A stretch of 64,000 nucleotides of DNA. It comes from Mycobacteriales bacterium (GTDB taxonomy: Bacteria > Actinomycetota > Actinomycetes > JAFAQI01). The stretch covers positions 1 to 64,000 of the forward strand of contig DATJSI010000028.1 in the NCBI GenBank assembly GCA_035504215.1, read 5' to 3'. The translations under genes and the position numbers were made by a program. The notes below the pieces were generated by a model. That model did no database searches and had not been told where the DNA came from. It worked only from the letters and a program-made list of their open reading frames with translations. Numbering within the stretch: the first letter of the stretch is position 1; every line of letters begins with the position of its first letter. Of the stretch, positions 1-64,000 are shown in pieces.

Positions 1-549
1 GAACGTCGTACCGATCAGCAACCCGAAGGCGCTTCCGAGCAAGGAGGCGAAGATCAGGACGAAGATGAACAACGGGACGTTATGGATCGCGACTGACGGC
101 GCCTGCCCGTGGGCGTGTACGAGGAGAACGATCGGGAAGACGATGCCGGCCGCGAACACCGATTGGGTCGCGCCCGAGAAGATCTTCGCCAGACCGACTG
201 TCCAGACGGGTGCCGGCGCCAGGACCCGGTCCTCGATCTCTTTCGAGTAGGAGAACTCCTGCACGAGCGGCAAGGCAACCGCCTGAATGCCCTGGAAGTT
301 GATCGCAACCGCGATCAGGCCCGGCACCAGGATGGTCGAGAACGACGGAGCTCCCGGGACGTGGTTGTGCTGTCCGATGCCTTGGCCGATCTTCGGGAAC
401 ACGTAGGCAAAGACGAACGTGAACAGCAACGGCTGCATGACGACCCGCACGAGGAACTGTCCGACGTCCTTGCGCAGCACCCAGAGGTCACGGGTGTAGA
501 GCGCGAACAGGACACGCGCGCCGCCGGGCGGCCTCGATTGGTCACTCAC
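1..549 (-). CDS. ABC-2 type transporter permease (partial, 3' end beyond window)
   Basis: Membrane half of a drug- or lipid-type ABC exporter. I translated this frame by hand: it begins with GTG at 549 and runs open to the window edge, giving 183 residues. Near residues 30-52 is a hydrophobic stretch (VVMQPLLFTFVFAYVFP), followed by FSTILVPGLIAVAINFQG and later helices (IVFPIVLLV, LFIFVLIFASLLG), the pattern of the DrrB/ABC-2 membrane family. The GTG start overlaps the stop of the upstream ATPase gene by 8 bp, so the two are translationally coupled and should form one transporter at the cytoplasmic membrane. The substrate cannot be told from sequence. The C-terminal part is outside the window. 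Confidence 0.88.
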   Translation of the reverse strand, partial: MSDQSRPPGGARVLFALYTRDLWVLRKDVGQFLVRVVMQPLLFTFVFAYVFPKIGQGIGQHNHVPGAPSFSTILVPGLIAVAINFQGIQAVALPLVQEFSYSKEIEDRVLAPAPVWTVGLAKIFSGATQSVFAAGIVFPIVLLVHAHGQAPSVAIHNVPLFIFVLIFASLLGSAFGLLIGTTF

Positions 550-1510
550 GGTAAGCCCTCCCGGTCAGGGTGAGAAAGACGACCTCCAGCGTCGGCGGCG
601 TGATGCTCGCGTCGCGCAGGGCGAGGCCGCGCTGAGCGCCGGCGGCTGCCACTGCGCCGACGATCCCGGAGGCGTCACGCGTGAAGACTCGCGCAACCGG
701 GCCCTCGATCTCCACCCGGGTCACTGCGGGGATCGCCTCCACCTCCGGCTTTATCGCACCCGCATCGACGTCGAAGGTGACCGTGACCAGGCTGTCGGCG
801 CCCAGCCCCGACTTCAGCTCGCCCGGGGACCCGAGCGCCAGCACCCGGCCGTGGTCGATGATCGCGATCCGGTCGCAGAGGGTGTCGGCCTCTTCCATGT
901 AGTGCGTGGTCAGCAGGATCGTCTGGCCGGCAGTGTTCAGCTCGCGCAGGATGTCCCAGAGGTTGATCCGGGTTTGCGGGTCGATGCCGCTCGTCGGCTC
1001 GTCCAGGATCAGGACATCCGGCTCGTGCAGCAGCGCCCGCGCGAACATCAGCCGCTGCGCCATGCCCCCGGACAAGGTGAGGACCTTGGCGTCGGCGCGA
1101 TCCGCGAGCTGGAACCGATCGAGCAGCTCACCGGCGCGCCGCCGCGACTCGCGTCCACTCAAGCCGAAGTACCGGCCGTGGAACACCAGGTTGTCCAGCA
1201 CCGACAACGCCCGGTCGAGGGTGTTGGTCTGCGGTACGACGCCGAGGTGCTGCTTCACCGCCGCCGGATGCTTCGTCACGTCGATCCCGGCCACCTGGGC
1301 CAGACCGCCGGTCGGCCTGACCCGGGTGGTCAGCATCCCGATCGTCGTCGACTTGCCCGCACCGTTCGGACCGAGCAGCCCGAAGAACTCACCGGACGCG
1401 ATCTCCAGGTCGATGCCGTCCACCGCGACGATCGGGCCGTGCGGACCGTCGTACACCTTGCGCAGGCCTTGCACCTGGATCGGTGCCGTACCAGGTGTGG
1501 CAGCGCTCAA
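542..1510 (-). CDS. ABC transporter ATP-binding protein (DrrA/daunorubicin-resistance type)
   Basis: ATPase that would power the adjacent ABC-2 permease. Walker A GPNGAGKST has its lysine at about residue 53, the signature is LSGGMAQR, Walker B is VLILDEPTSG and the H-loop is LTTHYMEE. About 90 residues follow the nucleotide-binding domain, as in DrrA-type proteins (usually 310-340 aa; here 322). I chose the TTG at 1510 because it overlaps the metB stop as TTGA and needs no extension into metB. A GTG about 12 codons further in is the alternative. The gene sits in a minus-strand run cbs-metB-ATPase-permease; the link to sulfur metabolism may be only co-transcription. Confidence 0.9.
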   Translation of the reverse strand: MSAATPGTAPIQVQGLRKVYDGPHGPIVAVDGIDLEIASGEFFGLLGPNGAGKSTTIGMLTTRVRPTGGLAQVAGIDVTKHPAAVKQHLGVVPQTNTLDRALSVLDNLVFHGRYFGLSGRESRRRAGELLDRFQLADRADAKVLTLSGGMAQRLMFARALLHEPDVLILDEPTSGIDPQTRINLWDILRELNTAGQTILLTTHYMEEADTLCDRIAIIDHGRVLALGSPGELKSGLGADSLVTVTFDVDAGAIKPEVEAIPAVTRVEIEGPVARVFTRDASGIVGAVAAAGAQRGLALRDASITPPTLEVVFLTLTGRAYRE

Positions 1511-2637
1511 GCCAGCGCCTGTCGCAGGTCGGCCACCAGGTCGTGCACGGTCTCGATCCCGACCGAGAGCCGGACCAGGTCGTCGGGCACTTCCAGGGCC
1601 GACCCGGCAACGCTCGAGTGAGTCATGCGCCCCGGGTGCTCGATCAGCGACTCGACGCCGCCCAGCGACTCCGCCAGCGTGAAGACCTTCGTCCGGCGGC
1701 ACACGTCCAGAGCCCTCTCGACACCGCCAACGACCTGGAAGGACACCATCCCGCCGAACCTGGACATCTGCTTCGCAGCGATCTCATCGCCGTCCGGATA
1801 GTGCACGGCCGTCACCGCGTCGTGCTCCCGCAGCATCGCGACGACCTGCTCGGCGTTGTCGCAGTGCCGATCCATGCGAACCCCGAGCGTCTTGATCCCG
1901 CGCAACACCAGCCAGGCGTCGAACGGCCCGGCAACCGCGCCCATCGCGTTCTGGTGGAACGCAATCCGCTCCCCGAGCTCCTGGTCGGCGACGACCAGCG
2001 CCCCACCGACGACGTCGCTGTGCCCGCCGAGGTACTTCGTCGTGGAGTGCATCACGATGTCCGCGCCGAAGCCGATCGGCCGCTGGAGGTACGGCGAGGC
2101 GAAGGTGTTGTCAACGCCAAGCAGTGCGCCGGCCTCATGGGCGATCGCCGCAAGTGCGGAGATGTCGACGATCTTGAGCAACGGATTGGTGGGCGTCTCG
2201 CACCAAACCAGCACGGTTTCGTCCCGGACCGCAGCCCGCACCGCATCCAGGTCGGTCTGGTCGACCGCCGTGTGGCGCAGCCCCCATCGCTCGAGCACCT
2301 TGTCGAACAGCCGGAAGGTCCCGCCGTACGCGTCGCCGGGGATGACGACGTGGTCGCCCGGCGAGCAGATGGTCCGCAGCACGGTGTCCTCGGCGGCCAG
2401 CCCGCTGGCGAAGCCGAATCCGCGCGCGCCGCCCTCGATCGCGGCGAGGCAGGCTTCGAACGCCGTCCTGGTCGGGTTGGCGCTGCGGCTGTACTCATAG
2501 CCGCCGCGTAGACCGCCGACGCCGTCCTGTGCGTAAGTCGACGTCAGATAGAGCGGCGTGATGACGGCGCCGGTCCCGGCGTCGGGCTCCTGCCCGGCAT
2601 GGATCGCGAGCGTCTCGAACCCCGGCTGATCATCCAC
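1507..2637 (-). CDS. metB: Cystathionine gamma-synthase / gamma-lyase family PLP enzyme
   Basis: PLP-dependent transsulfuration enzyme of 376 aa. It either joins an activated homoserine ester to cysteine to make cystathionine, or splits cystathionine in reverse transsulfuration. The N-terminus has the family pattern (FETLAIHAGQEPD), and the PLP lysine is in HSTTKYLGGHSDV, K201. Length is normal for the Cys/Met metabolism PLP family (about 380 aa). It lies 26 bp downstream of cystathionine beta-synthase on the same strand, a pairing also known in mycobacteria. That supports a role in cysteine/methionine interconversion, but sequence alone does not separate synthase from lyase activity. Confidence 0.92.
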   Translation of the reverse strand: MDDQPGFETLAIHAGQEPDAGTGAVITPLYLTSTYAQDGVGGLRGGYEYSRSANPTRTAFEACLAAIEGGARGFGFASGLAAEDTVLRTICSPGDHVVIPGDAYGGTFRLFDKVLERWGLRHTAVDQTDLDAVRAAVRDETVLVWCETPTNPLLKIVDISALAAIAHEAGALLGVDNTFASPYLQRPIGFGADIVMHSTTKYLGGHSDVVGGALVVADQELGERIAFHQNAMGAVAGPFDAWLVLRGIKTLGVRMDRHCDNAEQVVAMLREHDAVTAVHYPDGDEIAAKQMSRFGGMVSFQVVGGVERALDVCRRTKVFTLAESLGGVESLIEHPGRMTHSSVAGSALEVPDDLVRLSVGIETVHDLVADLRQALA

Positions 2638-2663
2638 ACGGCCAGCCTACGGCCCGGCGAAGG

Positions 2664-4034
2664 TCAGCGGGACGCGAGGAAGCCGAGGACGTCCTGGCGG
2701 GTGAGGATTCCCACCGGCCGGCCGTCGTCGAGCACCACCGCCGCGTCCGCGTCGTGCAAAGCCGTCATCGCCGCATCCACCGGTTCGCCGGCCCCGATCA
2801 TCGGCAACGGCGCGGACATGTGCCGCTCGAGCGGGTCGGCAAGCCGCGCCGTACCTGCGAACAGCGCGTCCAGCAGGTCCCGCTCCACCACCGAGCCCAT
2901 CACCTCGGCCGCCATGACCGGCGGCTCGGCGCGGACGACGGGCATCTGGGACACGGCGTACTCGCGAAGGATGTCGATCGCCTCGCGAACCGTCTCGTTC
3001 GGATGGACATGGACGAACTGCGGGACCTCGCCGTCCTTGCCGGTGAGCACCTCGCCGACCGTCGCACTGCGCTCGCCGACGGCAAGAAAGCCGTAGTCAG
3101 CCATCCACTCGTCGTTGAAGATCTTGGACAGGTAGCCGCGACCGCCGTCCGGCAGCAGGACGACGACCAGGTCGTCGGGCGTGAGCCGCCGGGCGACGGT
3201 CAGCGCCGCGCACACGGCCATCCCGCAGGAGCCGCCGACCAGAAGCCCTTCTTCGCGCGCGAGCCGCCGAGTCATCAGGAACGAGTCCGCGTCCGACACC
3301 GCGACGATTTCGTCGCAGATCTCGCGGTCGTAGTTCGCCGGCCAGAAGTCCTCTCCGACACCCTCAACCAGGTACGGCCGGCCAGTGCCACCCGAGTAGA
3401 CCGAGCCCTCCGGGTCGGCGCCGATCACCTGCACCTGGCGATCCGACACCTCCTTGAGGTAGCGACCGGTGCCGCTGATCGTGCCGCCGGTGCCCACGCC
3501 CGCGACGAAGTGGGTGATCCGGCCATCGGTCTGCGCCCACAGCTCCGGCCCGGTGGTCTCGAAGTGCGACCTCGGGTTGGCCGGGTTCGAGTACTGGTCG
3601 GGTTTCCAGCCGCCCGGGCGTTCGAGAGCCAGCCGGTCGGAGACGCTGTAGTAGGAGTCCGGGTGCTCGGGCGGCACCGCCGTGGGGCACACGACGACCT
3701 CGGCGCCGTACGCGCGGAGGACGTTGATCTTGTCGCCGGAGACCTTGTCGGGACAGACGAAGACGCAGGAGTAGCCGCGCTGTTGGGCGACGATCGCGAG
3801 CCCGATCCCGGTGTTTCCGCTGGTCGGCTCGACGATCGTGCCACCGGGCTGCAGCTCTCCCGAGCGCTCTGCGTCGTCGATCATCCGCGCCGCGATCCGG
3901 TCCTTGACCGAGCCGCCCGGATTGAAGTACTCAACCTTGGCCAGCACCGGCGCGGCGACGCCTTCGGTGACCGAGTTCAGCCGAACGAGCGGGGTGCGCC
4001 CGATCAGCTCGGCGACTGAGTCGTAGACCTCCAC
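2664..4034 (-). CDS. cbs: Cystathionine beta-synthase
   Basis: PLP enzyme that condenses serine and homocysteine to cystathionine. The N-terminus (VYDSVAELIGRTPLVRL) and the PLP lysine in PGGSVKDRIAARM (K44) are typical. The phosphate-binding loop is EPTSGNTGIGLA, and GTGGTISGTGRYLKE follows in the core. Two CBS domains fill roughly the last 120 residues (from about VGEVLTGKDGEVPQ to the end), giving 456 aa, normal for the actinobacterial form. Start: GTG at 4034. A TTG three codons upstream is also possible, and upstream extension would run into the divergent thiolase. It heads the metB-containing minus-strand group, and only 46 bp separate it from the thiolase start, so divergent promoters must be compact. 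Confidence 0.93.
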   Translation of the reverse strand: MEVYDSVAELIGRTPLVRLNSVTEGVAAPVLAKVEYFNPGGSVKDRIAARMIDDAERSGELQPGGTIVEPTSGNTGIGLAIVAQQRGYSCVFVCPDKVSGDKINVLRAYGAEVVVCPTAVPPEHPDSYYSVSDRLALERPGGWKPDQYSNPANPRSHFETTGPELWAQTDGRITHFVAGVGTGGTISGTGRYLKEVSDRQVQVIGADPEGSVYSGGTGRPYLVEGVGEDFWPANYDREICDEIVAVSDADSFLMTRRLAREEGLLVGGSCGMAVCAALTVARRLTPDDLVVVLLPDGGRGYLSKIFNDEWMADYGFLAVGERSATVGEVLTGKDGEVPQFVHVHPNETVREAIDILREYAVSQMPVVRAEPPVMAAEVMGSVVERDLLDALFAGTARLADPLERHMSAPLPMIGAGEPVDAAMTALHDADAAVVLDDGRPVGILTRQDVLGFLASR

Positions 4035-4080
4035 GGTGCGCAACGTACCCTGAGGCAGACCTTCAGCGGGAGGAGCCGCC

Positions 4081-5304
4081 ATGCCGGAAGCCGTCGTCGT
4101 CGCAACCGCTCGTTCGCCGATCGGCCGCGCGTTCAAGGGCTCGATGGTGGACTTCCGCCCCGACCACCTCGGCGCGACGATCATTCGAACGGCGCTGGAC
4201 AAGGTGCCGCAGCTCGATCCCCACACGATCGACGACCTGATCGTCGGCTGCGGGCTGCCGGGTGGCGAGCAGGGCTTCAACCTCGGGCGCGTGCTCGCGG
4301 TCAAGCTCGGGCTCGACGACGTGCCGGGTACGACGATCACGCGCTACTGCTCGTCGAGCCTTCAGTCGACGCGAATGGCCTTCCACGCGATCAAGGCCGG
4401 CGAAGGCGAGGTGTTCGTCAGCGCGGGCATCGAGATGGTCAGCCGGTACGTCAAGGGCAACAGCGACTCGTTGCCCGACACCCAGGACCCGGACTTCGCC
4501 GCCGCGCAGGCGCGTTCAGCGAAGGCGGCCGAAGGCGGCTTCCACTGGACCGACCCGCGGGAGTCGGGCGAGCTCCCCGACGTCTACATCGCCATGGGCC
4601 AGACCGCGGAGAACGTCGCGGAGCGCGACGGCATCTCGCGCGAGGAGCAGGACGAGTTCGGCGTTCGCTCGCAGAACCTCGCCGAGAAGGCGATCGCGAA
4701 CGGCTTCTGGGAGCGGGAGATCACCCCGGTCACCTCACCGACCGGTGCCGTCGTCGAGAAGGACGACGGCCCACGCCCCGGCGTCACGATGGAGGGCGTG
4801 GCCGGGTTGAAACCCGTGTTCCGCCCGGATGGCACGGTCACGGCGGGCAACTGCTGCCCGCTCAACGACGGCGCCGCCGCGGTCGTGGTGATGAGCGACA
4901 CCAAGGCGGCTGAGCTCGGGATCACGCCGCTGGCCCGGATCATCTCGACCGGCCTGTCGGCGCTCAGCCCCGAGATCATGGGCCTCGGCCCGATCGAGGC
5001 AACCGGGCGAGCACTCGCTCATGCCGGCATGAGCATCGACGACATCGACCTGGTCGAGATCAACGAGGCCTTCGCCGCGCAGGTCATCCCGTCCGCGCGC
5101 GGCATCGGCATCGACCCGTTCGGGGACAAGCTCAACATCAACGGTGGCGCGATCGCGGTCGGGCACCCGTTCGGGATGACCGGCGCGCGCATCACGACCA
5201 CGCTGATCAACTCCCTCCAGACGCACGACAAGACCTTCGGCCTCGAAACGATGTGCGTCGGCGGAGGCCAGGGGATGGCCATGATCCTCGAACGCCTTAA
5301 CTAG
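4081..5304 (+). CDS. Acetyl-CoA C-acyltransferase (thiolase)
   Basis: Thiolase of 407 aa that cleaves or forms beta-ketoacyl-CoA in fatty-acid degradation or acetoacetyl-CoA metabolism. Catalytic residues are visible: nucleophile Cys in RYCSSSLQS (C90), His in GHPFGMTG (H362) and the second Cys in ETMCVGGGQG (C392). The N-terminal EAVVVATARSPIGRAFKG is the usual thiolase opening. The ATG at 4081 has a GGGAGGAG ribosome-binding site 5-10 bp upstream. It resembles the FadA/FadI acyltransferases of actinobacteria more than a biosynthetic PhaA, but that is inference. Its last 4 bp overlap the convergent gene ending at 5301. Confidence 0.93.
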   Translation: MPEAVVVATARSPIGRAFKGSMVDFRPDHLGATIIRTALDKVPQLDPHTIDDLIVGCGLPGGEQGFNLGRVLAVKLGLDDVPGTTITRYCSSSLQSTRMAFHAIKAGEGEVFVSAGIEMVSRYVKGNSDSLPDTQDPDFAAAQARSAKAAEGGFHWTDPRESGELPDVYIAMGQTAENVAERDGISREEQDEFGVRSQNLAEKAIANGFWEREITPVTSPTGAVVEKDDGPRPGVTMEGVAGLKPVFRPDGTVTAGNCCPLNDGAAAVVVMSDTKAAELGITPLARIISTGLSALSPEIMGLGPIEATGRALAHAGMSIDDIDLVEINEAFAAQVIPSARGIGIDPFGDKLNINGGAIAVGHPFGMTGARITTTLINSLQTHDKTFGLETMCVGGGQGMAMILERLN

Positions 5305-5645
5305 CGGGTGAGCTCGAGCACCTCTCGCAGGACGGCCACCAGCTCGGTGAGCAGCTGCTCGTCCGGCGCGCCGGCCAGGGCCTCGATCGCGTCACCGCCG
5401 ATCACCGCGACCGCGTCGGCAAGCGCATGGACCGCCACGGGCGGCACCGGCGGCACCTCGCGACCCTCGGCCCGCCCGGAGAGGCGGGCCAGCCGGTCCA
5501 GGCCGCTCACGACGACCTTCCGGCGCGAGCGCCAGGCCGGCGGGCTGAGCGACCGCAGCCGCAGCACCAGCCGGGCCAGGTCGCCCCTGGCCAGCACCAG
5601 CCGGTCTGCGTAGGCCGGCTCGTAGTCCGGCTCCGGCCCACCCAT
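5301..5645 (-). CDS. Hypothetical protein (114 aa)
   Basis: Small cytoplasmic protein not recognised by family. From the ATG at 5645 it reads MGGPEPDYEPAYADRL and then alternates helical segments rich in Leu, Arg and Ala, with no signal peptide or membrane segment. The C-terminal half (AVHALADAVAVIGG... LLTELVAVLREVLEL) looks all-helical. A longer open frame continues upstream to 5879 but overlaps the plus-strand DUF4287-like gene, so the ATG just before the Gly-Gly-Pro segment is preferred. It is convergent with the thiolase gene and overlaps its end by 4 bp. Coding bias (high third-position GC) supports a real gene. Confidence 0.6.
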   Translation of the reverse strand: MGGPEPDYEPAYADRLVLARGDLARLVLRLRSLSPPAWRSRRKVVVSGLDRLARLSGRAEGREVPPVPPVAVHALADAVAVIGGDAIEALAGAPDEQLLTELVAVLREVLELTR

Positions 5646-5742
5646 CGGCCGAAGGGTAGCGACAACTGCGCACGGAGGCTTGTCCCCGGAGCCGGACTGC
5701 GGGAAACTGACCAACACACCCGCGGTCAGCCAGGAGGCGCAC

Positions 5743-5970
5743 ATGTCGATGCCCCAGTCCGAGGACACCCACCAGTCACTTCTGGCGAGAATCCCTCTGG
5801 CGACGGGTCGCGACCTGCCTACCTGGCTCGGCTGTCTGGACGAGGGACCGACCCTGCTCCGCTTCGACGAGCGGGTCACCTGGCTCCGCGACGAGCACAG
5901 CCTCCCGCACGGCTACGCCCGCGCGATCGTGCACGAGCACGATCGTCGGCGAGCGGCCAACCGCGCCTAG
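5743..5970 (+). CDS. DUF4287-like small protein (75 aa)
   Basis: Short protein starting at an ATG with a strong AGGAGG ribosome-binding site at 5732-5737. Its C-terminal half, LPHGYARAIVHEHDRRR, resembles the GxGHxHAxAIV helix-turn of the DUF4287 family found as small stand-alone actinobacterial proteins. The first half, HQSLLARIPLATGRDLPTWL, also fits the usual start of that family, in which a TG(K/R) motif precedes a conserved Trp. Function is unknown. The PPOX gene follows after 9 bp and may be co-transcribed. Confidence 0.65.
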   Translation: MSMPQSEDTHQSLLARIPLATGRDLPTWLGCLDEGPTLLRFDERVTWLRDEHSLPHGYARAIVHEHDRRRAANRA

Positions 5971-5979
5971 CCCCGGCCG

Positions 5980-6390
5980 GTGGACCTCGACGAGGCGCGG
6001 GCGTTCGTCCGCGCCAACCACCGCGCCGTTCTCACCACCCTGCGCCGTGACGGCACCCCGCAGCTTTCACCCGTGCTCTGTGCGGTGGACGGCACGGGCG
6101 CAGTCGTCGTATCGACCCGCGAAGCCGCGGCCAAGGCGAAAAACGTACGGCGGGACCCGCGCGCCTGGCTGTGCGTCATCACCGACAACTTCTTCGGGCC
6201 GTTCGTCCAGGTCGAGGGCGCGGTCACGGTCGTCTCGTTGCCGGACGCCATGGACGGACTGGTCGAGTACTACCGGGCGATCTCCGGCGAGCACCCCGAC
6301 TGGGATGAGTACCGCGCCTCGATGGAACGCGAGCAGCGGGTGCTGATCAAGCTCGAGCTCACCCGTGCCGGCCCCGACTACCAGGGCTGA
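5980..6390 (+). CDS. PPOX-class F420/FMN-dependent oxidoreductase
   Basis: Protein of 136 aa with the split-barrel flavin-binding fold of the pyridoxamine-phosphate-oxidase-like superfamily. The opening AFVRANHRAVLTTLRRDGTPQLSPV is typical of the actinobacterial PPOX-class F420-dependent family, followed by VVVSTREAAAKAKNVRRDPRAWLCV. These enzymes usually reduce small molecules with F420H2, or bind F420/FMN/heme; the substrate cannot be predicted. The start is the GTG at 5980, 9 bp after the DUF4287-like gene, so co-transcription is likely. Confidence 0.85.
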   Translation: MDLDEARAFVRANHRAVLTTLRRDGTPQLSPVLCAVDGTGAVVVSTREAAAKAKNVRRDPRAWLCVITDNFFGPFVQVEGAVTVVSLPDAMDGLVEYYRAISGEHPDWDEYRASMEREQRVLIKLELTRAGPDYQG

Positions 6391-6398
6391 GCAGCCGC

Positions 6399-6875
6399 TC
6401 AGCCGTAGATGATCCGACTCAGCCACTCGGCGACCAGCGCCGGCTTCGACTCGTTCTCGATCTCGACCGTGACCGTGCGCGTCACCTGGATGGTGCTCGG
6501 ATCTTTCAGCTCGACGCCGGACAGGACGCTGGACGCGCGGATCCGGGAGTCGACCTTGACCGGGTTGATGAACCGCACCTTGTCGAACCCGTAGTTGATG
6601 CCCATGACGACGCCGTCCAGCCGGTCGGCACGTTGCGGGATCGACTCGCATAGCTTGACGAGAAGGGACAGGGTCAGGAAGCCGTGCGCGATGGTGACGC
6701 CCCACGGCGACACCTCGGCGGCAAGCTTCGGGTCGACGTGGATGAACTGATGGTCTTCGGTGACGTCGGCGAACGCATCGATCCGCGCCTGGTCCACGAC
6801 GAGCCAGTCACCGGCTCCGTCCGACTCACCGATCGCAGCCTTGAACAGCTCGTACGCCGACTCCGCCTTGGTCAT
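6399..6875 (-). CDS. MaoC-like (R)-enoyl-CoA hydratase/dehydratase
   Basis: Hot-dog-fold hydratase of 158 aa acting on enoyl-CoA or a related thioester. The hydratase motif is seen as DAFADVTEDHQFIHVDP, containing the catalytic Asp and His, followed by WGVTIAHGFLTLSLL. Length fits single-domain MaoC dehydratases (about 150 aa). I chose the ATG at 6875 (MTKAESAYELFKAAIG); upstream frame would overlap tRNA-Leu. It ends 8 bp from the convergent PPOX gene. A role in fatty-acid or polyketide-type beta-oxidation is likely, but the specific substrate is not visible. Confidence 0.88.
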   Translation of the reverse strand: MTKAESAYELFKAAIGESDGAGDWLVVDQARIDAFADVTEDHQFIHVDPKLAAEVSPWGVTIAHGFLTLSLLVKLCESIPQRADRLDGVVMGINYGFDKVRFINPVKVDSRIRASSVLSGVELKDPSTIQVTRTVTVEIENESKPALVAEWLSRIIYG

Positions 6876-6911
6876 TGCGTGTCCCTTCCTCGTCGAGGTG
6901 CCGAGAGCCTG

Positions 6912-6995
6912 TGCCCGGGGTGGGGTTCGAACCCACAAACCCTTGCGGGCCAGGGCTTTTAAGGCCCCTGCGTCAGCCAGTTGCGCCACCCGGGC
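6912..6995 (-). tRNA. tRNA-Leu (anticodon TAA)
   Basis: Class II tRNA of 84 nt on the minus strand. The acceptor stem GCCCGGG pairs with CCCGGGC. The anticodon loop CTTAAAA carries TAA and sits on a 5-bp stem. A long variable arm is present as expected for leucine, and the T arm GTGGG-TTCGAAC-CCCAC is perfect. The discriminator base is A and the CCA end is not encoded. Confidence 0.96.
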
Positions 6996-7032
6996 GACAG
7001 CAGTGACGCTACCCGGATTCGCCCGCTCGCGG

Positions 7033-8358
7033 CTACTCGCCGATTGCCCGCGTGAAGTCCCGTCGAGGATCCGCGAACGACCCGAACGAGACGATCTCGC
7101 GCCGGAAGAACAGCGCCAGCGTCCAGTCCGCGATCACTCGAACCTTCCGGTTCAGAGTCGGCAGCCGCGTGACGTGATAGGTGCGGTGCATGAACCACGC
7201 GGGGAAGCCCTTGACCTTGACGCCATAGACCTCGGCAACGCCACGATGCAGGCCGAGGCTCGCGACCGAACCCGCGTACGCGTGCCGGTAGTCCTGGAGC
7301 GGCTTGCCTCTGAGCGCGGCGACGATGTTGTCGGCCAGCCGCTTCGACTGCCGGACCGCGTGCTGAGCGGTCGGCCCGCACAGCGCATTCGGATCGTCCT
7401 TCGTCAGGTCGGGCACCGCCGCGCAGTCACCGGCCGACCAAGCACCATCAACCCCATCGACCCGCAGGTCCGCCTTGCACTTCAGCCGCTTCTTGTCATC
7501 GAGCGGAAGATCGGTTGACTCGAGCAGCGGGTTGGCGCGCACGCCCGCAGTCCACACGATCGTGTCGGCCTCGAACGCCGAGCCGTCGGTCAGGACGACG
7601 TGCCCGTCGACCATCGACTCGACCCTGGTGTTGCGGCGTACCTCGATCGCGCGCTTCTCGAGCTCGCGCACCGTGTACTCCGCCATGTCCTCGCTGACTT
7701 CGGGAAGGATGCGCCCAGTGGCCTCGACCATGACCCAACGCATGTCGCGCTCGGTGAAGCCCGGGTAGAAGCGCATGGCGTCCCGCGCCATGTCCTCGAG
7801 CTCGGCCATCGCCTCGATGCCGGCGTATCCGCCGCCGACAAAGAGAAAGGTGAGGGCGCGCTGCCGCAGCTTCTCGTCCTCGGTCGACGCGGCCAGGTCG
7901 AGCCGCGAAAGCACCTGGTTGCGGAGGTAGATCGCCTCGGCGACGGTGTGGAACCCGATCCCGCGCTCGGCCAGGCCGGGGATCGGAAGGGTGCGCGCGA
8001 TCGATCCCGGTGCGATGACCAGGACGTCGTAGTGCAGGTCGCGACCCGCACCCTCGGACGGCTCGAAGCGCGCAACCCGACGGTCATGGCTCACCGACGT
8101 GATCCGGCCGTTGAGAAGCTCGCAACGCTTCAGCACCGTGCGCAGCGGTACGACGAGGTGCCGTGGTTCTAGGTTGCCGGCCGCCGACTCAGGCAGGAAC
8201 GGCTGGTAGGTCATGTAGGACTGCGGGTCGACGACGGTGACGCGGGCCTCGTCCGCCCGCAGCCGTCGCTGCAGTCGCAGCGCGGTGTACATGCCGACAT
8301 AGCCGCCTCCGACCACAAGAATCCGGGGCGGCGGTGACGTGGTCATGCGCTCGTTCAT
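7033..8358 (-). CDS. ndh: Type II NADH dehydrogenase (NDH-2), FAD-dependent
   Basis: Single-subunit, non-proton-pumping NADH:quinone oxidoreductase of 441 aa that acts at the inner face of the membrane. The N-terminal FAD-binding Rossmann motif is ILVVGGGYVGMYTALRL, and the NAD-binding dinucleotide motif is LTFLFVGGGYAGIEAMAEL. The C-terminal FAD contact VDGAWSAGDCAAVPD is also present. Two close starts are possible, ATG at 8358 (MNERMTTSP) or ATG at 8346; neither has a strong ribosome-binding site. It is divergent from the MFS-GGDEF-EAL gene with 85 bp between them. Length is normal for actinobacterial Ndh (about 440-470 aa). Confidence 0.93.
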   Translation of the reverse strand: MNERMTTSPPPRILVVGGGYVGMYTALRLQRRLRADEARVTVVDPQSYMTYQPFLPESAAGNLEPRHLVVPLRTVLKRCELLNGRITSVSHDRRVARFEPSEGAGRDLHYDVLVIAPGSIARTLPIPGLAERGIGFHTVAEAIYLRNQVLSRLDLAASTEDEKLRQRALTFLFVGGGYAGIEAMAELEDMARDAMRFYPGFTERDMRWVMVEATGRILPEVSEDMAEYTVRELEKRAIEVRRNTRVESMVDGHVVLTDGSAFEADTIVWTAGVRANPLLESTDLPLDDKKRLKCKADLRVDGVDGAWSAGDCAAVPDLTKDDPNALCGPTAQHAVRQSKRLADNIVAALRGKPLQDYRHAYAGSVASLGLHRGVAEVYGVKVKGFPAWFMHRTYHVTRLPTLNRKVRVIADWTLALFFRREIVSFGSFADPRRDFTRAIGE

Positions 8359-8443
8359 ACCCGAACGGTCGATTGCCAATAACACCGACCCGGTGCATGC
8401 AATGGCACAGTAGACAGGTGAGTCGTGGACAGGGGGCTCGACC

Positions 8444-11400
8444 ATGAGCGAGTCCGTGGGAACGGGCCGCCGGGCGACGTTCCGTGACGTCCTCGCGATC
8501 CACGAGTTCCGCTCGCTCTACCTCGCGCAGACGCTAAGTGTTGCGGGTGATCAGCTCGCGCGGATTGCGGTCGCCTGGATCGTGTATCAGCGCACTCACT
8601 CGCCGTTCCTGACCGGAGTCAGCTACGCCGTCACCTACCTGCCGTGGCTGATCGGCGGCCCACTCGGGTCGGTCTACGCCGACCGGTATCCGCGGCGCAC
8701 CGTGATGATCATCTGCGACGCATTGCGAATGCTGCTCGTCTTGTGCGTCGCGATCCCGCGGATGCCGACCGCCAGCCTGCTCGTCCTGGTCACCTTGGTG
8801 GCCTGCCTCGAGCCGCCGTTCGCCGCGTCGCGTGCCGCCCTCGTGCCCGAAGTCGTGGGCGAAGGAGATGCCTACGTCGCCGCCGCAACTCTCGGGAACT
8901 CCACGAACCAGCTCGCGGTCGTTCTCGGCTTCGCACTGGGCGGCGCACTCGTTGCCTTCGTCGGACCTCACACCGCTCTGGTGGTCGACGCCGTCACGTT
9001 CGCGCTGTCCGGATTGGTCGCGAGCCGCTACGTCGCGCACCGGCCGGCCGCGATGGCCGCTCGCAGCCGGTGGCGTTCGGAGATCAGCGACGGCGCTCGC
9101 GTCGTCTTCGGCGATTCGCGACTGCGCTGGCTGGTCGTCACGTCGTGGATCGTGGTGGGCACCGTCATCGCGACCGAAGCGGTCGCCGTGCCCTATGCGC
9201 ACGCGGACGGCCACGGTGCCTTCGCCGCCGGCCTGCTCAGCGCCGCAGCGCCGCTCGGCATGGTCATCGGCACACTGCTCATGGGCCGGGCGGTACGGCC
9301 GGAGGTCGCCGAACGGTTGATGCTCCCGACCGCGCTGCTGACCCCGGCATTGCTCGCGCTGACCGCCGCCAACTTTGCCATCCCGGCCACCCTCGGCCTG
9401 TGGTGCGTCGCCGGTGCAGCGAGCGCAATGACGGTCATCGCCAACCGGGTCTTCGTGGTCGCCGTGCCCCACGAGCTGCGCGGCCGGGCGTTCGGGATCG
9501 CGGCGGCGGGGATCTCCGGCTCGTACGGGGTCGGCACGCTGCTCGCCGGCCTGCTGACCGCACACGTGGGCCCCGCACACGCCGTGGCCGACATCGCACT
9601 GCCCGCTTTCGCCCTCATCGTCGTGTTCTCGGTCGGCTCGGCCACCTTCAGGCAGCGTCAGCTTCGGTCGATATCGGAACTATCGCCCCCGGAGGAGGAC
9701 GAGGACTCCGCCATGCCGGCACTCAAGCGCCGATCTGAAGCACAGGTCTGGGCGCTCAACGTCGTGCTGGCAGCGATTGCCTGCGCGACGGCACCGATCC
9801 TGCACGGCGACCATGCCTACGCCGGGGTGATCCTGCCGAGCTGGTGGGTGCTCTGCCTGTTCGTCCTCGGCATCGCGTTCCCGCTGCGGTTCGAGTACCG
9901 CCAGCAGTCGTGGAACATCTATCTCGAGACCGTGCCGTTCGTCCTCGGCCTGCTGTTCCTGTCTCCGCTGATGCTGCTGGCGCTCAGGACCGGCGCCGTT
10001 GTGATCACCTACGCGATCCTCCGCCGCCAGCCGCTGATCCGCAGCGTCTTCAACACCGCGAGCTATGCCTGCCACACCCTGGCCGCGATCTGGATGTTCC
10101 GACTGGTCGCGCCGGTCCATGCCGGTGCACATCCCTCGGTGTGGCCGGCCGTGTTCGCCGCGGTGATCTTCAGTGAGCTGGTAGCCGGCTCACTCGTTGC
10201 CCTGGTCATCTCACTCACGGACACCTCGTGGCAACTGAAGCAGAGCGTTCGCACAGCGATGATCGGAACCGGCGTCGCCACCGCGATGGCGTTCCTCGGG
10301 CTCGCCATGGCAGCCGCGATCGACTACGACGAAGCGACGGCATGGGCGATCACCGTCTTCGTCGTACTGACGATCGCGGGCCTGCAGACCTACCAGCGAC
10401 TGTCGGAGCGGGCCAACGCCTTGGACCGTTTGTACGTCGTGGCGCGCGAGCTCAGTCCGACGGCGACCGGACCGGCGGACCTCGCTCCGGCGCTCACCCA
10501 GCTGCGTCGCATCATCAAGGCGGACTCGCTCGAACTCGCGGCACCGTCGGGCAACGAAGGCGAGTTCGCCACTGTCGTCACCGTCTTCGACGACCCGCTC
10601 AAGGGCGAGGGCACGACGGTGTCCGAGCGACCGATCGGCGAGGGGTTCGGTGCCGCCAGTGACAACGCAGCGACCGCGCACTGGTATTCGTTGCCGGGGC
10701 TCGGGCGGCCGCGACGGGCGCATCACGCGCTGTCCGCTCCGGTCCGCGCAAGCGACCGGGTGCTCGGTGAGCTGACCGTTGCCAACCGTCCCGGCGAGTC
10801 AGCCGCCTTCGAACGCGGCGACCTGCGCCTGCTCGAAGCGGCCGCCGACCAGCTGGCCGCCGCACTCGAGAAGGGTCGACTGGTCGAGAGCCTGCGTCGC
10901 GCCGCGACGCTGGACAAGCTCACCGGTCTCGCCAACTTGGAGAGCCTGCGATCCTTCCTTGACACGACTCTCGACGGGTCGGCGGGCGGCGTGCTCGTGC
11001 TGCTCAACATCGACCGGTTCCACGAAGTCAACGACATGCTCGGCCACGACGCCGGCGACAGCGTGCTCGCCGAGGTCGCCCGTCGACTGGAGAGCTCCCC
11101 GACCCACGGCGCCCTGGTTGCGCGCGTCGGCGGCGACCAGTTCGCGTTGGCGATTCCCGGTGCGGCCGGCAGCGAGGTCGCGCGGCTGGCCGCGATGGCG
11201 GTCAAGTCGCGGGTCGACGGCTCGATCCGGTTCGCTGACGTCAGCGCCGATGTTCGCGTCACGCTCGGCATCGCGCGAGCACCCGACCACGGCAGCGATG
11301 CCGCCACCCTGCTCCGACGCGCAGAGATGGCGATGACCGCCGCAAAGGGCAGTAACGCCGGCATCGGTGAGTGGGAGCCCGACTACGAGCGGGACGGGAG

Positions 11401-12190
11401 CCGCCGCCTTCAGCTGCTCGCCGGGTTGCGCAACGCGCTCGGCGACGGTGCGCTGCGCGTCGCCTACCAGCCGAAGCTGCGCCTGGGCAGCGGCGAGGTC
11501 ACCGGCTTCGAGGCGCTGGTCCGTTGGAACCACCCGGAGCTCGGCCCGATCTCTCCCGCCGAGTTCGTCCCGCTCGCCGAAGCGACCGGGCTGATCTCCG
11601 CGCTCACCAGCACCGTCCTGCGTTCAGCGCTCACCACGTGCCGGTCATGGCATGACGCGGGCAAGCCGGTGGGCATTGCCGTGAACATCTCAGCACGCAG
11701 TCTCGACGACTCGGTGCTGGTCGGCCAGGTCGCGGCGATGCTGACCGCGAGCGGGCTCGAGCCGCGTTGGCTCACCTTGGAAATCACGGAGAGCAGCGTC
11801 ATGGAGGACCAGTCGCGAAGTGTTGACGTCCTTCGCGAGCTGCGCATGCTCGGCGTACGCCTGTCCATCGACGACTTCGGCACTGGTTACTCGTCGCTGC
11901 ACCAACTTCGAGGGCTGCCCGTGCACGAGGTGAAGATCGACCGCACCTTCGTCGAGACCGTGGACTCCGACGAGGCGGACCGCGCGGTGGTTCGCGCCGT
12001 AGTCGAGCTGTGCGACTCACTCGGTCTGGTCACCGTCGCCGAAGGCGTGGAGAAGGCCGCCCAGGCCTACGCGCTCGAAACCCTCGGAGTCGCCCAGGTG
12101 CAGGGCTACTTCCACGGCCGCCCGATGACCGAGGCGGCGGCGATGGAGTGGCTGCTCCCGCGCCGGGTGGCAACCTTCGCCAACTTCTGA
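8444..12190 (+). CDS. MFS transporter fused to a membrane-GAF-GGDEF-EAL cyclic-di-GMP protein (1248 aa)
   Basis: One uninterrupted frame joins two proteins usually found apart. Residues about 15-410 are an MFS exporter-like domain with about 12 hydrophobic segments and the loop motif GSVYADRYPRRTVM. A charged linker (PPEEDEDS) leads to M424 and a second membrane block to about 650. A GAF-like region (about 670-815) follows, then GGDEF (DKLTGLANLE opening; active site GGDQF, 896-900) and EAL (FEALVRW, 1023-1025; DDFGTGYSSL near 1143; EGVE). EAL metal ligands look intact, so phosphodiesterase activity is likely. The GGDEF site has Gln for the second acidic residue and no RxxD inhibitory site, so cyclase activity is doubtful. 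ATG 9713, after GGAGGAGG, could start a shorter product without the MFS part. Confidence 0.9.
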   Translation: MSESVGTGRRATFRDVLAIHEFRSLYLAQTLSVAGDQLARIAVAWIVYQRTHSPFLTGVSYAVTYLPWLIGGPLGSVYADRYPRRTVMIICDALRMLLVLCVAIPRMPTASLLVLVTLVACLEPPFAASRAALVPEVVGEGDAYVAAATLGNSTNQLAVVLGFALGGALVAFVGPHTALVVDAVTFALSGLVASRYVAHRPAAMAARSRWRSEISDGARVVFGDSRLRWLVVTSWIVVGTVIATEAVAVPYAHADGHGAFAAGLLSAAAPLGMVIGTLLMGRAVRPEVAERLMLPTALLTPALLALTAANFAIPATLGLWCVAGAASAMTVIANRVFVVAVPHELRGRAFGIAAAGISGSYGVGTLLAGLLTAHVGPAHAVADIALPAFALIVVFSVGSATFRQRQLRSISELSPPEEDEDSAMPALKRRSEAQVWALNVVLAAIACATAPILHGDHAYAGVILPSWWVLCLFVLGIAFPLRFEYRQQSWNIYLETVPFVLGLLFLSPLMLLALRTGAVVITYAILRRQPLIRSVFNTASYACHTLAAIWMFRLVAPVHAGAHPSVWPAVFAAVIFSELVAGSLVALVISLTDTSWQLKQSVRTAMIGTGVATAMAFLGLAMAAAIDYDEATAWAITVFVVLTIAGLQTYQRLSERANALDRLYVVARELSPTATGPADLAPALTQLRRIIKADSLELAAPSGNEGEFATVVTVFDDPLKGEGTTVSERPIGEGFGAASDNAATAHWYSLPGLGRPRRAHHALSAPVRASDRVLGELTVANRPGESAAFERGDLRLLEAAADQLAAALEKGRLVESLRRAATLDKLTGLANLESLRSFLDTTLDGSAGGVLVLLNIDRFHEVNDMLGHDAGDSVLAEVARRLESSPTHGALVARVGGDQFALAIPGAAGSEVARLAAMAVKSRVDGSIRFADVSADVRVTLGIARAPDHGSDAATLLRRAEMAMTAAKGSNAGIGEWEPDYERDGSRRLQLLAGLRNALGDGALRVAYQPKLRLGSGEVTGFEALVRWNHPELGPISPAEFVPLAEATGLISALTSTVLRSALTTCRSWHDAGKPVGIAVNISARSLDDSVLVGQVAAMLTASGLEPRWLTLEITESSVMEDQSRSVDVLRELRMLGVRLSIDDFGTGYSSLHQLRGLPVHEVKIDRTFVETVDSDEADRAVVRAVVELCDSLGLVTVAEGVEKAAQAYALETLGVAQVQGYFHGRPMTEAAAMEWLLPRRVATFANF

Positions 12191-12194
12191 GCCG

Positions 12195-13097
12195 CTACCG
12201 CGCAGGAACAAGCCGGTCGAGCGCGGCCGGAAGGTCGGCGCTGTCCGCTGCGGCTTCCGGCGTCAACGTGGCGAGGTCGGTCGCTGCGAGCGACTCGTAG
12301 ACGACGGCCATCGCGTCGTAGAGCTCGGGTCGCGCACCTGCCGCCTCCTGAGTGTCCGCGATCTGGTGCATCTCGCCGACGTACCTGCTTGCCTTCGACG
12401 CCGCCATCGCAATGCGGGTCGCAGCGTCCTCGATCAGCTGGCCGAACTCTTCAGACAGATCCGCCAGCACGATGTCGAGGACGTCGTTCGCATACGCCGT
12501 GCGCAATGCCTGGACGATGAGCGCGGTGAAGCCCTTGTAGACAGCGGCCGTCGACATCTTCACCGCAGACGCGGTTCCGATGCGGTCACCGACCTTCTTC
12601 GAAGCAAGCCCGACGCCTCTCAAGCGCACAACGGTGTCCGCCGACGGGCCCGAGAGATACAGATGCGTGGTCGATCCCGGCCTGGGTGGCCCGCCGCTGA
12701 TCGATCCGTCGATCAGCTCGCAGCCGGCCGGCACGAGTACGGCGGCAATCCGGGCAACGGTCGCCGGCGAGATCGCGTTGAGGTCAGCCACTCGCGGCTG
12801 ACTGCCGGTCGCCACGCACGCTGCGGCGATCTCACGCGACATCGCGACCGCTTCGGCCGGCGGGCCGATGCTGACGACCAGATCCGCAGCCGCAACGACC
12901 GCCTCGAGGTCCGGGAGTGTCGTCAGGTTCTCGGCAAGCGAGCGAGTGCGCTCGCTGCGCCCGGCAACGGTGGTCACCACGTCGCAGCCTTCGTCTCGCC
13001 AGGCCCGGCCGAGAGCGCTGCCCATCGCGCCCGGTGAATAGATGCCGATCGTCGTCGTGGTCACACCGTCAGTGTCGACGATCGGGTCGATCGTCAT
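12195..13097 (-). CDS. NAD(P)-binding oxidoreductase with DUF1932 C-terminal domain
   Basis: 6-phosphogluconate-dehydrogenase-like protein of 300 aa. The N-terminal Rossmann fold shows IGIYSPGAMGSALGRAW, and GSISGGPPRPG is the usual substrate-loop region of the beta-hydroxyacid dehydrogenase superfamily. After about residue 185 comes an all-helical DUF1932-type domain (SAVKMSTAAVYKGFTALIVQAL), including the conserved lysine that is catalytic in relatives. The physiological substrate is unknown. It is convergent with the MFS-GGDEF-EAL gene, with only 4 bp between the stop codons. Start: ATG at 13097. Confidence 0.85.
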   Translation of the reverse strand: MTIDPIVDTDGVTTTTIGIYSPGAMGSALGRAWRDEGCDVVTTVAGRSERTRSLAENLTTLPDLEAVVAAADLVVSIGPPAEAVAMSREIAAACVATGSQPRVADLNAISPATVARIAAVLVPAGCELIDGSISGGPPRPGSTTHLYLSGPSADTVVRLRGVGLASKKVGDRIGTASAVKMSTAAVYKGFTALIVQALRTAYANDVLDIVLADLSEEFGQLIEDAATRIAMAASKASRYVGEMHQIADTQEAAGARPELYDAMAVVYESLAATDLATLTPEAAADSADLPAALDRLVPAR

Positions 13098-13240
13098 GGC
13101 GGGCGACAGCGGCGCGCACCGCCCAGCGCCGCAAGCAGAGGTCGTCGACTTGACCGGCTCACTTGACTGAACGCCGACACAGATGGTGGGTGGTGGGAGG
13201 CTCGGGAACGCGGTCCTGAGCGAACTGACCCCACAAATAG

Positions 13241-13286
13241 CGATGGGTTACGACTTGGCGCTGCAGCACCAACTCGTAACCCATCG
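13241..13286. repeat. 46-bp near-perfect palindrome
   Basis: Arms beginning CGATGGGTTACGA and ending TCGTAACCCATCG match perfectly over 13 bp. Pairing continues inward with one mismatch to TTGG/CCAA and reaches the central palindrome GCTGCAGC. There is no T-run on either side, so it is not a classic intrinsic terminator. It could be a dyad binding site, a cruciform, or a recombination relic. Confidence 0.8.
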
Positions 13287-13433
13287 TCAGGCGTGCCCTC
13301 TATCTGACACACCAATCACTGTGGAAGCTGTTCTCTCAGCCCCAGCCCTGTCCGCTCTGCACTGTGCTCACCTCCGTCCCACCCGTGACGAACTGTCGGC
13401 CACCAGTGTGGGCCAAACGGAGTAGGAGCGGTA

Positions 13434-13456
13434 GGCCAGATGGCGGAATTGGTATG
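13434..13456 (+). other. tRNA-Leu 5'-end-like fragment
   Basis: The stretch GGCCAGATGGCGGAATTGGT followed by A resembles the acceptor/D-arm start of bacterial tRNA-Leu genes (GTGGCGGAATTGGTAGACGC). The rest of a tRNA is absent: the D stem is not closed and no anticodon arm follows. It may be a relic of a tRNA gene or an attachment site; chance similarity cannot be excluded. Confidence 0.35.
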
Positions 13457-13619
13457 AACTAAATTCGGACATTCAGTCGGAGTGAACCCTCATTCAGGCG
13501 GCCTGAGCGCCCCGAACGGCTCAAGAAGCCTGCGCCGAATGCCGATCAGGCGCTGCGCCGAGCGGCCTAGCGAGGACTCCGCCGGTCGAGTGACCCGCTG
13601 CGACGGGGGTCCCCGAGCC

Positions 13620-14432
13620 TCAGTTTGACTTTCCGATCTGACCACGCGCCCGGGCGAAGACGGCGTCGAGCATGGGTTCGGTCAGCTTTCCGGTGAACGT
13701 GTTCTGTTGGCTCGGGTGGTAGCAAGCGACGAGCAACAGGCCGTCCGGGGTCGATACCTCCACGCCGTGGCCGAACCTGGCTCTGGCCCTCGGCAGGTCG
13801 TAGCCGAGCTCGCGCAGCACCGGCCACGACGCCGTCCACGCGAAGTTGCCGAGTGCGACCACGACCCGAAGCGTCGGGCGGAGGAGCGACAGCTCGCGAA
13901 CCAGCCACGGCCGGCAGGTGAGCCGCTCCGCCGGCGTCGGAAGGTTCTGCGGCGGCGCGCAGCGGACGGCCGCAAGCATGCGAACGTCGATCAACGCCTG
14001 CCCGTCGCCCGCGGTGACCGACGTCGCAAGCCGGGCCAACCCGTTGCGATGCAATGACGCGAACAACCAGTCGCCGCTGCGGTCACCGGTGAAGACGCGG
14101 CCGGTGCGGTTGCCGCCGTGCGCCGCTGGGGCGAGCCCGACCACCGCGATGCGGGCGTCCGCAGGTCCCCAGCCGGTGACCGGCCGCCCCCAGTACGCCT
14201 CGGTGGCGAACGACGCCCGCTTGGTGGTCGCGACCGTCTCGCGCCACTCGACCAGGCGAGGGCAAGCCCGGCAGACCGAAACACGCGCGTCCAGATCGCC
14301 GAGCTGCTCAGCACTCGCGGCGAGCGCCACGACCTCGTCAGATGTCGTCGCCACCGGCGTAGCAGCATCAGCGAGGTCGCCGGGCCAACCGGTTCCCGGC
14401 GCCACGACCATCGCGCCATCCCACCACGGCAT
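13620..14432 (-). CDS. Uracil-DNA glycosylase, family 5 (UdgB type)
   Basis: DNA-repair enzyme that removes uracil and some deaminated bases. Diagnostic segments are GLAPAAHGGNRTGRVFTGDRSG (active-site motif, lacking the Asp of other families, as in family 5) and CYHPSQQNTFTGKLT (second motif). Cysteines for a [4Fe-4S] cluster are seen in SVCRACPR, AVRCAPP, LTCRPW and the CYHPS segment. I chose the ATG at 14432 (MPWWDGAMVVAPG); TTG 14450 and GTG 14444 in frame are alternatives. The product is 270 aa, usual for the family. It is a single minus-strand gene downstream of the repeated palindrome. Confidence 0.88.
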   Translation of the reverse strand: MPWWDGAMVVAPGTGWPGDLADAATPVATTSDEVVALAASAEQLGDLDARVSVCRACPRLVEWRETVATTKRASFATEAYWGRPVTGWGPADARIAVVGLAPAAHGGNRTGRVFTGDRSGDWLFASLHRNGLARLATSVTAGDGQALIDVRMLAAVRCAPPQNLPTPAERLTCRPWLVRELSLLRPTLRVVVALGNFAWTASWPVLRELGYDLPRARARFGHGVEVSTPDGLLLVACYHPSQQNTFTGKLTEPMLDAVFARARGQIGKSN

Positions 14433-14482
14433 CCGACCGGGCACTTCCAAGGCACCGCTTCACCCGCGCCCCCACCATTCCG

Positions 14483-14540
14483 TGATCTTGACGTTGGAGG
14501 CGCACAAACCTCGATCCGTGCGCCTCCTACGTCAAGATCA
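14483..14540. repeat. Dispersed palindrome, copy 1
   Basis: Left arm 14483-14505 and right arm 14518-14540 are reverse complements over 23 bp with one mismatch, separated by a 12-bp loop. A second copy with the same arms lies at 16914-16976. The last 3 bp are the TGA stop codon of the upstream minus-strand gene. It could work as a transcription terminator for that gene despite the absence of a U-tract, or be a REP-like mobile palindrome. Confidence 0.85.
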
Positions 14541-14888
14541 GCGCGGGTCGGGCCAGTGCTGGAGGCAGACCCGGCCACCGATGACGTCGAGGACCAGCTC
14601 CGGCCGGGCGGTCGCAGCATCGCGGACCCGGACCTCGTAGCTGCCCTGCTTCAGCGCCGGGAAGACCGCAGCCCACACGGAGCCGGTCGCCAGCACCCGC
14701 TCCAGAACCGCGACGTGCGTCCCGTTCCAGACCTGGCCGGCCTCGCGGATCTCGATCTCCTCACCGGCGAGCGACAAGGGCACGTACAGCACGACCGCAC
14801 CCACGTCGCCCCCGATGTCGAGGACGACCGTGCCGGTGCCGCTCGGCTCGGGCAGCGGCGCGTGCCCGACCGACGTCAATACGCTCAC
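14538..14888 (-). CDS. Hypothetical protein linked to DUF4331 protein (116 aa)
   Basis: Not recognised by family. It is predicted mostly beta-stranded (VVLDIGGDVGAVVLYVPLSL, VWAAVFPALKQGSYEVRV), with a conserved-looking EIEIREAG segment, and could be a small beta-sandwich. There is no signal peptide. Its start overlaps the stop of the DUF4331 gene as ATGA, so it is translationally coupled and very likely acts with that protein. The stop codon coincides with the end of a repeated palindrome. Confidence 0.7.
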   Translation of the reverse strand: MSVLTSVGHAPLPEPSGTGTVVLDIGGDVGAVVLYVPLSLAGEEIEIREAGQVWNGTHVAVLERVLATGSVWAAVFPALKQGSYEVRVRDAATARPELVLDVIGGRVCLQHWPDPR

Positions 14889-16393
14889 CCGGTGCTGCCG
14901 GTGATCGTCGACGACGGGGTGGCGAACCCGCTGTACGGCGTACCGAGGTAGGGGAACGAGGTGAGGTAGTTCTCAGTCCCCTTCGCGGTCAGGTCACCGC
15001 CATCGGTGGTCAGGCCGAAGCTCACCGCTCCGGCCGCCGCGTCGGCACTGAACGAGGAGTCGACGAGCGGCAGCGTCGCGCCGGCGATCGCGCGCAGCTC
15101 GATCGTGGCCACGTCGTCGAAGACCCGCCGGCCGTTGGGGAACCCTCCCGGGTCGCCACCCAGGTAGCCGAGGTTGTTCGCACTGCCGAGGTCGGTCGGC
15201 GGCTGCGCGACGTTCAGCCTCAACATGTCCGCCAACGCCTTGCCTCCGACGTTGGTCGGCGGCACGCCGGCGATGACGCCGTGCGGGATTCCCGAAAGCA
15301 GGATGGCAACGAGGTCGGGTCGGGCCGGGTGCGTCTTCGACGTGCCGTTGTGCGCAGTGTTGTACGCAGCGAGGTTGGGGAACACGCCCGGATAGAGATC
15401 CGGCAACAGCCGCGCGAGCAACGGGTCGGCGAAGTACTTGAAGAACGGCGAGCCATCGGCGGTCGGGTCGAGGTGGTTCCACTCGTCCTTGTCGTCGATC
15501 GCGATGAGGACCTCGTTGACGAGCGGGTTGCCGAGCCGCGATACCTGGACGTGCGGGCCGGTGTGCACGTTCTCGCCGCGCTTGGACTCGTTGACGGTGA
15601 TCTTGCGCCGGTGTGCCGTCGTCCAGACCCCGATGACGGCGTTCTTCGCGGTCGTCGAGGTCGGGGCCTTGCCGCCCTCGACCAGTTCCTTGATCGGCAC
15701 CTGCAAGGCGAGCGAGTGCACGTTGACGTCGGCGGTCGAGTTCACGCCCGGCATCGCGCTGAGCATCCCGGACAGGTGCAGGTTCGAGAACGGCCGCAGG
15801 TCACCCAGGTCGAAGACGGCGCCGAGATCGACGTAGAAGCCCTCCGCGCGCTGACCGGCGAAGACCGTTCCGGTGTGGCCGTGCGCACTGAAGTGCTGGA
15901 TCGCCGAGGTGCCACTGCTCGGCAGGTAGCTCGCCGCGTAGTTCGGCGTCGATGCGGGTCCGATGTTGCACGGTGGGACCAGCAGGTGCGTACCGAGCAC
16001 CGATTCCTTGGGATGCCCCGTCTTGGGATAGTCGATCCGGGTCAGCGTGAAGGTCTGCTGCCGGTTCCAGTTGGTCCCTTTCGTGCCCGGCTTGGACAGC
16101 GTGATCGGGCCATCGTTGTAGAGGAACGACGACGGGATGTTGTTGACCGTCGTGAACTCGAAGCGGTACGTGATGTTCGCCTTGCCGTCGCCGTCGTTGT
16201 CGATGTGGATCCCGTACCGCACGTCATCAGCGAACTCGTAGAAGTTCGGACCGCCATCCGGGCGCTGCGACGGGATGTAGTTCGCGATCAACGTGACGGT
16301 CGACGGCTTGTCCGGGCTGACGAAGGCATACAGGTCGGTGCTGTCAGCACATGGATCCTTGGAGATCTGCGGGGCTTCACGGTGGGACGACAT
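14885..16393 (-). CDS. DUF4331 family protein (502 aa)
   Basis: Recognised by the family opening MSSHREAPQISKDPCADSTDLYAFVSPD and the repeated ADSTDLYAF / DDVATIELRAIAG segments. DUF4331 proteins occur in many bacteria; no enzymatic role is established to my knowledge. The protein is long and beta-rich with several acidic loops (HIDNDGDGKANITYRFEF) that could bind Ca2+. No signal peptide is seen, although the upstream gene encodes a Tat-exported protein. It is the central gene of a three-gene minus-strand unit: Tat protein (59 bp upstream), DUF4331, then the overlapping 116-aa protein. Confidence 0.88.
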   Translation of the reverse strand: MSSHREAPQISKDPCADSTDLYAFVSPDKPSTVTLIANYIPSQRPDGGPNFYEFADDVRYGIHIDNDGDGKANITYRFEFTTVNNIPSSFLYNDGPITLSKPGTKGTNWNRQQTFTLTRIDYPKTGHPKESVLGTHLLVPPCNIGPASTPNYAASYLPSSGTSAIQHFSAHGHTGTVFAGQRAEGFYVDLGAVFDLGDLRPFSNLHLSGMLSAMPGVNSTADVNVHSLALQVPIKELVEGGKAPTSTTAKNAVIGVWTTAHRRKITVNESKRGENVHTGPHVQVSRLGNPLVNEVLIAIDDKDEWNHLDPTADGSPFFKYFADPLLARLLPDLYPGVFPNLAAYNTAHNGTSKTHPARPDLVAILLSGIPHGVIAGVPPTNVGGKALADMLRLNVAQPPTDLGSANNLGYLGGDPGGFPNGRRVFDDVATIELRAIAGATLPLVDSSFSADAAAGAVSFGLTTDGGDLTAKGTENYLTSFPYLGTPYSGFATPSSTITGSTG

Positions 16394-16452
16394 AGCTCAC
16401 CTCTGCCAGTTGTGCGGTGGGATCCGCGGGAACGAAGTGGTACGACGAAGGG

Positions 16453-16785
16453 CTACTTGGCGGCGTTGTAGAGACGGGCGGCCAGACCGCGATCGAGAAT
16501 GCTGATCTCGCGCTCGCCGGTGTAGAGACTGACCTCGCCGGTCTGCAGGTTCTTGACCTGAGCGACCAGCGGCTCCGACATCGACACTCCCGCGCCGACC
16601 TCGCTCTCGGCGGCCGGCGCCTCGGACTCGGCGGCGCTCACCGCGGCCGGCAGCGCCGGCATGGCACTCACGACGCCGGCGGCAACCACCGTCATCGAGC
16701 CGCGAGCGAGAAACAATCGACGACTCAACGCGCTGGACCTCTGGCGCTGGCCGGCTTCGACGGCGCGCTCGTCAGACTGGGGCAT
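16453..16785 (-). CDS. Tat-signal small exported protein (110 aa)
   Basis: From ATG 16785 the N-terminal region has a twin-arginine motif (SRRLFLARGS) followed by a hydrophobic stretch (MTVVAAGVVSAMPALPAAVSA) and an Ala-x-Ala-like cleavage site, so export by the Tat pathway is expected. The mature part is about 60 residues with a beta-like segment VKNLQTGEVSLYTGEREISILD. No known domain was recognised; similar small proteins accompany DUF4331 genes by my inference from context. A GTG at 16845 is possible but would place the Arg-Arg pair far from the N-terminus. Confidence 0.7.
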   Translation of the reverse strand: MPQSDERAVEAGQRQRSSALSRRLFLARGSMTVVAAGVVSAMPALPAAVSAAESEAPAAESEVGAGVSMSEPLVAQVKNLQTGEVSLYTGEREISILDRGLAARLYNAAK

Positions 16786-16913
16786 GGCCGGCCCACCCCA
16801 CGGGGGTAGCGACTGGAGCAGCAAGGATCTTGGTCTCGGGCACACCGGTGGTTCGTCTCGCGACCCCGGTTTGGATCAGTCCCGGCCGAGAAAATTCCGG
16901 CGCCACAAACCCT

Positions 16914-16976
16914 CGGTGATCTTGACGTTGGAGGCGCACAAACCGACCGCCTGCGCCTCCTACGTCAAGATCACCG
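16914..16976. repeat. Dispersed palindrome, copy 2
   Basis: Left arm 16914-16938 and right arm 16952-16976 pair over 25 bp with one mismatch around a 13-bp loop. The arms match copy 1 at 14483-14540 nearly base for base, including the position of the mismatch; the loop differs. It begins 2 bp after the ppx stop codon, consistent with a terminator role for the minus-strand ppx operon. Confidence 0.85.
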
Positions 16977-16978
16977 TT

Positions 16979-17908
16979 TCAGTCGGCGGCGGCGCTGAAC
17001 GCGATCCCGTCAAGGATGTCGTGCTCGCTCGCAACCACGCTGTCGATGCCGGTACGTTGCATCACCGTGTCGAGCACGAGCGCACCGCCCCCGATCACGT
17101 CGACCCGCCCCGGGTGCATCAACCCGACCTGTGCCCGCTCCTCGTGCGTCGCCGCGAGCAGCGACTTCGTCACGGAGTGCACGTCGTCGGCCGCGATCCT
17201 GGCGTGATGGATGCGTAGCGGGTCGTACTCCGGAAGGTCGAGCGCGATCCCGACCACCGTCGTCACCGAGCCGGCCAACCCGATCAACGTGCGCGCGCTC
17301 TCGAGGTCCACGTGGGCGGCGACCTCATCGATCGCGGCGAGGATGTCGCCGCGAGCCGCCTCGACCTGCTCGGCGGTCGGCGGGTCGTCGCGCAGATGTC
17401 GCTCGGTCATGCGCACGCAGCCGATGTCGACCGATCGCGCGGCCTGTGGCCCGGTGTCGTCCCCGAGCACGAACTCGGTCGAGCCGCCGCCGATATCGAG
17501 GACCAGGTACGGCGCAAGCAGCCCGCCGGCCCCCCGCAGCTCACGCGTGGCGCCCGCGAACGACAGCCCTGCCTCGGCGTAACCGTCGATCACCTCCGGC
17601 TGCACGCCGAGGCGGTCGACCACGCCCGCCACGAAGGTGTCGCGGTTCGCCGCGTCGCGGGTCGCGCTCGTCGCGACCATCCGGATCCGGTCGACGCCCC
17701 GCGACTCGATCGCCGCCGCGTAGTCGTCGAGCACGCGAAAGGTTCGCTCGAGCGCCGCGTCAGCCAGCCGTCCGGTGCGGTCGACGCCCTCACCGAGCCG
17801 GACGATCTCCATCCGGCGTACGACGTCGGTCAGGCTGTCACCCTCGACGTCCGCGACCAGCAGACGCAACGAGTTCGTGCCGCAGTCCAGCGCCGCTACC
17901 CGGGTCAC
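16979..17908 (-). CDS. ppx: Exopolyphosphatase / pppGpp phosphohydrolase family protein
   Basis: Actin/Hsp70-fold phosphatase of 309 aa that hydrolyses polyphosphate or pppGpp. The first ATP-binding-like motif is VAALDCGTNSLRLLVAD, and the second is YLVLDIGGGSTEFVLG. This is the short two-domain form (about 310-320 aa) common in actinobacteria, lacking the C-terminal HD domain of longer Ppx/GppA proteins. Its GTG start overlaps the DUF501 stop as GTGA. It ends the operon eno-ftsB-DUF501-ppx and is followed by a large hairpin. Confidence 0.92.
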   Translation of the reverse strand: MTRVAALDCGTNSLRLLVADVEGDSLTDVVRRMEIVRLGEGVDRTGRLADAALERTFRVLDDYAAAIESRGVDRIRMVATSATRDAANRDTFVAGVVDRLGVQPEVIDGYAEAGLSFAGATRELRGAGGLLAPYLVLDIGGGSTEFVLGDDTGPQAARSVDIGCVRMTERHLRDDPPTAEQVEAARGDILAAIDEVAAHVDLESARTLIGLAGSVTTVVGIALDLPEYDPLRIHHARIAADDVHSVTKSLLAATHEERAQVGLMHPGRVDVIGGGALVLDTVMQRTGIDSVVASEHDILDGIAFSAAAD

Positions 17909-18422
17909 CCCTCGATCGAACCATCCGACGCCCCGATGGCGACACAGGGACCGTCGGCTCCCCAGCAGCCCAGCTGCGCGACCACCTCGTCACCGAGCGG
18001 GTTGACCCCGGCACCGACACCGAGCGAGTGCGCGACGAGGACGTGCAGGCACTTCACCCGGTCCGGCATCCCGCCGGCGCTGATCGGCGTCCCCAGGTCC
18101 TCGATCGCGTTCCGTCGCCGCAGATAGTCCTCGTGCGCCGCCCGATACTGCTTGGCGAGGTCCTCGTCGGTGGACAGCCGCGCGGTCATCTCGCGCATCA
18201 ACCCGCTCGCCTCCAGCCGGCCCACCGCGGATCGCGCCCTCGGACAGGTGAGGTAGTACAAGGTCGGGAACGGCGTGCCGTCGGCCAACCGGGGCGAGGT
18301 TTCGACGACGTCAGGAAGTCCGCAGCTGCACCGGTGCGCGACCCGGCGAGCGGCGCGCGGCGGGCGGCCGAGCTGGGCGGCGACGACGTCCAGGTCCGCG
18401 CGCGAGACCTCCGCGCCAGCGT

Positions 18423-18426
<4 letters not shown>
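17905..18426 (-). CDS. DUF501 domain protein
   Basis: Protein of 173 aa recognised by family-typical segments: DVVAAQLGRPPRAARRVAHRC near the N-terminus, PTLYYLTCPRARSAVGRLEA, and GGMPDRVKCLHVLVAHSLG with conserved Cys and His residues. The Cys/His positions could bind a metal; function is unknown. The start GTG at 18426 overlaps the ftsB stop (GTGA), and its own stop overlaps ppx. The gene order ftsB-DUF501-ppx downstream of eno is widely kept in actinobacteria. Confidence 0.9.
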
Positions 18427-21349
<2,923 letters not shown>

Positions 21350-21353
<4 letters not shown>

Positions 21354-22348
21354 GGCGAAGCGGTCGCGCTCGGGCTGGACGTGGACGAGCTCACCGAGTT
21401 GGAGTTCGCCACGACGGAGTCGGTCTTGGCGTCCCAGTGGCCGTATCGCGGGCTGACGTGGACGCCGAGCTTGACCGCCTCTGCCGAAATCGCCTTCTCG
21501 AGCAACGTCGCACCCTGGCTCGAGAACAACGACTGCTTGAGCTGGGAGGTGACCTGCGACTCAGGCGTGGTCCGCCGGGAGATGATGTGCACCACGTCCC
21601 AGTTGCCGGTCGAGTGCGCGATCGCGAAAGTCCCCGGAGCAACCGAGACGCCGGATCCGAGCGCCTTCTGCACGGCGCTGCGGCCGACGTAACCCACCAC
21701 GCCGCCGTTGGCCTTCGTCGTCGTGTCCAGGGAGTACTTCTGCGCCAGCGACGCGAACGACGAAGGCGTCCGGCGAACCTTGGCGAGGATGTGATGGGCC
21801 AGCGCCTTGGTCTTGACCGAGATCTGGGCGACCTGGAGCTGGTCGAACTGGTCGATGTCCTTGCGGTACTCCGCCGCGAGCTGGGCCGAGGTGACCGGGA
21901 GCGTGTTGATCAACGCCGTCGTGAGGTTCTTCTCGAGCGCGGCGTAACGGATGAACCCCGGCAGCTGCGCCTTGCTGACCCCGCCCTCTGCGGCCTGTTG
22001 CTGAAGGGCGGCGTAGCTGCCGGTCTGCTGGACGAAGGACGCGGTCTCGGCGCTGATGTCCTGCCGGCTCACCGACACGTGGTGAGCCGCGGCGGCGGCA
22101 TTGAGCAGGTCGACGTTGATCATGTGGCTGAGCAGCTGCTGGGTGAAGGTCGTGCGGTTGAAGCCCTGCTGTGACGCGGCCTTGCCATCGGCGAGCGAAG
22201 CGTGCACCTGGGCCTGCAGCTGTCCGGTCGTGATCCGGGTGTTGCCGACGAGCGCGGCGGCGCCGGGGCTGGTCGAGCACGCCGAAACGACGGGTACGAC
22301 GGCAAACGCCGCGACCGCGAGCACGCCTAGGCGCAGATGCTTAGCCAC
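21350..22348 (-). CDS. SurA-like peptidyl-prolyl isomerase domain lipoprotein
   Basis: Secreted lipoprotein of 332 aa probably anchored on the outer face of the membrane. The N-terminal signal ([20 protein letters not shown]) ends in a lipobox-type VSAC cysteine. A SurA-N-like helical region follows ([30 protein letters not shown]), then a parvulin/rotamase-like region ([18 protein letters not shown]... [11 protein letters not shown]). It is likely a folding helper for exported proteins. The GTG at 22348 overlaps the mfd stop by 8 bp. A lipoprotein between mfd and eno is common in actinobacteria. Confidence 0.87.
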
Positions 22349-25300
22349 GGGAAGCCAGGCTAGCCTGCTCGGGCGAAAGCTCTGCGACGACGACCTGAAG
22401 CAGCTCGCGACACCAGTCCAGCAGCGGCTGGTCGCGCAGCGTCGCTCCGCCGATTCTCGCCGTGACCGGCGCGGTCGCAAGCACGATGCCGGACGCCGGC
22501 TTCACCACCGACCCGGGATGCAGCCGCTTGAGCCGGAGAACCTGGGACTCGCGCAGCTCGAGCGGGGTGAAGCGGATGTACTTGCCCTGTGCCGCGATCT
22601 CGGTGACCCCGAACCCGCGTGCGAACGCCCGCAGCCGGGCGACCGCGAGCAGGTTCTCGACCGGCGGCGGCAGCTCGCCGTACCGGTCGCGCAGCTCGTC
22701 GCGCACCCCGTCGACATCGGCGTCGGTCTGCGCGGAAGCGATCCGCCGGTAGGCATCGAGGCGCAACCGCTCCCCGGGCACGTAGTCGTGCGGCAGGTGG
22801 GCGTCGACCGGCAGCTCGACGCGTACGTCGACGGTCTCCTCGGGCGCGCCGCCCTTGAACTCCGCAACCGCCTCACCCACGAGCCGCATGTAGAGGTCGA
22901 AGCCCACCGCGGCAATGTGACCGGACTGCTCGCCACCGAGCAGGTTTCCCGCACCGCGGATCTCGAGGTCCTTCATGGCGACCTGCATGCCGGCGCCGAG
23001 GTCGGCGTTCGCCGCGATGGTCGCAAGCCGGTCGTGCGCCTCTTCGGTCAACGGCTTGTCCGGCGGATACAGCACGTAGGCATAGGCACGCTCGCGGCTG
23101 CGGCCGACGCGCCCGCGCAGCTGGTGCAGCTGGGACAGCCCGAGCAGGTCGCCGCGCTCGACGATGAGCGTGTTGGCGTTGGAGATGTCGAGGCCGTTCT
23201 CGACGATCGTCGTGCAGACGAGCACGTCGAACTCGCGCTCCCAGAATCCCAGCATGACGCGCTCGAGGTGGTGCTCGTTCATCTGCCCGTGCGCAACCTC
23301 GATCCGCGCCTCGGGGACGAGATCGCGCAGCCGGCGGGCGGCGCGCTCGATCGACTCGACCCGGTTGTGCACGTAGAAGACCTGGCCGTCGCGCAGCAGC
23401 TCGCGCCGGATCGCGGCCGCGATCTGGCGTTCGTCGTACGGGCCGACGAAGGTGAGGACGGGATGCCGTTCCTCCGGCGGGGTCTGGATCACGCTCATCT
23501 CGCGGATCCCGGTGATCGACATCTCCAGCGTTCGCGGGATGGGCGTCGCGGACATCGTCAGCACGTCGACCGAGGTCCGCAGCCGCTTCAGGAACTCCTT
23601 GTGCTCGACACCGAAGCGCTGCTCCTCATCCACCACGACCAGCCCGAGATCGTGGAAGCGGGTCTCGGGCTGGAGCAGCCGGTGGGTGCCGATCACCACA
23701 TCGACCGAGCCGTCCGCCAGCCCGGCGAGGATCTCGCGGTGCTCCGCGTCGGTCTGGAAGCGCGAGAGCCCGCGGACGACGACGGGGAAGGATGCGAAGC
23801 GCTCCGTGAAGGTGGAGAAGTGCTGCTGTGCGAGCAACGTGGTCGGCACCAGCACCGCGGCCTGCTTGCCGTCCATCACCGCCTTGAACGCCGCGCGAAC
23901 CGCGATCTCCGTCTTGCCATAGCCGACGTCGCCGCAGATCACGCGATCCATCGGGTGCGCGGCCTGCATGTCCGCCTTCACCTCGTCGATCGCCGCCAGC
24001 TGGTCGGGGGTCTCGACGTAGTCGAACGCGTCCTCGAGCTCGCGCTGCCACGGCGTGTCCGCAGCGAATGCATAGCCGGGTGCGGACATCCGTGCGGCGT
24101 AGAGCCGGATCAGCTCCGCGGCGATCTCGCGGACCGCCTTGCGCGCCCGACCCTTGCGCTTCGCCCAGTCGCCGCCACCCATGCGGTCCAGCGTCGGCGC
24201 CTCACCCCCGACGTACTTCGTGACCTGGTCAAGCGAGTCGGTCGGGACGTAGAGCCGGTCCCGCGGCTGCCCGCGCTTGCTCGCGGCGTACTCGATCACG
24301 AGGTACTCGCGGGTCGCGCCGGCGACCGTCCGCGTCACCATGTCGAGATAGCGGCCGACGCCGTGCTGCTGGTGGACGACGATGTCGCCGGTCTTCAAAG
24401 TCAGCGGGTCGATCGATCCCCGGCGCTTGCTCGGCATCCGTCCGAGGTCACGAATCGCCGAACGCGACCCGGTCAGGTCACTCTCGGTAAGCAGAGCGAG
24501 TCGGGGGGTGGTGACGATGATGCCCGCCTCGAGACATCCGGTCGTGACGTGCACGACCGAGGGCTCGGGCACCTCGTCGATCGAGACCTCCAGGCGGGCC
24601 GGAATGTCTTCACCCCGCAGCACCTCGACCAGCCGCTCGGCCGGACCGTGGCCCTCGGTCACGATTGCCACCCGCCAGCCGGCCCCGATCCAGCCACGAA
24701 TGTCGTCGAGTGCGCGCTTGACGTCACCTCTGTACTGCTCGACCTCGCGAGCGCTGGACGCAACCGCACCCGGGTCAAGCTCCTCGTCGGCCGTGAACGG
24801 TGTCACGCTCCACCACGGCAGGCCGAGCTCGAGCGCGCGACCGCGGACATCGGCAATCGTGCGGTACGCCGCCGCGCCCAGGTCGATCGGCGCCTGACCA
24901 CCGCCGGCGGCCGCGGCCCACGACGCCGCGAGGAACTCCTGGCTGGTTGCCACCAGGTCCGTTGCACGTGACCGCACCCGCTCCGGGTCGCAGACCACGA
25001 CGTGCGTGGCGTCGGGTAGCTCGTCGAGGAGGAGCACCATCCGCTCCAACAGGACCGGGGCGAGCGCCTCCATGCCCTCCACCGAGATGCCGGCCGCGAT
25101 CTTGTCCAGCATCTCGGCGAGCTCAGGATGGCGCTCGGCCAGCTCCCGCGCCCGCGCGCGGACGTCGTCGGTGAGCAGGATCTCGCGGCATGGCGGCGCC
25201 CACACGCCCTGCGCGGCTACCTCGAGCGAGCGCTGGTCGGCGACCGCGAAGTAGCGGATCTCCTCAACCGTGTCGCCCCAGAACTCGACCCGCAGCGGGT

Positions 25301-25883
25301 GGTCCTCGGTCGGCGGGAAAATGTCGAGGATCCCGCCTCGAACCGCGAACTCACCTCTCCGTTCGACCATCTCGACCCGCGTGTAAGCGATCCCGGCCAG
25401 CGACTCGATCACCGCGTCGAACTCGGCCTCGTCACCGGCCCGCAACGCGACCGGCGCAAGCTCGCCGAGCCCGGGCGCCTGCGGTTGAAGCACGCTGCGC
25501 ACGGGAGCCACCAGCACACTGACCGGGCCGGTGGCCGGATCCGTTGCGCTCGGGTGGGAGAGCCGGCGGAGCACCGCGAGCCGGCGGCCCACGGTGTCCG
25601 CTCGAGGAGACAGCCGTTCGTGCGGAAGGGTCTCCCAGGCCGGGTAGTCGACGACGGACTCGGCGGGCAGCAGGGAACGCAGCGCCAGGGCCAGGCTCTG
25701 CGCCTCGCGTTCCGTGGCCGTGATCGCGAGCACGGGGCGCCCTTGACCGGCGATCGCAGCGATCACAAAGGGACGAAGACCTGCTGGGCCGGACAAACTG
25801 AGCTCCGGCTCCCGTGCCTGCGCACCAGCCGCAGCAACCACCGGGTCCGGATTCAGCAGCGCGGTAAGCCCAGCAAGCGTCAT
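22341..25883 (-). CDS. mfd: Transcription-repair coupling factor Mfd
   Basis: ATP-driven translocase of 1180 aa that removes stalled RNA polymerase and recruits UvrA. The N-terminal UvrB-like modules show [20 protein letters not shown] and [10 protein letters not shown]. The RNA-polymerase-interacting domain begins near [20 protein letters not shown]. The RecG-like motor has Walker [16 protein letters not shown], Walker [16 protein letters not shown] and motif [20 protein letters not shown]-terminal TRCF domain ends the protein. I start at ATG 25883; GTG 25892 is an alternative. The 249 bp to the divergent polysaccharide operon must hold both promoters. Confidence 0.96.
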
Positions 25884-26132
25884 AGCGAACACCCAGGCTA
25901 CCGACCGGCACCGACAGCGCCGCGCTCGGCGACGCCGCCTCGACGGGAACCGGGCAGGGACTTTCGGTCTAGGCCGACCGGCCGAGCCCAAGTTGCTGCG
26001 ATCGGGTCTCCAGAACCGCTGGCAGCCCTTCGGCCGGTACGGCAAAATAGAAGGGCAAATCCCGCCGGATCGGTCGCGACGACCGCCCGGCTCGCTTGCC
26101 TCGTGAGCGACCACAAGAGGGAAGGTGGCGTG

Positions 26133-26690
26133 ATGCGTTCGGCCATCCCGCCCCGAGCCCTGCCCCGCACTCCTGGTCAGCGCGAGATCGATCTCACCGC
26201 GTACGAGTCCGAGCCGGCCTCGGCGGCGGCTCCCACCCGCCCGAGGGTGATGTTCGTCGCGTCGAACGGCGGCCACCTGGCCCAACTGATCGGCCTGCGC
26301 GGCTGGTGGTCGGGACGCGAACGCGTGTGGGTCTCGTTCGACAAGCCGGACGCCCGGTCGAAGCTGGCCGACGAGGACGTGGTCTGGGCCCACTGGCCGA
26401 CCACGCGCAACCTGCCGAACCTCGTACGCAACTTCTGGCTGGCGGTCGCCGCGATCCGTCGCCACAAGCCCGATGTGATCGTCTCCACCGGTGCCGGAGT
26501 CGCGCTGCCGTTCTTCATCGTCGGCCGGATCCGGCGGATCCCGACCGTCTATATAGAGGTGTATGACCGCTTGGACTCGCGCACGCTGACCGGCCGGCTC
26601 TGCAAGCCGCTGTCGACCAAGTTCCTCGTCCAGTGGCCCGAGCAGGAGGCGCTCTACCCCGGTTCGACGAACGTTGGGCCGCTGCTGTGA
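26133..26690 (+). CDS. Alg14/PssD-type glycosyltransferase subunit
   Basis: N-terminal half of a split UDP-sugar glycosyltransferase, 185 aa. Family-typical segments are [17 protein letters not shown] (nucleotide-sugar glycosyltransferase-like loop), [20 protein letters not shown] and [15 protein letters not shown]. In relatives (Cps14F, PssD, Alg14) this subunit anchors and positions the catalytic partner at the membrane. ATG 26133 follows a purine-rich GAGGGAAGG stretch; GTG 26130 is also possible. It is the first gene of a six-gene polysaccharide operon, and the next gene starts inside its stop codon. Confidence 0.9.
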
Positions 26691-27262
26691 CCTCGACGTA
26701 CCGCAAGCCGCTCGTCTTCGTGACGGTCGGGGGCGACCACCACCCCTTCGATCGGCTGATGCAGTGGGTCGAGCGGTGGTTGAGCGATGAGGGCGACCGG
26801 GTGAGATGCGTCGTGCAGTACGGCACCGCGCTGCCGCCGGCCGGCGCCGAGTGCTTCGACTACCTCGACCACGACGCGCTGCTCGGTTTGATGGAGTCCG
26901 CGCGTGCGGTCGTCTCGAGCGGCGGCCCGACCACGCTGCTCGAAGCCCGGCGACTCGGTCACCGGCCGGTCGTCGTACCCCGCCGGTCGTCACTCGGCGA
27001 ACACGTGGACGACCACCAGCGCCTGTTCGCGGCCCGCCTGCACACGGAGAACCTGGTCGTCCGGGCAGAAGACGAGCCGGCCTTCCGCGACGCGGTGCAT
27101 GCGGCCATTGACGCGCCCCGCATCGTCACGCCGAGAGAGCTGTCGACCGAGGGTGTGATGAGGATCGGCCGGCTGATCGACGAGACCGCCGGCTTCTCGA
27201 CCAACGACCGGACCGGAAGCGGCGGGCAAAGTCGCGATCTGTCAGTGACGATGCTGCCTTGA
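26687..27262 (+). CDS. Alg13/PssE-type glycosyltransferase subunit (GT28 C-terminal domain)
   Basis: Catalytic partner of the preceding Alg14-like protein; 191 aa. The sugar-nucleotide-binding motif is seen as [25 protein letters not shown]...GEHVDDHQ, the GT28 C-terminal signature. Together the two would add one sugar (in known homologues GlcA, Gal or GlcNAc) to a lipid-linked acceptor on the cytoplasmic side. The GTG start at 26687 overlaps the upstream stop (GTGA), so the subunits are made in step. About 30 C-terminal residues past the domain look disordered. Confidence 0.9.
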
Positions 27263-28218
27263 GCGTCGACACCGCCACCGAGTCGGCGCCCGCGGCAGAG
27301 TCCGCGGTGCTGCCGACCGTCACCGTCGTCATCCCGACGCGAGACCGTCCCGAGATGCTCAAGCGTGCCGTCGAGGCGGTGCTCGGCCAGACCTACTCGG
27401 GCGACGTCGAGTGCATCGCGGTGTTCGACCAGAGCGACCCCGAGCCGATCGATGTCGAGATCGGCCCGCGCCGCACCCTGCGAGCGGTGCGCAACAGCCG
27501 AAACCCCGGGCTCGCCGGCGCGCGCAACACCGGTGTTCTCTCCGCAACCGGCTCCCTCATCGCGTTCTGCGACGATGACGACGAGTGGATGCCGGGAAAG
27601 CTCGAGCAGCAGGTCGAGCTCCTCACGATTAACCCGAAGACTGTAATTGTGGGATGCGGAATCGTCATGAGGCAAGGCGAGGTCGACATCGCCGTCAAGC
27701 CCGGAGCGGCCACCGTCACACTTGATGACCTCCTGCGGAGCCGGGTACTCGAGCTCAATCCGTGCACCTTGCTCGCGAGGCTTGACTTCTTCCGCGATCG
27801 AGTCGGCTTGGTCGACGAGTCGCTGCCTGGGGGGTACGCCGAGGATTACGACTGGCTCCTGCGCGCAGCGAGCCTCACCTCCATCCCGATGATCTCCGCA
27901 CCCCTTGTCCGCATCAATTGGCACAGGGGCTCGTTCTTCCAAAGTCGCTGGGCAACGATTGTTGACTCGTTGACCTACCTGTTGGCCAAGCATCCGGAGT
28001 TTGAGCGAAGCCCTCAGGGGCGCGGCCGCATCCTCGGACAGATCGCGTTCGCCCAAGCAGCTCAGGGTAAGCGTCGCCAGGCCCGGCAAACGGCGGGTCG
28101 CTGCCTACGCAGCAACTGGCTTGAGCCTCGCGCGTACCTCGCCCTTGCCGTGGCATTCCACTTGCTCTCGCCGGAGCTCGTTCTTCGGGCGGCGCACGCG
28201 AGAGGCAAAGGAATCTGA
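27259..28218 (+). CDS. Glycosyltransferase family 2
   Basis: Cytoplasmic inverting glycosyltransferase of 319 aa with a GT-A fold. The N-terminal motif TVTVVIPTRDRPEMLKRAVEAVLGQTY, the NPGLAGARNTGVLSATG loop, and the DXD-like metal motif AFCDDDDEWMP are clear. GGYAEDYDWLLRAA is the usual acceptor/catalytic region. It adds a sugar during repeat-unit assembly; donor and linkage are unknown. The TTG start at 27259 overlaps the previous stop as TTGA. From about 27600 the codons become visibly more AT-containing than in neighbouring housekeeping genes, which hints at horizontal origin. Confidence 0.9.
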   Translation: MSVDTATESAPAAESAVLPTVTVVIPTRDRPEMLKRAVEAVLGQTYSGDVECIAVFDQSDPEPIDVEIGPRRTLRAVRNSRNPGLAGARNTGVLSATGSLIAFCDDDDEWMPGKLEQQVELLTINPKTVIVGCGIVMRQGEVDIAVKPGAATVTLDDLLRSRVLELNPCTLLARLDFFRDRVGLVDESLPGGYAEDYDWLLRAASLTSIPMISAPLVRINWHRGSFFQSRWATIVDSLTYLLAKHPEFERSPQGRGRILGQIAFAQAAQGKRRQARQTAGRCLRSNWLEPRAYLALAVAFHLLSPELVLRAAHARGKGI

Positions 28219-28219
28219 G

Positions 28220-29533
28220 GTGATCGCGACGCGGTCATCCCGCACCCGTCAGCGCGCTCGCGAGCTTCCGATCTGGCCTTTATGGGGGCTGTTCGCGGGC
28301 TTTCCTATCGCATGGTTATTGGGACTGGGCGGCTTCATCCCGCAGATCGTTGCGGTACCGATGGTCTTCATCCTCGCGACGGTAGGGTCGGTGAGACTGC
28401 CGAAGTCCCTGGGCACGTGGCTTCTGTTCCTGCTCTGGATGCTGCTGAGCGCACTTGAGGTGTCCGGCGCGACGCACTTTCTCGGTTTCGCCTATCGCGC
28501 CAGCCTCTATGTGGCTGCAACTGTGATTTTCGTTTATGTGTACAACTGCGCTCCGGAACGGCTTCCGGTCGAGCGACTGTGCACGATGGCTGCCATCATG
28601 CTCGGATTCGTGGTGGTGGGCGGCTACCTCGGAATCGCCCACCCGCATGGTTCTCTCACGACACCCTTCCAGCATGTCCTGCCAGGAAGCATTGTTAACA
28701 ACGATCTCGTAGGGAAGCTTGTCCACCCCCCGTTTGCCCAAGTAAGCACACAGACCGCGGCGCGGGTAAAGCCAAGACCGGCAGCCCCTTTTCCGTACAC
28801 GAATACTTGGGGAGTTAACTTCGCATTCCTGGTTCCCTTCGTCCTCGCCGGAGTGGCATCGGCTCGGCGCTCTCGCGTGCGGGTTGCGCTCATCACTCTG
28901 CTGATCGTCGGTCTCGTGCCGGCAGTCGCGACCCTCAATCGAGGCATGGCGTTCGGCATCGCCGTGGGGGTCGTGTACGTCGCAGTGCGCTTCGCCATGC
29001 AGGGGCATGGCCGGGCGCTGGTAGGCGTGCTCGTCGTAGCCGGCCTTCTGGTCGGCATCGGCTCGGCCTTGCATGTGACGCGGCGCTTGGACGAGCGGCT
29101 GAGCAACAGCTCGAGCAACGACAGCCGCACGGCGGAATACGCAGCGACCTACAACGAAGTTCGACAGTCACCACTCCTCGGCTACGGCGCACCCGCAGCT
29201 TCCACGGTCAACACCAACGGCCCCGATCTGGGCACCCAGGGCGAGTTCTGGACCGTGCTCTATTCGTCTGGCTTCCCGGGCGCGGCGTTCTATGTCCTCG
29301 CCCTGATTGGGTTCGCCTGGTCTACCCGCCGGGTGCGGTCTCAGAGCATGATGTGGATGCATGCGGTCCCAATAATCGCCCTCGCCGTTCTCATCGTCTA
29401 CCGGATCCAGGGCACCGAGCTCGACCTATTGATGGCCGCGACCGCCATTGCGCTGCGCGACCGCCCGGTGCGCTGGGTTCTGGCTGATCGAGCGGTTCAG
29501 CCGGCTCGCGAGTTCGCCTCGATCAGCGGATGA
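28220..29533 (+). CDS. O-antigen ligase / Wzy-type polysaccharide polymerase
   Basis: Integral membrane protein of 437 aa with about 10-12 hydrophobic segments. The large extracytoplasmic loop (HGSLTTPFQHVL... NTWGVNFAFL) and the Wzy_C-like region (LNRGMAFGIAVGVVYVAVRF; EYAATYNEVRQSPLLGYGAP) fit O-antigen ligase/polymerase proteins that join repeat units at the outer face of the membrane. It starts at GTG 28220, one base after the GT2 stop, with AAAGGAA just upstream. Polymerase rather than ligase is inferred from the neighbouring flippase and Wzz-like gene. Its third-position GC is lower than in core genes. Confidence 0.85.
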   Translation: MIATRSSRTRQRARELPIWPLWGLFAGFPIAWLLGLGGFIPQIVAVPMVFILATVGSVRLPKSLGTWLLFLLWMLLSALEVSGATHFLGFAYRASLYVAATVIFVYVYNCAPERLPVERLCTMAAIMLGFVVVGGYLGIAHPHGSLTTPFQHVLPGSIVNNDLVGKLVHPPFAQVSTQTAARVKPRPAAPFPYTNTWGVNFAFLVPFVLAGVASARRSRVRVALITLLIVGLVPAVATLNRGMAFGIAVGVVYVAVRFAMQGHGRALVGVLVVAGLLVGIGSALHVTRRLDERLSNSSSNDSRTAEYAATYNEVRQSPLLGYGAPAASTVNTNGPDLGTQGEFWTVLYSSGFPGAAFYVLALIGFAWSTRRVRSQSMMWMHAVPIIALAVLIVYRIQGTELDLLMAATAIALRDRPVRWVLADRAVQPAREFASISG

Positions 29534-31125
29534 GCGTCCACCAGATGGATGCGCCGGCTACCTCGTCGGCGACCGGACAGCGAGTCATCCGCGGCGGCGC
29601 GCTGAGCTTCGCGGGCGGGTTGATCGCGGGCGTCGGCGGATTCCTCCTCACGGTTGTCGTTGCTCGCGGACTCGGCGCCGAGCAGGCCGGCGTCTTCTTC
29701 GTTTCGCTTGGTTTGTTCACGATCCTCAGTAACGCACTCGAGCTCGGGGCTGACACCGGACTGGTTCGCGCGATCCCGCGGCTGCGCGCCCTTGGCCGAC
29801 CGGCCGACATCTCGCGGACCTTAATCGTCGCCACCGTTCCTGTTCTCGTCGTCGGGTGCATCGCGGCGGTGCTCGTGTCCATTTACGCGCCGACGCTTGC
29901 CCGGGTGTTTATGACTCAGGGCAACAGCGTCCACGGCGCGAGCTTCCTGCGAACGGTGGCGCCGTACCTCGCGTTCGCGTCCGTGGCAACCGTGCTAGCG
30001 GCCGGCACCCGAGGCTTCGGGAGCGTGGTGCCGTACGTCAGCATCCAGAACATCGGCCTGCCGCTGCTGCGACCGCTCGCGATCGGCGTCCTCGTCACCG
30101 CCGGCATCGCCACGGAGCGCTCAGTGGCGGCCGCGTGGGGGCTGCCGCTCGTCGCCGCCGCGCTCATCGCGGCCGGCCTTGTCGTGCGCTCGACCCGGCG
30201 GCTAGGCACGGCCGGCCAGTCCGCCACGGAGCCACGGCCGCTACCGGCCCTCGCAGGGGAGTTCTGGGCGTTCGCCGGCGCTCGCGCCTTCGGCGGCGTC
30301 GCAGAGATCATGCTGATCTGGCTCGACGTTTTGCTCGTCGGCTGGCTCGTCGGGCCGTTGGAGGCGGGCGTCTATGCCGCTGCCAGCCGCTTCATCACCA
30401 CGGGAACCCTGGTGCTCCAGGCCACCCGGATCGCGATCACACCGCAGCTGTCGAGGCTCCTAGCCACGGAGCGGACATCGGAAGCGGAGGCGCTGTTCAA
30501 CGGCGGCGCCCAAGCCGTCGTCGCCGCCTCCTGGCCGCTGTATCTCGGGCTGGCATGTTTCTCGCCAGCCATCCTTCGCGTCTTCGGCAGACACTTCACC
30601 AGCGGCGCAACCTCGCTGACGATCCTCTCGCTGGCCATGCTGGTCGACACCGCGACCGGCAACATCGGCAGCGTCCTGCTGATGGCCGGGCGCAGCCGCT
30701 GGAACGTCGTGAACGCTACGAGCGCGCTCGCGGTGGACGTCATTATCGACCTGCTGCTCATTCCGCATCACGGAGCGACCGGAGCAGCAATCGGATGGGC
30801 CGCGGCGATCGTTGTCCTCAACGTGCTCGCATGTCTTGAGGTGCATTACCTGATGGGTCTGCAGATCTTCGACCGGGCGACGATCCGGACCGCCATCCTC
30901 GCCGGGCTGTGCTTCGGCGCACCCGGTGTCGTTCTCGGCCTGCTCGAGCCTCGATTGTTGTGGCCACCGGCAGCGTGGCTGGTCATCGGCGGTGCCTGCT
31001 ATGTCGCGTGGTGGTGGCGACGGCGCAACGATCCAGAGATCCGCCTCCTCCTCGACGCGCTCGGGGTAAGCCGGCTGCTCAACCTCCGCCCGGCGACTGA
31101 CCACCACACGTCGGGGCCACGATGA
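29530..31125 (+). CDS. Wzx-type polysaccharide flippase (MOP superfamily)
   Basis: Membrane protein of 531 aa with about 14 predicted helices. The opening GGALSFAGGLIAGVGGFLLTVVVARGLGAEQAG is the characteristic start of Wzx/MurJ-like exporters, followed by FFVSLGLFTILSNALELGADTGLVRAIPRL. It would flip the lipid-linked repeat unit from the cytoplasmic to the outer side of the membrane. The ATG overlaps the polymerase stop (ATGA), and the sulfotransferase gene overlaps its own stop in the same way, so polymerisation, flipping and sulfation genes are translationally coupled. Confidence 0.9.
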   Translation: MSVHQMDAPATSSATGQRVIRGGALSFAGGLIAGVGGFLLTVVVARGLGAEQAGVFFVSLGLFTILSNALELGADTGLVRAIPRLRALGRPADISRTLIVATVPVLVVGCIAAVLVSIYAPTLARVFMTQGNSVHGASFLRTVAPYLAFASVATVLAAGTRGFGSVVPYVSIQNIGLPLLRPLAIGVLVTAGIATERSVAAAWGLPLVAAALIAAGLVVRSTRRLGTAGQSATEPRPLPALAGEFWAFAGARAFGGVAEIMLIWLDVLLVGWLVGPLEAGVYAAASRFITTGTLVLQATRIAITPQLSRLLATERTSEAEALFNGGAQAVVAASWPLYLGLACFSPAILRVFGRHFTSGATSLTILSLAMLVDTATGNIGSVLLMAGRSRWNVVNATSALAVDVIIDLLLIPHHGATGAAIGWAAAIVVLNVLACLEVHYLMGLQIFDRATIRTAILAGLCFGAPGVVLGLLEPRLLWPPAAWLVIGGACYVAWWWRRRNDPEIRLLLDALGVSRLLNLRPATDHHTSGPR

Positions 31126-31979
31126 CTCGGCCCATGCGAACGGTTGCGAAGACCGCTTTCCGCGAATGGGGAGTCGCCACCGCCTCGCTACGGCAACTTC
31201 CGGACTTCCTGATTATTGGAACCAAGCGCGGCGGCACGACCTCGCTATGGAACTACCTGTTGACCCATCCCCACATACTGCCCATGTTCCCCGCCGCGCA
31301 GAACCTGAAGAGTCCGCACTACTTCTACTGGCACTACGACCGCAGTGAGCGGTGGTACCGATCGCATTTCGCCACCCGACTACGCCGCACTCAGTTGGCG
31401 CGAGTTGGGAAGACCGCCCCGGTCACCGGCGAGGCGAGTCCGTACTACCTCTACTCGCCGTACGCCGCGGAGCGGGCTCGTGCCTTGCTCCCGCAGGCCA
31501 AGATCATCATCATGCTTCGCGACCCGGTGGCTCGCGCCTACTCGCACTACTGGGAACGGGTGCACGAGGGGGTCGAGCCGCTGAGCTTCGATGCCGCCCT
31601 CGCGGCCGAGGACGACCGGCTCGCAGGCGAGGCCGATCGGATGGCTGCCGATCCGCTGTACTACAGCCGGCCGCACGACTTCTACACGTATCGCGATCGC
31701 GGCGTCTACCTGCCTCAGCTCGAGCGCTGGCTCGGCCAGTACCCCAGCGAACAGGTTCTGATCGTCCAGAGCGAGGCGTTCTACGCCGACAAACAAGCGA
31801 TTTTCGATCAGGTGACCGACTTCCTCGGGCTGCCCGGTCATCAGCTCGGTGAGGTCAAGCGCTTCAACTACCGCCCGGCGGAGCCGATGAGCGAGCCGAG
31901 CCGCGAGTTCCTCACAGACTTCTTTGTGCCGCACAACCGTGCGCTGTATGACTACCTTGGCCGAGACTTCGCCTGGTAG
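31122..31979 (+). CDS. Sulfotransferase (heparan-sulfate N-sulfotransferase-like)
   Basis: Cytosolic PAPS-dependent sulfotransferase of 285 aa. The 5'-phosphosulfate-binding loop is DFLIIGTKRGGTTSLW (G33-K35), and the 3'-phosphate-binding motif is IIIMLRDPVARAYSHYW (R133 D134 P135), the pattern of the carbohydrate-sulfating NDST-like group. It is the last gene of the six-gene operon, overlapping the flippase stop as ATGA. This tight linkage is the main evidence that the exported polysaccharide carries sulfate. The acceptor is not known. It converges on the second sulfotransferase, which ends 10 bp away. Confidence 0.9.
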   Translation: MTRPMRTVAKTAFREWGVATASLRQLPDFLIIGTKRGGTTSLWNYLLTHPHILPMFPAAQNLKSPHYFYWHYDRSERWYRSHFATRLRRTQLARVGKTAPVTGEASPYYLYSPYAAERARALLPQAKIIIMLRDPVARAYSHYWERVHEGVEPLSFDAALAAEDDRLAGEADRMAADPLYYSRPHDFYTYRDRGVYLPQLERWLGQYPSEQVLIVQSEAFYADKQAIFDQVTDFLGLPGHQLGEVKRFNYRPAEPMSEPSREFLTDFFVPHNRALYDYLGRDFAW

Positions 31980-31981
31980 GC

Positions 31982-31998
31982 CGCACCATTCAGGTGCG
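31982..31998. terminator. Short hairpin between convergent sulfotransferase genes
   Basis: CGCACC and GGTGCG pair over 6 bp around a 5-bp loop exactly at the junction of the two convergent genes, and the loop contains the stop codon of the minus-strand gene. A bidirectional terminator role is plausible but there is no T-run. Confidence 0.35.
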
Positions 31999-32940
31999 TC
32001 GCAGATAGCCGTACCGCCACAACCACGGCCCGGTGAGCACCGACACCAGTCGGCGACGGCTCGCCGGCATCGCGCGGCGCCATTCGTCGTCCACCGCGAG
32101 CGGCACCCTGCCGCTGGTAAAGCGCATCGGATTCCCTGCGACACTGTGATCGGGCGCGAGTGATACCACACCTTCGCTGACCAGGCCCGCAGGCACCCCA
32201 TCGAGCCGGGCGAAGGCGGCGATGCGATTCAGTTCTCCTTCGGTCTGATTGACGAAATCCTCGTAGCGCATTCTCATGATGGGAACGCGAACAAGCCGGC
32301 CAAGCTCAAACATCGAGTTGAAGCCCACCCATTCCACCGTGCTTCGCACGCTTGAGTAGGTGTCCATGTACGCCTCTTCGTGCTGGATCTCCGGGCGCGG
32401 CTTACGTCTCGTCCACGAGTAGGCCACTCCCCTGCTGTCACGCACGAGCAGGCAAATCCGGAGGTCGAGCGGCATCTGACGAAGGACGAGCGCGTGCGGC
32501 GGCCCCTTCGACGTATCGACGATGACGGCGGCACCGCTCACATCCGAGATGGCGCTGTAAAGACGCGTGATGTGCTCGCAATAGGACGCGAGCTCAGATC
32601 GCGTGAGTTTTGCGGCGCGCGGTACGGCTAGGGCCGGAATCCGCCGAGTCCGCTCGAGCCGCGCGCGCAAGGCTTCGGCTGCGTTCGCATCGACGACGTC
32701 CCAACCCCCGAAGGCGGCCTGGCCCACCGCGGTCCAGAACGAGCAGTCGAGGAATCCCTCTCCGCAGCCGCATAATTGGTTCTCAAGCACGCCACGGCGC
32801 CAGATGAACATCAACTCGCCTGCATTGAATGCACCCGGCATCGCACCCAAGACACGACCCACGAGCGTGCTGCCGCTGCGCCCCGCGCCGCCGACATACA
32901 GAACTCGAAGCGACCCCTGACTATCGCGACCCTTCTCCAA
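31990..32940 (-). CDS. Sulfotransferase family protein
   Basis: Second PAPS-dependent sulfotransferase, 316 aa, of a different subgroup from its convergent neighbour. The 5'-PSB loop is VLYVGGAGRSGSTLVGRVLG (G17-T25), a CGCGEGFLDCSFW cysteine-rich segment is typical of this bacterial group, and the 3'-PB region is ICLLVRDSRGVAYSW. The TTG at 32940 is the best start: a GAGGAGG ribosome-binding site lies 8 bp before it, while the nearer ATG is out of frame and too close to that site. It is divergent from the phosphotransferase gene with 51 bp between them. Confidence 0.88.
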   Translation of the reverse strand: MEKGRDSQGSLRVLYVGGAGRSGSTLVGRVLGAMPGAFNAGELMFIWRRGVLENQLCGCGEGFLDCSFWTAVGQAAFGGWDVVDANAAEALRARLERTRRIPALAVPRAAKLTRSELASYCEHITRLYSAISDVSGAAVIVDTSKGPPHALVLRQMPLDLRICLLVRDSRGVAYSWTRRKPRPEIQHEEAYMDTYSSVRSTVEWVGFNSMFELGRLVRVPIMRMRYEDFVNQTEGELNRIAAFARLDGVPAGLVSEGVVSLAPDHSVAGNPMRFTSGRVPLAVDDEWRRAMPASRRRLVSVLTGPWLWRYGYLRRT

Positions 32941-32948
32941 CGATCATG

Positions 32949-32955
32949 CCTCCTC
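32949..32955 (-). promoter_or_regulatory. Ribosome-binding site fixing a TTG start
   Basis: GAGGAGG read on the minus strand, 8 bp before the TTG at 32940 of the sulfotransferase gene. The only nearby ATG (32947) would leave a 1-bp spacer and is in another frame. Confidence 0.7.
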
Positions 32956-32991
32956 GCGCAACCTATGCCTCTTGCCCCGTACCCTCTGACC

Positions 32992-34227
32992 ATGAGCCTG
33001 GGCGCACTATCACCCCGACTCAAGCGACTGGTCGATCATCTGTGGGGCAGTGACGACGTCATCGTCACGCTGAGTGATCGATGCCCTCCAGGGTATCGAG
33101 CCATCGAGTCCTATGCGATCGTTCCGTATGCAAACAAGGCGGAGTTTCTCGTCCCATTGACCGCCGGCCGTACAACTGCGGCGAGAAGTCTCACTGCCTA
33201 TCGGATGCTTCGACCGATGTCTGTTCGGTTTACGCGTTTGGGCGTGGCTGCAGCCGTGCGGCTTCACGCGATTCCCATCACGTCACAGCAACTTACTATC
33301 TTCGTGAGGCGCGACGTCTCCGATGTGGATCTGCCGGCGGTGTCTCCCACTCACTGGTTATCGCAGCGACTCGGTACCGATCGCCTCGTCGCGGCGCTGG
33401 CCGTACCCGCACTGGCTCCGAACGCAAAACCGACGCTCCAGCTCTTCAGCGAGAAGGGCGATCCGGCCGGCTACGCGAAATTCTCCTGGAACGAGAGCAC
33501 TCGAGAGCAGGTCCGTGCCGAGGCCGCTGCGGTCATACGCGTTGCACCGAAGCTATCGACCATCGACGTCCCCGCCTGCCTGTGGAGCGGTCAGTGGGGC
33601 GGATTCGACGTTATTGTCACTGCGCCGATGCCGACGGATGCCACGGCCTGGGCTGGCTCTCGCGCTCCCTCGCTTGAGATCGTCGAGGATGTGGCGCGTA
33701 CCTCGAGGATGAACACGGCGCGCTTACCCGATAGCGCGATCGTGCAACGGATAGCCGCGATGGTGCAGGACGGCGGTGCAAGGCTAGACCCAGCGCTTCG
33801 ACATGCGTTGCATCGCGCCGTCGAGACAGTCGGAGAGCGCTGGCCACACCTCGAACTACGCGAGGGCACCTGGCACGGAGATTGGGTTCCCTGGAACATG
33901 GCCACCGCCTCCGGACGGACGGTGGTGTGGGACTGGGAGCACAGCCGGGAAGGTGTGCCGGTCGGCTTGGACCTCCTGCACTGGCACTTCCAGCACGGGT
34001 TCATCGCTGAGAAGGTCAGCTTAGAGGAGTCGCTGCGGAGAATGCGCAGCGGCGGTACCAAGGGCGTCGGCCAGCTGCAAGGCTCCAGTGAGGCGGCTGA
34101 GGCCTGCGCCGACCTCTACAGCCTCGAGATTTGCGCCCGCTATCTTGCAATGCAGGCAGCGGGGAGTGGGTGGGCTCCTCGCTTCTACCCCGACGCGCTC
34201 ACCGTGCTAGCTCGGCTGACCTCGTGA
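32992..34227 (+). CDS. APH/choline-kinase-fold phosphotransferase
   Basis: Predicted small-molecule or sugar kinase of 411 aa. The catalytic loop HGDWVPWNMA (H295, D297, N302) and the metal-binding VVWDWEHSREG (D314) are the Brenner and DFG-like motifs of the aminoglycoside phosphotransferase/choline kinase fold. The first 200 residues are less typical but include LFSEKGDPAGYAKFSW, which resembles the nucleotide-binding beta-hairpin with its Lys (AKF). Start: ATG 32992; ATG 32965 is possible. Its position next to two sulfotransferases suggests it modifies a polysaccharide precursor, but antibiotic or other substrates cannot be excluded. Confidence 0.75.
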   Translation: MSLGALSPRLKRLVDHLWGSDDVIVTLSDRCPPGYRAIESYAIVPYANKAEFLVPLTAGRTTAARSLTAYRMLRPMSVRFTRLGVAAAVRLHAIPITSQQLTIFVRRDVSDVDLPAVSPTHWLSQRLGTDRLVAALAVPALAPNAKPTLQLFSEKGDPAGYAKFSWNESTREQVRAEAAAVIRVAPKLSTIDVPACLWSGQWGGFDVIVTAPMPTDATAWAGSRAPSLEIVEDVARTSRMNTARLPDSAIVQRIAAMVQDGGARLDPALRHALHRAVETVGERWPHLELREGTWHGDWVPWNMATASGRTVVWDWEHSREGVPVGLDLLHWHFQHGFIAEKVSLEESLRRMRSGGTKGVGQLQGSSEAAEACADLYSLEICARYLAMQAAGSGWAPRFYPDALTVLARLTS

Positions 34228-34245
34228 CTCTCATCGTCGCGATCG

Positions 34246-36036
34246 TCAGTCCGTGCCTGGCTCCTGGTTGAAGACCGCGCTCTTGCCCGCGCTGGCAAAC
34301 CCGGCCAAGGTGCCTGGATCGACAGTGAGCTCTGAGCTACAACCGCTCGCCGTGTCGTCCCACTCCATCACTGCCTTGATATTCGGGTGGGATGCCATGG
34401 CCGCGGGAACGGACGCGTACCAGTCACCCGACGCCGAAGGATCACTCGGGTCTGCAACAGTGCCGTACTCCGGGAGCATGAACGGCTTGTCCCCGTAACC
34501 GTTGCTCTCCAGCCACTGGTAGAAGGGGTCGATCGTGTCGTTGAACGACTTCCACGCGGTGTTGTGGCACGAGGCGAAGTTGTAAGGGTCATAGCCGATC
34601 CAGTCGACGTAGGAGTTTCCCGGGTAGAGCGAGTTGAACTCCGCGTCGTGGGCGCTGTAGCCGGTCACCGTCCACACCCAGATCACGTTCGTCACGCCAT
34701 CGGCGGCAAAGCGGTCATGGATGTGCCGGTACGCGGCCACGTAGTCCGCCGCAGATCCGGCGACTGCCATCCGGCCGTCCATCTCGGGATCGAAGGTCAG
34801 GAAGACCGGCTTGCCGTAAGCCTTGAGACGAGCCGCCTCGGGATCGATGACGGTCGCGTCGTACTTGCCATCGGCGATGTCCGACCACAGCAACTGGGCA
34901 CCGGTCGAGAAGTTCCTCGATGCCCACGAGAACATCAGGTAATGGTTCTGACCCAACGCCTGCTCGTACTTGTCCGGGAACTGGCCTGAACTACCGGAGT
35001 TCGACATGTCGTGGTAGCGATAGATGATGTCGAACGGGCGCCCAACCTGGGATTCAAGATCGGTGAAGGTCGTCTGCCAGTTCTCCCCGGTGCCCGGCGG
35101 TTTGTAAACCCCCCACCAGACGCCGCAGGACGGCACCAGTAAGGCCGAGACAGTGCACGGGCCGGCAGAGCCGGAGGACGACGGCGTTGGCGTGGGCGAG
35201 ACGACCGGCGGCACGGTCACGGTGCTCGACGGGGTCGGCGTCGGGGTCGAGCTCGGCGTGGTTGACGGCGTGGGTGTGCTCGACGGCGTCGCGGTCGGCG
35301 TCGGGTCCGCGCTCACCGTCGGCGTCGCGGACGGCGACGTGCTGGGCTGCGGGTCGGAGGGGTGCCGGCCGCGCGACGGCGGCGCGACGATGCGCACCCG
35401 CCGCACGGTCACGGTCTGGACAACCTTGGCGTTGTCGACCTCGACGGGCACCTTGCGATGCCGGGTCGAGCCGGTCACGAGGACCACCAGGCGAGAGCCA
35501 TCCGTGCGGTTCTGCGTACGCAAGGTGATCCTGCGCCAGCCGTTGTGGCGAAGCGTCAGCTCGCGGCTGTGGACCGCAACCACCCGGCCATGCTTGGTCG
35601 TCTCGAGGCGCAAGCGCGCGACGGTGCGGCGATGGTCGCTGCGCCGGACCATCACTGAAGCGTGATAGCGGTCGCCGAACAACGCCCGCTGCATCTTCAG
35701 TCGCTCGCTCAGGTTCGTGCGCCCGCGCTTGTGGCCGACGAGGCGCGCGGCCTGTCCGCTGTGCCATCCGGGGTGCACCAGGTTCAGCTTGGCGTGCCCG
35801 GCACCGCTCGAGTGCCAGTGCTTGCGCCCCTCGCCGAACCCGCCGTTTCGGACGAGCTCGATGTGGGTGTGCTCGAGCACCCGCCGGACCGTCACGGTCT
35901 CCCGACCGGCCGGCACGCGCTTGCTGGCCGACAGCGGGGACGCGTGGGTGAACGTCGGCAGCGCCACGCTCAGCATGCCGATCAACACGTTGACGGCTAC
36001 TACCGCGCCGTATCTCCGCGCGGACACGATCGACAT
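34246..36036 (-). CDS. Secreted GH26-like glycoside hydrolase with N-terminal carbohydrate-binding-like domain
   Basis: Exported protein of 596 aa. A signal peptide (YGAVVAVNVLIGMLSVALPTFTHAS) is followed by a beta-sandwich resembling CBM4/9 modules (ELVRNGGFGEGRKHWHSS... GWRRITLRTQN). A Ser/Thr/Pro linker of about 55 residues comes next, then a GH26-like catalytic domain from GPCTVSALLVPSCGVWWGVY. Candidate acid/base is E418 in FDPEMDGR and nucleophile E523 in LPEYGT, with IWVWTVTG and WIGYDPYNF between. The start ATG 36036 has GGAG just upstream. Related catalytic domains occur at 47476 and 49830. Mannan or another beta-glycan is a likely substrate; the locus suggests it processes the exopolysaccharide. 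Confidence 0.85.
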   Translation of the reverse strand: MSIVSARRYGAVVAVNVLIGMLSVALPTFTHASPLSASKRVPAGRETVTVRRVLEHTHIELVRNGGFGEGRKHWHSSGAGHAKLNLVHPGWHSGQAARLVGHKRGRTNLSERLKMQRALFGDRYHASVMVRRSDHRRTVARLRLETTKHGRVVAVHSRELTLRHNGWRRITLRTQNRTDGSRLVVLVTGSTRHRKVPVEVDNAKVVQTVTVRRVRIVAPPSRGRHPSDPQPSTSPSATPTVSADPTPTATPSSTPTPSTTPSSTPTPTPSSTVTVPPVVSPTPTPSSSGSAGPCTVSALLVPSCGVWWGVYKPPGTGENWQTTFTDLESQVGRPFDIIYRYHDMSNSGSSGQFPDKYEQALGQNHYLMFSWASRNFSTGAQLLWSDIADGKYDATVIDPEAARLKAYGKPVFLTFDPEMDGRMAVAGSAADYVAAYRHIHDRFAADGVTNVIWVWTVTGYSAHDAEFNSLYPGNSYVDWIGYDPYNFASCHNTAWKSFNDTIDPFYQWLESNGYGDKPFMLPEYGTVADPSDPSASGDWYASVPAAMASHPNIKAVMEWDDTASGCSSELTVDPGTLAGFASAGKSAVFNQEPGTD

Positions 36037-36103
36037 CTCCGACTCCGGTGCATCCTTGGGACTAGCCCTGACACACAACAAAGTCGGCCGCCGTATGCCC
36101 GAA

Positions 36104-36124
36104 CTGACGAGCCCATTCGGGTGA
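36104..36124 (-). promoter_or_regulatory. Conserved upstream motif, site A (GH26 gene)
   Basis: Minus-strand reading TCACCCGAATGGGCT followed by CGTCAG. The same TCACCCGA-(T/A)(T/C)GG(G)CT core occurs upstream of the two big LamG genes (41382-41405 and 54812-54835). It lies 68-88 bp before the ATG at 36036, a reasonable position for a regulator site or promoter element. Which factor binds is unknown. Confidence 0.55.
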
Positions 36125-36362
36125 TGCCGCGGCTCGGCCGATGGCCATTTCTCCTTAGTCCGTTTGGACCAATCGGAGTAATCCTTTGGTGGCTCTCGCA
36201 GCGCACGCGGTGGAGGCGCCTCGATGAGCACGCCGAGAAGGCTAACCCGCCCGGCGCGCCTTTCCTGCTCGTTCGTCACCATTCCGGCTTGCGGCGCGGT
36301 GAAGGAGGATTGCCGTACAAGGCTCGGTGTAGATGGCGCTCGCTCTCGGTGCCCACACGCCA

Positions 36363-36392
36363 GCGCCCCGCCGGATGAATCCGACGGGGCGC
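36363..36392 (-). terminator. Strong hairpin terminator downstream of the LamG gene
   Basis: GCGCCCCG pairs with CGGGGCGC and, one base further in, CGGAT pairs with ATCCG, leaving a 2-base gap. The total is 13 bp of stem 51 bp after the stop codon of the 36443-41260 gene. No T-run is seen, which is usual for actinobacterial terminators. Confidence 0.6.
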
Positions 36393-36442
36393 CGAGATGC
36401 GAAGCGTTGTGCCTGCCTAATGCGTTGCTCGAGCGACGTTCC

Positions 36443-39400
36443 TCACGTGCCCGGACCGAGCGGGCCGGTGGTGCCGAACGCAACGTCATCGAGCCGGATG
36501 GTGCCTGGCGCGGTGGACGAGGACAGCACTTGACCGATCTGGAGCGATCCGAACGCCGTGCCGGTGTTGATCCCGCTCACCGTGTGCGACTCAATCGGCG
36601 TGGTCGAGTCACCGGAGTAGACGCTCACCGTCAGCGATCCCGACGTCGTCGAGTTCACCAGCGTCCACTCCACTCGCAGCCAGGTGTTGAGGGGCAGCGA
36701 CTGCGTGAACGTGGCCTGCTTGGTGTTATTGGCGTCGTACAGCGTGATCTTTCCGGCGGTCGAAATGTTGATCTGCGCATCCCGGTTGAACGACGAGTCA
36801 CCGAGGTGGGCGAACTCTTCCGTGACCGCGGGGTTCGCGGCCAGGTAGAGGTAGGACCGGCCATAGCTCGTGGTCGACGTCGAGGTGATCGACGTCTTCC
36901 CCCACTGGAGGTAGCACGGCGAGGTGCCCGGCGTAAGTGCGGCGGCGAGCGTGCCGTGCGCCGAGTTGGTGCTGTAGGTCGCCGTTCCACCCGTGCAGCT
37001 CACCGAGTCGAACTTGTTCCCGGATCCTCCGCCGGAGTTGGCCGCGGTGATCGCCGTGCCCGATGTGCCGCCCTCGAAGCTGTTCGCCAGGACCGCCGGG
37101 TTGAGTGCCGGCGTTGTCGCCGAGGCGGCGGTCGACGCCGGGCCTGGGCCCGCGGAGTTGCTAGCGATCACCTGATACCAGTAGGGCGTGTTCGGCGACA
37201 ACCCGATGTCGTTGTACGAGGGTGAGCTGAGCCCGGTAGCCACCGGCGAGAACCCACTGGTGCCTGACACCGTCGACCGGTCCACCTCGTAGGCGGTGGC
37301 CCCAGGCGTCGCGCCCCAGGTCAGGTCGATCTCGGTCGGGGAGACCGCGTTGGCATGTACCCCGGTCACCTGGCCCGGCGGAACCTGGTTGGTCGTCGCC
37401 GACTGGGTGTCGGAGAACGCACCGGTTCCGCCGTTGTCAACCGCCGCAACCTGGTAGTCGTACGTCGTGCCCGGGTTCAGGCCCGTGTCGTTGTACGACG
37501 TCGCGCTCGAACCCGAACTGATCGTCGTCCAGTTCGACGAGCCATGCGGGGCTCGCTGCACCACGTAGGTCGACGCACCGGTTGCGGTGTTCCAGGTCAG
37601 GTCGATCTCGGTGCTGGACACCGCGTTCGGGTTCAGCCCCGTGACCTTCGCCGGCAGGGTGGTCGCGGACGCGATGTTGGACGTGGCGCCGGGACCGGCC
37701 GAGTCGGACGGGATGACCTCGTAGTCGTACGCGTCGCCGGGGTTGAGCCCGGTGTCGCTGTAGGTCGTCCCGTTGACCGTCGCCTGGTCGGTGAAGGTGT
37801 TCGCACCGCTCGGGCTACGCCAGACGTCGTACGACGTGGCACCCGTGGCAGCACCCCAGCTCAGATCGATCTCGCTGGTGCCGTTGGTGGACGCCGTCAG
37901 CGTGCCCGGCTGGGCCGGCACCGTGGTGATCGTCGTGAGGCCTGACGGCGGGCTGTCGCCGCCCGCGTTCGACGCAACGACCTCGTAGTCGTAGCTCCCA
38001 CCCGGCGTGAGGCCACTGTCGTCGAAGCTGGTCCCGGTGACACCCGTCGCGACGTACGCGAAGTTGTTCGCACCGGACACGGAGCGCAGCACCTTGTAGG
38101 AGCTGGCACCGGCGACGGTGCTCCACGCCACGTGAGCCGTGGTGGGCGACGAGCTCGAGACGGTCGGCGCACCCGGCGCCGGCGGCGGGGTCGGCGTGGT
38201 GCTCTGGCCGGTCCCGATCTGGTAGTCGTTCAGGACCTGAGCGGCCGACAGGGCGTACGGGTAGATCGCCACCTCGTCGACGGAGCCCTGGTAGTCCTGG
38301 ACGCTGCCCCAGCCGCTGTCGCCGCCGACGTGCCAGTACCCGTTGTAGGACTGGTTCGTGGTGACACCGTTCGACGCCACCAGGTTGCCATCGACGTACA
38401 GCTTCATCCCGGAGCTGTCCTGAGTCGCCACGACATGGTGCCACTGCCCGTCGGCAAGATTCGGCGAGGCGGGCGCGGAGACCACGTCTTCCTCGTTGTT
38501 CCAGACACCGAAGTTCAGAACACCGTTGTTGAAGTAGATGTGCTTGTCGTAGTTGCCGCTCCCGGTCGGTGAGCTGCTGTTGCCGAACCCGATGATCTTG
38601 CCGTTCGGGTTCGTGGTCTTGAACCACGCCTCGATGCTGAACGTCGACGGGCTCGGCGTCTGCGAGGTCGAGACCATCACACCGTCGTCGTTGCCGTCGG
38701 TCGAGATCGCGGTGTCGGCCGGCGAGCTGCCGTCGTTGATCGCGCCGGGCACACCGAGCGTGTCACCGGTGTTGTAAAGACCGTTGTCCGCGTTGCCCGA
38801 CAGGTCGTTCGCCGTGTTGCCGGACGTCTCATCGAGCCGCCAGTACAGCGACGGGCCGTCGGCGATGACGGTCTTCGCGTACGGCGTGTTGGAACCCGGC
38901 AGGGTCGGCAGCGTGTAGCCGGCCGCGGTGTACTGCGCCGCCACCTGCTGCGGAGTCAACGCGGTGTTGTACACCGACGCCTCGTCGATGCTGCCGCCGA
39001 AGTAGTTGCTGCTCGGCTGGCTCGGCCACCCGTTGAGGTTGTCCTCACCCACGCGCCAGAACCCGTTGTAGGTCTGGTTGGTGGTGGTCGGGTTGCTGCC
39101 GACCTTCACGCCGTCCACGTAGAGCGACATGCCGGACGGACCCTGAGTGCCGACCACCTGGTGCCACTGACCATCGTTGTAGGACTTGGTCGTCTGGATG
39201 ATGTCGGTGCCACCGTTGTAGGTACCGAAGATCAGCTGACCGCTGTTGGTCATGTAGATGTGCTTGTCGTAGTTGCTGCTGTCACCGGTCTGGTTGTTGC
39301 CGAAGCCGATGATCTTGCCGCCGGACGTCGTGGTGGTCTTGAACCACGCTTCTGCGGAGAAGACCGACGGGCTCGGCTCCGACTGGCCGGACGAGAAGTA

Positions 39401-41260
39401 GCCGGTCGAGCCATCGAGTGTCATCGCCGTGTTCGAGTCGCCGAGGATGCCGCCCGGCTGGCCGAGCGTGACACCGCCGGTGTAGACGCCGCCGTTCAGG
39501 CTCGGCGAGGAGTCGGCGGCGATCGTCCCGCCGGACTCTCCGAACCGCCAGTACCCGACTGGATTCTGGCTCAGCACGGTCGCGGCGTACCCGGTGCTGC
39601 CGTTGGAGACGGTGACCGGAGCGGATGCCACCGACATCGGACTACTGCCCGTACCGTAGGTTTCGACCGCTTCGACCTTGTACGTGTGTTGGCTACCAAG
39701 CTGAAGGCCGCTATCGGTGAACCCGACCACCGGCTGCTGCCAGAAGTACGACGTCACGTTCTGGCTGGCGATCGGAGTCGTGCCGCCGTCGCGGAACAGT
39801 TCCATGGTCAGGTCGACGTCATCGAGGTCCACCGGAGCCTGCGCGTAGACGTTGATCGACCCCGGGCCGGAGGCAACCGCGACCGGCTGGGCCGGCTTGG
39901 GGGTCGGGTAGTCGTTGGTCGTGGTGAAGCGAGCAATACCCTGTTGCCCCACGTAGTTCATCGTGGTGAAGTCGCCGCCGACGTAGAGCTGGGTCCCATC
40001 CGTCGCCATCGCCCGTGGGCCGAGGTTCGGACCGGCGTTGGAGAAGGGGTACCACGGGCCGAGGAAACCGTTGCTGGTGTTCAGCGAGAGCAAGTGACGG
40101 GCGTGGTTGGTGTCGACCTGAGGAAAGTTCGCCGGGTCGTCCGACACCGGCCCGTTGGTGTTGTTCTCTTGGCAGTCGTGCGCGTGGGAGCCCTTGTAGA
40201 CGTAGTTGCCGATCACCGCCAGAACCTGCGTGGCACCGAGGCACCTGTTTACCCACTTCAATGAGCCGTCACTGAGGTTGACTGCCCACACGCCGTCGAA
40301 GCAGCCACCGCCGGTACCTTCATCGGCGATATAGGCGACTCCGCCGCTGATCGTCGCGAACTTCACGTCGGAAGTGCAGCCGTTGACCGGTGCGGCGTCG
40401 GTGCCCGGCGGGACCGCAACGGCATCGGCCGGCATCGGCTCAAGTGCTCCAGGCGTCGAGGACGTCACGCCACCGATGATGGCGGCCTTGTTGTAAACGG
40501 TCGTACCGTCCGCGCTCTGCGACAAACCGTCCACGTTGCTGAAGTAACCGCCGGCGACCACCTGTGAACCGTCAGAGCTGACGGCAAGGGCGTCTACTGT
40601 GTTGTCGAAGCTCGGCGTCGTTCCGGTACCCCACGACATAGCGGCACCGGTCGTCGCATTGATCGCCGCGAAATTCGTCCCCACCGTCGTCTTGCCCACC
40701 TTGGCGAACGAGCCGCCGACATACACGACGTTCCCGAACGTTGCGATCGCGCTCACCTTGCCACTGACATTCGGATTCCACGAAAGGAGGGCACCCGTGG
40801 ATGTGCTGAATGCCGCGATGTGGTTGCGCGACAGGCCGTCGACGGTGGTGAAGCTGCCGCCGACATAGACCGTGCTGCCGTCCGGTGAGACCGCGACGGC
40901 GCCGTTGGTCAGGGGCAGGCCCGATGACTGACCGGAGAAGATATGGGTGTCATCGATCGCGGGGTCTGGCGCCCCGGTCGAAGCCTTCAGTGCGGCGAAG
41001 TAGTCCGCCGGCTGCTCGCCCGTCCCCAGCGGGTCGCCCGGCGGCCGCAGCGAGGTGAAGTCGCCCACCATCCAGATGTCACCATTGCCGTAGGCCATCT
41101 TCCAGACCGTCGCATTCGACTGCCATGAAGACGACACCTCCGCGGACATGCTCCCGGGCTCTACCGCATTTGCCGCGGTCACCGACGCCAGCTGCACGGC
41201 GGGCACCGCAACTGCCGTCAAAGTGAGAAGAGTCGCAATGAGGGTGAGGATGCGACGCAT
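36443..41260 (-). CDS. Secreted beta-propeller, twin LamG, Fn3 giant protein (1605 aa)
   Basis: Exported protein made of repeats. A signal peptide (residues about 1-33, ending ANAVEPG) is followed by a beta-propeller-like region to about 470 with repeated YVGGSFTTVDG / YVGGDFTTM blades. A linker domain runs to about 560, then two LamG/concanavalin-like domains (about 565-780, GYWRFGESGG; about 800-1015, LYWRLDETSGN). Four Fn3 domains follow (about 1030-1390), then a C-terminal beta-rich domain of about 210 residues (NSFEGGTSGTAITAANSGG to LDDVAFGTTGPLG) also found in the gene at 50855. There is no sorting signal or C-terminal membrane helix. ATG 41260 has GGAGGGAAG upstream. A role in binding extracellular glycan or in adhesion is inferred. 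Confidence 0.88.
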   Translation of the reverse strand: MRRILTLIATLLTLTAVAVPAVQLASVTAANAVEPGSMSAEVSSSWQSNATVWKMAYGNGDIWMVGDFTSLRPPGDPLGTGEQPADYFAALKASTGAPDPAIDDTHIFSGQSSGLPLTNGAVAVSPDGSTVYVGGSFTTVDGLSRNHIAAFSTSTGALLSWNPNVSGKVSAIATFGNVVYVGGSFAKVGKTTVGTNFAAINATTGAAMSWGTGTTPSFDNTVDALAVSSDGSQVVAGGYFSNVDGLSQSADGTTVYNKAAIIGGVTSSTPGALEPMPADAVAVPPGTDAAPVNGCTSDVKFATISGGVAYIADEGTGGGCFDGVWAVNLSDGSLKWVNRCLGATQVLAVIGNYVYKGSHAHDCQENNTNGPVSDDPANFPQVDTNHARHLLSLNTSNGFLGPWYPFSNAGPNLGPRAMATDGTQLYVGGDFTTMNYVGQQGIARFTTTNDYPTPKPAQPVAVASGPGSINVYAQAPVDLDDVDLTMELFRDGGTTPIASQNVTSYFWQQPVVGFTDSGLQLGSQHTYKVEAVETYGTGSSPMSVASAPVTVSNGSTGYAATVLSQNPVGYWRFGESGGTIAADSSPSLNGGVYTGGVTLGQPGGILGDSNTAMTLDGSTGYFSSGQSEPSPSVFSAEAWFKTTTTSGGKIIGFGNNQTGDSSNYDKHIYMTNSGQLIFGTYNGGTDIIQTTKSYNDGQWHQVVGTQGPSGMSLYVDGVKVGSNPTTTNQTYNGFWRVGEDNLNGWPSQPSSNYFGGSIDEASVYNTALTPQQVAAQYTAAGYTLPTLPGSNTPYAKTVIADGPSLYWRLDETSGNTANDLSGNADNGLYNTGDTLGVPGAINDGSSPADTAISTDGNDDGVMVSTSQTPSPSTFSIEAWFKTTNPNGKIIGFGNSSSPTGSGNYDKHIYFNNGVLNFGVWNNEEDVVSAPASPNLADGQWHHVVATQDSSGMKLYVDGNLVASNGVTTNQSYNGYWHVGGDSGWGSVQDYQGSVDEVAIYPYALSAAQVLNDYQIGTGQSTTPTPPPAPGAPTVSSSSPTTAHVAWSTVAGASSYKVLRSVSGANNFAYVATGVTGTSFDDSGLTPGGSYDYEVVASNAGGDSPPSGLTTITTVPAQPGTLTASTNGTSEIDLSWGAATGATSYDVWRSPSGANTFTDQATVNGTTYSDTGLNPGDAYDYEVIPSDSAGPGATSNIASATTLPAKVTGLNPNAVSSTEIDLTWNTATGASTYVVQRAPHGSSNWTTISSGSSATSYNDTGLNPGTTYDYQVAAVDNGGTGAFSDTQSATTNQVPPGQVTGVHANAVSPTEIDLTWGATPGATAYEVDRSTVSGTSGFSPVATGLSSPSYNDIGLSPNTPYWYQVIASNSAGPGPASTAASATTPALNPAVLANSFEGGTSGTAITAANSGGGSGNKFDSVSCTGGTATYSTNSAHGTLAAALTPGTSPCYLQWGKTSITSTSTTSYGRSYLYLAANPAVTEEFAHLGDSSFNRDAQINISTAGKITLYDANNTKQATFTQSLPLNTWLRVEWTLVNSTTSGSLTVSVYSGDSTTPIESHTVSGINTGTAFGSLQIGQVLSSSTAPGTIRLDDVAFGTTGPLGPGT

Positions 41261-41381
41261 GTGGGCTTCCCTCCGAGGTCCTTCTGTCGTTTGTCCGACC
41301 CCCACGACAGGGGACGTCAGTGATGTGTGGAGAAGATCAGAAATCGAGGATGGCACAGGGACAGGACCGCTGTACGGCAAA

Positions 41382-41405
41382 CTAAATAAGCCAATCGGGT
41401 GAAAC
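41382..41405 (-). promoter_or_regulatory. Conserved upstream motif, site B (LamG gene)
   Basis: Minus-strand reading GTTTCACCCGATTGGC then TTATTTAG, about 122-145 bp before the ATG at 41260. It shares the first 11 bases exactly with the site upstream of the 50855-54679 gene. Confidence 0.55.
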
Positions 41406-41455
41406 GGGACCGCCTCTGCTCGAGCCCCTCAAAGCCCTATCCGGGTCGCCGCAGG

Positions 41456-43417
41456 TCACCGTTTCGGCAGGTAGACCGACCGGTGCACGACCCGATGGTG
41501 CGCCGCCCGAAAGAACTCGATCCGGGCGCGCGCATGGCCCTTGGACACCCGCCGCTTGATCGCCAGCGTAACCGTGTGGTTGCCCGCCCGTACCATTCGG
41601 GCGCGCCGCCTGGCCAACACGTGATGACCGCGGGTCACGTCGAAGCTGATCCGCATGGCTCTGGCCGCACACACGCGAACGCGGACGTGTCGGCTGTGGT
41701 GCCGATCGCGCTCGACCCCGATGCTGACGATCCCGGCCCGCACGAAGCTCGGCCGGCCGCAATCGACCCTGACGGTCGCGGGTGACGACAAAGGGCTCGC
41801 ATAGGAGCCGTAGCGCTCGACTGCGCGGACCTCGAATATCGGCCTGGACCCGGGCGATTGGCCGGTTAGCGTCCATCGGACGACCGGCTGCCGCCAGAAA
41901 AGCGACTCGACTGCCTTGCTCGCGATCGGGGAAGAGCCACCCTTGCGGAACAACTCCATCACCAGGTCAGGATCGTCACGGTCGACCGGTGCTAGGGCGG
42001 TGACGGCAACCACACCTGTTTGCACGCTCGTCACGGAGGGGGGAAGTGGCCTCGGCGTGGCCGAGTCGTTCGTGTCGGTGAATCGCGCGATGCCCTGCTG
42101 AGCCTTGCCGTTGACTGTTGTGAAGTCGCCACCAACGTAGAGCTGGCTGCCATCGGTCGCCATTGCACGCGGGCCGAGGTTAGGGCCGGCGTTGGTGTTC
42201 GGATACCATGGCCCGAGGAAGCCGTTGCTCAGGCTCTCTGAGAGCAAATGACGCACTGCATGGTGCGGAAGCTGCGGGAAGTTCGCCGGGTCGCCGTTCG
42301 TGTTCTTCGATGCACAGTCATGCGCGTGCGAGCCTTTGTAGAGGTAGTCGCCGACGACCTCGATCGCCTGCGTCGCTCCGAGGCAGCGGTTGACCCACTT
42401 CAACGATCCGTTGCGCAGGCGAACCGCCCACGTGCCGTCGAAACAGCCAATCCCAGTGCCTTCGTCCGCCAAGTACGCAATCCCGGAGTCGAGGACGATG
42501 TCCTTGACGTCGGACGAGCAGCCGTTGACGCGATCGGTGTCGATTCCCGGCGGGACCGCGGCGGCATCAGCCGGCATGGGCTCAAGCGCACCCGGCGTCG
42601 TCGAGGTGACCCCGCCGATGATCGCCGCCTTGTTGTAGATGGTCGTACCGTCGGGCGACTGCGCCAAACCGTCAACGTGGCTGAAATAGCCGCCGACCAC
42701 GACCTGGGACCCGTCGGAGTTCACGGCCAGGGCGTCTACCGTGTCGTCGAAACTCGGCGGGGTACCGGTCCCCCACGACAATGGCGCCCCGCTCGTCGCG
42801 TCGAGCGCCGCAAAATTGGAGCCCACGGCGACGCCACCGACTCTGGCGAACGAACCTCCGATGTAGACAACGTCCCCGCGCGCGGCAATTGCGCTGACCT
42901 TGCCGCCGACATCCGGGTTCCACGGCAGCAGAACACCAGTCGAAGTACTGAATGCCGCGAGGTGGTCGCGAGGCTGACCGTCGACCGACGTGAAGCTGCC
43001 GCCGACATAGACCGTGCTGCCGTCCGGCGAGACCGCAACGGCGCCGTTCGTCAGGGGCAGGCCCGATGACTGACCGGAGAAGACATGGGTGTCATCGATC
43101 GCGGGGTCTGGCGCCCCGGTCGAGGCCTTCAGCGCGGCGAAGTAGTCCGCCGGCCTTTCATCCGTCCCGGACGCGGTGCCCGGCGGACGCAGGGCGGTGA
43201 AGTCGCCGATCATCCAGACGTCGCCGTTCCCGTACGCCATCTTCCATACCGTCGCGTTCGATTGCCAGGACGACGACACTTTCGCGGACAGGCTTCCTGG
43301 CTCAACGGCGTGCGCCGCAGGCACAGAAACCAGCTGGACGGCAGGAACGACAAGAAGCATGCACGCTGCAATGAGAAGCGAGCACGATGCGCGTTTGGCC
43401 AACGCTTGAACTCTCAC
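41456..43417 (-). CDS. Secreted beta-propeller protein, short paralog (653 aa)
   Basis: Paralog of the N-terminal third of the two giant LamG proteins. From GTG 43417 the signal peptide is CSLLIAACMLLVVPAVQLVSVPAAHA, then the same propeller blades occur (TVYVGGSFTSVDG, VVYIGGSFARVGG, LYVGGDFTTVNG) and the Cys-containing NGCSSDVKD and RCLGATQ segments. After about residue 540 it does not continue into LamG/Fn3. It ends instead in a basic beta-rich domain of about 100 residues (RHVRVRVCAARAMRISFD... RSVYLPKR). The DNA is close to identical to the neighbouring gene in places, showing a recent duplication or conversion. The ribosome-binding site is weak, so the start is uncertain. Confidence 0.82.
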   Translation of the reverse strand: MRVQALAKRASCSLLIAACMLLVVPAVQLVSVPAAHAVEPGSLSAKVSSSWQSNATVWKMAYGNGDVWMIGDFTALRPPGTASGTDERPADYFAALKASTGAPDPAIDDTHVFSGQSSGLPLTNGAVAVSPDGSTVYVGGSFTSVDGQPRDHLAAFSTSTGVLLPWNPDVGGKVSAIAARGDVVYIGGSFARVGGVAVGSNFAALDATSGAPLSWGTGTPPSFDDTVDALAVNSDGSQVVVGGYFSHVDGLAQSPDGTTIYNKAAIIGGVTSTTPGALEPMPADAAAVPPGIDTDRVNGCSSDVKDIVLDSGIAYLADEGTGIGCFDGTWAVRLRNGSLKWVNRCLGATQAIEVVGDYLYKGSHAHDCASKNTNGDPANFPQLPHHAVRHLLSESLSNGFLGPWYPNTNAGPNLGPRAMATDGSQLYVGGDFTTVNGKAQQGIARFTDTNDSATPRPLPPSVTSVQTGVVAVTALAPVDRDDPDLVMELFRKGGSSPIASKAVESLFWRQPVVRWTLTGQSPGSRPIFEVRAVERYGSYASPLSSPATVRVDCGRPSFVRAGIVSIGVERDRHHSRHVRVRVCAARAMRISFDVTRGHHVLARRRARMVRAGNHTVTLAIKRRVSKGHARARIEFFRAAHHRVVHRSVYLPKR

Positions 43418-43566
43418 TTTCGGGCTGGGCTCACCCGGGCCGCGATCGTCGCCACCGTCCACACGTAACGATCCGGATCCGTTGTCTCGATGGTACTGAC
43501 CTCGCCAGAGGCTCGCAGGCGAACCACAAATCCCATCAGCAACGCTACGAAGTCCAACCGGCCCGA

Positions 43567-45456
43567 TCAGACCTCCGGCCACCCCATGTCGCTGGACGGC
43601 GGGGTTCGTTCATGCCGCAGAAAAGCGACTGGGGGCTCGAGCGGGTTCGCCGGATCAGTTGCCGAGAAGCCCGATCGCTCCGCGGCGGGCGTCCCGTTCG
43701 GACGGAACGTCGGATCGGCAGCCACGCGGTGCGAGGCCGGCGAAGAGGGTGACGCTGGCTTGGCGGGGCTCGGCACGACGTCCTGGCTGGATCGCGACCA
43801 GGACGTGCGGCGCGCGTAGGACCGAGCCTGATGCCCGCTGACCCGGTGCCGCGCGCGTCGAGCCCGGCGCGATACGACCCTCGAGCCGTCGCGGTTTAGC
43901 ACAGTGCCGATGATCTTGGCTCCCGTGCCGTCGAGGAGCTCGGCCAACTCGGTCAGCTCGCTGCGACGGGTCGCCCCCGCATCGGCGACGACGATTACGC
44001 CGTCCACCGCCGGCAGCAGCGGGACCGCATCGGCGTACTCGAGCAACGGCGGCGCATCAATGATGGTCAGGTCCACCGCCTTCTGGTTGTCCCGCACCTG
44101 CCGGATGAGCTTGAGCGGATTCATCAGCCGACCGACGGGCAGTTCGCGCTCGCTTGTCGCCATCAAGGTGAGGTGACCCGTACCTCCACCGCTCTCGTCG
44201 TTGACGCCCAGCGCTAGCTCGCTACTCGTCTGCGGGTCGGGCGGGCCCTGGTCGGCAATCGGCACGATGCTCATGAGTTCCGGCGCGCTCCCGGGAGCGA
44301 AGAGCCGGTGAACCTGCGGCGGCATGAGATCCCCGGACACCAGCCACACCCGGCATCCGAGGTCAACGAACGAGGCCGCGAGATTGGCGGCTACCGAGCT
44401 GCGCCCCTCGCCCTGTGCCGCACTGGCGATCATCACCGACCCCACCGACTGCTCTCTGGCGGCGACCAGGAGACGGTTGGTGAGCAGGCGATAGGCCTCG
44501 GCGACCTTCGGGTGAGAGGTGCCTTCTGCCGCGAGGTCGTAGCGGCGCCAGGGAAAGAAGCTGCGCAGCAACGGGATCCGCGCGAGCACCGGACCGCGGA
44601 TGAGTGCGGCGAGGTCACCAGGGCCGTGCAGGTGGTCGTCGAGGGCGTCGGTGAGGAAGGCAGCGACGAGGCCGAGCACGAGACCGACACCAAGTCCGAG
44701 CGCCAGCAGGATGTTCCGCGACGTTCCGGACGGGTGGGTCGGCAGCGTCGGCGACTCGGTCAGCGTGGCGCCGGCCGCATCGACGGTGTCGAGCCCCGTG
44801 AGCGCATCGCTGTTCGACTGGAGAGAAGTCGTCAGCGAGGTGATCTCGTTGTTGAGCGCCGCGACGACGCTGGTGCCGGTAGCCCTCGCCAGCTTGTCGA
44901 GCAGTTTCTGGCGCTGCTTCTGAAGGCGGCCGCGCTCGGCGGAAAGTTGCTTTCGCAATGTGCTGATCTCGGAGTTATTGGTCGCGAGACGATTCGCCAT
45001 ATACGCACGTTCGAACGCCGCGGCGCCTTCTTGCGCCGCCTTGGGAGTGGCGCCGCGATAGGCGAAGTTCAGGATTTGGCTGCTGGCAGGAACGCTAACG
45101 CTGAGGTGTGACAACGCCTTCGTGCCCGTCATGCCGTTGCCAAGCAGCTTGGCGGCCCCATTCGCGATCGTCAGCGAAGTAGCCACCCGCTGTTCGGTCG
45201 GCATGACGATCGCGTTGCCGATCGGGGTCGAGTTTGACGTGAACGGGGTTGACGTGACCGCCACCAGGCGGACCTCGGCATTGGAGACGTAACTCTCGTT
45301 CCGGGTCTTGACATACAGCACGCTGAGGCCGAGACCGACCACAAGACAAATCGCAAGGATGCGCCACCGCCGCGCGAGCACGGCGACCTGGTCACGAACC
45401 GTTACGGAGTCAGCAGGGACGAATCCGCTGTCCTGGGACAATCGCTCTCCATGCAT
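43567..45456 (-). CDS. Wzz-type chain-length regulator fused to a BY-kinase-like domain
   Basis: Membrane protein of 629 aa expected to control polysaccharide length. The Wzz-like N-terminal half has helix one at about residues 32-52 (RILAICLVVGLGLSVLY), an extracytoplasmic coiled coil (NNSEISTLRKQLSAERGRLQKQ) and helix two (ILLALGLGVGLVLGLVAAF). The cytoplasmic half resembles a bacterial tyrosine kinase: Walker-A'-like SAAQGEGRSSVAANLA and Walker-B-like LTIIDAPPLLEYAD. The P-loop lysine is replaced by Arg (R352), and the C-terminal tail has almost no tyrosines, so kinase activity is doubtful. It is encoded apart from, and opposite to, the polysaccharide operon. ATG 45456 is chosen; an internal TTG is possible. 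Confidence 0.85.
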   Translation of the reverse strand: MHGERLSQDSGFVPADSVTVRDQVAVLARRWRILAICLVVGLGLSVLYVKTRNESYVSNAEVRLVAVTSTPFTSNSTPIGNAIVMPTEQRVATSLTIANGAAKLLGNGMTGTKALSHLSVSVPASSQILNFAYRGATPKAAQEGAAAFERAYMANRLATNNSEISTLRKQLSAERGRLQKQRQKLLDKLARATGTSVVAALNNEITSLTTSLQSNSDALTGLDTVDAAGATLTESPTLPTHPSGTSRNILLALGLGVGLVLGLVAAFLTDALDDHLHGPGDLAALIRGPVLARIPLLRSFFPWRRYDLAAEGTSHPKVAEAYRLLTNRLLVAAREQSVGSVMIASAAQGEGRSSVAANLAASFVDLGCRVWLVSGDLMPPQVHRLFAPGSAPELMSIVPIADQGPPDPQTSSELALGVNDESGGGTGHLTLMATSERELPVGRLMNPLKLIRQVRDNQKAVDLTIIDAPPLLEYADAVPLLPAVDGVIVVADAGATRRSELTELAELLDGTGAKIIGTVLNRDGSRVVSRRARRARHRVSGHQARSYARRTSWSRSSQDVVPSPAKPASPSSPASHRVAADPTFRPNGTPAAERSGFSATDPANPLEPPVAFLRHERTPPSSDMGWPEV

Positions 45457-45533
45457 CGTGGGCGCAAAGCCGGGCCGACGCTCGTCCCTCCATCGAGCTG
45501 CGAGAAGCAGAGTCTACCGGCTTCGGGGCACCG

Positions 45534-45562
45534 CAAATGCGGCATTTGGCGGAACCGCCAAA
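45534..45562. promoter_or_regulatory. Overlapping inverted repeats upstream of the wzz-like gene
   Basis: CAAATGC-G-GCATTTG (45534-45548) and TTTGGCGG-AA-CCGCCAAA (45545-45562) are perfect inverted repeats sharing 4 bases. They lie 78-106 bp before the wzz-like start and 20 bp downstream of the ybjQ-like stop. They look like operator sites for a dimeric repressor, or nested hairpins terminating ybjQ. Confidence 0.5.
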
Positions 45563-45581
45563 ACGACTTGTCCGGATTTGA

Positions 45582-45902
45582 TCAGAGCTTGGTCGCTCGT
45601 ACGGCCGTTCCGTAGGCGCAGATCTCGGTCCACACGTCGCCCATCTCCGAGGTGTCGAACCGCATCGCGAGCACGGCGTTGCCGCCGCGGCGCTCGGCCT
45701 CCTCACACATCCGGTTCATCACCTCGTTGCGGCTTTCGTAGAGCGCCCTGGTCATCCCTTTGAGTTCGCCGCCGAACATCGACTTCAGGCCCGCACCCAT
45801 CTGCGAGAAGGCGTTCCGAGAGCGAACGGTCAGCCCCCAGACCTCGCCGAGCACCTCGTCGATCTGCCAGCCCGGGAGATCATTGGTCGTCACCACAATC
45901 AC
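45582..45902 (-). CDS. YbjQ/UPF0145 family protein
   Basis: Small cytoplasmic protein of 106 aa. Typical features are the N-terminal VVTTNDLPGWQIDEVLGEVWGLTVRSRN, the middle REALYESRNEVMNRM-like helix (here TRALYESRNEVMNRM) and GGNAVLAMRFDTSEMG. The family forms pentameric ring-like proteins with dodecin-like folds; a heavy-metal-binding role was proposed but is not established. Start: GTG 45902. It is 38 bp downstream of pth. Confidence 0.9.
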   Translation of the reverse strand: MIVVTTNDLPGWQIDEVLGEVWGLTVRSRNAFSQMGAGLKSMFGGELKGMTRALYESRNEVMNRMCEEAERRGGNAVLAMRFDTSEMGDVWTEICAYGTAVRATKL

Positions 45903-45940
45903 GGCCGCACCCTACCGCCGAACCTGCTCGGACCGCTGGC

Positions 45941-46516
45941 TCAGTCGTTGAAGGCGTTCTGAGCGGTTACAAGACCGGCTTGGAGGAGCGCCTCGACGGC
46001 GTCTGCCGCCACGTCGAGCTCGGTCCCGAGCGTTTTGCGCTCGGCGGCGGAGAAATCCCGAAGGACGAAGTCGGCCGGGTCCTGGCGGCCCGGTGGTCGC
46101 CCGATGCCCACCCGCACGCGATAGAACTCCCCCGTTCCCAGCGACCGTCGCAAGGACCGCAGCCCGTTGTGCCCGTTGTCGCCACCCCCGAGCTTCAACC
46201 TCAACCGGCCGAGGTCCAAATCCAACTCGTCGTGGACGACGATGATTCGGTCCGGGGGGGTCTTGAAGAACTCGCGCAGCCCTGCCGCCGGGCCTCCGGA
46301 CTCGTTCATATATGTACGTGGCTTGGCCAGAACGACCCGCTGCCCGGCCAGGCGCACCTCAATGACGTCGTTGCGGGTCTTGTGCCGTTTGAACTTTCCA
46401 CTGACGCGGTCGGCCAATACGTCCACGACCATTGCCCCAACGTTGTGCCGATTGCCGGCGTAGCCGGCTCCCGGGTTCCCAAGGCCGAATACCAGCCAGG
46501 GGGCTTGCTCGGTCAC
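45941..46516 (-). CDS. pth: Peptidyl-tRNA hydrolase
   Basis: Releases tRNA from peptidyl-tRNA dropped by ribosomes; 191 aa, normal length. Family motifs are LVFGLGNPGAGYAGNRHNVGAM with the catalytic His in NRHNVG, PRTYMNESGGP, and IIVVHDELDLDLGRLRLKLGGGDNGHNGLRS. GTG start at 46516, 17 bp after rplY. The rplY-pth pair is conserved across actinobacteria. Confidence 0.95.
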   Translation of the reverse strand: MTEQAPWLVFGLGNPGAGYAGNRHNVGAMVVDVLADRVSGKFKRHKTRNDVIEVRLAGQRVVLAKPRTYMNESGGPAAGLREFFKTPPDRIIVVHDELDLDLGRLRLKLGGGDNGHNGLRSLRRSLGTGEFYRVRVGIGRPPGRQDPADFVLRDFSAAERKTLGTELDVAADAVEALLQAGLVTAQNAFND

Positions 46517-46533
46517 CCTCGCGCCCGGCGGTG

Positions 46534-47208
46534 TCAGTCCTGGGCTGGCTCGGCCTCGGCAGCCGCGGCGTCCGACGGCGCGCGCTCAGCACCGGCCTCT
46601 GCCGCTTCGTCGGCCTCGCCGGTCCCGGCGGCTCCGACGTCGAGCTCGGCCTCAAGCTCTTCGGCAGTCGGTGCGGCCGCGATGTGCAGGACGACCTGCT
46701 CGCCGTCACCGGCCAGTTCCACTCCTTCGGGCAACGCCACATCACCTGCGTGCAGGGCCTGACCGATCTCCATGCCTTCGACGGACACCTCGACGCTCTG
46801 GGGGATGTTGGTCGCCTCGGTGGTGACCGACAGCGTCGTGAGCGCCTGTTCGAGCAATCCGCCGGCGGCGATGTCACCACGGACCTGGATCGCGACCTCT
46901 ACGGTGATCCGCTCGCCGCGACGGACGAGGATCAAGTCGACGTGCTCGATGCTCCCGCGAACCGGGTCGCGCTGGATCGACTTGGGCAGGGCCAGCTCAC
47001 TGCCCTCAGCCAACTGAAGGTCCAACAGTACGTTGGCACCGTCGGAGCGCAGTGCGTGCTCGAACTCTCGCGTCGGCAGCGAGAGGTGCCGGGGATCGGT
47101 GCCGTGGCCGTAGAGCACCGCGGGAAGCCTCCCGGAACGACGGGTACGGCGCGCCCCACCCTTCCCGAACTCCGTTCGGTTCTCGGCGGCCATGCGGACC
47201 TCGGGCAC
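46534..47208 (-). CDS. rplY: 50S ribosomal protein L25 (CTC form)
   Basis: 5S-rRNA-binding ribosomal protein, 224 aa. The N-terminal L25 domain (RTEFGKGGARRTRRSGRLPAVLYGHG) is followed by the CTC-type beta domain (GGLLEQALTTLSVTTEATNIPQSVEVSVEG). An acidic Ala/Glu-rich tail follows, as in the long general-stress-protein form. GTG 47208 gives MPEVRMAAENRTEFG, matching actinobacterial L25 starts; ATG 47193 would remove five residues. Confidence 0.95.
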   Translation of the reverse strand: MPEVRMAAENRTEFGKGGARRTRRSGRLPAVLYGHGTDPRHLSLPTREFEHALRSDGANVLLDLQLAEGSELALPKSIQRDPVRGSIEHVDLILVRRGERITVEVAIQVRGDIAAGGLLEQALTTLSVTTEATNIPQSVEVSVEGMEIGQALHAGDVALPEGVELAGDGEQVVLHIAAAPTAEELEAELDVGAAGTGEADEAAEAGAERAPSDAAAAEAEPAQD

Positions 47209-47475
47209 GGCATCTGCTCCCTGCGACTAGATCGTGGTGAATGCGAGCACCGAGTCTAGGCGAACCGCGCCGCGCGTGCGGGCTCGGGACATATCGCAGA
47301 TTTGGCGTGCAGGCCGGCAATTCGCCGTAACCGACCGCCCGCCCCGCCGGTGCGCCCGGTCTCGGCAGTCCGAGACCATCGGTTAGGTTGGCTTCCGGTT
47401 CTCGAAAGTGCACCGCTGCACCAGCCGATGTAGTTATCGGTGACCGAGATCAACCCCTTCCCACCAAAGGACGTC

Positions 47476-48546
47476 ATGCCGGCTTGCCCTAGTTCCCGCA
47501 CTCGACAGTTCTGGGCCGCGACGGCAATGGCTGCCGTCATTGCCACAACCGTTGGCCTGGCCCCGCTTGGCGCGGCCGGAGCGCCGGCGCATCTGGGATC
47601 TCGGGGCGGCGCAGTGCCCAAGTCGGTGCTCGCGAAGCACAACAGATGCAAGCGAAACGCGATCGATGTCCCCAAGTGTGGCGTCCTCTGGGGTATCTAT
47701 CTGCCGCCCCAGCCGGCATCCACCGGCTGGATCGCGCCGTACAGCAAGATCGAGGTGCCGATCGGGCGCCGATTCGACCTGGTGAAGAACTACTCGCAGT
47801 GGAAGGCGGGCGTCACGTTCCCGACGAAAGCCGAGGCCAGTTACGCCAACCGCCGGCACCAGATACTGGAGTTCGCCTGGGCTGCTGTCGATTACGGCAC
47901 CCGAGCCAAGATCTCCTACGCCTCTATTGCGAGCGGTGCCTGGGACAAGTCCGTTATCCGCCCTGAGGCGAGGGCGTTGAAACACTTCCATCACAAGGTG
48001 TTCATCGACTTCTCCGCCGAGTTCGACGGCGCTTCCCAGACTGGCCACGGCACGCCCGCGCAGTACGTCGCCGCCTACCGCCATATCCACGACGTAATGA
48101 AGGCGGCCGGCGTGAAGAACGTCATCTGGGCGTGGGTCTCGACCGGTGACCTGGAGCATGCGTCCGTCATCAGGGCGAGCTACCCGGGGCCCAAGTACGT
48201 GAACTGGGTGGGCTATGACCCGTACAACTTCGCAGGCTGTCACAACGAAGGATGGCGGAGCCCTTACGAGACCTTCTCGCCGTTCTACAAGTGGACTCGC
48301 CACCAGACCGGCATGCGGCACAAGCCATTGCTGCTGGGCGAGTACGCCTCGGCGATTGGGCCAAAGGTGGGCGCGTGGTATGCCCACGTCGCTACGGCGC
48401 TGCATCACCTGCCGAGGATCAAGGCGCTCATGCAGTGGAGCTCAGCAACTTCATCGACCTGCGACTTCCGGCTCACCGACTCAGCCGCGGCGCTGGCCGG
48501 CTTCGGGGTGTCGTCGAACTCGCGGTACGTGCTGGGCGCCGGCTGA
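47476..48546 (+). CDS. Secreted GH26-like glycoside hydrolase (356 aa)
   Basis: Single-domain exported relative of the hydrolases at 34246 and 49830. A signal peptide (FWAATAMAAVIATTVGLAPLGAAGAPA) is followed by the catalytic domain starting CGVLWGIYLPP. Candidate catalytic residues are E182 in DFSAEFDG and E289 in LLGEYAS, with IWAWVSTG and VNWVGYDPYNFAGC between. The second-motif Pro of its relatives (LPEYG) is Gly here. ATG 47476 with AAAGGA upstream is preferred over GTG 47440. It stands alone on the plus strand between rplY and prs, which are otherwise neighbours in many actinobacteria. Confidence 0.83.
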   Translation: MPACPSSRTRQFWAATAMAAVIATTVGLAPLGAAGAPAHLGSRGGAVPKSVLAKHNRCKRNAIDVPKCGVLWGIYLPPQPASTGWIAPYSKIEVPIGRRFDLVKNYSQWKAGVTFPTKAEASYANRRHQILEFAWAAVDYGTRAKISYASIASGAWDKSVIRPEARALKHFHHKVFIDFSAEFDGASQTGHGTPAQYVAAYRHIHDVMKAAGVKNVIWAWVSTGDLEHASVIRASYPGPKYVNWVGYDPYNFAGCHNEGWRSPYETFSPFYKWTRHQTGMRHKPLLLGEYASAIGPKVGAWYAHVATALHHLPRIKALMQWSSATSSTCDFRLTDSAAALAGFGVSSNSRYVLGAG

Positions 48547-48572
48547 TCCGCGTGTCTGGCGGGCCTGCTGGC

Positions 48573-49553
48573 TCAAGCGTTGCCGTCGAAAAGGCTGGTC
48601 ACCGAGCCGTCCTGGAAGATCTCCCGGATCGCACGCCCGATGAGCGGCGCGATGGACAGCACGGTGAGCCGGTCGAAGTACTGCTCGTCCGAAGTAGGCA
48701 GGGTGTTCGTCACCACGAGTTCGCTGATCCGGCTGTTCTTCAACCGGTCGATCGCCGGCTCGGAAAACTCGCCATGGGTCGCGGCGACAATCACGTCGGA
48801 AGCACCGGCGTCGAGCAACGCGTCAGCAGCCTTAGTGATGGTGCCGGCCGTCCCGATCATGTCGTCGATCAGCAGGCACGGCCGCCCGCTGACCTCGCCC
48901 ACCACGCTGTGCGCAACGACCTCGTTGGCGACGAGCGGGTCGCGGGTCTTGTGGATGAACGCCACCGGGCGGCCGCCGAGCCGATCCGCCCACCGCTCGG
49001 CCATCCGTACCCGGCCGGTGTCGGGTGATACCACAGTGAAGGCTGAGACGTCGTACTGGCTGCTGATGTAGTCGGCCAGCAACGGCAGCGCGAACAAATG
49101 GTCGACCGGCCCGTCGAAAAAGCCCTGGATCTGGGCGGTGTGCAGATCGACCGACATCAACCGGTCGGCCCCGGCAGTCTTGAACAGATCCGCCATCAGT
49201 CGCGCCGAGATCGGTTCGCGGCCAAGGTGCTTCTTGTCCTGGCGTGCGTAGGGATAGAACGGCATCACGACGGTGATCCGCTTTGCGGACGCCCGCTTGA
49301 GCGCGTCCACCATGATCAGCTGTTCCATGATCCACTTGTTGATCGGCGGTCCGAATGACTGGATCACGAAGGCGTCGCAGCCTCGCACCGACTCCTGCGG
49401 GCGAGCGTAGATCTCGCCGTTCGCGAACTCGCGGATCATCGTGGGGCTGACGGCAAGATCGAGCTCGAACGCAACCTCATCGGCGAGCGCAGGATGCGCG
49501 CGGCCGGAAAAGAGCAGCAGGGTCTTCTCGCCGGTCGTCTTGATGCCCGTCAC
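48573..49553 (-). CDS. prs: Ribose-phosphate pyrophosphokinase
   Basis: Makes PRPP from ribose 5-phosphate and ATP; 326 aa. Visible motifs are MPFYPYARQDKKH, DLHTAQIQGFFDGPVDHL (metal-binding), VVSPDTGRVRMAERWADRLG and the PRPP loop CLLIDDMIGTAGTI. GTG start at 49553 with GGGGAG upstream; an alternative upstream start would add N-terminal residues unlike the family. Usually next to glmU; here 5.3 kb of accessory genes separate them. Confidence 0.96.
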   Translation of the reverse strand: MTGIKTTGEKTLLLFSGRAHPALADEVAFELDLAVSPTMIREFANGEIYARPQESVRGCDAFVIQSFGPPINKWIMEQLIMVDALKRASAKRITVVMPFYPYARQDKKHLGREPISARLMADLFKTAGADRLMSVDLHTAQIQGFFDGPVDHLFALPLLADYISSQYDVSAFTVVSPDTGRVRMAERWADRLGGRPVAFIHKTRDPLVANEVVAHSVVGEVSGRPCLLIDDMIGTAGTITKAADALLDAGASDVIVAATHGEFSEPAIDRLKNSRISELVVTNTLPTSDEQYFDRLTVLSIAPLIGRAIREIFQDGSVTSLFDGNA

Positions 49554-49829
49554 GCGTTCACTCCCCAACTCGCCATGGGCGAGTGCGCCCGGTGTCGAGC
49601 CTACCGAGGGCAAGTGGGAGGCCTCCGCCACACCGGTCGATCTGAGATGATCCGCCGGCTACGTCGCCTGCACGACACTCTGTCCGGGTCGCCACATGTT
49701 CACCGTTTGGTCATTGAAAGCAGGCGCGCATGCGCATACGTTGGCCCAACCTTCCCCAATTGACCCTCGCCGAAGAAGGCGACGACGGCCCGCCAGCGGC
49801 CGTGACCTCCGACCACGGGGAAGTCATCT

Positions 49830-50822
49830 GTGAAGCACCGAATCCCACGGCTCGCCTGCGCCCTTGCCCTGCTCACCCTAGGCGTCGTCGGCTTTGGCCC
49901 GTCATCGACGGCCAGCGCGGCCACCTGCACACTTTCGGCGAAGGAGGTGCCGAGCTGCGGAGTGCTCTGGGGCGCCTACAAACCTCAATCGGGCTCCGAG
50001 ACGGTCCTGACGGCCGTCACCGACCTCGAGGCACAAGTGGGGCGAACGTTCAGCCTGACCTACCACTACCACGACTTCTCCACGACGGGACCCGGCGTCT
50101 TTCCGAACAAGTACGAGGCGCAACTGGCCGCAACCGGACATGTTCTGCTCGAGGACTGGGTGCCTAAGATCTTCACGACCGGCGCGACGTTGGAGTGGTC
50201 GCAGGTTGCCGCTGGAAAGTACGACGCTTCGGTGATCGACCCCGAGGCCGAGAGAATCAAGTCGTTCGGTAAGCCGGTCATGCTCAGCATCGAGTCGGAG
50301 ATGGACCGCGATCTCACATCAACCAATACCGCCGCAGAGTTCGTCGCGATGTACCGACACATTCATAGCCAGTTCGCGTCACTCGGCGTCACGAACGTCA
50401 TCTGGGTGTGGACGATCACGGGCGGCGCCGGGCACGACTCATTGTTCTCCGGGCTCTACCCAGGCAGCTCCTACGTCGACTGGATCGGCTATGACCCATA
50501 CAACTTCGCGACGTGCCACAGCGCCCCATGGCACACGTTCGCCCAGACGATCGCCACTGGCTACGACTGGCTGGAGGCCAACGGCTACGGCAACAAGCCA
50601 TTCATCCTGCCCGAGTACGGCACAGTGCCGGAGACCGGGGTACCCACTGGAGCTGCGAGCTGGTTCGACGGAATCCCAGCCGCATTGACTAGCTACCCGA
50701 ACATCAAGGCACTATCGGAGTGGGACGACTCGAGTAACGGGTGCAATACCGAGCTCACCGCCGCCCCCGGTGAGATGGCGGCGTTTACGGTGGCCGGGTG
50801 GTCCTCCGCGGTGGTCGGCTAA
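49830..50822 (+). CDS. Secreted GH26-like glycoside hydrolase (330 aa)
   Basis: Exported single-domain hydrolase closest in sequence to the catalytic part of the 34246 gene. The signal peptide (LACALALLTLGVVGFGPSSTASA) is followed by CTLSAKEVPSCGVLWGAYKPQ. Candidate acid/base E157 is in ESEMDRD and nucleophile E262 in LPEYGT; IWVWTITG, VDWIGYDPYNFATCH and SEWDDSSNGC are shared with the paralog, including a Cys pair likely to form a disulfide. The GTG at 49830 follows GGGGAAG. It is convergent with the giant LamG gene, 32 bp away. Confidence 0.84.
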   Translation: MKHRIPRLACALALLTLGVVGFGPSSTASAATCTLSAKEVPSCGVLWGAYKPQSGSETVLTAVTDLEAQVGRTFSLTYHYHDFSTTGPGVFPNKYEAQLAATGHVLLEDWVPKIFTTGATLEWSQVAAGKYDASVIDPEAERIKSFGKPVMLSIESEMDRDLTSTNTAAEFVAMYRHIHSQFASLGVTNVIWVWTITGGAGHDSLFSGLYPGSSYVDWIGYDPYNFATCHSAPWHTFAQTIATGYDWLEANGYGNKPFILPEYGTVPETGVPTGAASWFDGIPAALTSYPNIKALSEWDDSSNGCNTELTAAPGEMAAFTVAGWSSAVVG

Positions 50823-50854
50823 CGCACGGAGGACACCCGGACGCCACGACTCCC

Positions 50855-53800
50855 TTAACTGCCAGGGCCCAACGGCCCGGCAGTGCCGATCGCGACGTCG
50901 TCCAGGAGGACGGTCCCCGGAGGGGTTGACGACGCAATGGCCTGGCCGAGTTGCAGCGAACCAAATGAGGTGCCGGTGTTGATCCCGCCGACCGTCTCCG
51001 TTTCGAGCGGCGTATAGCTGTCTCCCGCGTAGACGCTAACCGCCAGCGAGCCCGTCGTGGCCGAGTTCACAAGAGTCCACTCGACCCGCAGCCAGGTGTT
51101 CAACGGCAGCGCACTCGTGAAGGTGAGCTGCTTGGTGCCGGCTGCGTCGTACAAGGCGAGCTTGCCATTCGTCTGAATGGTGATCTGTGCATCGCGGTTG
51201 AACGACGAGTCGCCGAGCTTGGCGAGCTGCACCCCGACCGCAGGGTCGGCTCCTAAGTTCAGGTACGTCCGCCCGTAGCTCGTAGTGGACGGCGTTGTGA
51301 TCGACGTCTTGCCCCACTGGAGGAAGCATGGCGACGTGCCCGGCGTCAGCGCCGCCGCGAGCGTGCCGTGCGGAGCGCTCGACGTGTAGCTGACGGTGCC
51401 GGTGCCGGCGCAGGTCACGGCGTCGAACTTGTTGCCTGACGCACCGCCGGAGTTCGCCGCAGTCAGAGCCGTACCGGCGCTGCCGCCCTCGAAGTTATTG
51501 GCCAGCGTGGGCGAATTCACATTTGGCGTCGTCGCCGACACGACTTGAGAAGCCGGGCCCGGCCCGGCGGAGTTAGACGCGATGACCTGATACCAGTAAG
51601 TCGCGCCTGCGGTCAGCCCAGTGCTCGCGTACGACGCCGAGGTGAGCGTGGTTGTCAGCGGCGTGAACGGGCCCGAGGCAGACGTAGTCGAGATGTCGAC
51701 CTCGTAGCTGGACGCCCCTGTCGTCGGATCCCAGGTGAGGTCGATCTCGGTCGCCCCAACTGCGTTGGGGTTGAGGTCGGTCACCTGACCCGGCGCGATC
51801 TGCGGCGTCGTTCCGACCTGGGTCGCCGAGACCGCGCCGGTTCCCCCGGCGTTCACTGCCGCGACTACGTAGTCATACGCCGTACCCGGGCTGAGCGACG
51901 TGTCGTCGTAGCTGCTCGCCGAGCTACCCGAACTGATCGTGGTCCAGTTCGAGGTGCCGTCCGGAGCCCGCAAGACATCGTAGGTTGCCGCACCCTGTGC
52001 GGGGCTCCAGGACAGGTTGATGTCCGTGGGCGACACGACGTTGAGCTCGAGGCCGGTGACTTGCGCCGGCAGCGTCGTGCCGGTCACCGCATTGGACGCC
52101 GGACCTGATGCGGATGCGTTCTCGGGGATGACCTCGTAGTCGAACGAGTCACCCGGGTTGTGACCGGAGTCCGCGAACGTGGTACCCGTGACCGTACCCA
52201 GATCGGTCGGGAACGTGTCCGACCCGCCCGCGCCGCGACGAACGTCGTACGACGTGGCGCCGACTGCAGCGCCCCAACTCAGGTCGATTTCGCCAGTGCC
52301 GTTCGCGCTCTGGGTAAGCACGCCCGGTTGTCCCGGCGCCAGGGCGGCAGTGTATTGCGCGGCCACCTGCGTTGCAGACAGAGCCGAGTTGTAGACCGAG
52401 GCGTCGTCGATGGTCCCGTTGAAGAAGCTGCTGCTCGGGCGACTGGTCCAACCACTCAGGCTGTCGTCGCCAACCCGCCAGTAGCCGGTGTAGGACTGGC
52501 TCGTCGTCGTCGTGTTGCTGGCCACCTTCTGCCCGTCGACATAGAGCACCATGCCCGACGGGCCCTGGGTCGCGACCACCTGGTGCCAGGCACCGTTGTT
52601 GTACGACTTCGTGCTCTGGATCGTGTGCGTCTGGTTGCTGGACTTCGTCCCGAAAATCAACAGGCCGCTGTTGGTCATGTAGACCAGCCGATCGGACGTG
52701 CTGCTGTTGCCGGTCTGGCTGCTCCCGAAGCCGATCAGCCGGCCGCCAGCCGACGTCGTTGTCTTGAACCACACCTCCTCCGAGAAGGTGGAGGGGCTGG
52801 CCTGCGCGGTGCCGGTCGAGAAGTAACCGGTCGAACCGTCGAAACTCGCCGCGGTGTCCGGGTCGCCGGCGATGGCACCAGGCTGCCCGAGGGTGACCCC
52901 GCCTGTGTAGATGCCCCAGTTCCGGCTGGATGACGCGTCACCCGCGAGCGTTCCGTCCGGCTCATCGAATCGCCAGTAGCCGGACGGGTTCTGGCTTGCC
53001 ACGGTTGCTGCATAGCTGGTCGAGCCGTTCTGCACCTGCACGGTTGCCCCGCGTGAGAGCGAGCTGCCCGGCGAGCCCGAGGTTGGGACAGCCTCGACCT
53101 GGTAGGTGTGCTGGCTCCCTGCGGCCAAGCCAGAGTCCGAGAAGACCACCGTCGGCTGCTTCCAGAAATACGACGTGACGGTCTGACTGGCGATCGGAGT
53201 CGACCCACCATCGCGGAACAGCTCCATCGTTAGCTGGGTGTCGTCGAGGTCCACGGGTGGCACCGCATAGATGTTGACGGTGCCCGGACCGGCGTCGACC
53301 GCAACCGGGCCGTCCGGCTTCGGGGTCGGGTAGTCGCTCGTGGGCGTGAAGCGGGCGATGCCCTGCTGACCAACGTGGTTCATCGTGGTGAAGTCACCAC
53401 CGACATACAGCTGGCTGCCGTCCGTGGCCATTGCCCGCGGACCGAGGTTTGTACCAGCGTTCGAGAACGGGTACCAGGGCCCGAGGAAGCCGTTGCTGGT
53501 GTTCAGCGACAGCAGGTGCCGGGCCTGGTTCGTCGCAACCTGCGGGAAGTTTGCTGGGTCATTGGAAACCGGTCCGTTGGTGTTGTTCTCCTGGCAGTTG
53601 TGCGCGTGCGAACCCTTATAGACATAGTTGCCGATGACCGCCAGGATCTGCGTGGCGCCGAGGCACCGGTTCACCCAAACCAGACTGCCGTTGGAGAGAT
53701 TGGCCGCCCAGACCCCGTCGAAGCAGCCGCCACCGGTGCCCTCGTCGCCTAGGTAGACGACCCCGTTACTAATGACTGCGGACTTTACGTCGGAGGAGCA

Positions 53801-54679
53801 GCCGTTGACCGGCGCCTTGGACGTGCCCAGCGGAACGGCGACGTTGTCGGCCGGCATCGGCTCGAGCGCACCCGGCGTGGCCGAGGTGACACCACCGATG
53901 ATGGCAGCCTTGTTGTAACGGGTTGTGCCATCGGCGCTCTGGGTCAACCCGTCGACCTGATCGAAGTAGCCGCCGATGACCACCTGGCTGCCGTCCGGCG
54001 TCACCGCCATTGCATCAACGGTGTTGTCGGTGCTCGGGCCGGTGCCGGAGCCCCAGGGCACGATCGCGCCCGTGCTGGCGCTCAGCGCGGCAAGGTCGGG
54101 GCCGACCGCGGTCTTGTTGACCTTCGCGAACGACCCCCCGATGTACACCACGTTGCCGACTGCTGCGATGGCGTTCACGGCGGCGCTGACGTTGGGCGCC
54201 CACGGAAGCAACGCGCCCGTGGAGGTGCTAAATGCGGCGATGTGGTTGCGCGGTTGACCGTCGACCGTCGTAAACGCTCCACCGACGTAGATCGTGCTGC
54301 CGTCCGGCGACGGGGCGACAACGCCATGCGTCAGCGGCAGGCCGGAAGTCTGGCCGGCGAACACGTGGGTCTGGATCGCCGGGTCGAGCGCCCCTGTGGA
54401 CGCGTTAAGCGCCCCGAAGTACGGCGAGGACACCTCACCCGTGCCGAGGGCGTCGCCCGGTGGCCGCAGCGACGTAAAGTCCCCCACCATGAAGATGTCG
54501 CCGTTCGCGTAGGTCATGCTCCAGACCGTCGCGTTGGCCTGCCACGACGACGCAGCATCGGCACCCACGCTGCCCGGAACGACTGCACCGGCCGACGGTG
54601 CACCTAGCAGCTGGACGCCGGGGACGGCCACTGCAAGGGCGGTGACGATCCCGATCAGAAGAGTGAAAAGGCGACGCAC
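50855..54679 (-). CDS. Secreted beta-propeller, LamG, Fn3 giant protein (1274 aa)
   Basis: Paralog of the 36443-41260 gene with one LamG domain fewer. The signal peptide (LFTLLIGIVTALAVAVPGVQLLGAPSAGA) precedes a propeller to about 470 (TIYVGGAFTTVDG, YIGGSFAKVN, YVGGDFTTMN), then a linker domain. One LamG region runs about 565-776 (GYWRFDEPDG... VYNSALSATQVAAQY), three Fn3 domains about 780-1050, and the shared C-terminal domain about 1055-1274 (NNFEGGSAGTALTAANSGG to LDDVAIGTAGPLG). No cell-wall sorting signal is seen. The GTG 54679 follows AAGGGG with 8-bp spacing. It is probably a secreted matrix or surface protein; the ligand is unknown. Confidence 0.88.
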   Translation of the reverse strand: MRRLFTLLIGIVTALAVAVPGVQLLGAPSAGAVVPGSVGADAASSWQANATVWSMTYANGDIFMVGDFTSLRPPGDALGTGEVSSPYFGALNASTGALDPAIQTHVFAGQTSGLPLTHGVVAPSPDGSTIYVGGAFTTVDGQPRNHIAAFSTSTGALLPWAPNVSAAVNAIAAVGNVVYIGGSFAKVNKTAVGPDLAALSASTGAIVPWGSGTGPSTDNTVDAMAVTPDGSQVVIGGYFDQVDGLTQSADGTTRYNKAAIIGGVTSATPGALEPMPADNVAVPLGTSKAPVNGCSSDVKSAVISNGVVYLGDEGTGGGCFDGVWAANLSNGSLVWVNRCLGATQILAVIGNYVYKGSHAHNCQENNTNGPVSNDPANFPQVATNQARHLLSLNTSNGFLGPWYPFSNAGTNLGPRAMATDGSQLYVGGDFTTMNHVGQQGIARFTPTSDYPTPKPDGPVAVDAGPGTVNIYAVPPVDLDDTQLTMELFRDGGSTPIASQTVTSYFWKQPTVVFSDSGLAAGSQHTYQVEAVPTSGSPGSSLSRGATVQVQNGSTSYAATVASQNPSGYWRFDEPDGTLAGDASSSRNWGIYTGGVTLGQPGAIAGDPDTAASFDGSTGYFSTGTAQASPSTFSEEVWFKTTTSAGGRLIGFGSSQTGNSSTSDRLVYMTNSGLLIFGTKSSNQTHTIQSTKSYNNGAWHQVVATQGPSGMVLYVDGQKVASNTTTTSQSYTGYWRVGDDSLSGWTSRPSSSFFNGTIDDASVYNSALSATQVAAQYTAALAPGQPGVLTQSANGTGEIDLSWGAAVGATSYDVRRGAGGSDTFPTDLGTVTGTTFADSGHNPGDSFDYEVIPENASASGPASNAVTGTTLPAQVTGLELNVVSPTDINLSWSPAQGAATYDVLRAPDGTSNWTTISSGSSASSYDDTSLSPGTAYDYVVAAVNAGGTGAVSATQVGTTPQIAPGQVTDLNPNAVGATEIDLTWDPTTGASSYEVDISTTSASGPFTPLTTTLTSASYASTGLTAGATYWYQVIASNSAGPGPASQVVSATTPNVNSPTLANNFEGGSAGTALTAANSGGASGNKFDAVTCAGTGTVSYTSSAPHGTLAAALTPGTSPCFLQWGKTSITTPSTTSYGRTYLNLGADPAVGVQLAKLGDSSFNRDAQITIQTNGKLALYDAAGTKQLTFTSALPLNTWLRVEWTLVNSATTGSLAVSVYAGDSYTPLETETVGGINTGTSFGSLQLGQAIASSTPPGTVLLDDVAIGTAGPLGPGS

Positions 54680-54788
54680 GACGAGACCCCTTCGGCTGCG
54701 CTTCCATCCCCGCGCCGGACCCCGGCGGCAGAAGCATTGATGACGAGACGCGGACTGGTAACCAGAGAATGTCATGGGGACGCGCCGA

Positions 54789-54805
54789 CCTAATAGCCCA
54801 CTCGG
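54789..54805 (-). promoter_or_regulatory. Conserved upstream motif, second half-site (site C2)
   Basis: Minus-strand reading CCGAGTGGGCTATTAGG, a close match to site B (CCGATTGGCTTATTTAG). It lies 110-126 bp upstream of the GTG at 54679 and 7 bp from site C1. Confidence 0.45.
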
Positions 54806-54811
54806 ACCGAT

Positions 54812-54835
54812 CTTGATAGCCCGATCGGGTGAAAC
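54812..54835 (-). promoter_or_regulatory. Conserved upstream motif, site C1 (LamG gene)
   Basis: Minus-strand reading GTTTCACCCGATCGGGC then TATCAAG, 133-156 bp before the GTG at 54679. The core is the same as at 41382-41405 and 36104-36124. It lies in the 190 bp between glmU and the LamG gene, so a 3' role for glmU is an alternative. Confidence 0.55.
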
Positions 54836-54870
54836 CCTTGTACGCCAGCATGAGCTGCAAGCTCGTGACG

Positions 54871-56316
54871 CTACCGACCGGTGTCGTCCGGATCCGGGGG
54901 ACCATCCTGCTTCTTGCCGGCGGAGTTGCCGGCACGCTTGCGCTCGACCCAGCCCTCGACGTTGCGCTGCCGTGCGCGACCGACGGCAAGCGCACCCGGC
55001 GGCACGTCCTCGGTGATCACTGAGCCCGCTGCGGTGTAGGCGCCGGCGCCGATCGTCACAGGAGCCACCAGCATCGTGTCGGACCCGACCCGCGCGTCGT
55101 CGCCCACCACCGTCCGGTGCTTGTTCTCGCCGTCGTAGTTGACGAAGACCGTGGCGGCACCGATGTTGCTGCGCTCGCCGATCTCGGCATCGCCGACATA
55201 GGACAGGTGCGGCACCTTGCTGCCGTCCCCGACCACCGCCTGCTTCATCTCGACGAATGCACCCGCCTTGGCATCGGCGCCAAGGACGGTGCCGGGGCGA
55301 AGGTAGGCGAACGGTCCGACCGCTGAGCGCGCGCCAATTCGAGCGCCCGTGCAGTGCGACTTCACGACCGTCGCGCCTGCGCCGACATGGGTATCTCTCA
55401 GCGTCGAGTCTGGGCCGACCTCTGCACCCGATTCGACGTGGGTCGCGCCATGCAGTTGCGTGTTCTGATGGATCGTCGAGTCCGGCGCAAGAGTGACTCG
55501 AACACCCATCCAGGTGGTCTCGGGGTCGACGATCGTCACCCCCTCGCGCATCCAGTGCGCGACAATCCGATCACGCATCGCGCGACGAACGGCAGCGAGT
55601 TGCACGCGGTCATTGACCCCCAACGTCTCGGTCGGGTCGTCGCTGCGAACGCTGGCCACGACCTTGGCGTCGTCGACGAAAAAGCCGATGACATCGGTCA
55701 GGTAGTGCTCGCCCTGCGCATTCCTCGTCTCCACGCGGGCGAGCGCCGGTCCGAGCTGCTCTAGATCGAAGGCGTAGACGCTGGTGTTGATCTCGCTGAC
55801 CTGGCGTATCCGGTCGTCGGCATCGCGCTCCTCCACGACCGCACGAACCTGGCCGTCGGGATCCCGAACGACGCGGCCGTACCCGGTCGGATCAGCTAGC
55901 TCCGCACTCAGCAGGGTCACCGCGGCGCCGGTTTCCTCGTGCCGAGCCAGCAGCCGTTGCAACGTCTCGGTCGTCAACAGGGGAGCATCGCCGGGGACGA
56001 CGAGCACGGTGCCTTTCGTGGTGGGGTCGAGCGCCCCGAGCGCAAGCTCGGTGGCGTGCCCGGTTCCGCGCTGCTCGTCCTGCACGACAGCAGCGGCACC
56101 GGGATCGATCTCGCTCAGCTGAGCCGTCACCGCGTCGCGGCCGTGACCCACGACCACCAGCGTGCGAGCGGCGCCCAGCGGTGCGGTCGCGGCGAGCACG
56201 TGCCCCAACAACGAGCGTCCGCAGATGGCATGCAGCACCTTGGGGAGCGCCGACTTCATCCGCTTGCCCTCGCCGGCCGCCAGCACGATCACGGCAACCG
56301 GCGCGGTGTCAGTCAC
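54871..56316 (-). CDS. glmU: Bifunctional UDP-GlcNAc pyrophosphorylase / GlcN-1-P acetyltransferase
   Basis: Makes UDP-GlcNAc for peptidoglycan and other glycans; 481 aa. The N-terminal uridyltransferase has [21 protein letters not shown]. The C-terminal left-handed beta-helix shows the hexapeptide pattern ([28 protein letters not shown]), with the acetyltransferase active-site region [31 protein letters not shown] starts the gene at 56316. Its product would also feed the nearby exopolysaccharide pathway if GlcNAc is used, which is inference. Confidence 0.96.
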
Positions 56317-56386
56317 GCGGGCTCCAAGGTGGCGTGCGGCGGTGCTGGACGGCGCCGAGCCTATCGAGCACGCCCGAATACATCCG

Positions 56387-56457
56387 CTCCCGGAGGAGGA
56401 GTCGAACCTCCATAACGAAATCCAAAGTTTCGGGTCCTGCCGTTAGACGATCCGGGA
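56387..56457 (-). tRNA. tRNA-Gln (anticodon TTG)
   Basis: 71-nt tRNA on the minus strand. Acceptor TCCCGGA pairs with TCCGGGA. The anticodon stem-loop CGAAA-CTTTGGA-TTTCG carries TTG, and the T arm is GGAGG-TTCGACT-CCTCC. The discriminator is G; CCA is not encoded. It lies 70 bp upstream of glmU on the same strand. Confidence 0.96.
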
Positions 56458-56543
56458 CTGCTGCCTCGCAGCCTAGGGTGCTCGGGCGCCCGTGCCCCTT
56501 CTAGGAGGGCGTGCGACCATCGTGCCGAACGAGAGGAGCGGGA

Positions 56544-57512
56544 ATGACCCAGACCGCGATCCCCAGGGCGGCCGCGCCCGCCGCCGCCCGCCCGCTCCCG
56601 GCGACGGTTCGAACCCGCACCGCGCGCGGGGCGCGAGCAGAACAAGCGATTCTGCTGGTTGTCATCGTCGTCCCGCTGCTCGCCCTGGTCGCGGCGATCC
56701 CGGTCGCCTGGGGCTGGGGGATCGGCTGGCACGACATCCTGCTCGCCTTCGTGATGTACGCGATCAGTGGCCACGGCATTACGGTCGGCTTCCACCGCTA
56801 CTTCACCCATGGCGCCTTCAAGGCCAAGAAGGCGCTGCGGATTGCGCTCGCCGTGGCGGGCAGCCTGGCGATCGAAGGCCCAGTGATCCGCTGGGTCGCC
56901 GACCACCGGCGCCACCACGCGTTCAGCGACCGACAGGGCGATCCGCACTCCCCGTGGCGGTACGGCGAGACCTTCCGCGCTTTGCTCAAAGGTCTTTGGC
57001 ATGCCCACATCGGCTGGATGTTCGACGTGGAGCAGACCAACCACCAGCGTTTCGCTCCGGACCTGCTGGCGGATCGCGCGATCGTCCGCGTCTCGCAGGC
57101 GTTCCCCTGGCTGAGCGCGGTCAGCCTGCTCCTTCCCGTGCTCGTCGGCTATGCCTGGTCTGGATGGCATTGGCAGGGTGCAGTGACGGCACTTTTCTGG
57201 GCGAGCCTGGTCCGCGTGGCCCTACTGCACCACGTCACGTGGTCGGTGAACTCGATCTGCCACACATTCGGGGCGAAGCCCTTCATGACGAGGGACCGGT
57301 CGGTGAACGTCTGGTGGCTCGCGATTCCCGCGATGGGTGAGTCCTGGCACAACCTTCACCACGCGGAACCCACCGCAGCTAGGCACGGGGTGCTGCGCGG
57401 CCAGCTGGACTCTTCGGCACGAATCATCTGGACTCTCGAGAAGCTCCACCTTGCCTACGACGTCCGCTGGCCGACACCCGAGCGACTTGCAGCCAAGCTC
57501 GCCATGAGCTAG
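56544..57512 (+). CDS. Acyl-CoA delta-9-type fatty acid desaturase
   Basis: Membrane di-iron desaturase of 322 aa that introduces a cis double bond in acyl chains. The three His boxes are visible: HRYFTH (84-89), HRRHHAF and HNLHH, with paired hydrophobic segments between them (ILLVVIVVPLLALVAAIPV at the N-terminus; VSLLLPVLVGYAW). WHNLHHAEPTAARHG is typical of the stearoyl-CoA desaturase-like group. ATG 56544 has AGGAG at a 7-bp spacing. It may control membrane fluidity. The gene interrupts the usual ispE-glmU neighbourhood together with the secreted protein downstream. Confidence 0.92.
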   Translation: MTQTAIPRAAAPAAARPLPATVRTRTARGARAEQAILLVVIVVPLLALVAAIPVAWGWGIGWHDILLAFVMYAISGHGITVGFHRYFTHGAFKAKKALRIALAVAGSLAIEGPVIRWVADHRRHHAFSDRQGDPHSPWRYGETFRALLKGLWHAHIGWMFDVEQTNHQRFAPDLLADRAIVRVSQAFPWLSAVSLLLPVLVGYAWSGWHWQGAVTALFWASLVRVALLHHVTWSVNSICHTFGAKPFMTRDRSVNVWWLAIPAMGESWHNLHHAEPTAARHGVLRGQLDSSARIIWTLEKLHLAYDVRWPTPERLAAKLAMS

Positions 57513-57713
57513 CCCGCGGCGGCGGCGCCCGAGTGGCGTGAGCGACTGGCGTGAAGCCTGAACGACAGGCATAGCACCACAAATCAGACCTGACGAGGGC
57601 AACGATCGAACTCGGCTGCGGTGGCCGAGAACTGTTGCTATCGTCCGCCCACCGGCGTCCGTCGCTTGCCAGGCGGGGACCCCACGCGCTGGTGTCTGCA
57701 AGGAGTGGTGCGC

Positions 57714-60002
57714 GTGAAGCGAACACCGCGTTGCCTCCTCGTCACCACCGTGGCACTAACCTTCGCGGTCAGCGCCGGCGCAATGACAGCAGCATGCGCG
57801 GCACCACAGTCGACGACGATTTCAGACACCCCGACGATGATTCCATTCGCCCAGACCAACGGAGACGTCACCTCACTGGCGGAGTTCACCGTGGGTGGCA
57901 TACCGGAGGTTGCCTTTGGTGGTGATTTCACGACGGTCACGACGCCGGACGGTGTCGTGCATCCCGCAACCAACCTCGCTGTCGTCACCGAAACCACCGG
58001 CGCCTTCGTGTTTGCGGAGACGACGCTGGCGGACGACGGATACGTCCATGCGCTCGCATACAACGCCGGAACTCTTTACGTCGGTGGAGACTTCACGACT
58101 TTCGATGGAGTAAGCCGCAACCGGTTGGCCGCGGTCAGCGTGCCCGGCTTCGCGGTCACCGGCTGGAACCCAGGTGCGTCTGGACAGGTCAACGCCCTCG
58201 CGATCAGCCAGAGCCCGGCCGCGATCTACTCCGCCGGCGCGTCTGGCACCGTGCGATCGCTCAGCCTCACCACGAGCGCGGTCAACTGGTCGGATCCCAT
58301 GCCGTGGGGAGGGGTGGAGACGCTCTTGTCCGACCCGGCCGACGGCGGCCTCTACGTCGGCGGATTCTTCGACACGATCGACGGGTTCACCAATCACGGG
58401 TTGATCGAGTTGAACGAGACATCGGGAGCTCCGGTCACGACCTTCACACCGGTCCTGGAGCCGAACACCCCGCCCGACGGGGTCAATGGAGACGACCCGC
58501 GCTCACTCGCCCTCGATAGCAATGTCAGTCCACCCGCAATCGTCAGCGGGGGTGGTGGCTCTGCGAATCGCATGCACCTGTTCAACGCGACCACAGGCGC
58601 GCAGATCTGGGTTGACTCGATGATCGGTGACACCCAAGGCGTCATCCAGCTGGGCAACTCGATCATTGCCGGCACTCACCGAACCCGTATCAACAAACCC
58701 GGGGGCCAGTGGCCGTATTTCGCGGGCCAGGTCTCTGAGGCGACCGGCGCCATCCAGGCCTGGGACCCAGGGCTGTCCGGAAGGCCTGCCATGAACCCGC
58801 CCGATGGGGACGACAACGGGGTGCGCGCCTTCGCGTTCGATGCCGCAACCAACACCTTGGTCGTCGGCGGCGACTTCCTGGAATACGGGCAGACCTGCAA
58901 CTTGCAGATGACACTCGCCTGTACCGGTGGTGTGCCGATGGCCTCGCTAGCCGAATTTCAGGTCGCGCTCCCGGCGACGCCCCCACTGGCACCGACGGGG
59001 CTAACCGCGACACCGAACGGACCGCAAGAGATCGACCTGAGCTGGACTGCGGCAACGCCAGGGACGTCGCCGGTGACGGGCTATCAGGTCACACGTAACG
59101 GCACGGTCATCGCCACCACCGCCGGCACGGTGTACGACGACACCGCGACGGCGCCGAGCACCACGTACCAGTACACGGTGACGGCGATCGACGCGAATCA
59201 GTTGGCGAGCCCACCATCGAGCCCGGCGACAGCCACCACACTCCCGGCAGTGCCGCCATCGCCACCCACCGGCCTTTCCGGCTCGGCTACCGGCCCGACC
59301 GTGGTCAGCCTGAGCTGGACCCCCGCGGTCGCCGGCACCCTTCCCGTCACGGGCTACACGATCCTGCGCAACGGAGTCGCAGTCGGATCGACCACGGGCG
59401 CGACAAGCTTCACCGACACCGGGCTGAGCCCAAACACGTCGTATGACTACACGGTCATTTCCACGGATACGGCCGGTAACGCAAGCACACCATCAGCCGA
59501 CTTCGACGTGACGACGCCGGACGCCAACCTCTTGACCAATCCTGGATTCGAAACCTGGACCAACGGCATCCCGCTGCACTGGACTACCTATGGACCCGCG
59601 ACGACGCTGACCGAGTCGAGCGACGCTCATTCAGGTAGTAGTTCGGTCAAGATCGCAACGACGAGCACCAGCTACGCCGCGTCCGGCATCTACGACGGCA
59701 AGCCGCCGACGATCTCCAGCGACACCCCCGGCGTGACGTACGTCGCGAGCTGCTGGGCGAAGGCCAGCCGGCCCATGACGATCAGCATCGAGCTGCACGA
59801 GGCCAAGCCGAACTACCAGGCGGTCAACACCGCAGCGATCACCTCGCTGGCGATCACCGACAGCAACTGGCATCTGCTGCAGGTGAGCGACACCACGATC
59901 GGGACCGGTGACATCCTGCCGCTTTCGGTGTTCAGCACCAACACCGTGGCCGGCGGAGCCACCTTCGAGGTCGACGACTGCGTTCTCGGACGGACTAACT
60001 GA
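57714..60002 (+). CDS. Secreted beta-propeller, Fn3, carbohydrate-binding-like protein (762 aa)
   Basis: Distant member of the same secreted family. A signal peptide (CLLVTTVALTFAVSAGAMTAACA) may carry a lipobox-like Cys (TAAC), so it could be a lipoprotein. Propeller-like blades follow (LYVGGDFTTFDGVSRN, LYVGGFFDTIDG, LVVGGDFLEYG), then two Fn3 domains (about 422-600; PPLAPTGLTATPNGPQEIDLSW and PPSPPTGLSGSATGPTVVSLSW). It ends in a C-terminal CBM4/9-like domain (about 602-762; NLLTNPGFETWTNGIPLHWTTYG). GTG 57714 follows AAGGAG with a 9-bp spacer; GTG 57705/57708 are too close. Its last 8 bp overlap the convergent ispE gene. Confidence 0.85.
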   Translation: MKRTPRCLLVTTVALTFAVSAGAMTAACAAPQSTTISDTPTMIPFAQTNGDVTSLAEFTVGGIPEVAFGGDFTTVTTPDGVVHPATNLAVVTETTGAFVFAETTLADDGYVHALAYNAGTLYVGGDFTTFDGVSRNRLAAVSVPGFAVTGWNPGASGQVNALAISQSPAAIYSAGASGTVRSLSLTTSAVNWSDPMPWGGVETLLSDPADGGLYVGGFFDTIDGFTNHGLIELNETSGAPVTTFTPVLEPNTPPDGVNGDDPRSLALDSNVSPPAIVSGGGGSANRMHLFNATTGAQIWVDSMIGDTQGVIQLGNSIIAGTHRTRINKPGGQWPYFAGQVSEATGAIQAWDPGLSGRPAMNPPDGDDNGVRAFAFDAATNTLVVGGDFLEYGQTCNLQMTLACTGGVPMASLAEFQVALPATPPLAPTGLTATPNGPQEIDLSWTAATPGTSPVTGYQVTRNGTVIATTAGTVYDDTATAPSTTYQYTVTAIDANQLASPPSSPATATTLPAVPPSPPTGLSGSATGPTVVSLSWTPAVAGTLPVTGYTILRNGVAVGSTTGATSFTDTGLSPNTSYDYTVISTDTAGNASTPSADFDVTTPDANLLTNPGFETWTNGIPLHWTTYGPATTLTESSDAHSGSSSVKIATTSTSYAASGIYDGKPPTISSDTPGVTYVASCWAKASRPMTISIELHEAKPNYQAVNTAAITSLAITDSNWHLLQVSDTTIGTGDILPLSVFSTNTVAGGATFEVDDCVLGRTN

Positions 60003-60897
60003 TCACCCGGGCGCCGGGAACCGGGCCGCTCGCCCGGCGGACGGTTCGGCAGACGTCGTAGCCGGCGAGCGCGGACGCGATCCGGATCGACTCCGATGCA
60101 CTCTCGGTGAGCAGCGCCACGGTCGGCCCGGAGCCTGACACGATGCCGCCGGCGGCGCCCAGCTCCTTGCCGGCCGCCAGGACCTTCGACAGGTTGGGCC
60201 GAAGGTGCAACGCGGGAGCCTGCAGGTCGTTGCGCAGTGCGTGGCCGAGCTCGACGACGTCGCCCGACCGCAACGCCGCCAGCACGCCGTCGGCCGCATG
60301 CGAGGGGTCGGCGATGTCGCTGCCGTGCCGCCGGTCGAACTCGGCGTAGACCGCCGGCGTCGACAGTCCGCTCTCGGCGACCGCGAGCACCCAATGCCAG
60401 TCACCGCGGCTGAGCACCGGCGACACGACCTCACCATGACCGGTGCCCAAAGCGGTTCCGCCGTGCAGCAGGAACGCGACGTCACTGCCCAGGTTGGCCG
60501 CCAGCCGCTCCAGGACGCTGCGATCCAGGCCCGAGCGCCACATGGCGTCGGCCGCGACGAGCGCGGCCGCCGCGTCGGCGCTGCCGCCGGCCAGTCCGCC
60601 GCCCACCGGGATCTCTTTACGGATCGTGATCCGCACCGAAGGGGTGACGCCCGCCAGTGCGGCGACCGCGCGCACTGCCTGAACGGCGAGGTTGTCGTCA
60701 CCCTCGGGTACGCCGTGCACTTGCGAGCCCGCGACCACGACCGACACGGCACCGTCATCGGTCGGCTCGAGCACGACCTCGTCGTACAGGCTCACCGCGT
60801 GGTAGATCGTGTGCAGCTGATGCTTTCCGTCCGGGCGCAACGGTCCGACGCCGAGGTGCAGGTTGATCTTTGCCGGCACCCGCACGGTGATGCTCAC
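59995..60897 (-). CDS. ispE: 4-diphosphocytidyl-2-C-methyl-D-erythritol kinase
   Basis: GHMP kinase of the MEP isoprenoid pathway; 300 aa. Motif 1 is RVPAKINLHLGVG, the ATP-binding loop is IPVGGGLAGGSADAAAAL, and motif 3 is GGIVSGSGPTVALL. GTG start at 60897, 54 bp after rsmA. The rsmA-ispE order is conserved in actinobacteria. The end overlaps the convergent secreted-protein gene by 8 bp. Confidence 0.95.
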   Translation of the reverse strand: MSITVRVPAKINLHLGVGPLRPDGKHQLHTIYHAVSLYDEVVLEPTDDGAVSVVVAGSQVHGVPEGDDNLAVQAVRAVAALAGVTPSVRITIRKEIPVGGGLAGGSADAAAALVAADAMWRSGLDRSVLERLAANLGSDVAFLLHGGTALGTGHGEVVSPVLSRGDWHWVLAVAESGLSTPAVYAEFDRRHGSDIADPSHAADGVLAALRSGDVVELGHALRNDLQAPALHLRPNLSKVLAAGKELGAAGGIVSGSGPTVALLTESASESIRIASALAGYDVCRTVRRASGPVPGARVIS

Positions 60898-60951
60898 CGC
60901 AGCCGCCTCACGTGGCGATCGTATGTGACGGTCGGCATCTCACCTCGCCGC

Positions 60952-61818
60952 CTAACGCAGCACCGAGCGAGCCGCCGCGATCGCCGCGAACGCGGTGATG
61001 TCCAGCTGCTCGCCACGAGCCCGTGGATCGATGTGCGCCGCTCGGAGCACGATCTCGGCTTGCTCGGCACTTCCCGCCCAGCCTGCCAAGGCCACGCGCA
61101 ACGTCTTCCGGCGATGGGCGAACGCCGCGTCGATCACAGCGAACACCTGGTCGCGTGACTCCGGGGCGGCCGGCGGGTCGCGACGGATGAATCGAACCAA
61201 GCCCGAGTCGACATTGGGCATCGGCCAGAACACGGTGCGAGGGATGCTTCCGGCTCGCCGGACATCGGCCCACCAGGCGGCCTTCGCGGAGGGAACGCCG
61301 TACGTGCGCGAGCCAGGAGCCGCGGACAACCGATCGGCAACCTCCGCCTGCACCATGGCCAACCCGTGGCGCAGCGACGGGAAGCCGGCCAGCAGGTGGA
61401 GGAGTACCGGCACCGCGACGTTGTAAGGCAGGTTGGCGACCAACGTGGTCGGCGCGGGACCCGGCATCTCGACGAGGTGGAGGGCGTCCCCGGTGACCAC
61501 CTCGAGCCGGCCGGCGCGCTGCGGCAAGCGCAGCTCGACCGTTGCTGCCAGAGCGTCCGCGAGGACTGGGTCGATCTCGACAGCGACCACCCGGCTGGCC
61601 GTTCCCAGCAGCCCCAAGGTCAGCGAGCCCAGCCCGGGCCCGACCTCGAGGACCACGTCGTTCGGTCCGAGGCCGGCCGCGCGCACGATCCGGCGAACGG
61701 TGTTGGGGTCGATCACGAAGTTCTGGCCGAGCGTCTTCGTCGGACGCAACGCCAGCGATGCCACCATGCGCCTGACGTCTGCCGGCCCGAGCAGGCCGTC
61801 CTCGGCCCCAGTGCTCAT
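60952..61818 (-). CDS. rsmA: 16S rRNA (adenine1518/1519-N6) dimethyltransferase
   Basis: KsgA-type SAM-dependent enzyme of 288 aa that dimethylates two adenines near the 3' end of 16S rRNA. Motifs are [21 protein letters not shown], the SAM-binding [16 protein letters not shown] and the catalytic [18 protein letters not shown] 61818 is the last of six ATGs created by a 14-bp tandem repeat upstream; it is the only one whose frame stays open. The five upstream ATGs begin mini-ORFs, so initiation here probably depends on coupling from tatD. An rpf gene, often between tatD and ksgA in mycobacteria, is absent. Confidence 0.95.
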
Positions 61819-61890
61819 GACACGGTGCTCATGACTCAGCGCTCATGACTCAGCGCTCATGACACGGTGCTCATCACCAGCCGTGCTCAT
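61815..61890 (-). repeat. 14-bp tandem repeat forming a chain of start-stop overlaps
   Basis: Minus-strand units ATGAGC(A/G)C... ending GTC recur with ATGs at 61890, 61874, 61860, 61846, 61832 and 61818 (spacing 16, 14, 14, 14, 14). Each unit contains TCATGA, so a mini-ORF's stop overlaps the next ATG. The chain runs tatD stop 61887-61889, mini-ORF 61843-61890 (15 codons plus stop), mini-ORF 61829-61846 (5), mini-ORF 61815-61832 (5), then rsmA at 61818. Confidence 0.8.
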
Positions 61891-62708
61891 GACCAGCCGA
61901 AGACCCTGGCGGCCGTCGCGGTCACCGCGGCCGCGACGTCGTCGGCGGAGATCCCTTTCAGTTCCGCGATCGCCCTGACGGTGATCGGCACGAGGTACGG
62001 CGAGTTGGGCCGGCCGCGGTACGGCATGGGGGTCAGGAACGGCGCATCGGTCTCGACCAGCAGCTGGTCGAGCGGCGCGATCATCACCGCGTCACGGAGG
62101 TCCTGGGCATTCTTGAATGTGATGTTGCCGGCGAAGGACATCACGTAGCCGGCGTCGGCGCACTGGCGCGCGAAGGCGCCGTCGCCGCTGAAGCAATGGA
62201 AGATCACCTGTTCCGGCGGACCCTCCTCGGCGAGCACCTTGAGGACATCCTGATGTGCGTCACGGTCGTGGATCATGACCGCCTTGCCGGACTGCTTGGC
62301 GATCGCGACATGCCGGCGGAACGACTCCGCCTGCTGCTCCCAGCCGCCTTCTGCCGTGCGGTAGTGGTCGAGGCCGGTCTCCCCGATCGCGACCACCCGC
62401 GGGCGACCCGCAAGCTCGGCGATCGCCGCCCAGTCGGCATCGGTCGCGGCGTGCGCTTCGTTGGGGTGGATGGCGACGGCCGCCCACACGTCGTCACGCG
62501 CAGCCGCCAGCTCCGCACCCATCCTCGACGTCTCGACATCGACACCCACCTGAACTACGCGCTCGATGCCGACCGCCCGCGCCGCAGCCATCGCCTCCTC
62601 GACATCCGCCTCCATCAGGTCGAGGTGGCAGTGGCTGTCCAGCGCCGGCGTGGTGAGCGGCTCCGGCGCCGGCGGCGGACCACCCTCGCGCGCAGCGGCT
62701 CGGCTCAC
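61887..62708 (-). CDS. tatD: TatD family metal-dependent DNase/hydrolase
   Basis: TIM-barrel metallohydrolase, 273 aa. Metal ligands are seen in LDSHCHLDL (HxH), the Glu in [11 protein letters not shown], His in VMIHDRDAH, His in IFHCFSGD and Asp in [13 protein letters not shown] 3'-5' DNase role in repair is the usual inference. The GTG start at 62708 overlaps the metG stop (GTGA). Its stop overlaps the first ATG of the repeat that leads to rsmA. Confidence 0.94.
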
Positions 62709-64000
62709 TCGCCTTCCATTCGCTTGAGCTCCTCGTCGATCACAGAGGCATCGAGCTTGGCGAACAGCGGGGTCGGCGCCGCGATCGGCGTACCGGCCTT
62801 GATGTCGACCGACTCCCAGCTCACGTCGACGTGGTAGTCACCCGCAAGCACCGGGTACGCCGGGCCGCCGTCAAGGTCGTCGACCTCGCGAAGCTCGGGT
62901 TCGGGTGCGAGCACCCCGTCCCGGCCGAGCAGCTCGTGCACCTGCTGCGACGAGTGCGGCATGAACGGCGACAGCAGGGTCGTACAGTCGCTGACCGCCT
63001 GCAGCGCGACATGAAGGATCGTCGCCATGCGCTGCGGGTCGGACTCCCGCAGCTTCCAGGGCGCCTGCTCGGACAGGTACTTGTTGGTCTCGGTCACGAC
63101 CCGCATCGCCTCACCGAGTCCGGAACGCATGCGGGAGCGTTCGATGTCTGCACCGACCGTGGGAAACGCTGACTTCGTCGCGTCCAGAAGGGCGCGGTCG
63201 ATGTCGTTCAGGTCTCCCGCCGGAGGCACCGAGCCGAGGTTTTTCGCCGTGAACGAGAGCGTGCGGTTGACCAAGTTGCCCCATGCCGCGACGAGCTCGT
63301 CGTTGTTGCGCCGCACGAACTCCGACCAGGTGAAGTCGGTGTCGTTGGACTCCGGGCCGGCCGCGGTCAGGTAGTAGCGCAAGCTGTCCGGTGAGTAGCG
63401 CGACAGGAACTCGCGCACGTAGATCACGACGTTGCGGCTCGAGGAGAACTTCCGCCCCTCCATCGTGAGGAACTCGCTCGACACGACCTCGCTCGGCAGC
63501 TGGAGCTCGCCGTACTCGCCCGGGCTACCGCCCTTCGAGCCCTTCCCGTCGTACCCGAGCAGCTCGGCCGGCCAGATCTGCGCGTGGAAGGTGACGTTGT
63601 CCTTCCCCATGAAGTAGTAGGACTCGGCCGCGGGGTCGGTCCACCAGGCCTGCCAGGCATCGGGATCACCGCTTCGACGGGCCCACTCGATCGATGCGGA
63701 CAGGTATCCGATCACCGCGTCGAACCAGACGTAGAGCCGCTTGTTCGGGTTATCCTCCCAGCCCGGCAGCGGAATCGGGACGCCCCAGTCGATGTCCCGG
63801 GTCATCGCGCGCGGCTTCAGGTCATCGATCAGGTTGAGCGAGAACTTCAGGACGTTCGGGCGCCAGTCGGTGCGGGTCCGCAGCCACGCGCCGAGCGCGT
63901 CGGCGAGCGCCGGGAGGTCCAGGAAGAACTGCTCGGTCTCCACGAAGACCGGCGTCTCGCCATTGATCCGCGAGTGCGGGTTGATCAGCTGGTCTGCGTC
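62705..64000 (-). CDS. metG: Methionyl-tRNA synthetase (5' end beyond window)
   Basis: C-terminal 431 or so residues of methionine-tRNA ligase. The class I signature is [12 protein letters not shown], a variant of KMSKS. Upstream lie [22 protein letters not shown] and [22 protein letters not shown]; the anticodon-binding helical domain follows ([24 protein letters not shown]). The ATP-binding HIGH region is outside the window. The frame is open through base 64000. It is the first gene in the run metG-tatD-rsmA-ispE, with a 4-bp overlap to tatD. Confidence 0.96.

Follow-up and report, generated by a model that had tools for sequence, protein, structure and literature searches.

The reading frame at 8444-12190 (+) of the 64,000 nt stretch analysed here (the window) is confirmed, at the level of sequence comparison, as a genuine gene fusion, with conservation across a single family of the class Actinomycetes. 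It joins an MFS transporter to a second membrane domain followed by GAF, GGDEF and EAL domains. We consider it moderately probable that the product is a transceptor-like c-di-GMP phosphodiesterase (PDE) with a coupled MFS, a receptor, a degenerate GGDEF and an intact EAL, a reading in which we infer the ligand, the coupling, the direction of control and the enzyme activity.

The frame of 1248 codons is uninterrupted and starts with an ATG preceded by a good Shine-Dalgarno sequence, AGGGGG (duplex -9.4 kcal/mol). From N to C terminus the protein consists of a 12-helix MFS, an acidic linker, the second membrane domain (placed by hydropathy and AF2 models), GAF, GGDEF and EAL (Table 1). The original prediction had claimed both the single stop-free frame and this order of parts, and both are borne out by the open frame and by Pfam, hydropathy and the AF2 models. 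A scan for promoters and terminators found none.

In a search of 40 relatives, near-full-length matches in one frame were found in G001 (64%), G007 (61%) and G006, G011 and G009 (60% each). When aligned over the whole protein, the orthologues are 59-63% identical to the window protein, and the full-length ones have a near-constant length of 1249-1256 codons including the stop. The copy of G010 ends with its contig, yet its frame reads through the MFS/PDE junction. The fusion is thus present in 7 of 12 family genomes (the window, five full-length others and one contig-truncated). The in-frame join that had been predicted is therefore genuine, since the same architecture recurs in five further independently assembled genomes besides the truncated one, and the search for homologues that had been proposed as a check shows that the two halves are not always separate genes. 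In G003 the copy is cut right at the junction by the contig end and is not informative for the fusion state, and in G002, G004, G005 and G008 the PDE half was not matched at orthologue level. A contig scan with the single fusion protein as query gave no matches; with a profile it returned mostly generic GGDEF-EAL proteins. Two contigs of G010 (C7 and C529) end in near-identical, but not identical, fragments of the MFS half, which suggests a strain mixture or an assembly broken at the fusion gene.

Gene order is shared as well. A divergent NDH-2-like gene, the fusion and a UDG-like gene follow each other in every contig long enough to show neighbours. In the window only, the fusion and the UDG-like gene are separated by a DUF1932/NAD-binding dehydrogenase gene (12195-13097, -); none was found there in relatives.

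Table 1 Features of the fusion gene and its neighbourhood. Positions are those of the window. Pfam scores are in bits, with the curated cut-off in parentheses.
Feature	Position	Strand	Basis
Whole fusion gene	8444..12190	+	Single open frame; same-architecture orthologues in G001, G006, G007, G009, G011, partial in G010
MFS transporter domain, aa ~12-400, 12 TM helices, motif-A-like ADRYPRR	8477..9643	+	Pfam MFS_1 81.4 (33.4) at aa 25-306, MFS_3 53.5 (27); AF2 model
Variable acidic linker, aa ~401-424, predicted disordered	9644..9715	+	pLDDT <50 at 406-424; identity among lowest in protein
Internal ATG, codon 424, possible relic or alternative start of separate PDE gene	9713..9715	+	ATG/GTG aligned in 6 of 7 fused genes
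Second membrane domain, aa ~425-655, probable S-component-like fold	9716..10408	+	AF2 model (pLDDT 89, pTM 0.83); Foldseek
GAF domain, best Pfam stretch aa 745-808	10676..10867	+	Pfam 28.9 (22.4)
GGDEF domain, aa 821-969, GGDQF	10904..11350	+	Pfam 100.6 (23.8); I-site absent, Asn replaces first Asp of DxD
EAL phosphodiesterase domain, aa 995-1227	11426..12124	+	Pfam 235.5 (31.3); conserved residues
NDH-2-like pyridine nucleotide-disulphide oxidoreductase, divergent conserved neighbour	7033..8346	-	Pfam, synteny
Downstream conserved neighbour, uracil-DNA-glycosylase (UDG)-like by eye	13620..14450	-	Syntenic in relatives

Domains of the fusion protein

The motif GGDQF and the lack of an RxxD I-site are common to all seven fused copies, and the first Asp of the DxD metal site is Asn in the window (G000) and G001. 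The features of an active diguanylate cyclase, a canonical GG(D/E)EF with an intact DxD and an RxxD I-site, were thus not found, the I-site being unneeded for cyclase activity and required only for product inhibition. In the EAL domain, E1023, N1081, E1113, D1143, D1144, K1164, E1200 and Q1220 are kept in all seven copies. The signature residues of a c-di-GMP phosphodiesterase, including the EGVE catalytic base and loop 6 DDFGTGYSS, are therefore present. Apart from the EAL and EGVE glutamates, the roles of these residues are general knowledge of EAL enzymes. The roles of the two glutamates have been described (PMC12900916). The copy of G001 reads EGL for EAL (codon at window A1024), with the Glu and the other catalytic residues kept. 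Among solved structures, the 'Motility regulator' 4rni and MucR have the most closely related EAL domains.

The GGDQF without I-site and the intact EAL motifs, noted earlier for the window, hence hold across the fused copies apart from the EGL of G001, and together they favour the output that had been proposed, c-di-GMP breakdown. Proteins with GGDQF differ, since RgsP has no cyclase activity and is an active PDE (PMC6107284) whereas ZMO1055 has cyclase activity (PMC12900916), so that the net direction of turnover is not certain. From its motifs, the output of the fusion is likely, although not certainly, that of a c-di-GMP phosphodiesterase. GGDEF domains can moreover serve for docking, which is the case in Streptomyces RmdB (PMC13232838). 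RmdB and other membrane GGDEF-EAL PDEs resemble the fusion in having a multi-helix membrane region and a GGDEF-EAL acting as a PDE in an actinomycete (PMC13232838). Unlike the fusion, RmdB has no MFS and no GAF listed; its GGDEF motif is dispensable and the domain binds a sigma factor.

In the AF2 model of aa 1-700 the MFS half, which also passes the Pfam gathering score, is a complete 12-helix fold. It aligns to solved MFS proteins, drug:proton antiporters among them, with a TM-score by target length of 0.82 for SotB. Sequence matches to EntS, Tap and MefB are weak and below the NCBIfam equivalog cut-offs, and for the H+ antiporter subfamily TIGR00900 the cut-off was not reached (159.6 vs 319.6 bits). 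The MFS half resembles MFS_3/EntS/Mef/Tap-type exporters (Pfam MFS_1, MFS_3), which unlike the fusion are standalone transporters, and it appears to be an exporter-type permease.

The second membrane domain matched no Pfam family. For its AF2 model the best Foldseek matches in the PDB are the ECF-transporter S-components RibU, CbiM, BioY and FolT, with probabilities mostly of 0.9-1.0 but E-values of 0.04-0.6 and TM-scores by target of 0.44-0.66. No sequence homology to PDB chains was found. A Pfam scan of 33 members of the domain gave no ECF_trnsprt, BioY or 5TMR_LYT assignment, the sole marginal match being to ECF_trnsprt (E 0.064), and hhalign with the ECF_trnsprt and BioY profiles gave nothing, a comparison of low power as these two profiles miss each other too. 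The model points to a domain that is probably a receptor of S-component-like fold, and its last helix (632-673) continues as a signalling helix. Receptors with an S-component fold are known, GGDEF and EAL being among their outputs (PMC11109136), and given this resemblance both membrane modules of the fusion look transporter-derived. The 5TMR (PF07694) receptors of this fold likewise place a membrane receptor before GAF, GGDEF or EAL (PMC11109136); the fusion differs in having no PF07694 match and an extra N-terminal MFS. S-component-fold kinases of Gram-positives are almost only from Bacillota (PMC11109136), whereas the fusion is from Actinomycetota. The same type of domain, without a Pfam match, also heads standalone GAF-GGDEF-EAL relatives (e.g. 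L010-L017 and L051-L071). Since these MFS-less relatives are complete proteins, the MFS would supply a further input rather than the sole sensing part.

Divergence is uneven along the protein. In the closest pair, G006/G009, omega is 0.22 in the MFS and 0.19 in the second membrane domain, rises to 0.55 in the linker and falls to 0.03-0.07 in GAF/GGDEF/EAL, dS being high in more distant pairs. On this sequence evidence both halves are under purifying selection. Between G006 and G011, at similar dS, identity is 92-98% in GAF-GGDEF-EAL, 60% in the MFS and 54% in the second membrane domain, with a step near residue 640. This is suggestive, and only suggestive, of the MFS and second membrane domain behaving as variable inputs on a frozen output, as membrane domains often evolve faster anyway.

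History and proposed coupling of the two halves

In G023, from another family of the class, the MFS (43% identical to the window) and the PDE (50%) are adjacent genes at the same locus with a 4-nt overlap, ATGA. This overlap, together with a Shine-Dalgarno sequence (AGGAAG), fits a real coupled pair. Codon usage of the last 20 linker codons of G023 favours neither frame clearly, and for this split it is difficult to rule out an error of one base or a frameshift of recent date. At the G023 locus (L009, around position 3999, -) the frame of the downstream gene continues without a stop on its 5' side into the MFS, and it encodes there an acidic stretch, DEDDGDH, that resembles the linkers of the fused copies.

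In trees of each half the fused copies form one supported clade (100/99 in both halves), and the G023 PDE is sister to the fused PDE clade against MFS-less paralogues (100/100). A third state is seen in G004, where a solitary MFS stands at the same locus between the NDH-2-like and UDG-like genes without a PDE. This MFS nests among the fused copies (98/97), which makes a loss of the PDE half in G004 probable. The PDE clade (support 100/100) always comes with an MFS, fused in seven and adjacent in one of its eight informative members, the cut-off G003 not being counted. A match to the membrane-GAF region (E up to 1e-20) occurs in 44 of the 395 genomes sampled from the class. At the fetched loci outside the fused/G023 clade no MFS of the fusion type precedes the membrane-GAF-GGDEF-EAL paralogues, and none precedes the two best matches from elsewhere in the phylum. 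Other MFS relatives, like that of G004, also stand alone. Taken together, the MFS seems able to work as a transporter by itself, and of the two partners it is the PDE that seems to need the other. The simplest history would be an overlapping operon, fusion at the base of the family and loss of the PDE in one genus, with the polarity from split to fused resting on one split genome, G023, whose linker reading frame is not certifiable by codon usage. MFS relatives of family f12 with frames of 800-825 aa were considered as further fusions and rejected, their extra length being non-coding reading upstream of the MFS start.

Because the fusion is genuine and conserved and both halves are under purifying selection, it is fair to infer that c-di-GMP turnover is directly coupled to a transporter-like module. 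The exporter-type MFS would be tied by a flexible acidic linker, cytoplasmic by the usual MFS topology, to the S-component-like membrane receptor. It would handle a small molecule, which could be sensed through the conformational cycle of the MFS or by being handed to, or withdrawn from, the receptor next to it. The last receptor helix would run into GAF, the degenerate GGDEF and EAL; a shift in the helix-GAF-GGDEF arrangement would then alter EAL activity and lower c-di-GMP, such that transporter and receptor occupancy together set the activity.

A conserved fusion can also serve stoichiometry or co-localisation without allosteric coupling. The fusion would then fix a 1:1 ratio and place the PDE beside the exporter, where it may control the exporter, the surroundings of the exporter or nothing at all, and the MFS would send no signal to the EAL. 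We regard this as rather unlikely, although several observations agree with it: the split operon of G023 already gives co-expression, the disordered and fast-evolving linker is poor for tight mechanical coupling, and the MFS survives without the PDE in G004. The PDE clade, however, was not seen without the MFS, and fast divergence of the MFS and receptor on a frozen GAF-EAL is what is expected of two ligand inputs.

The linker region and the reading frame

The original prediction had also pointed to the internal ATG at 9713, preceded by GGAGGAGG, as a possible start of a separate signalling protein. The ATG exists. However, GGAGGAGG (9691-9698) ends 14 nt upstream of it, which is far for a Shine-Dalgarno sequence, though a GAGGA (9701-9705) has a spacing of 7 nt. 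In six of the seven fused genes an ATG or GTG (GTG in two) follows a purine-rich stretch, and 9-11 codons separate it from the point where conservation of the second domain sets in; in G011 the aligned position lacks a start of this kind. Duplex energies at the internal starts, about -4.6 to -6.4 kcal/mol, compare with -5.0 at the separate start of G023. When the same amino acids were recoded synonymously, Shine-Dalgarno matches were equal to or stronger than the real ones. There is therefore no sign of selection for internal initiation beyond the acidic linker, and at the codon level the internal start was rejected as a selected feature because the acidic protein sequence fully explains the match.

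The separate protein thus finds no support beyond composition. That cells hold a PDE-only protein, made from a start near codon 424 as a relic of the former separate gene, beside the MFS-PDE is in our view improbable: the aligned starts, their G023-like energies and the location of the separate start of G023 in the same region would agree with it, whereas the synonymous shuffles, the missing start of G011 and the two GTG codons count against it. The internal start itself may be a relic of a former separate-gene start. Finally, an assembly or sequencing error that joined two adjacent genes is excluded for practical purposes by the recurrent fusion and conserved gene order in relatives; errors of one base could join or separate two genes of this kind, as the open upstream frame in G023 illustrates, but the same in-frame join with a similar linker and near-constant length in independent assemblies at 59-63% identity makes such an error scarcely credible.

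Relation to known transporter-receptors

A complete transporter fold and a signalling output are found in one chain, which is the architecture of a transceptor. The term has been used for CbrA (PMC13022988), whose translation is coupled to that of an upstream ORF overlapping it (PMC6591292) and which belongs to an SLC5-STAC histidine kinase family, CbrA/CrbS/RpuS (PMC9100948). As in the fusion, a complete transporter domain is connected in these proteins through a linker to a signalling output. They differ in that they combine SLC5, a STAC linker and a histidine kinase, whereas the fusion combines MFS, a second membrane receptor and a c-di-GMP phosphodiesterase; no SLC5/SSF or STAC Pfam match was found in the fusion. 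In the Amt-histidine kinase Ks-Amt5 a transporter fold is reused as the sensor of a fused signalling enzyme, as we propose here, although Ks-Amt5 is an Amt trimer that has lost transport and has a kinase output (PMC5764959). A search of literature available without subscription found no described MFS-GGDEF, MFS-EAL or transporter-GGDEF fusion, which is no proof of novelty.

A more specific possibility, which we put forward tentatively, is that the fusion is a double transporter-derived sensor, in which the transport cycle of the MFS is read by the S-component-fold receptor and converted directly to c-di-GMP breakdown. It would then be the first MFS transceptor of c-di-GMP signalling, with the path from operon to fusion to PDE loss preserved. 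If the S-component reading is right, the fusion carries two transporter-type folds in series. The second membrane domain is in addition a candidate unnamed receptor domain of Actinomycetota, given its occurrence among the sampled genomes of the class.

Transporter-receptors are few, and those found feed histidine kinases. If the proposed coupling is true, the MFS-PDE fusion would tie c-di-GMP, the messenger of biofilm and development, directly to a small molecule that is exported or taken up, and the split, fused and MFS-only states, comparable in one lineage, may help to understand why transporters get wired into signalling.

Follow-up and report, generated by a model that had tools for sequence, protein, structure and literature searches.

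A Wzx/Wzy-type locus for a probable sulfated polysaccharide in an actinomycete, and its heparan-type sulfotransferase without the usual catalytic glutamate

The window analysed here is a stretch of 64,000 nucleotides from a Mycobacteriales bacterium (contig DATJSI010000028.1). Between positions 26133 and 31979 it carries six plus-strand genes, in which neighbours either overlap by 4 bp or lie 1 bp apart. The first two encode a two-part glycosyltransferase, with an Alg14/PssD-like membrane-anchoring subunit (26133..26690; Pfam Alg14 5.8e-11; NCBIfam PssD 3.2e-31, 108.7 bits against a cut-off of 110) and an Alg13/PssE-like catalytic subunit containing a GT28 C-terminal domain (26687..27262; Pfam GT28_C 8.4e-9; PssE 1.2e-14). 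They are followed by a GT2 glycosyltransferase with a TTG start (27259..28218; Pfam Glycos_transf_2 7.6e-22), a Wzy-like polymerase of the O-antigen-ligase superfamily (28220..29533), a Wzx-like flippase of the MATE/polysaccharide synthase family (29530..31125; MatE 5.9e-6; Polysacc_synt_3 1e-5), and a sulfotransferase, ST1 (31122..31979; Sulfotransfer_3 1e-13). Only two glycosyltransferase activities are encoded within the locus.

Read from the sequence, the junctions are a GTGA overlap between the Alg14-like and Alg13-like genes, a TTGA overlap between the Alg13-like gene and GT2, a 1 bp gap between GT2 and the Wzy-like gene, and an ATGA overlap on either side of the flippase gene. These coordinates bear out the initial annotation, which had described six genes overlapping or abutting within 4 bp. 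The identities it gave them agree with Pfam and NCBIfam matches, some of them sub-threshold, and with the fold match of ST1. The polymerase has about 9 hydrophobic segments, and its identity as Wzy is suggested by synteny and by a Wzy_C match below the Pfam cut-off (1.3e-6; 28.7 bits against 31.7).

A second sulfotransferase, ST2, lies on the minus strand (31990..32940; Sulfotransfer_3 2.1e-8), with a TTG start and GGAGG upstream. As had been proposed, it belongs to a different subfamily and adjoins ST1; it is convergent with ST1, however, and therefore stands outside the operon. Its profile matches PDB entries at 7e-8, the nearest being an olefin-synthase sulfotransferase and tyrosylprotein sulfotransferases (TPST).

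Next comes a plus-strand gene for a kinase, KIN (32992..34227). KIN matches no Pfam family, and Pfam APH is unmatched in 31 of 32 members of its family. Single-sequence searches of the PDB with ST2 and KIN gave nothing useful; matches came from profiles and from an AF2 model. The KIN model (pLDDT 94) has the APH/choline-kinase fold (VIA Z 16.2), and choline/ethanolamine, fructosamine and aminoglycoside kinases match it equally well. KIN has the catalytic residues of this superfamily (2qg7, 9cxo and 4r77, LicA), namely K163, E177, HGD...N and DxE, and differs from it in an extra N-terminal region (about residues 1-140). H295, G296, D297, N302, D314 and E316 are invariant in both alignments, A2 and A3, while K163 and E177 are invariant in A2 and at least 90% conserved in A3. 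The earlier assignment of an APH-fold kinase thus holds, by predicted fold and conserved residues.

Several genes for extracellular proteins lie further along, on the minus strand. A GH26-like secreted hydrolase (34246..36489; Pfam GH26 2e-7) probably starts near 36039, ahead of a signal-like segment. It is followed by a large secreted protein with LamG and fibronectin-III domains (36443..41380; Pfam Laminin_G_3 1.2e-46), for which a matrix or lectin-like role is likely, and by a secreted beta-propeller protein (DUF5122; 41456..43582). GH26-like genes recur in the clusters of relatives, and proteins similar to the propeller recur beside them. Some 9 kb past the gene for KIN is a minus-strand gene for a Wzz-like chain-length or co-polymerase protein with a ParA-like domain (43567..45456; Pfam ParA 1.7e-4 and Wzz 0.009, both below cut-off) and three hydrophobic segments. 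The ORF cluster to which it belongs extends over 32 loci; when the window's copy itself was the query, 5 of 80 loci gave a Wzz-like gene, which makes such genes rare by that measure. Two further GH26-like genes on the plus strand (47440..48546, Pfam GH26 1.6e-6; 49830..50822, 4.8e-6) may also be part of the system.

Evidence for a functional association of these genes can be found by looking at other genomes. ST1 was used to retrieve 80 named loci, which were collapsed to 36 genus-level lineages. Among the 80 loci, Wzx occurs in 71, Wzy in 64, GT2 in 63, KIN in 61 and Alg14 in 57; among the 36 lineages, the counts are 28 for Wzx, 26 for KIN, and 25 each for Wzy and GT2. The module recurs, in rearranged form, in most of the sampled lineages and in at least three classes. 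As judged from these sequences, conservation of the gene set in other lineages is far beyond chance, and a chance neighbourhood was rejected on lineage-level linkage statistics.

Among studied systems, the window cluster is closest to the Actinoplanes missouriensis cluster wps-1 (WpsA-WpsK, AMIS_7280-7380), published in 2026 as a predicted sulfated-polysaccharide cluster (PMC13390465). The basic idea of a sulfated polysaccharide is therefore not new. With the exception of wpsD, each wps-1 gene is required for sporangia to form or to release their spores normally, and mutants have defective sporangium structure while their growth on agar looks normal (PMC13390465). The locus L237 was identified as wps-1; its gene order and its WecG residue range (64-241) fit the publication. 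It contains homologues of ST1, ST2, KIN, GT2, GH26, Wzx, Wzy and Wzz, with a sulfurylase/APS kinase adjoining. In tblastn searches, ST1 is 38% identical to WpsH, ST2 46% to WpsB and KIN 29% to its homologue WpsI.

Both clusters thus have genes for Wzx, Wzy-like and Wzz-like proteins, GT2 and GH26, a kinase of one family, and a pair of sulfotransferases drawn from the same two subfamilies. They differ in gene order, and the ST1 of the window falls in a sister clade, subtype A. Where wps-1 has a WecG/GT26 enzyme (WpsC, present in L237), the window has the Alg14/Alg13 pair, and it is therefore classed as a sister subtype and not as wps-1 itself. Of the 80 loci of subtype A, many of them incomplete, no more than 12 yielded an ST2.

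Two more distant systems can be compared. The xss cluster of Synechocystis PCC 6803 also combines Wzx, Wzy and a PCP with two sulfotransferases of distinct subfamilies, and the sulfate content of its product, synechan, has been demonstrated; it is cyanobacterial and has eight glycosyltransferases, and the part of the report available to us mentions no kinase or GH26 (PMC8205485). The sulfated capsule locus of Vibrio sp. KMM 8419 combines sulfotransferases with PAPS genes (cysNDC), which its authors call a hallmark of sulfated polysaccharide synthesis, but it belongs to a Gram-negative organism and uses ABC-transporter (Kps-type) export (PMC11641403). Two reports have described bacterial sulfated polysaccharides as essentially cyanobacterial (PMC8205485, PMC13390465). 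The marine Vibrio polymer, whose structure has been solved, is an exception (PMC11641403). The literature search turned up no case in which sulfate had been measured on the purified polymer of an actinobacterial member.

Sulfation requires a supply of PAPS, and the initial annotation had suggested a search of the genome for its synthesis genes. CysD, CysN, CysQ and APS kinase were found adjacent to one another on another contig, C112. The corresponding sulfurylase/APS kinase of wps-1 adjoins that cluster, and sulfate-activation genes are also adjacent in lineages of subtype A other than the window's. Overall, 10 of the 36 lineages have sulfate-activation genes (CysD/N/Q, APS kinase) no more than 10 kb from the cluster; with the chance rate taken as 2.1%, the binomial p is 3e-9, and with 5% it is 7e-6. 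In Cellulomonas sp. APG4 (L163), CysQ, CysD and CysN accompany the cluster gene set. The genome has two priming glycosylphosphotransferases, neither of them in the window; one is on C112, about 5 kb from the sulfate-activation genes (TIGR03025, 423 bits).

Gene fusions provide another line of evidence. Alg13 and ST2 are fused in frame at four loci (L163, L196, L099, L112), with a degenerate ST2 at a fifth, and ST2 is fused in frame to GT2 at L172; Alg13 is also found fused to GT2. Translational coupling of ST1 to the flippase had been taken to tie sulfation to precursor assembly. The overlap is real but is weak evidence by itself, and the argument is carried by the fusions and the sulfate-activation neighbours.

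Because of the conserved neighbourhood, the adjacent sulfate-activation genes in relatives, the glycosyltransferase-sulfotransferase fusions, the heparan-sulfotransferase fold of ST1 and the complete set of PAPS genes in the same genome, the locus probably directs Wzx/Wzy-type synthesis of a polysaccharide, extracellular or of the matrix, that carries sulfate and possibly phosphate as well, much as first proposed. A priming transferase encoded on C112 would place the first sugar on undecaprenyl phosphate, and the Alg13/Alg14 pair and GT2 would extend the lipid-linked unit. ST1, ST2 and KIN have no hydrophobic segment in hydropathy plots, so cytoplasmic action is expected. ST2 and ST1 would thus sulfate the lipid-linked unit before flipping, using PAPS provided by CysD, CysN and APS kinase, with CysQ removing PAP. 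KIN would probably phosphorylate the unit or a group placed on it. Wzx would then flip the unit and Wzy polymerise it, with the Wzz-like protein setting the length. Outside the cell, the GH26-like, LamG and propeller proteins may bind to the polymer or act on it.

Alternatively, the product could be a cell-wall glycopolymer of the teichoic-acid kind, sulfated or phosphorylated; the Wzy-like protein would then be the ligase that attaches it to the wall and not the polymerase of a free exopolysaccharide. The Wzy_C/WaaL superfamily includes ligases, and the choline/ethanolamine kinases whose fold KIN shares include LicA, which takes part in teichoic-acid decoration in pneumococcus. This is nevertheless unlikely, as the Wzz-like protein, flippase and GH26 enzymes suit a Wzx/Wzy route, and the wps-1 mutant phenotype affects the sporangium and not visible growth (PMC13390465).

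ST1 matches heparan sulfate sulfotransferases at 4e-21 with phmmer, and its predicted model matches 3rnl, 3-OST and NDST at VIA Z 23-26. Other sulfotransferases reach at most 14.5, a difference that led to the rejection of ST1 as a SULT of the cytosolic kind or a TPST. With heparan sulfate NDST and 3-O-sulfotransferases (1nst, 1t8t, 3uan, 8ccy) it shares the PAPS-binding loops and the overall fold, with Z 23-25 across 224-240 residues, although it lacks their membrane segment. It also differs at the catalytic Glu (Glu184 in 3-OST-3, Glu90 in 3-OST-1 and Glu642 in NDST-1), which is Ser, Gly, Thr or Ala in the bacterial clade. In the window ST1, the Glu position of the K-E-x-x-F motif is Ser64.

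Among 132 aligned homologues, this position is Ser in 66, Gly in 44, Thr in 10, Ala in 6, Asp in 4, Lys in 1 and Glu in 1, and the Asp and Glu sequences fall outside the cluster-linked clade. The Glu is absent from every cluster-linked ST1 examined, including WpsH, and present in all 19 scorable same-order outgroup homologues. The main new point, from these alignments, is that the cluster-linked ST1 lineage has lost the usual catalytic Glu. In 3-OST this residue is the catalytic base, and the E184Q mutant of 3-OST-3 has less than 1% activity (PMC8341778). The activity of ST1 is therefore not to be taken for granted.

The clade-wide replacement and the mutant's behaviour would fit an ST1 that is non-catalytic, a structural or regulatory subunit that has kept its fold and PAPS sites, with ST2, where present, the sole sulfating enzyme. 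This seems rather improbable. PAPS-binding and other residues (R36, G38, T40, K63, E104, R133, R138) are conserved across the clade, unlike in a decaying enzyme, and no ST2 was detected at several of the loci to which sulfate-activation genes are linked. Deletion of wpsH, whose product also lacks the Glu, gives the phenotype of the whole cluster, although catalysis is not thereby proven.

A further reading, in which the two sulfotransferases act on some lipid, small molecule or protein and neighbour a polysaccharide locus by chance or through shared regulation, is very improbable. Actinobacterial sulfotransferases outside this cluster do act on lipids and small molecules, and the profile of ST2 comes closest to the olefin-synthase and tyrosylprotein enzymes, but recurrence over many genera, the ST2-glycosyltransferase fusions and the polysaccharide-sulfotransferase fold of ST1 argue against it.

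The module is found in sporangium-formers, in Arthrobacter, Cellulomonas, Leucobacter, Nocardioides and Micromonospora and, in partial form, in Acidimicrobiales and Euzebyaceae MAGs. To our knowledge, the five named genera are not known for sporangia, and the polymer would therefore be more than a sporangium component. A tentative wider reading is that a polysaccharide resembling glycosaminoglycans, with both sulfate and phosphate groups, is common to much of Actinomycetota and is the product of an ancient module whose genes have been shuffled. Its ST1 may work without the Glu base, using another residue or the substrate's own carboxylate or phosphate, possibly one that the linked kinase adds. 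Whether the polymer is sulfated can be tested directly in cultured strains that carry linked sulfate-activation genes, and a clade of heparan-type sulfotransferases without the Glu would bear on how this class of enzyme works.

The gene list behind the initial annotation, a candidate Wzx/Wzy pathway for a sulfated exopolysaccharide, is correct. With boundaries read from the sequence, six plus-strand genes are separated by 1 bp or overlap by 4 bp: Alg14-like (26133-26690), Alg13-like (26687-27262), GT2 (27259-28218), Wzy-like (28220-29533), Wzx-like (29530-31125) and the heparan-sulfotransferase-like ST1 (31122-31979). A second sulfotransferase and a kinase were said to follow. Both are present, the kinase KIN on the plus strand (32992-34227), but the sulfotransferase, ST2 (31990-32940), lies on the minus strand, facing ST1. 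Upstream of the run is mfd, also on the minus strand. Downstream, minus-strand genes for GH26-like, LamG/fibronectin-III, DUF5122 propeller and Wzz/ParA-like proteins carry the locus on to roughly 45.5 kb, and it may reach 50.8 kb.

GH26-like genes occur three times within 17 kb (34246-36489, 47440-48546 and 49830-50822), and such genes also adjoin the clusters of relatives and belong to wps-1 of Actinoplanes missouriensis (as WpsE). Several very large secreted LamG/fibronectin-III/beta-propeller proteins flank the locus (36443-41380, 50855-54775 and 57621-60002). Proteins of this kind, which may belong to a matrix, also border the clusters of relatives.

The locus is real and conserved. The window's genome is a 3.47-Mb draft from an actinobacterial class, and its order contributes 13 genomes to the set searched. 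In a class sample of 393 genomes, 65 have an ST1 match at E <= 1e-40. When 46 ST1-bearing loci were searched by tblastn with the window's proteins, Wzy was found in 39, KIN in 38, Wzx in 37, GT2 in 30, ST2 in 23, GH26 in 21 and Alg14 in 19. Scanning named genomes turned up 80 loci, spread over Actinomadura, Planobispora, Micromonospora, Salinispora, Arthrobacter, Nocardioides, Cellulomonas, Leucobacter, Serinicoccus, Kineosporia, MAGs of Acidimicrobiales and Euzebyaceae, and others. ST1 is accompanied there by Wzx (71/80), Wzy (64/80) and KIN (61/80), the loci being best ST1 matches in which Micromonospora is over-represented. After collapsing into 36 lineages, which were assigned by hand from record titles, Wzx is present in 28, KIN in 26, Wzy in 25 and GT2 in 25. 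Gene order is shuffled between lineages, and in five Acidimicrobiales-type loci ST1 and ST2 are the only recognised members.

Closest to the window in gene content is L172, from a Euzebyaceae MAG, with Alg14, Alg13, ST2, GT2, Wzy, Wzx, ST1, KIN, Wzz, GH26 and LamG. The same genome (G409) carries L235 (contig C228, 10076-14806), where a single cluster around Wzx and KIN holds two ST1-type genes. Also seen are an apparent in-frame Wzy-Wzx fusion (L155:2529-5801), one long ORF with Wzy-like and KIN-like parts (L200:2587-5757), and an in-frame stop codon in ST1 of an uncultured Nocardioidaceae MAG (L188:10001-10840), either a pseudogene or an assembly error.

The NDST-like label first given to ST1 fits its fold. 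Its AF2 model (pLDDT 93) scores Z 23-26 against the Alicyclobacillus sulfotransferase 3rnl and against heparan 3-O- and N-sulfotransferases, and no more than 14.5 against any other sulfotransferase. The ST2 profile finds the olefin-synthase sulfotransferase 4gox (7e-8), then tyrosylprotein sulfotransferases, placing it by sequence in another branch. A third type, with the motif KDLYFF (Asp for Glu), adjoins GT2 in four loci of subtype B, an ST1 clade defined below (L090:265, L089:12432, L102:13412 and L116:5977). KIN, annotated as an APH-fold kinase, is modelled with an APH/choline-kinase fold (pLDDT 94; Z 16.2 to ethanolamine kinase, 15.7 to human FN3K), and its catalytic residues are kept across aligned homologues. 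Hydropathy gave no strongly hydrophobic segment in ST1, ST2 or KIN; thus all three would act in the cytoplasm, ahead of the flippase step.

The catalytic glutamate is Glu184 in 3-OST-3 and Glu90 in 3-OST-1, and E184Q leaves 3-OST-3 with <1% activity (PMC8341778). The aligned ST1 residue is Ser64. Among 132 homologues this position is S in 66, G in 44, T in 10, A in 6, D in 4, K in 1 and E in 1, and the neighbouring Lys63 is invariant. In a tree of 91 sequences, quickly built and with long branches among some outgroup sequences, cluster-linked ST1s fall into two subtypes: A, which includes the window (SH-aLRT support 97), and B (99). Together these make one group (91). Glu is absent from every member of the group and present in each of the 19 scorable outgroup homologues, which come from the window's own order. 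The pattern holds independently of the tree.

The nearest known system is wps-1, a predicted sulfated-polysaccharide cluster in which WpsH is heparan-sulfotransferase-like, WpsB belongs to another sulfotransferase family, WpsI is kinase-like, WpsE is GH26 and WpsG/J/K are Wzx/Wzy/Wzz (PMC13390465). Single deletion of wpsA, C, G, H, I, J or K gives squashed sporangia, as in the whole-cluster mutant; wpsB deletion is milder, and the adjoining sulfurylase/APS kinase AMIS_7390 is also required (PMC13390465). Locus L237 is identified as wps-1 by gene order and WecG domain range. The corresponding ST1 motif is KGVHYFD, showing that WpsH is likewise without Glu although it is needed in vivo. A close subtype B match occurs in 60 of 60 sampled genomes from the genus of Actinoplanes sp. 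RD1, with a second copy in some. The window has a subtype A ST1, and an Alg14/Alg13 pair where wps-1 has a WecG enzyme; it is therefore a sister variant.

Three independent lines support the involvement of sulfate, and sulfation of the polymer is a well-supported prediction. First, in 10 of 36 lineages ST1 has genes for sulfate activation or PAP removal (CysQ, CysD, CysN, sulfurylase/APS kinase) no more than 10 kb away (p 3e-9 at an assumed chance rate of 2.1%, 7e-6 at 5%). An example is found in Cellulomonas (L163), where CysQ, CysD and CysN adjoin the cluster.

Second, ST2 can be fused to glycosyltransferases. Alg13 and ST2 form one polypeptide in L163, L196 (Ornithinimicrobium), L099 and L112, as do ST2 and GT2 in L172; the joins are in-frame and stop-free. 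In Arthrobacter sp. Soil763 (L149:14891-16351, minus strand), the ST2 half of an Alg13-ST2 fusion has lost its PAPS-binding motif and looks degenerate, a pattern that would fit decay of the sulfotransferase within a persisting fusion.

Third, the PAPS-synthesis genes that the initial annotation proposed to look for are present in the window's genome. CysD (TIGR02039), CysN (TIGR02034), APS kinase and a CysQ-like phosphatase are mutually adjacent on contig C112, near a priming glycosylphosphotransferase (TIGR03025) and dTDP-rhamnose-type genes. The one CysH found shows the CC...CxxC signature of iron-sulfur APS/PAPS reductases. Such reductases can take APS as substrate, which would leave the APS kinase available for sulfation.

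Polysaccharide loci with embedded sulfotransferases yield sulfated polymers in Vibrio KMM 8419 (PMC11641403) and in the case of synechan (PMC8205485). The finding of both PAPS genes and sulfotransferases in such a locus is termed a "hallmark" in the Vibrio study (PMC11641403). A sulfated-polysaccharide pathway is well supported for the window locus. The core idea was published in 2026 for its relative wps-1 (PMC13390465). Apparently new, relative to the literature searched, is how widely the cluster occurs across the phylum, where its carriers include genera that are not known to form sporangia. The same applies to its linkage with sulfate-activation genes in many lineages, to the fusions of glycosyltransferase and sulfotransferase, and to the loss of the catalytic Glu throughout the cluster-linked ST1 clade.
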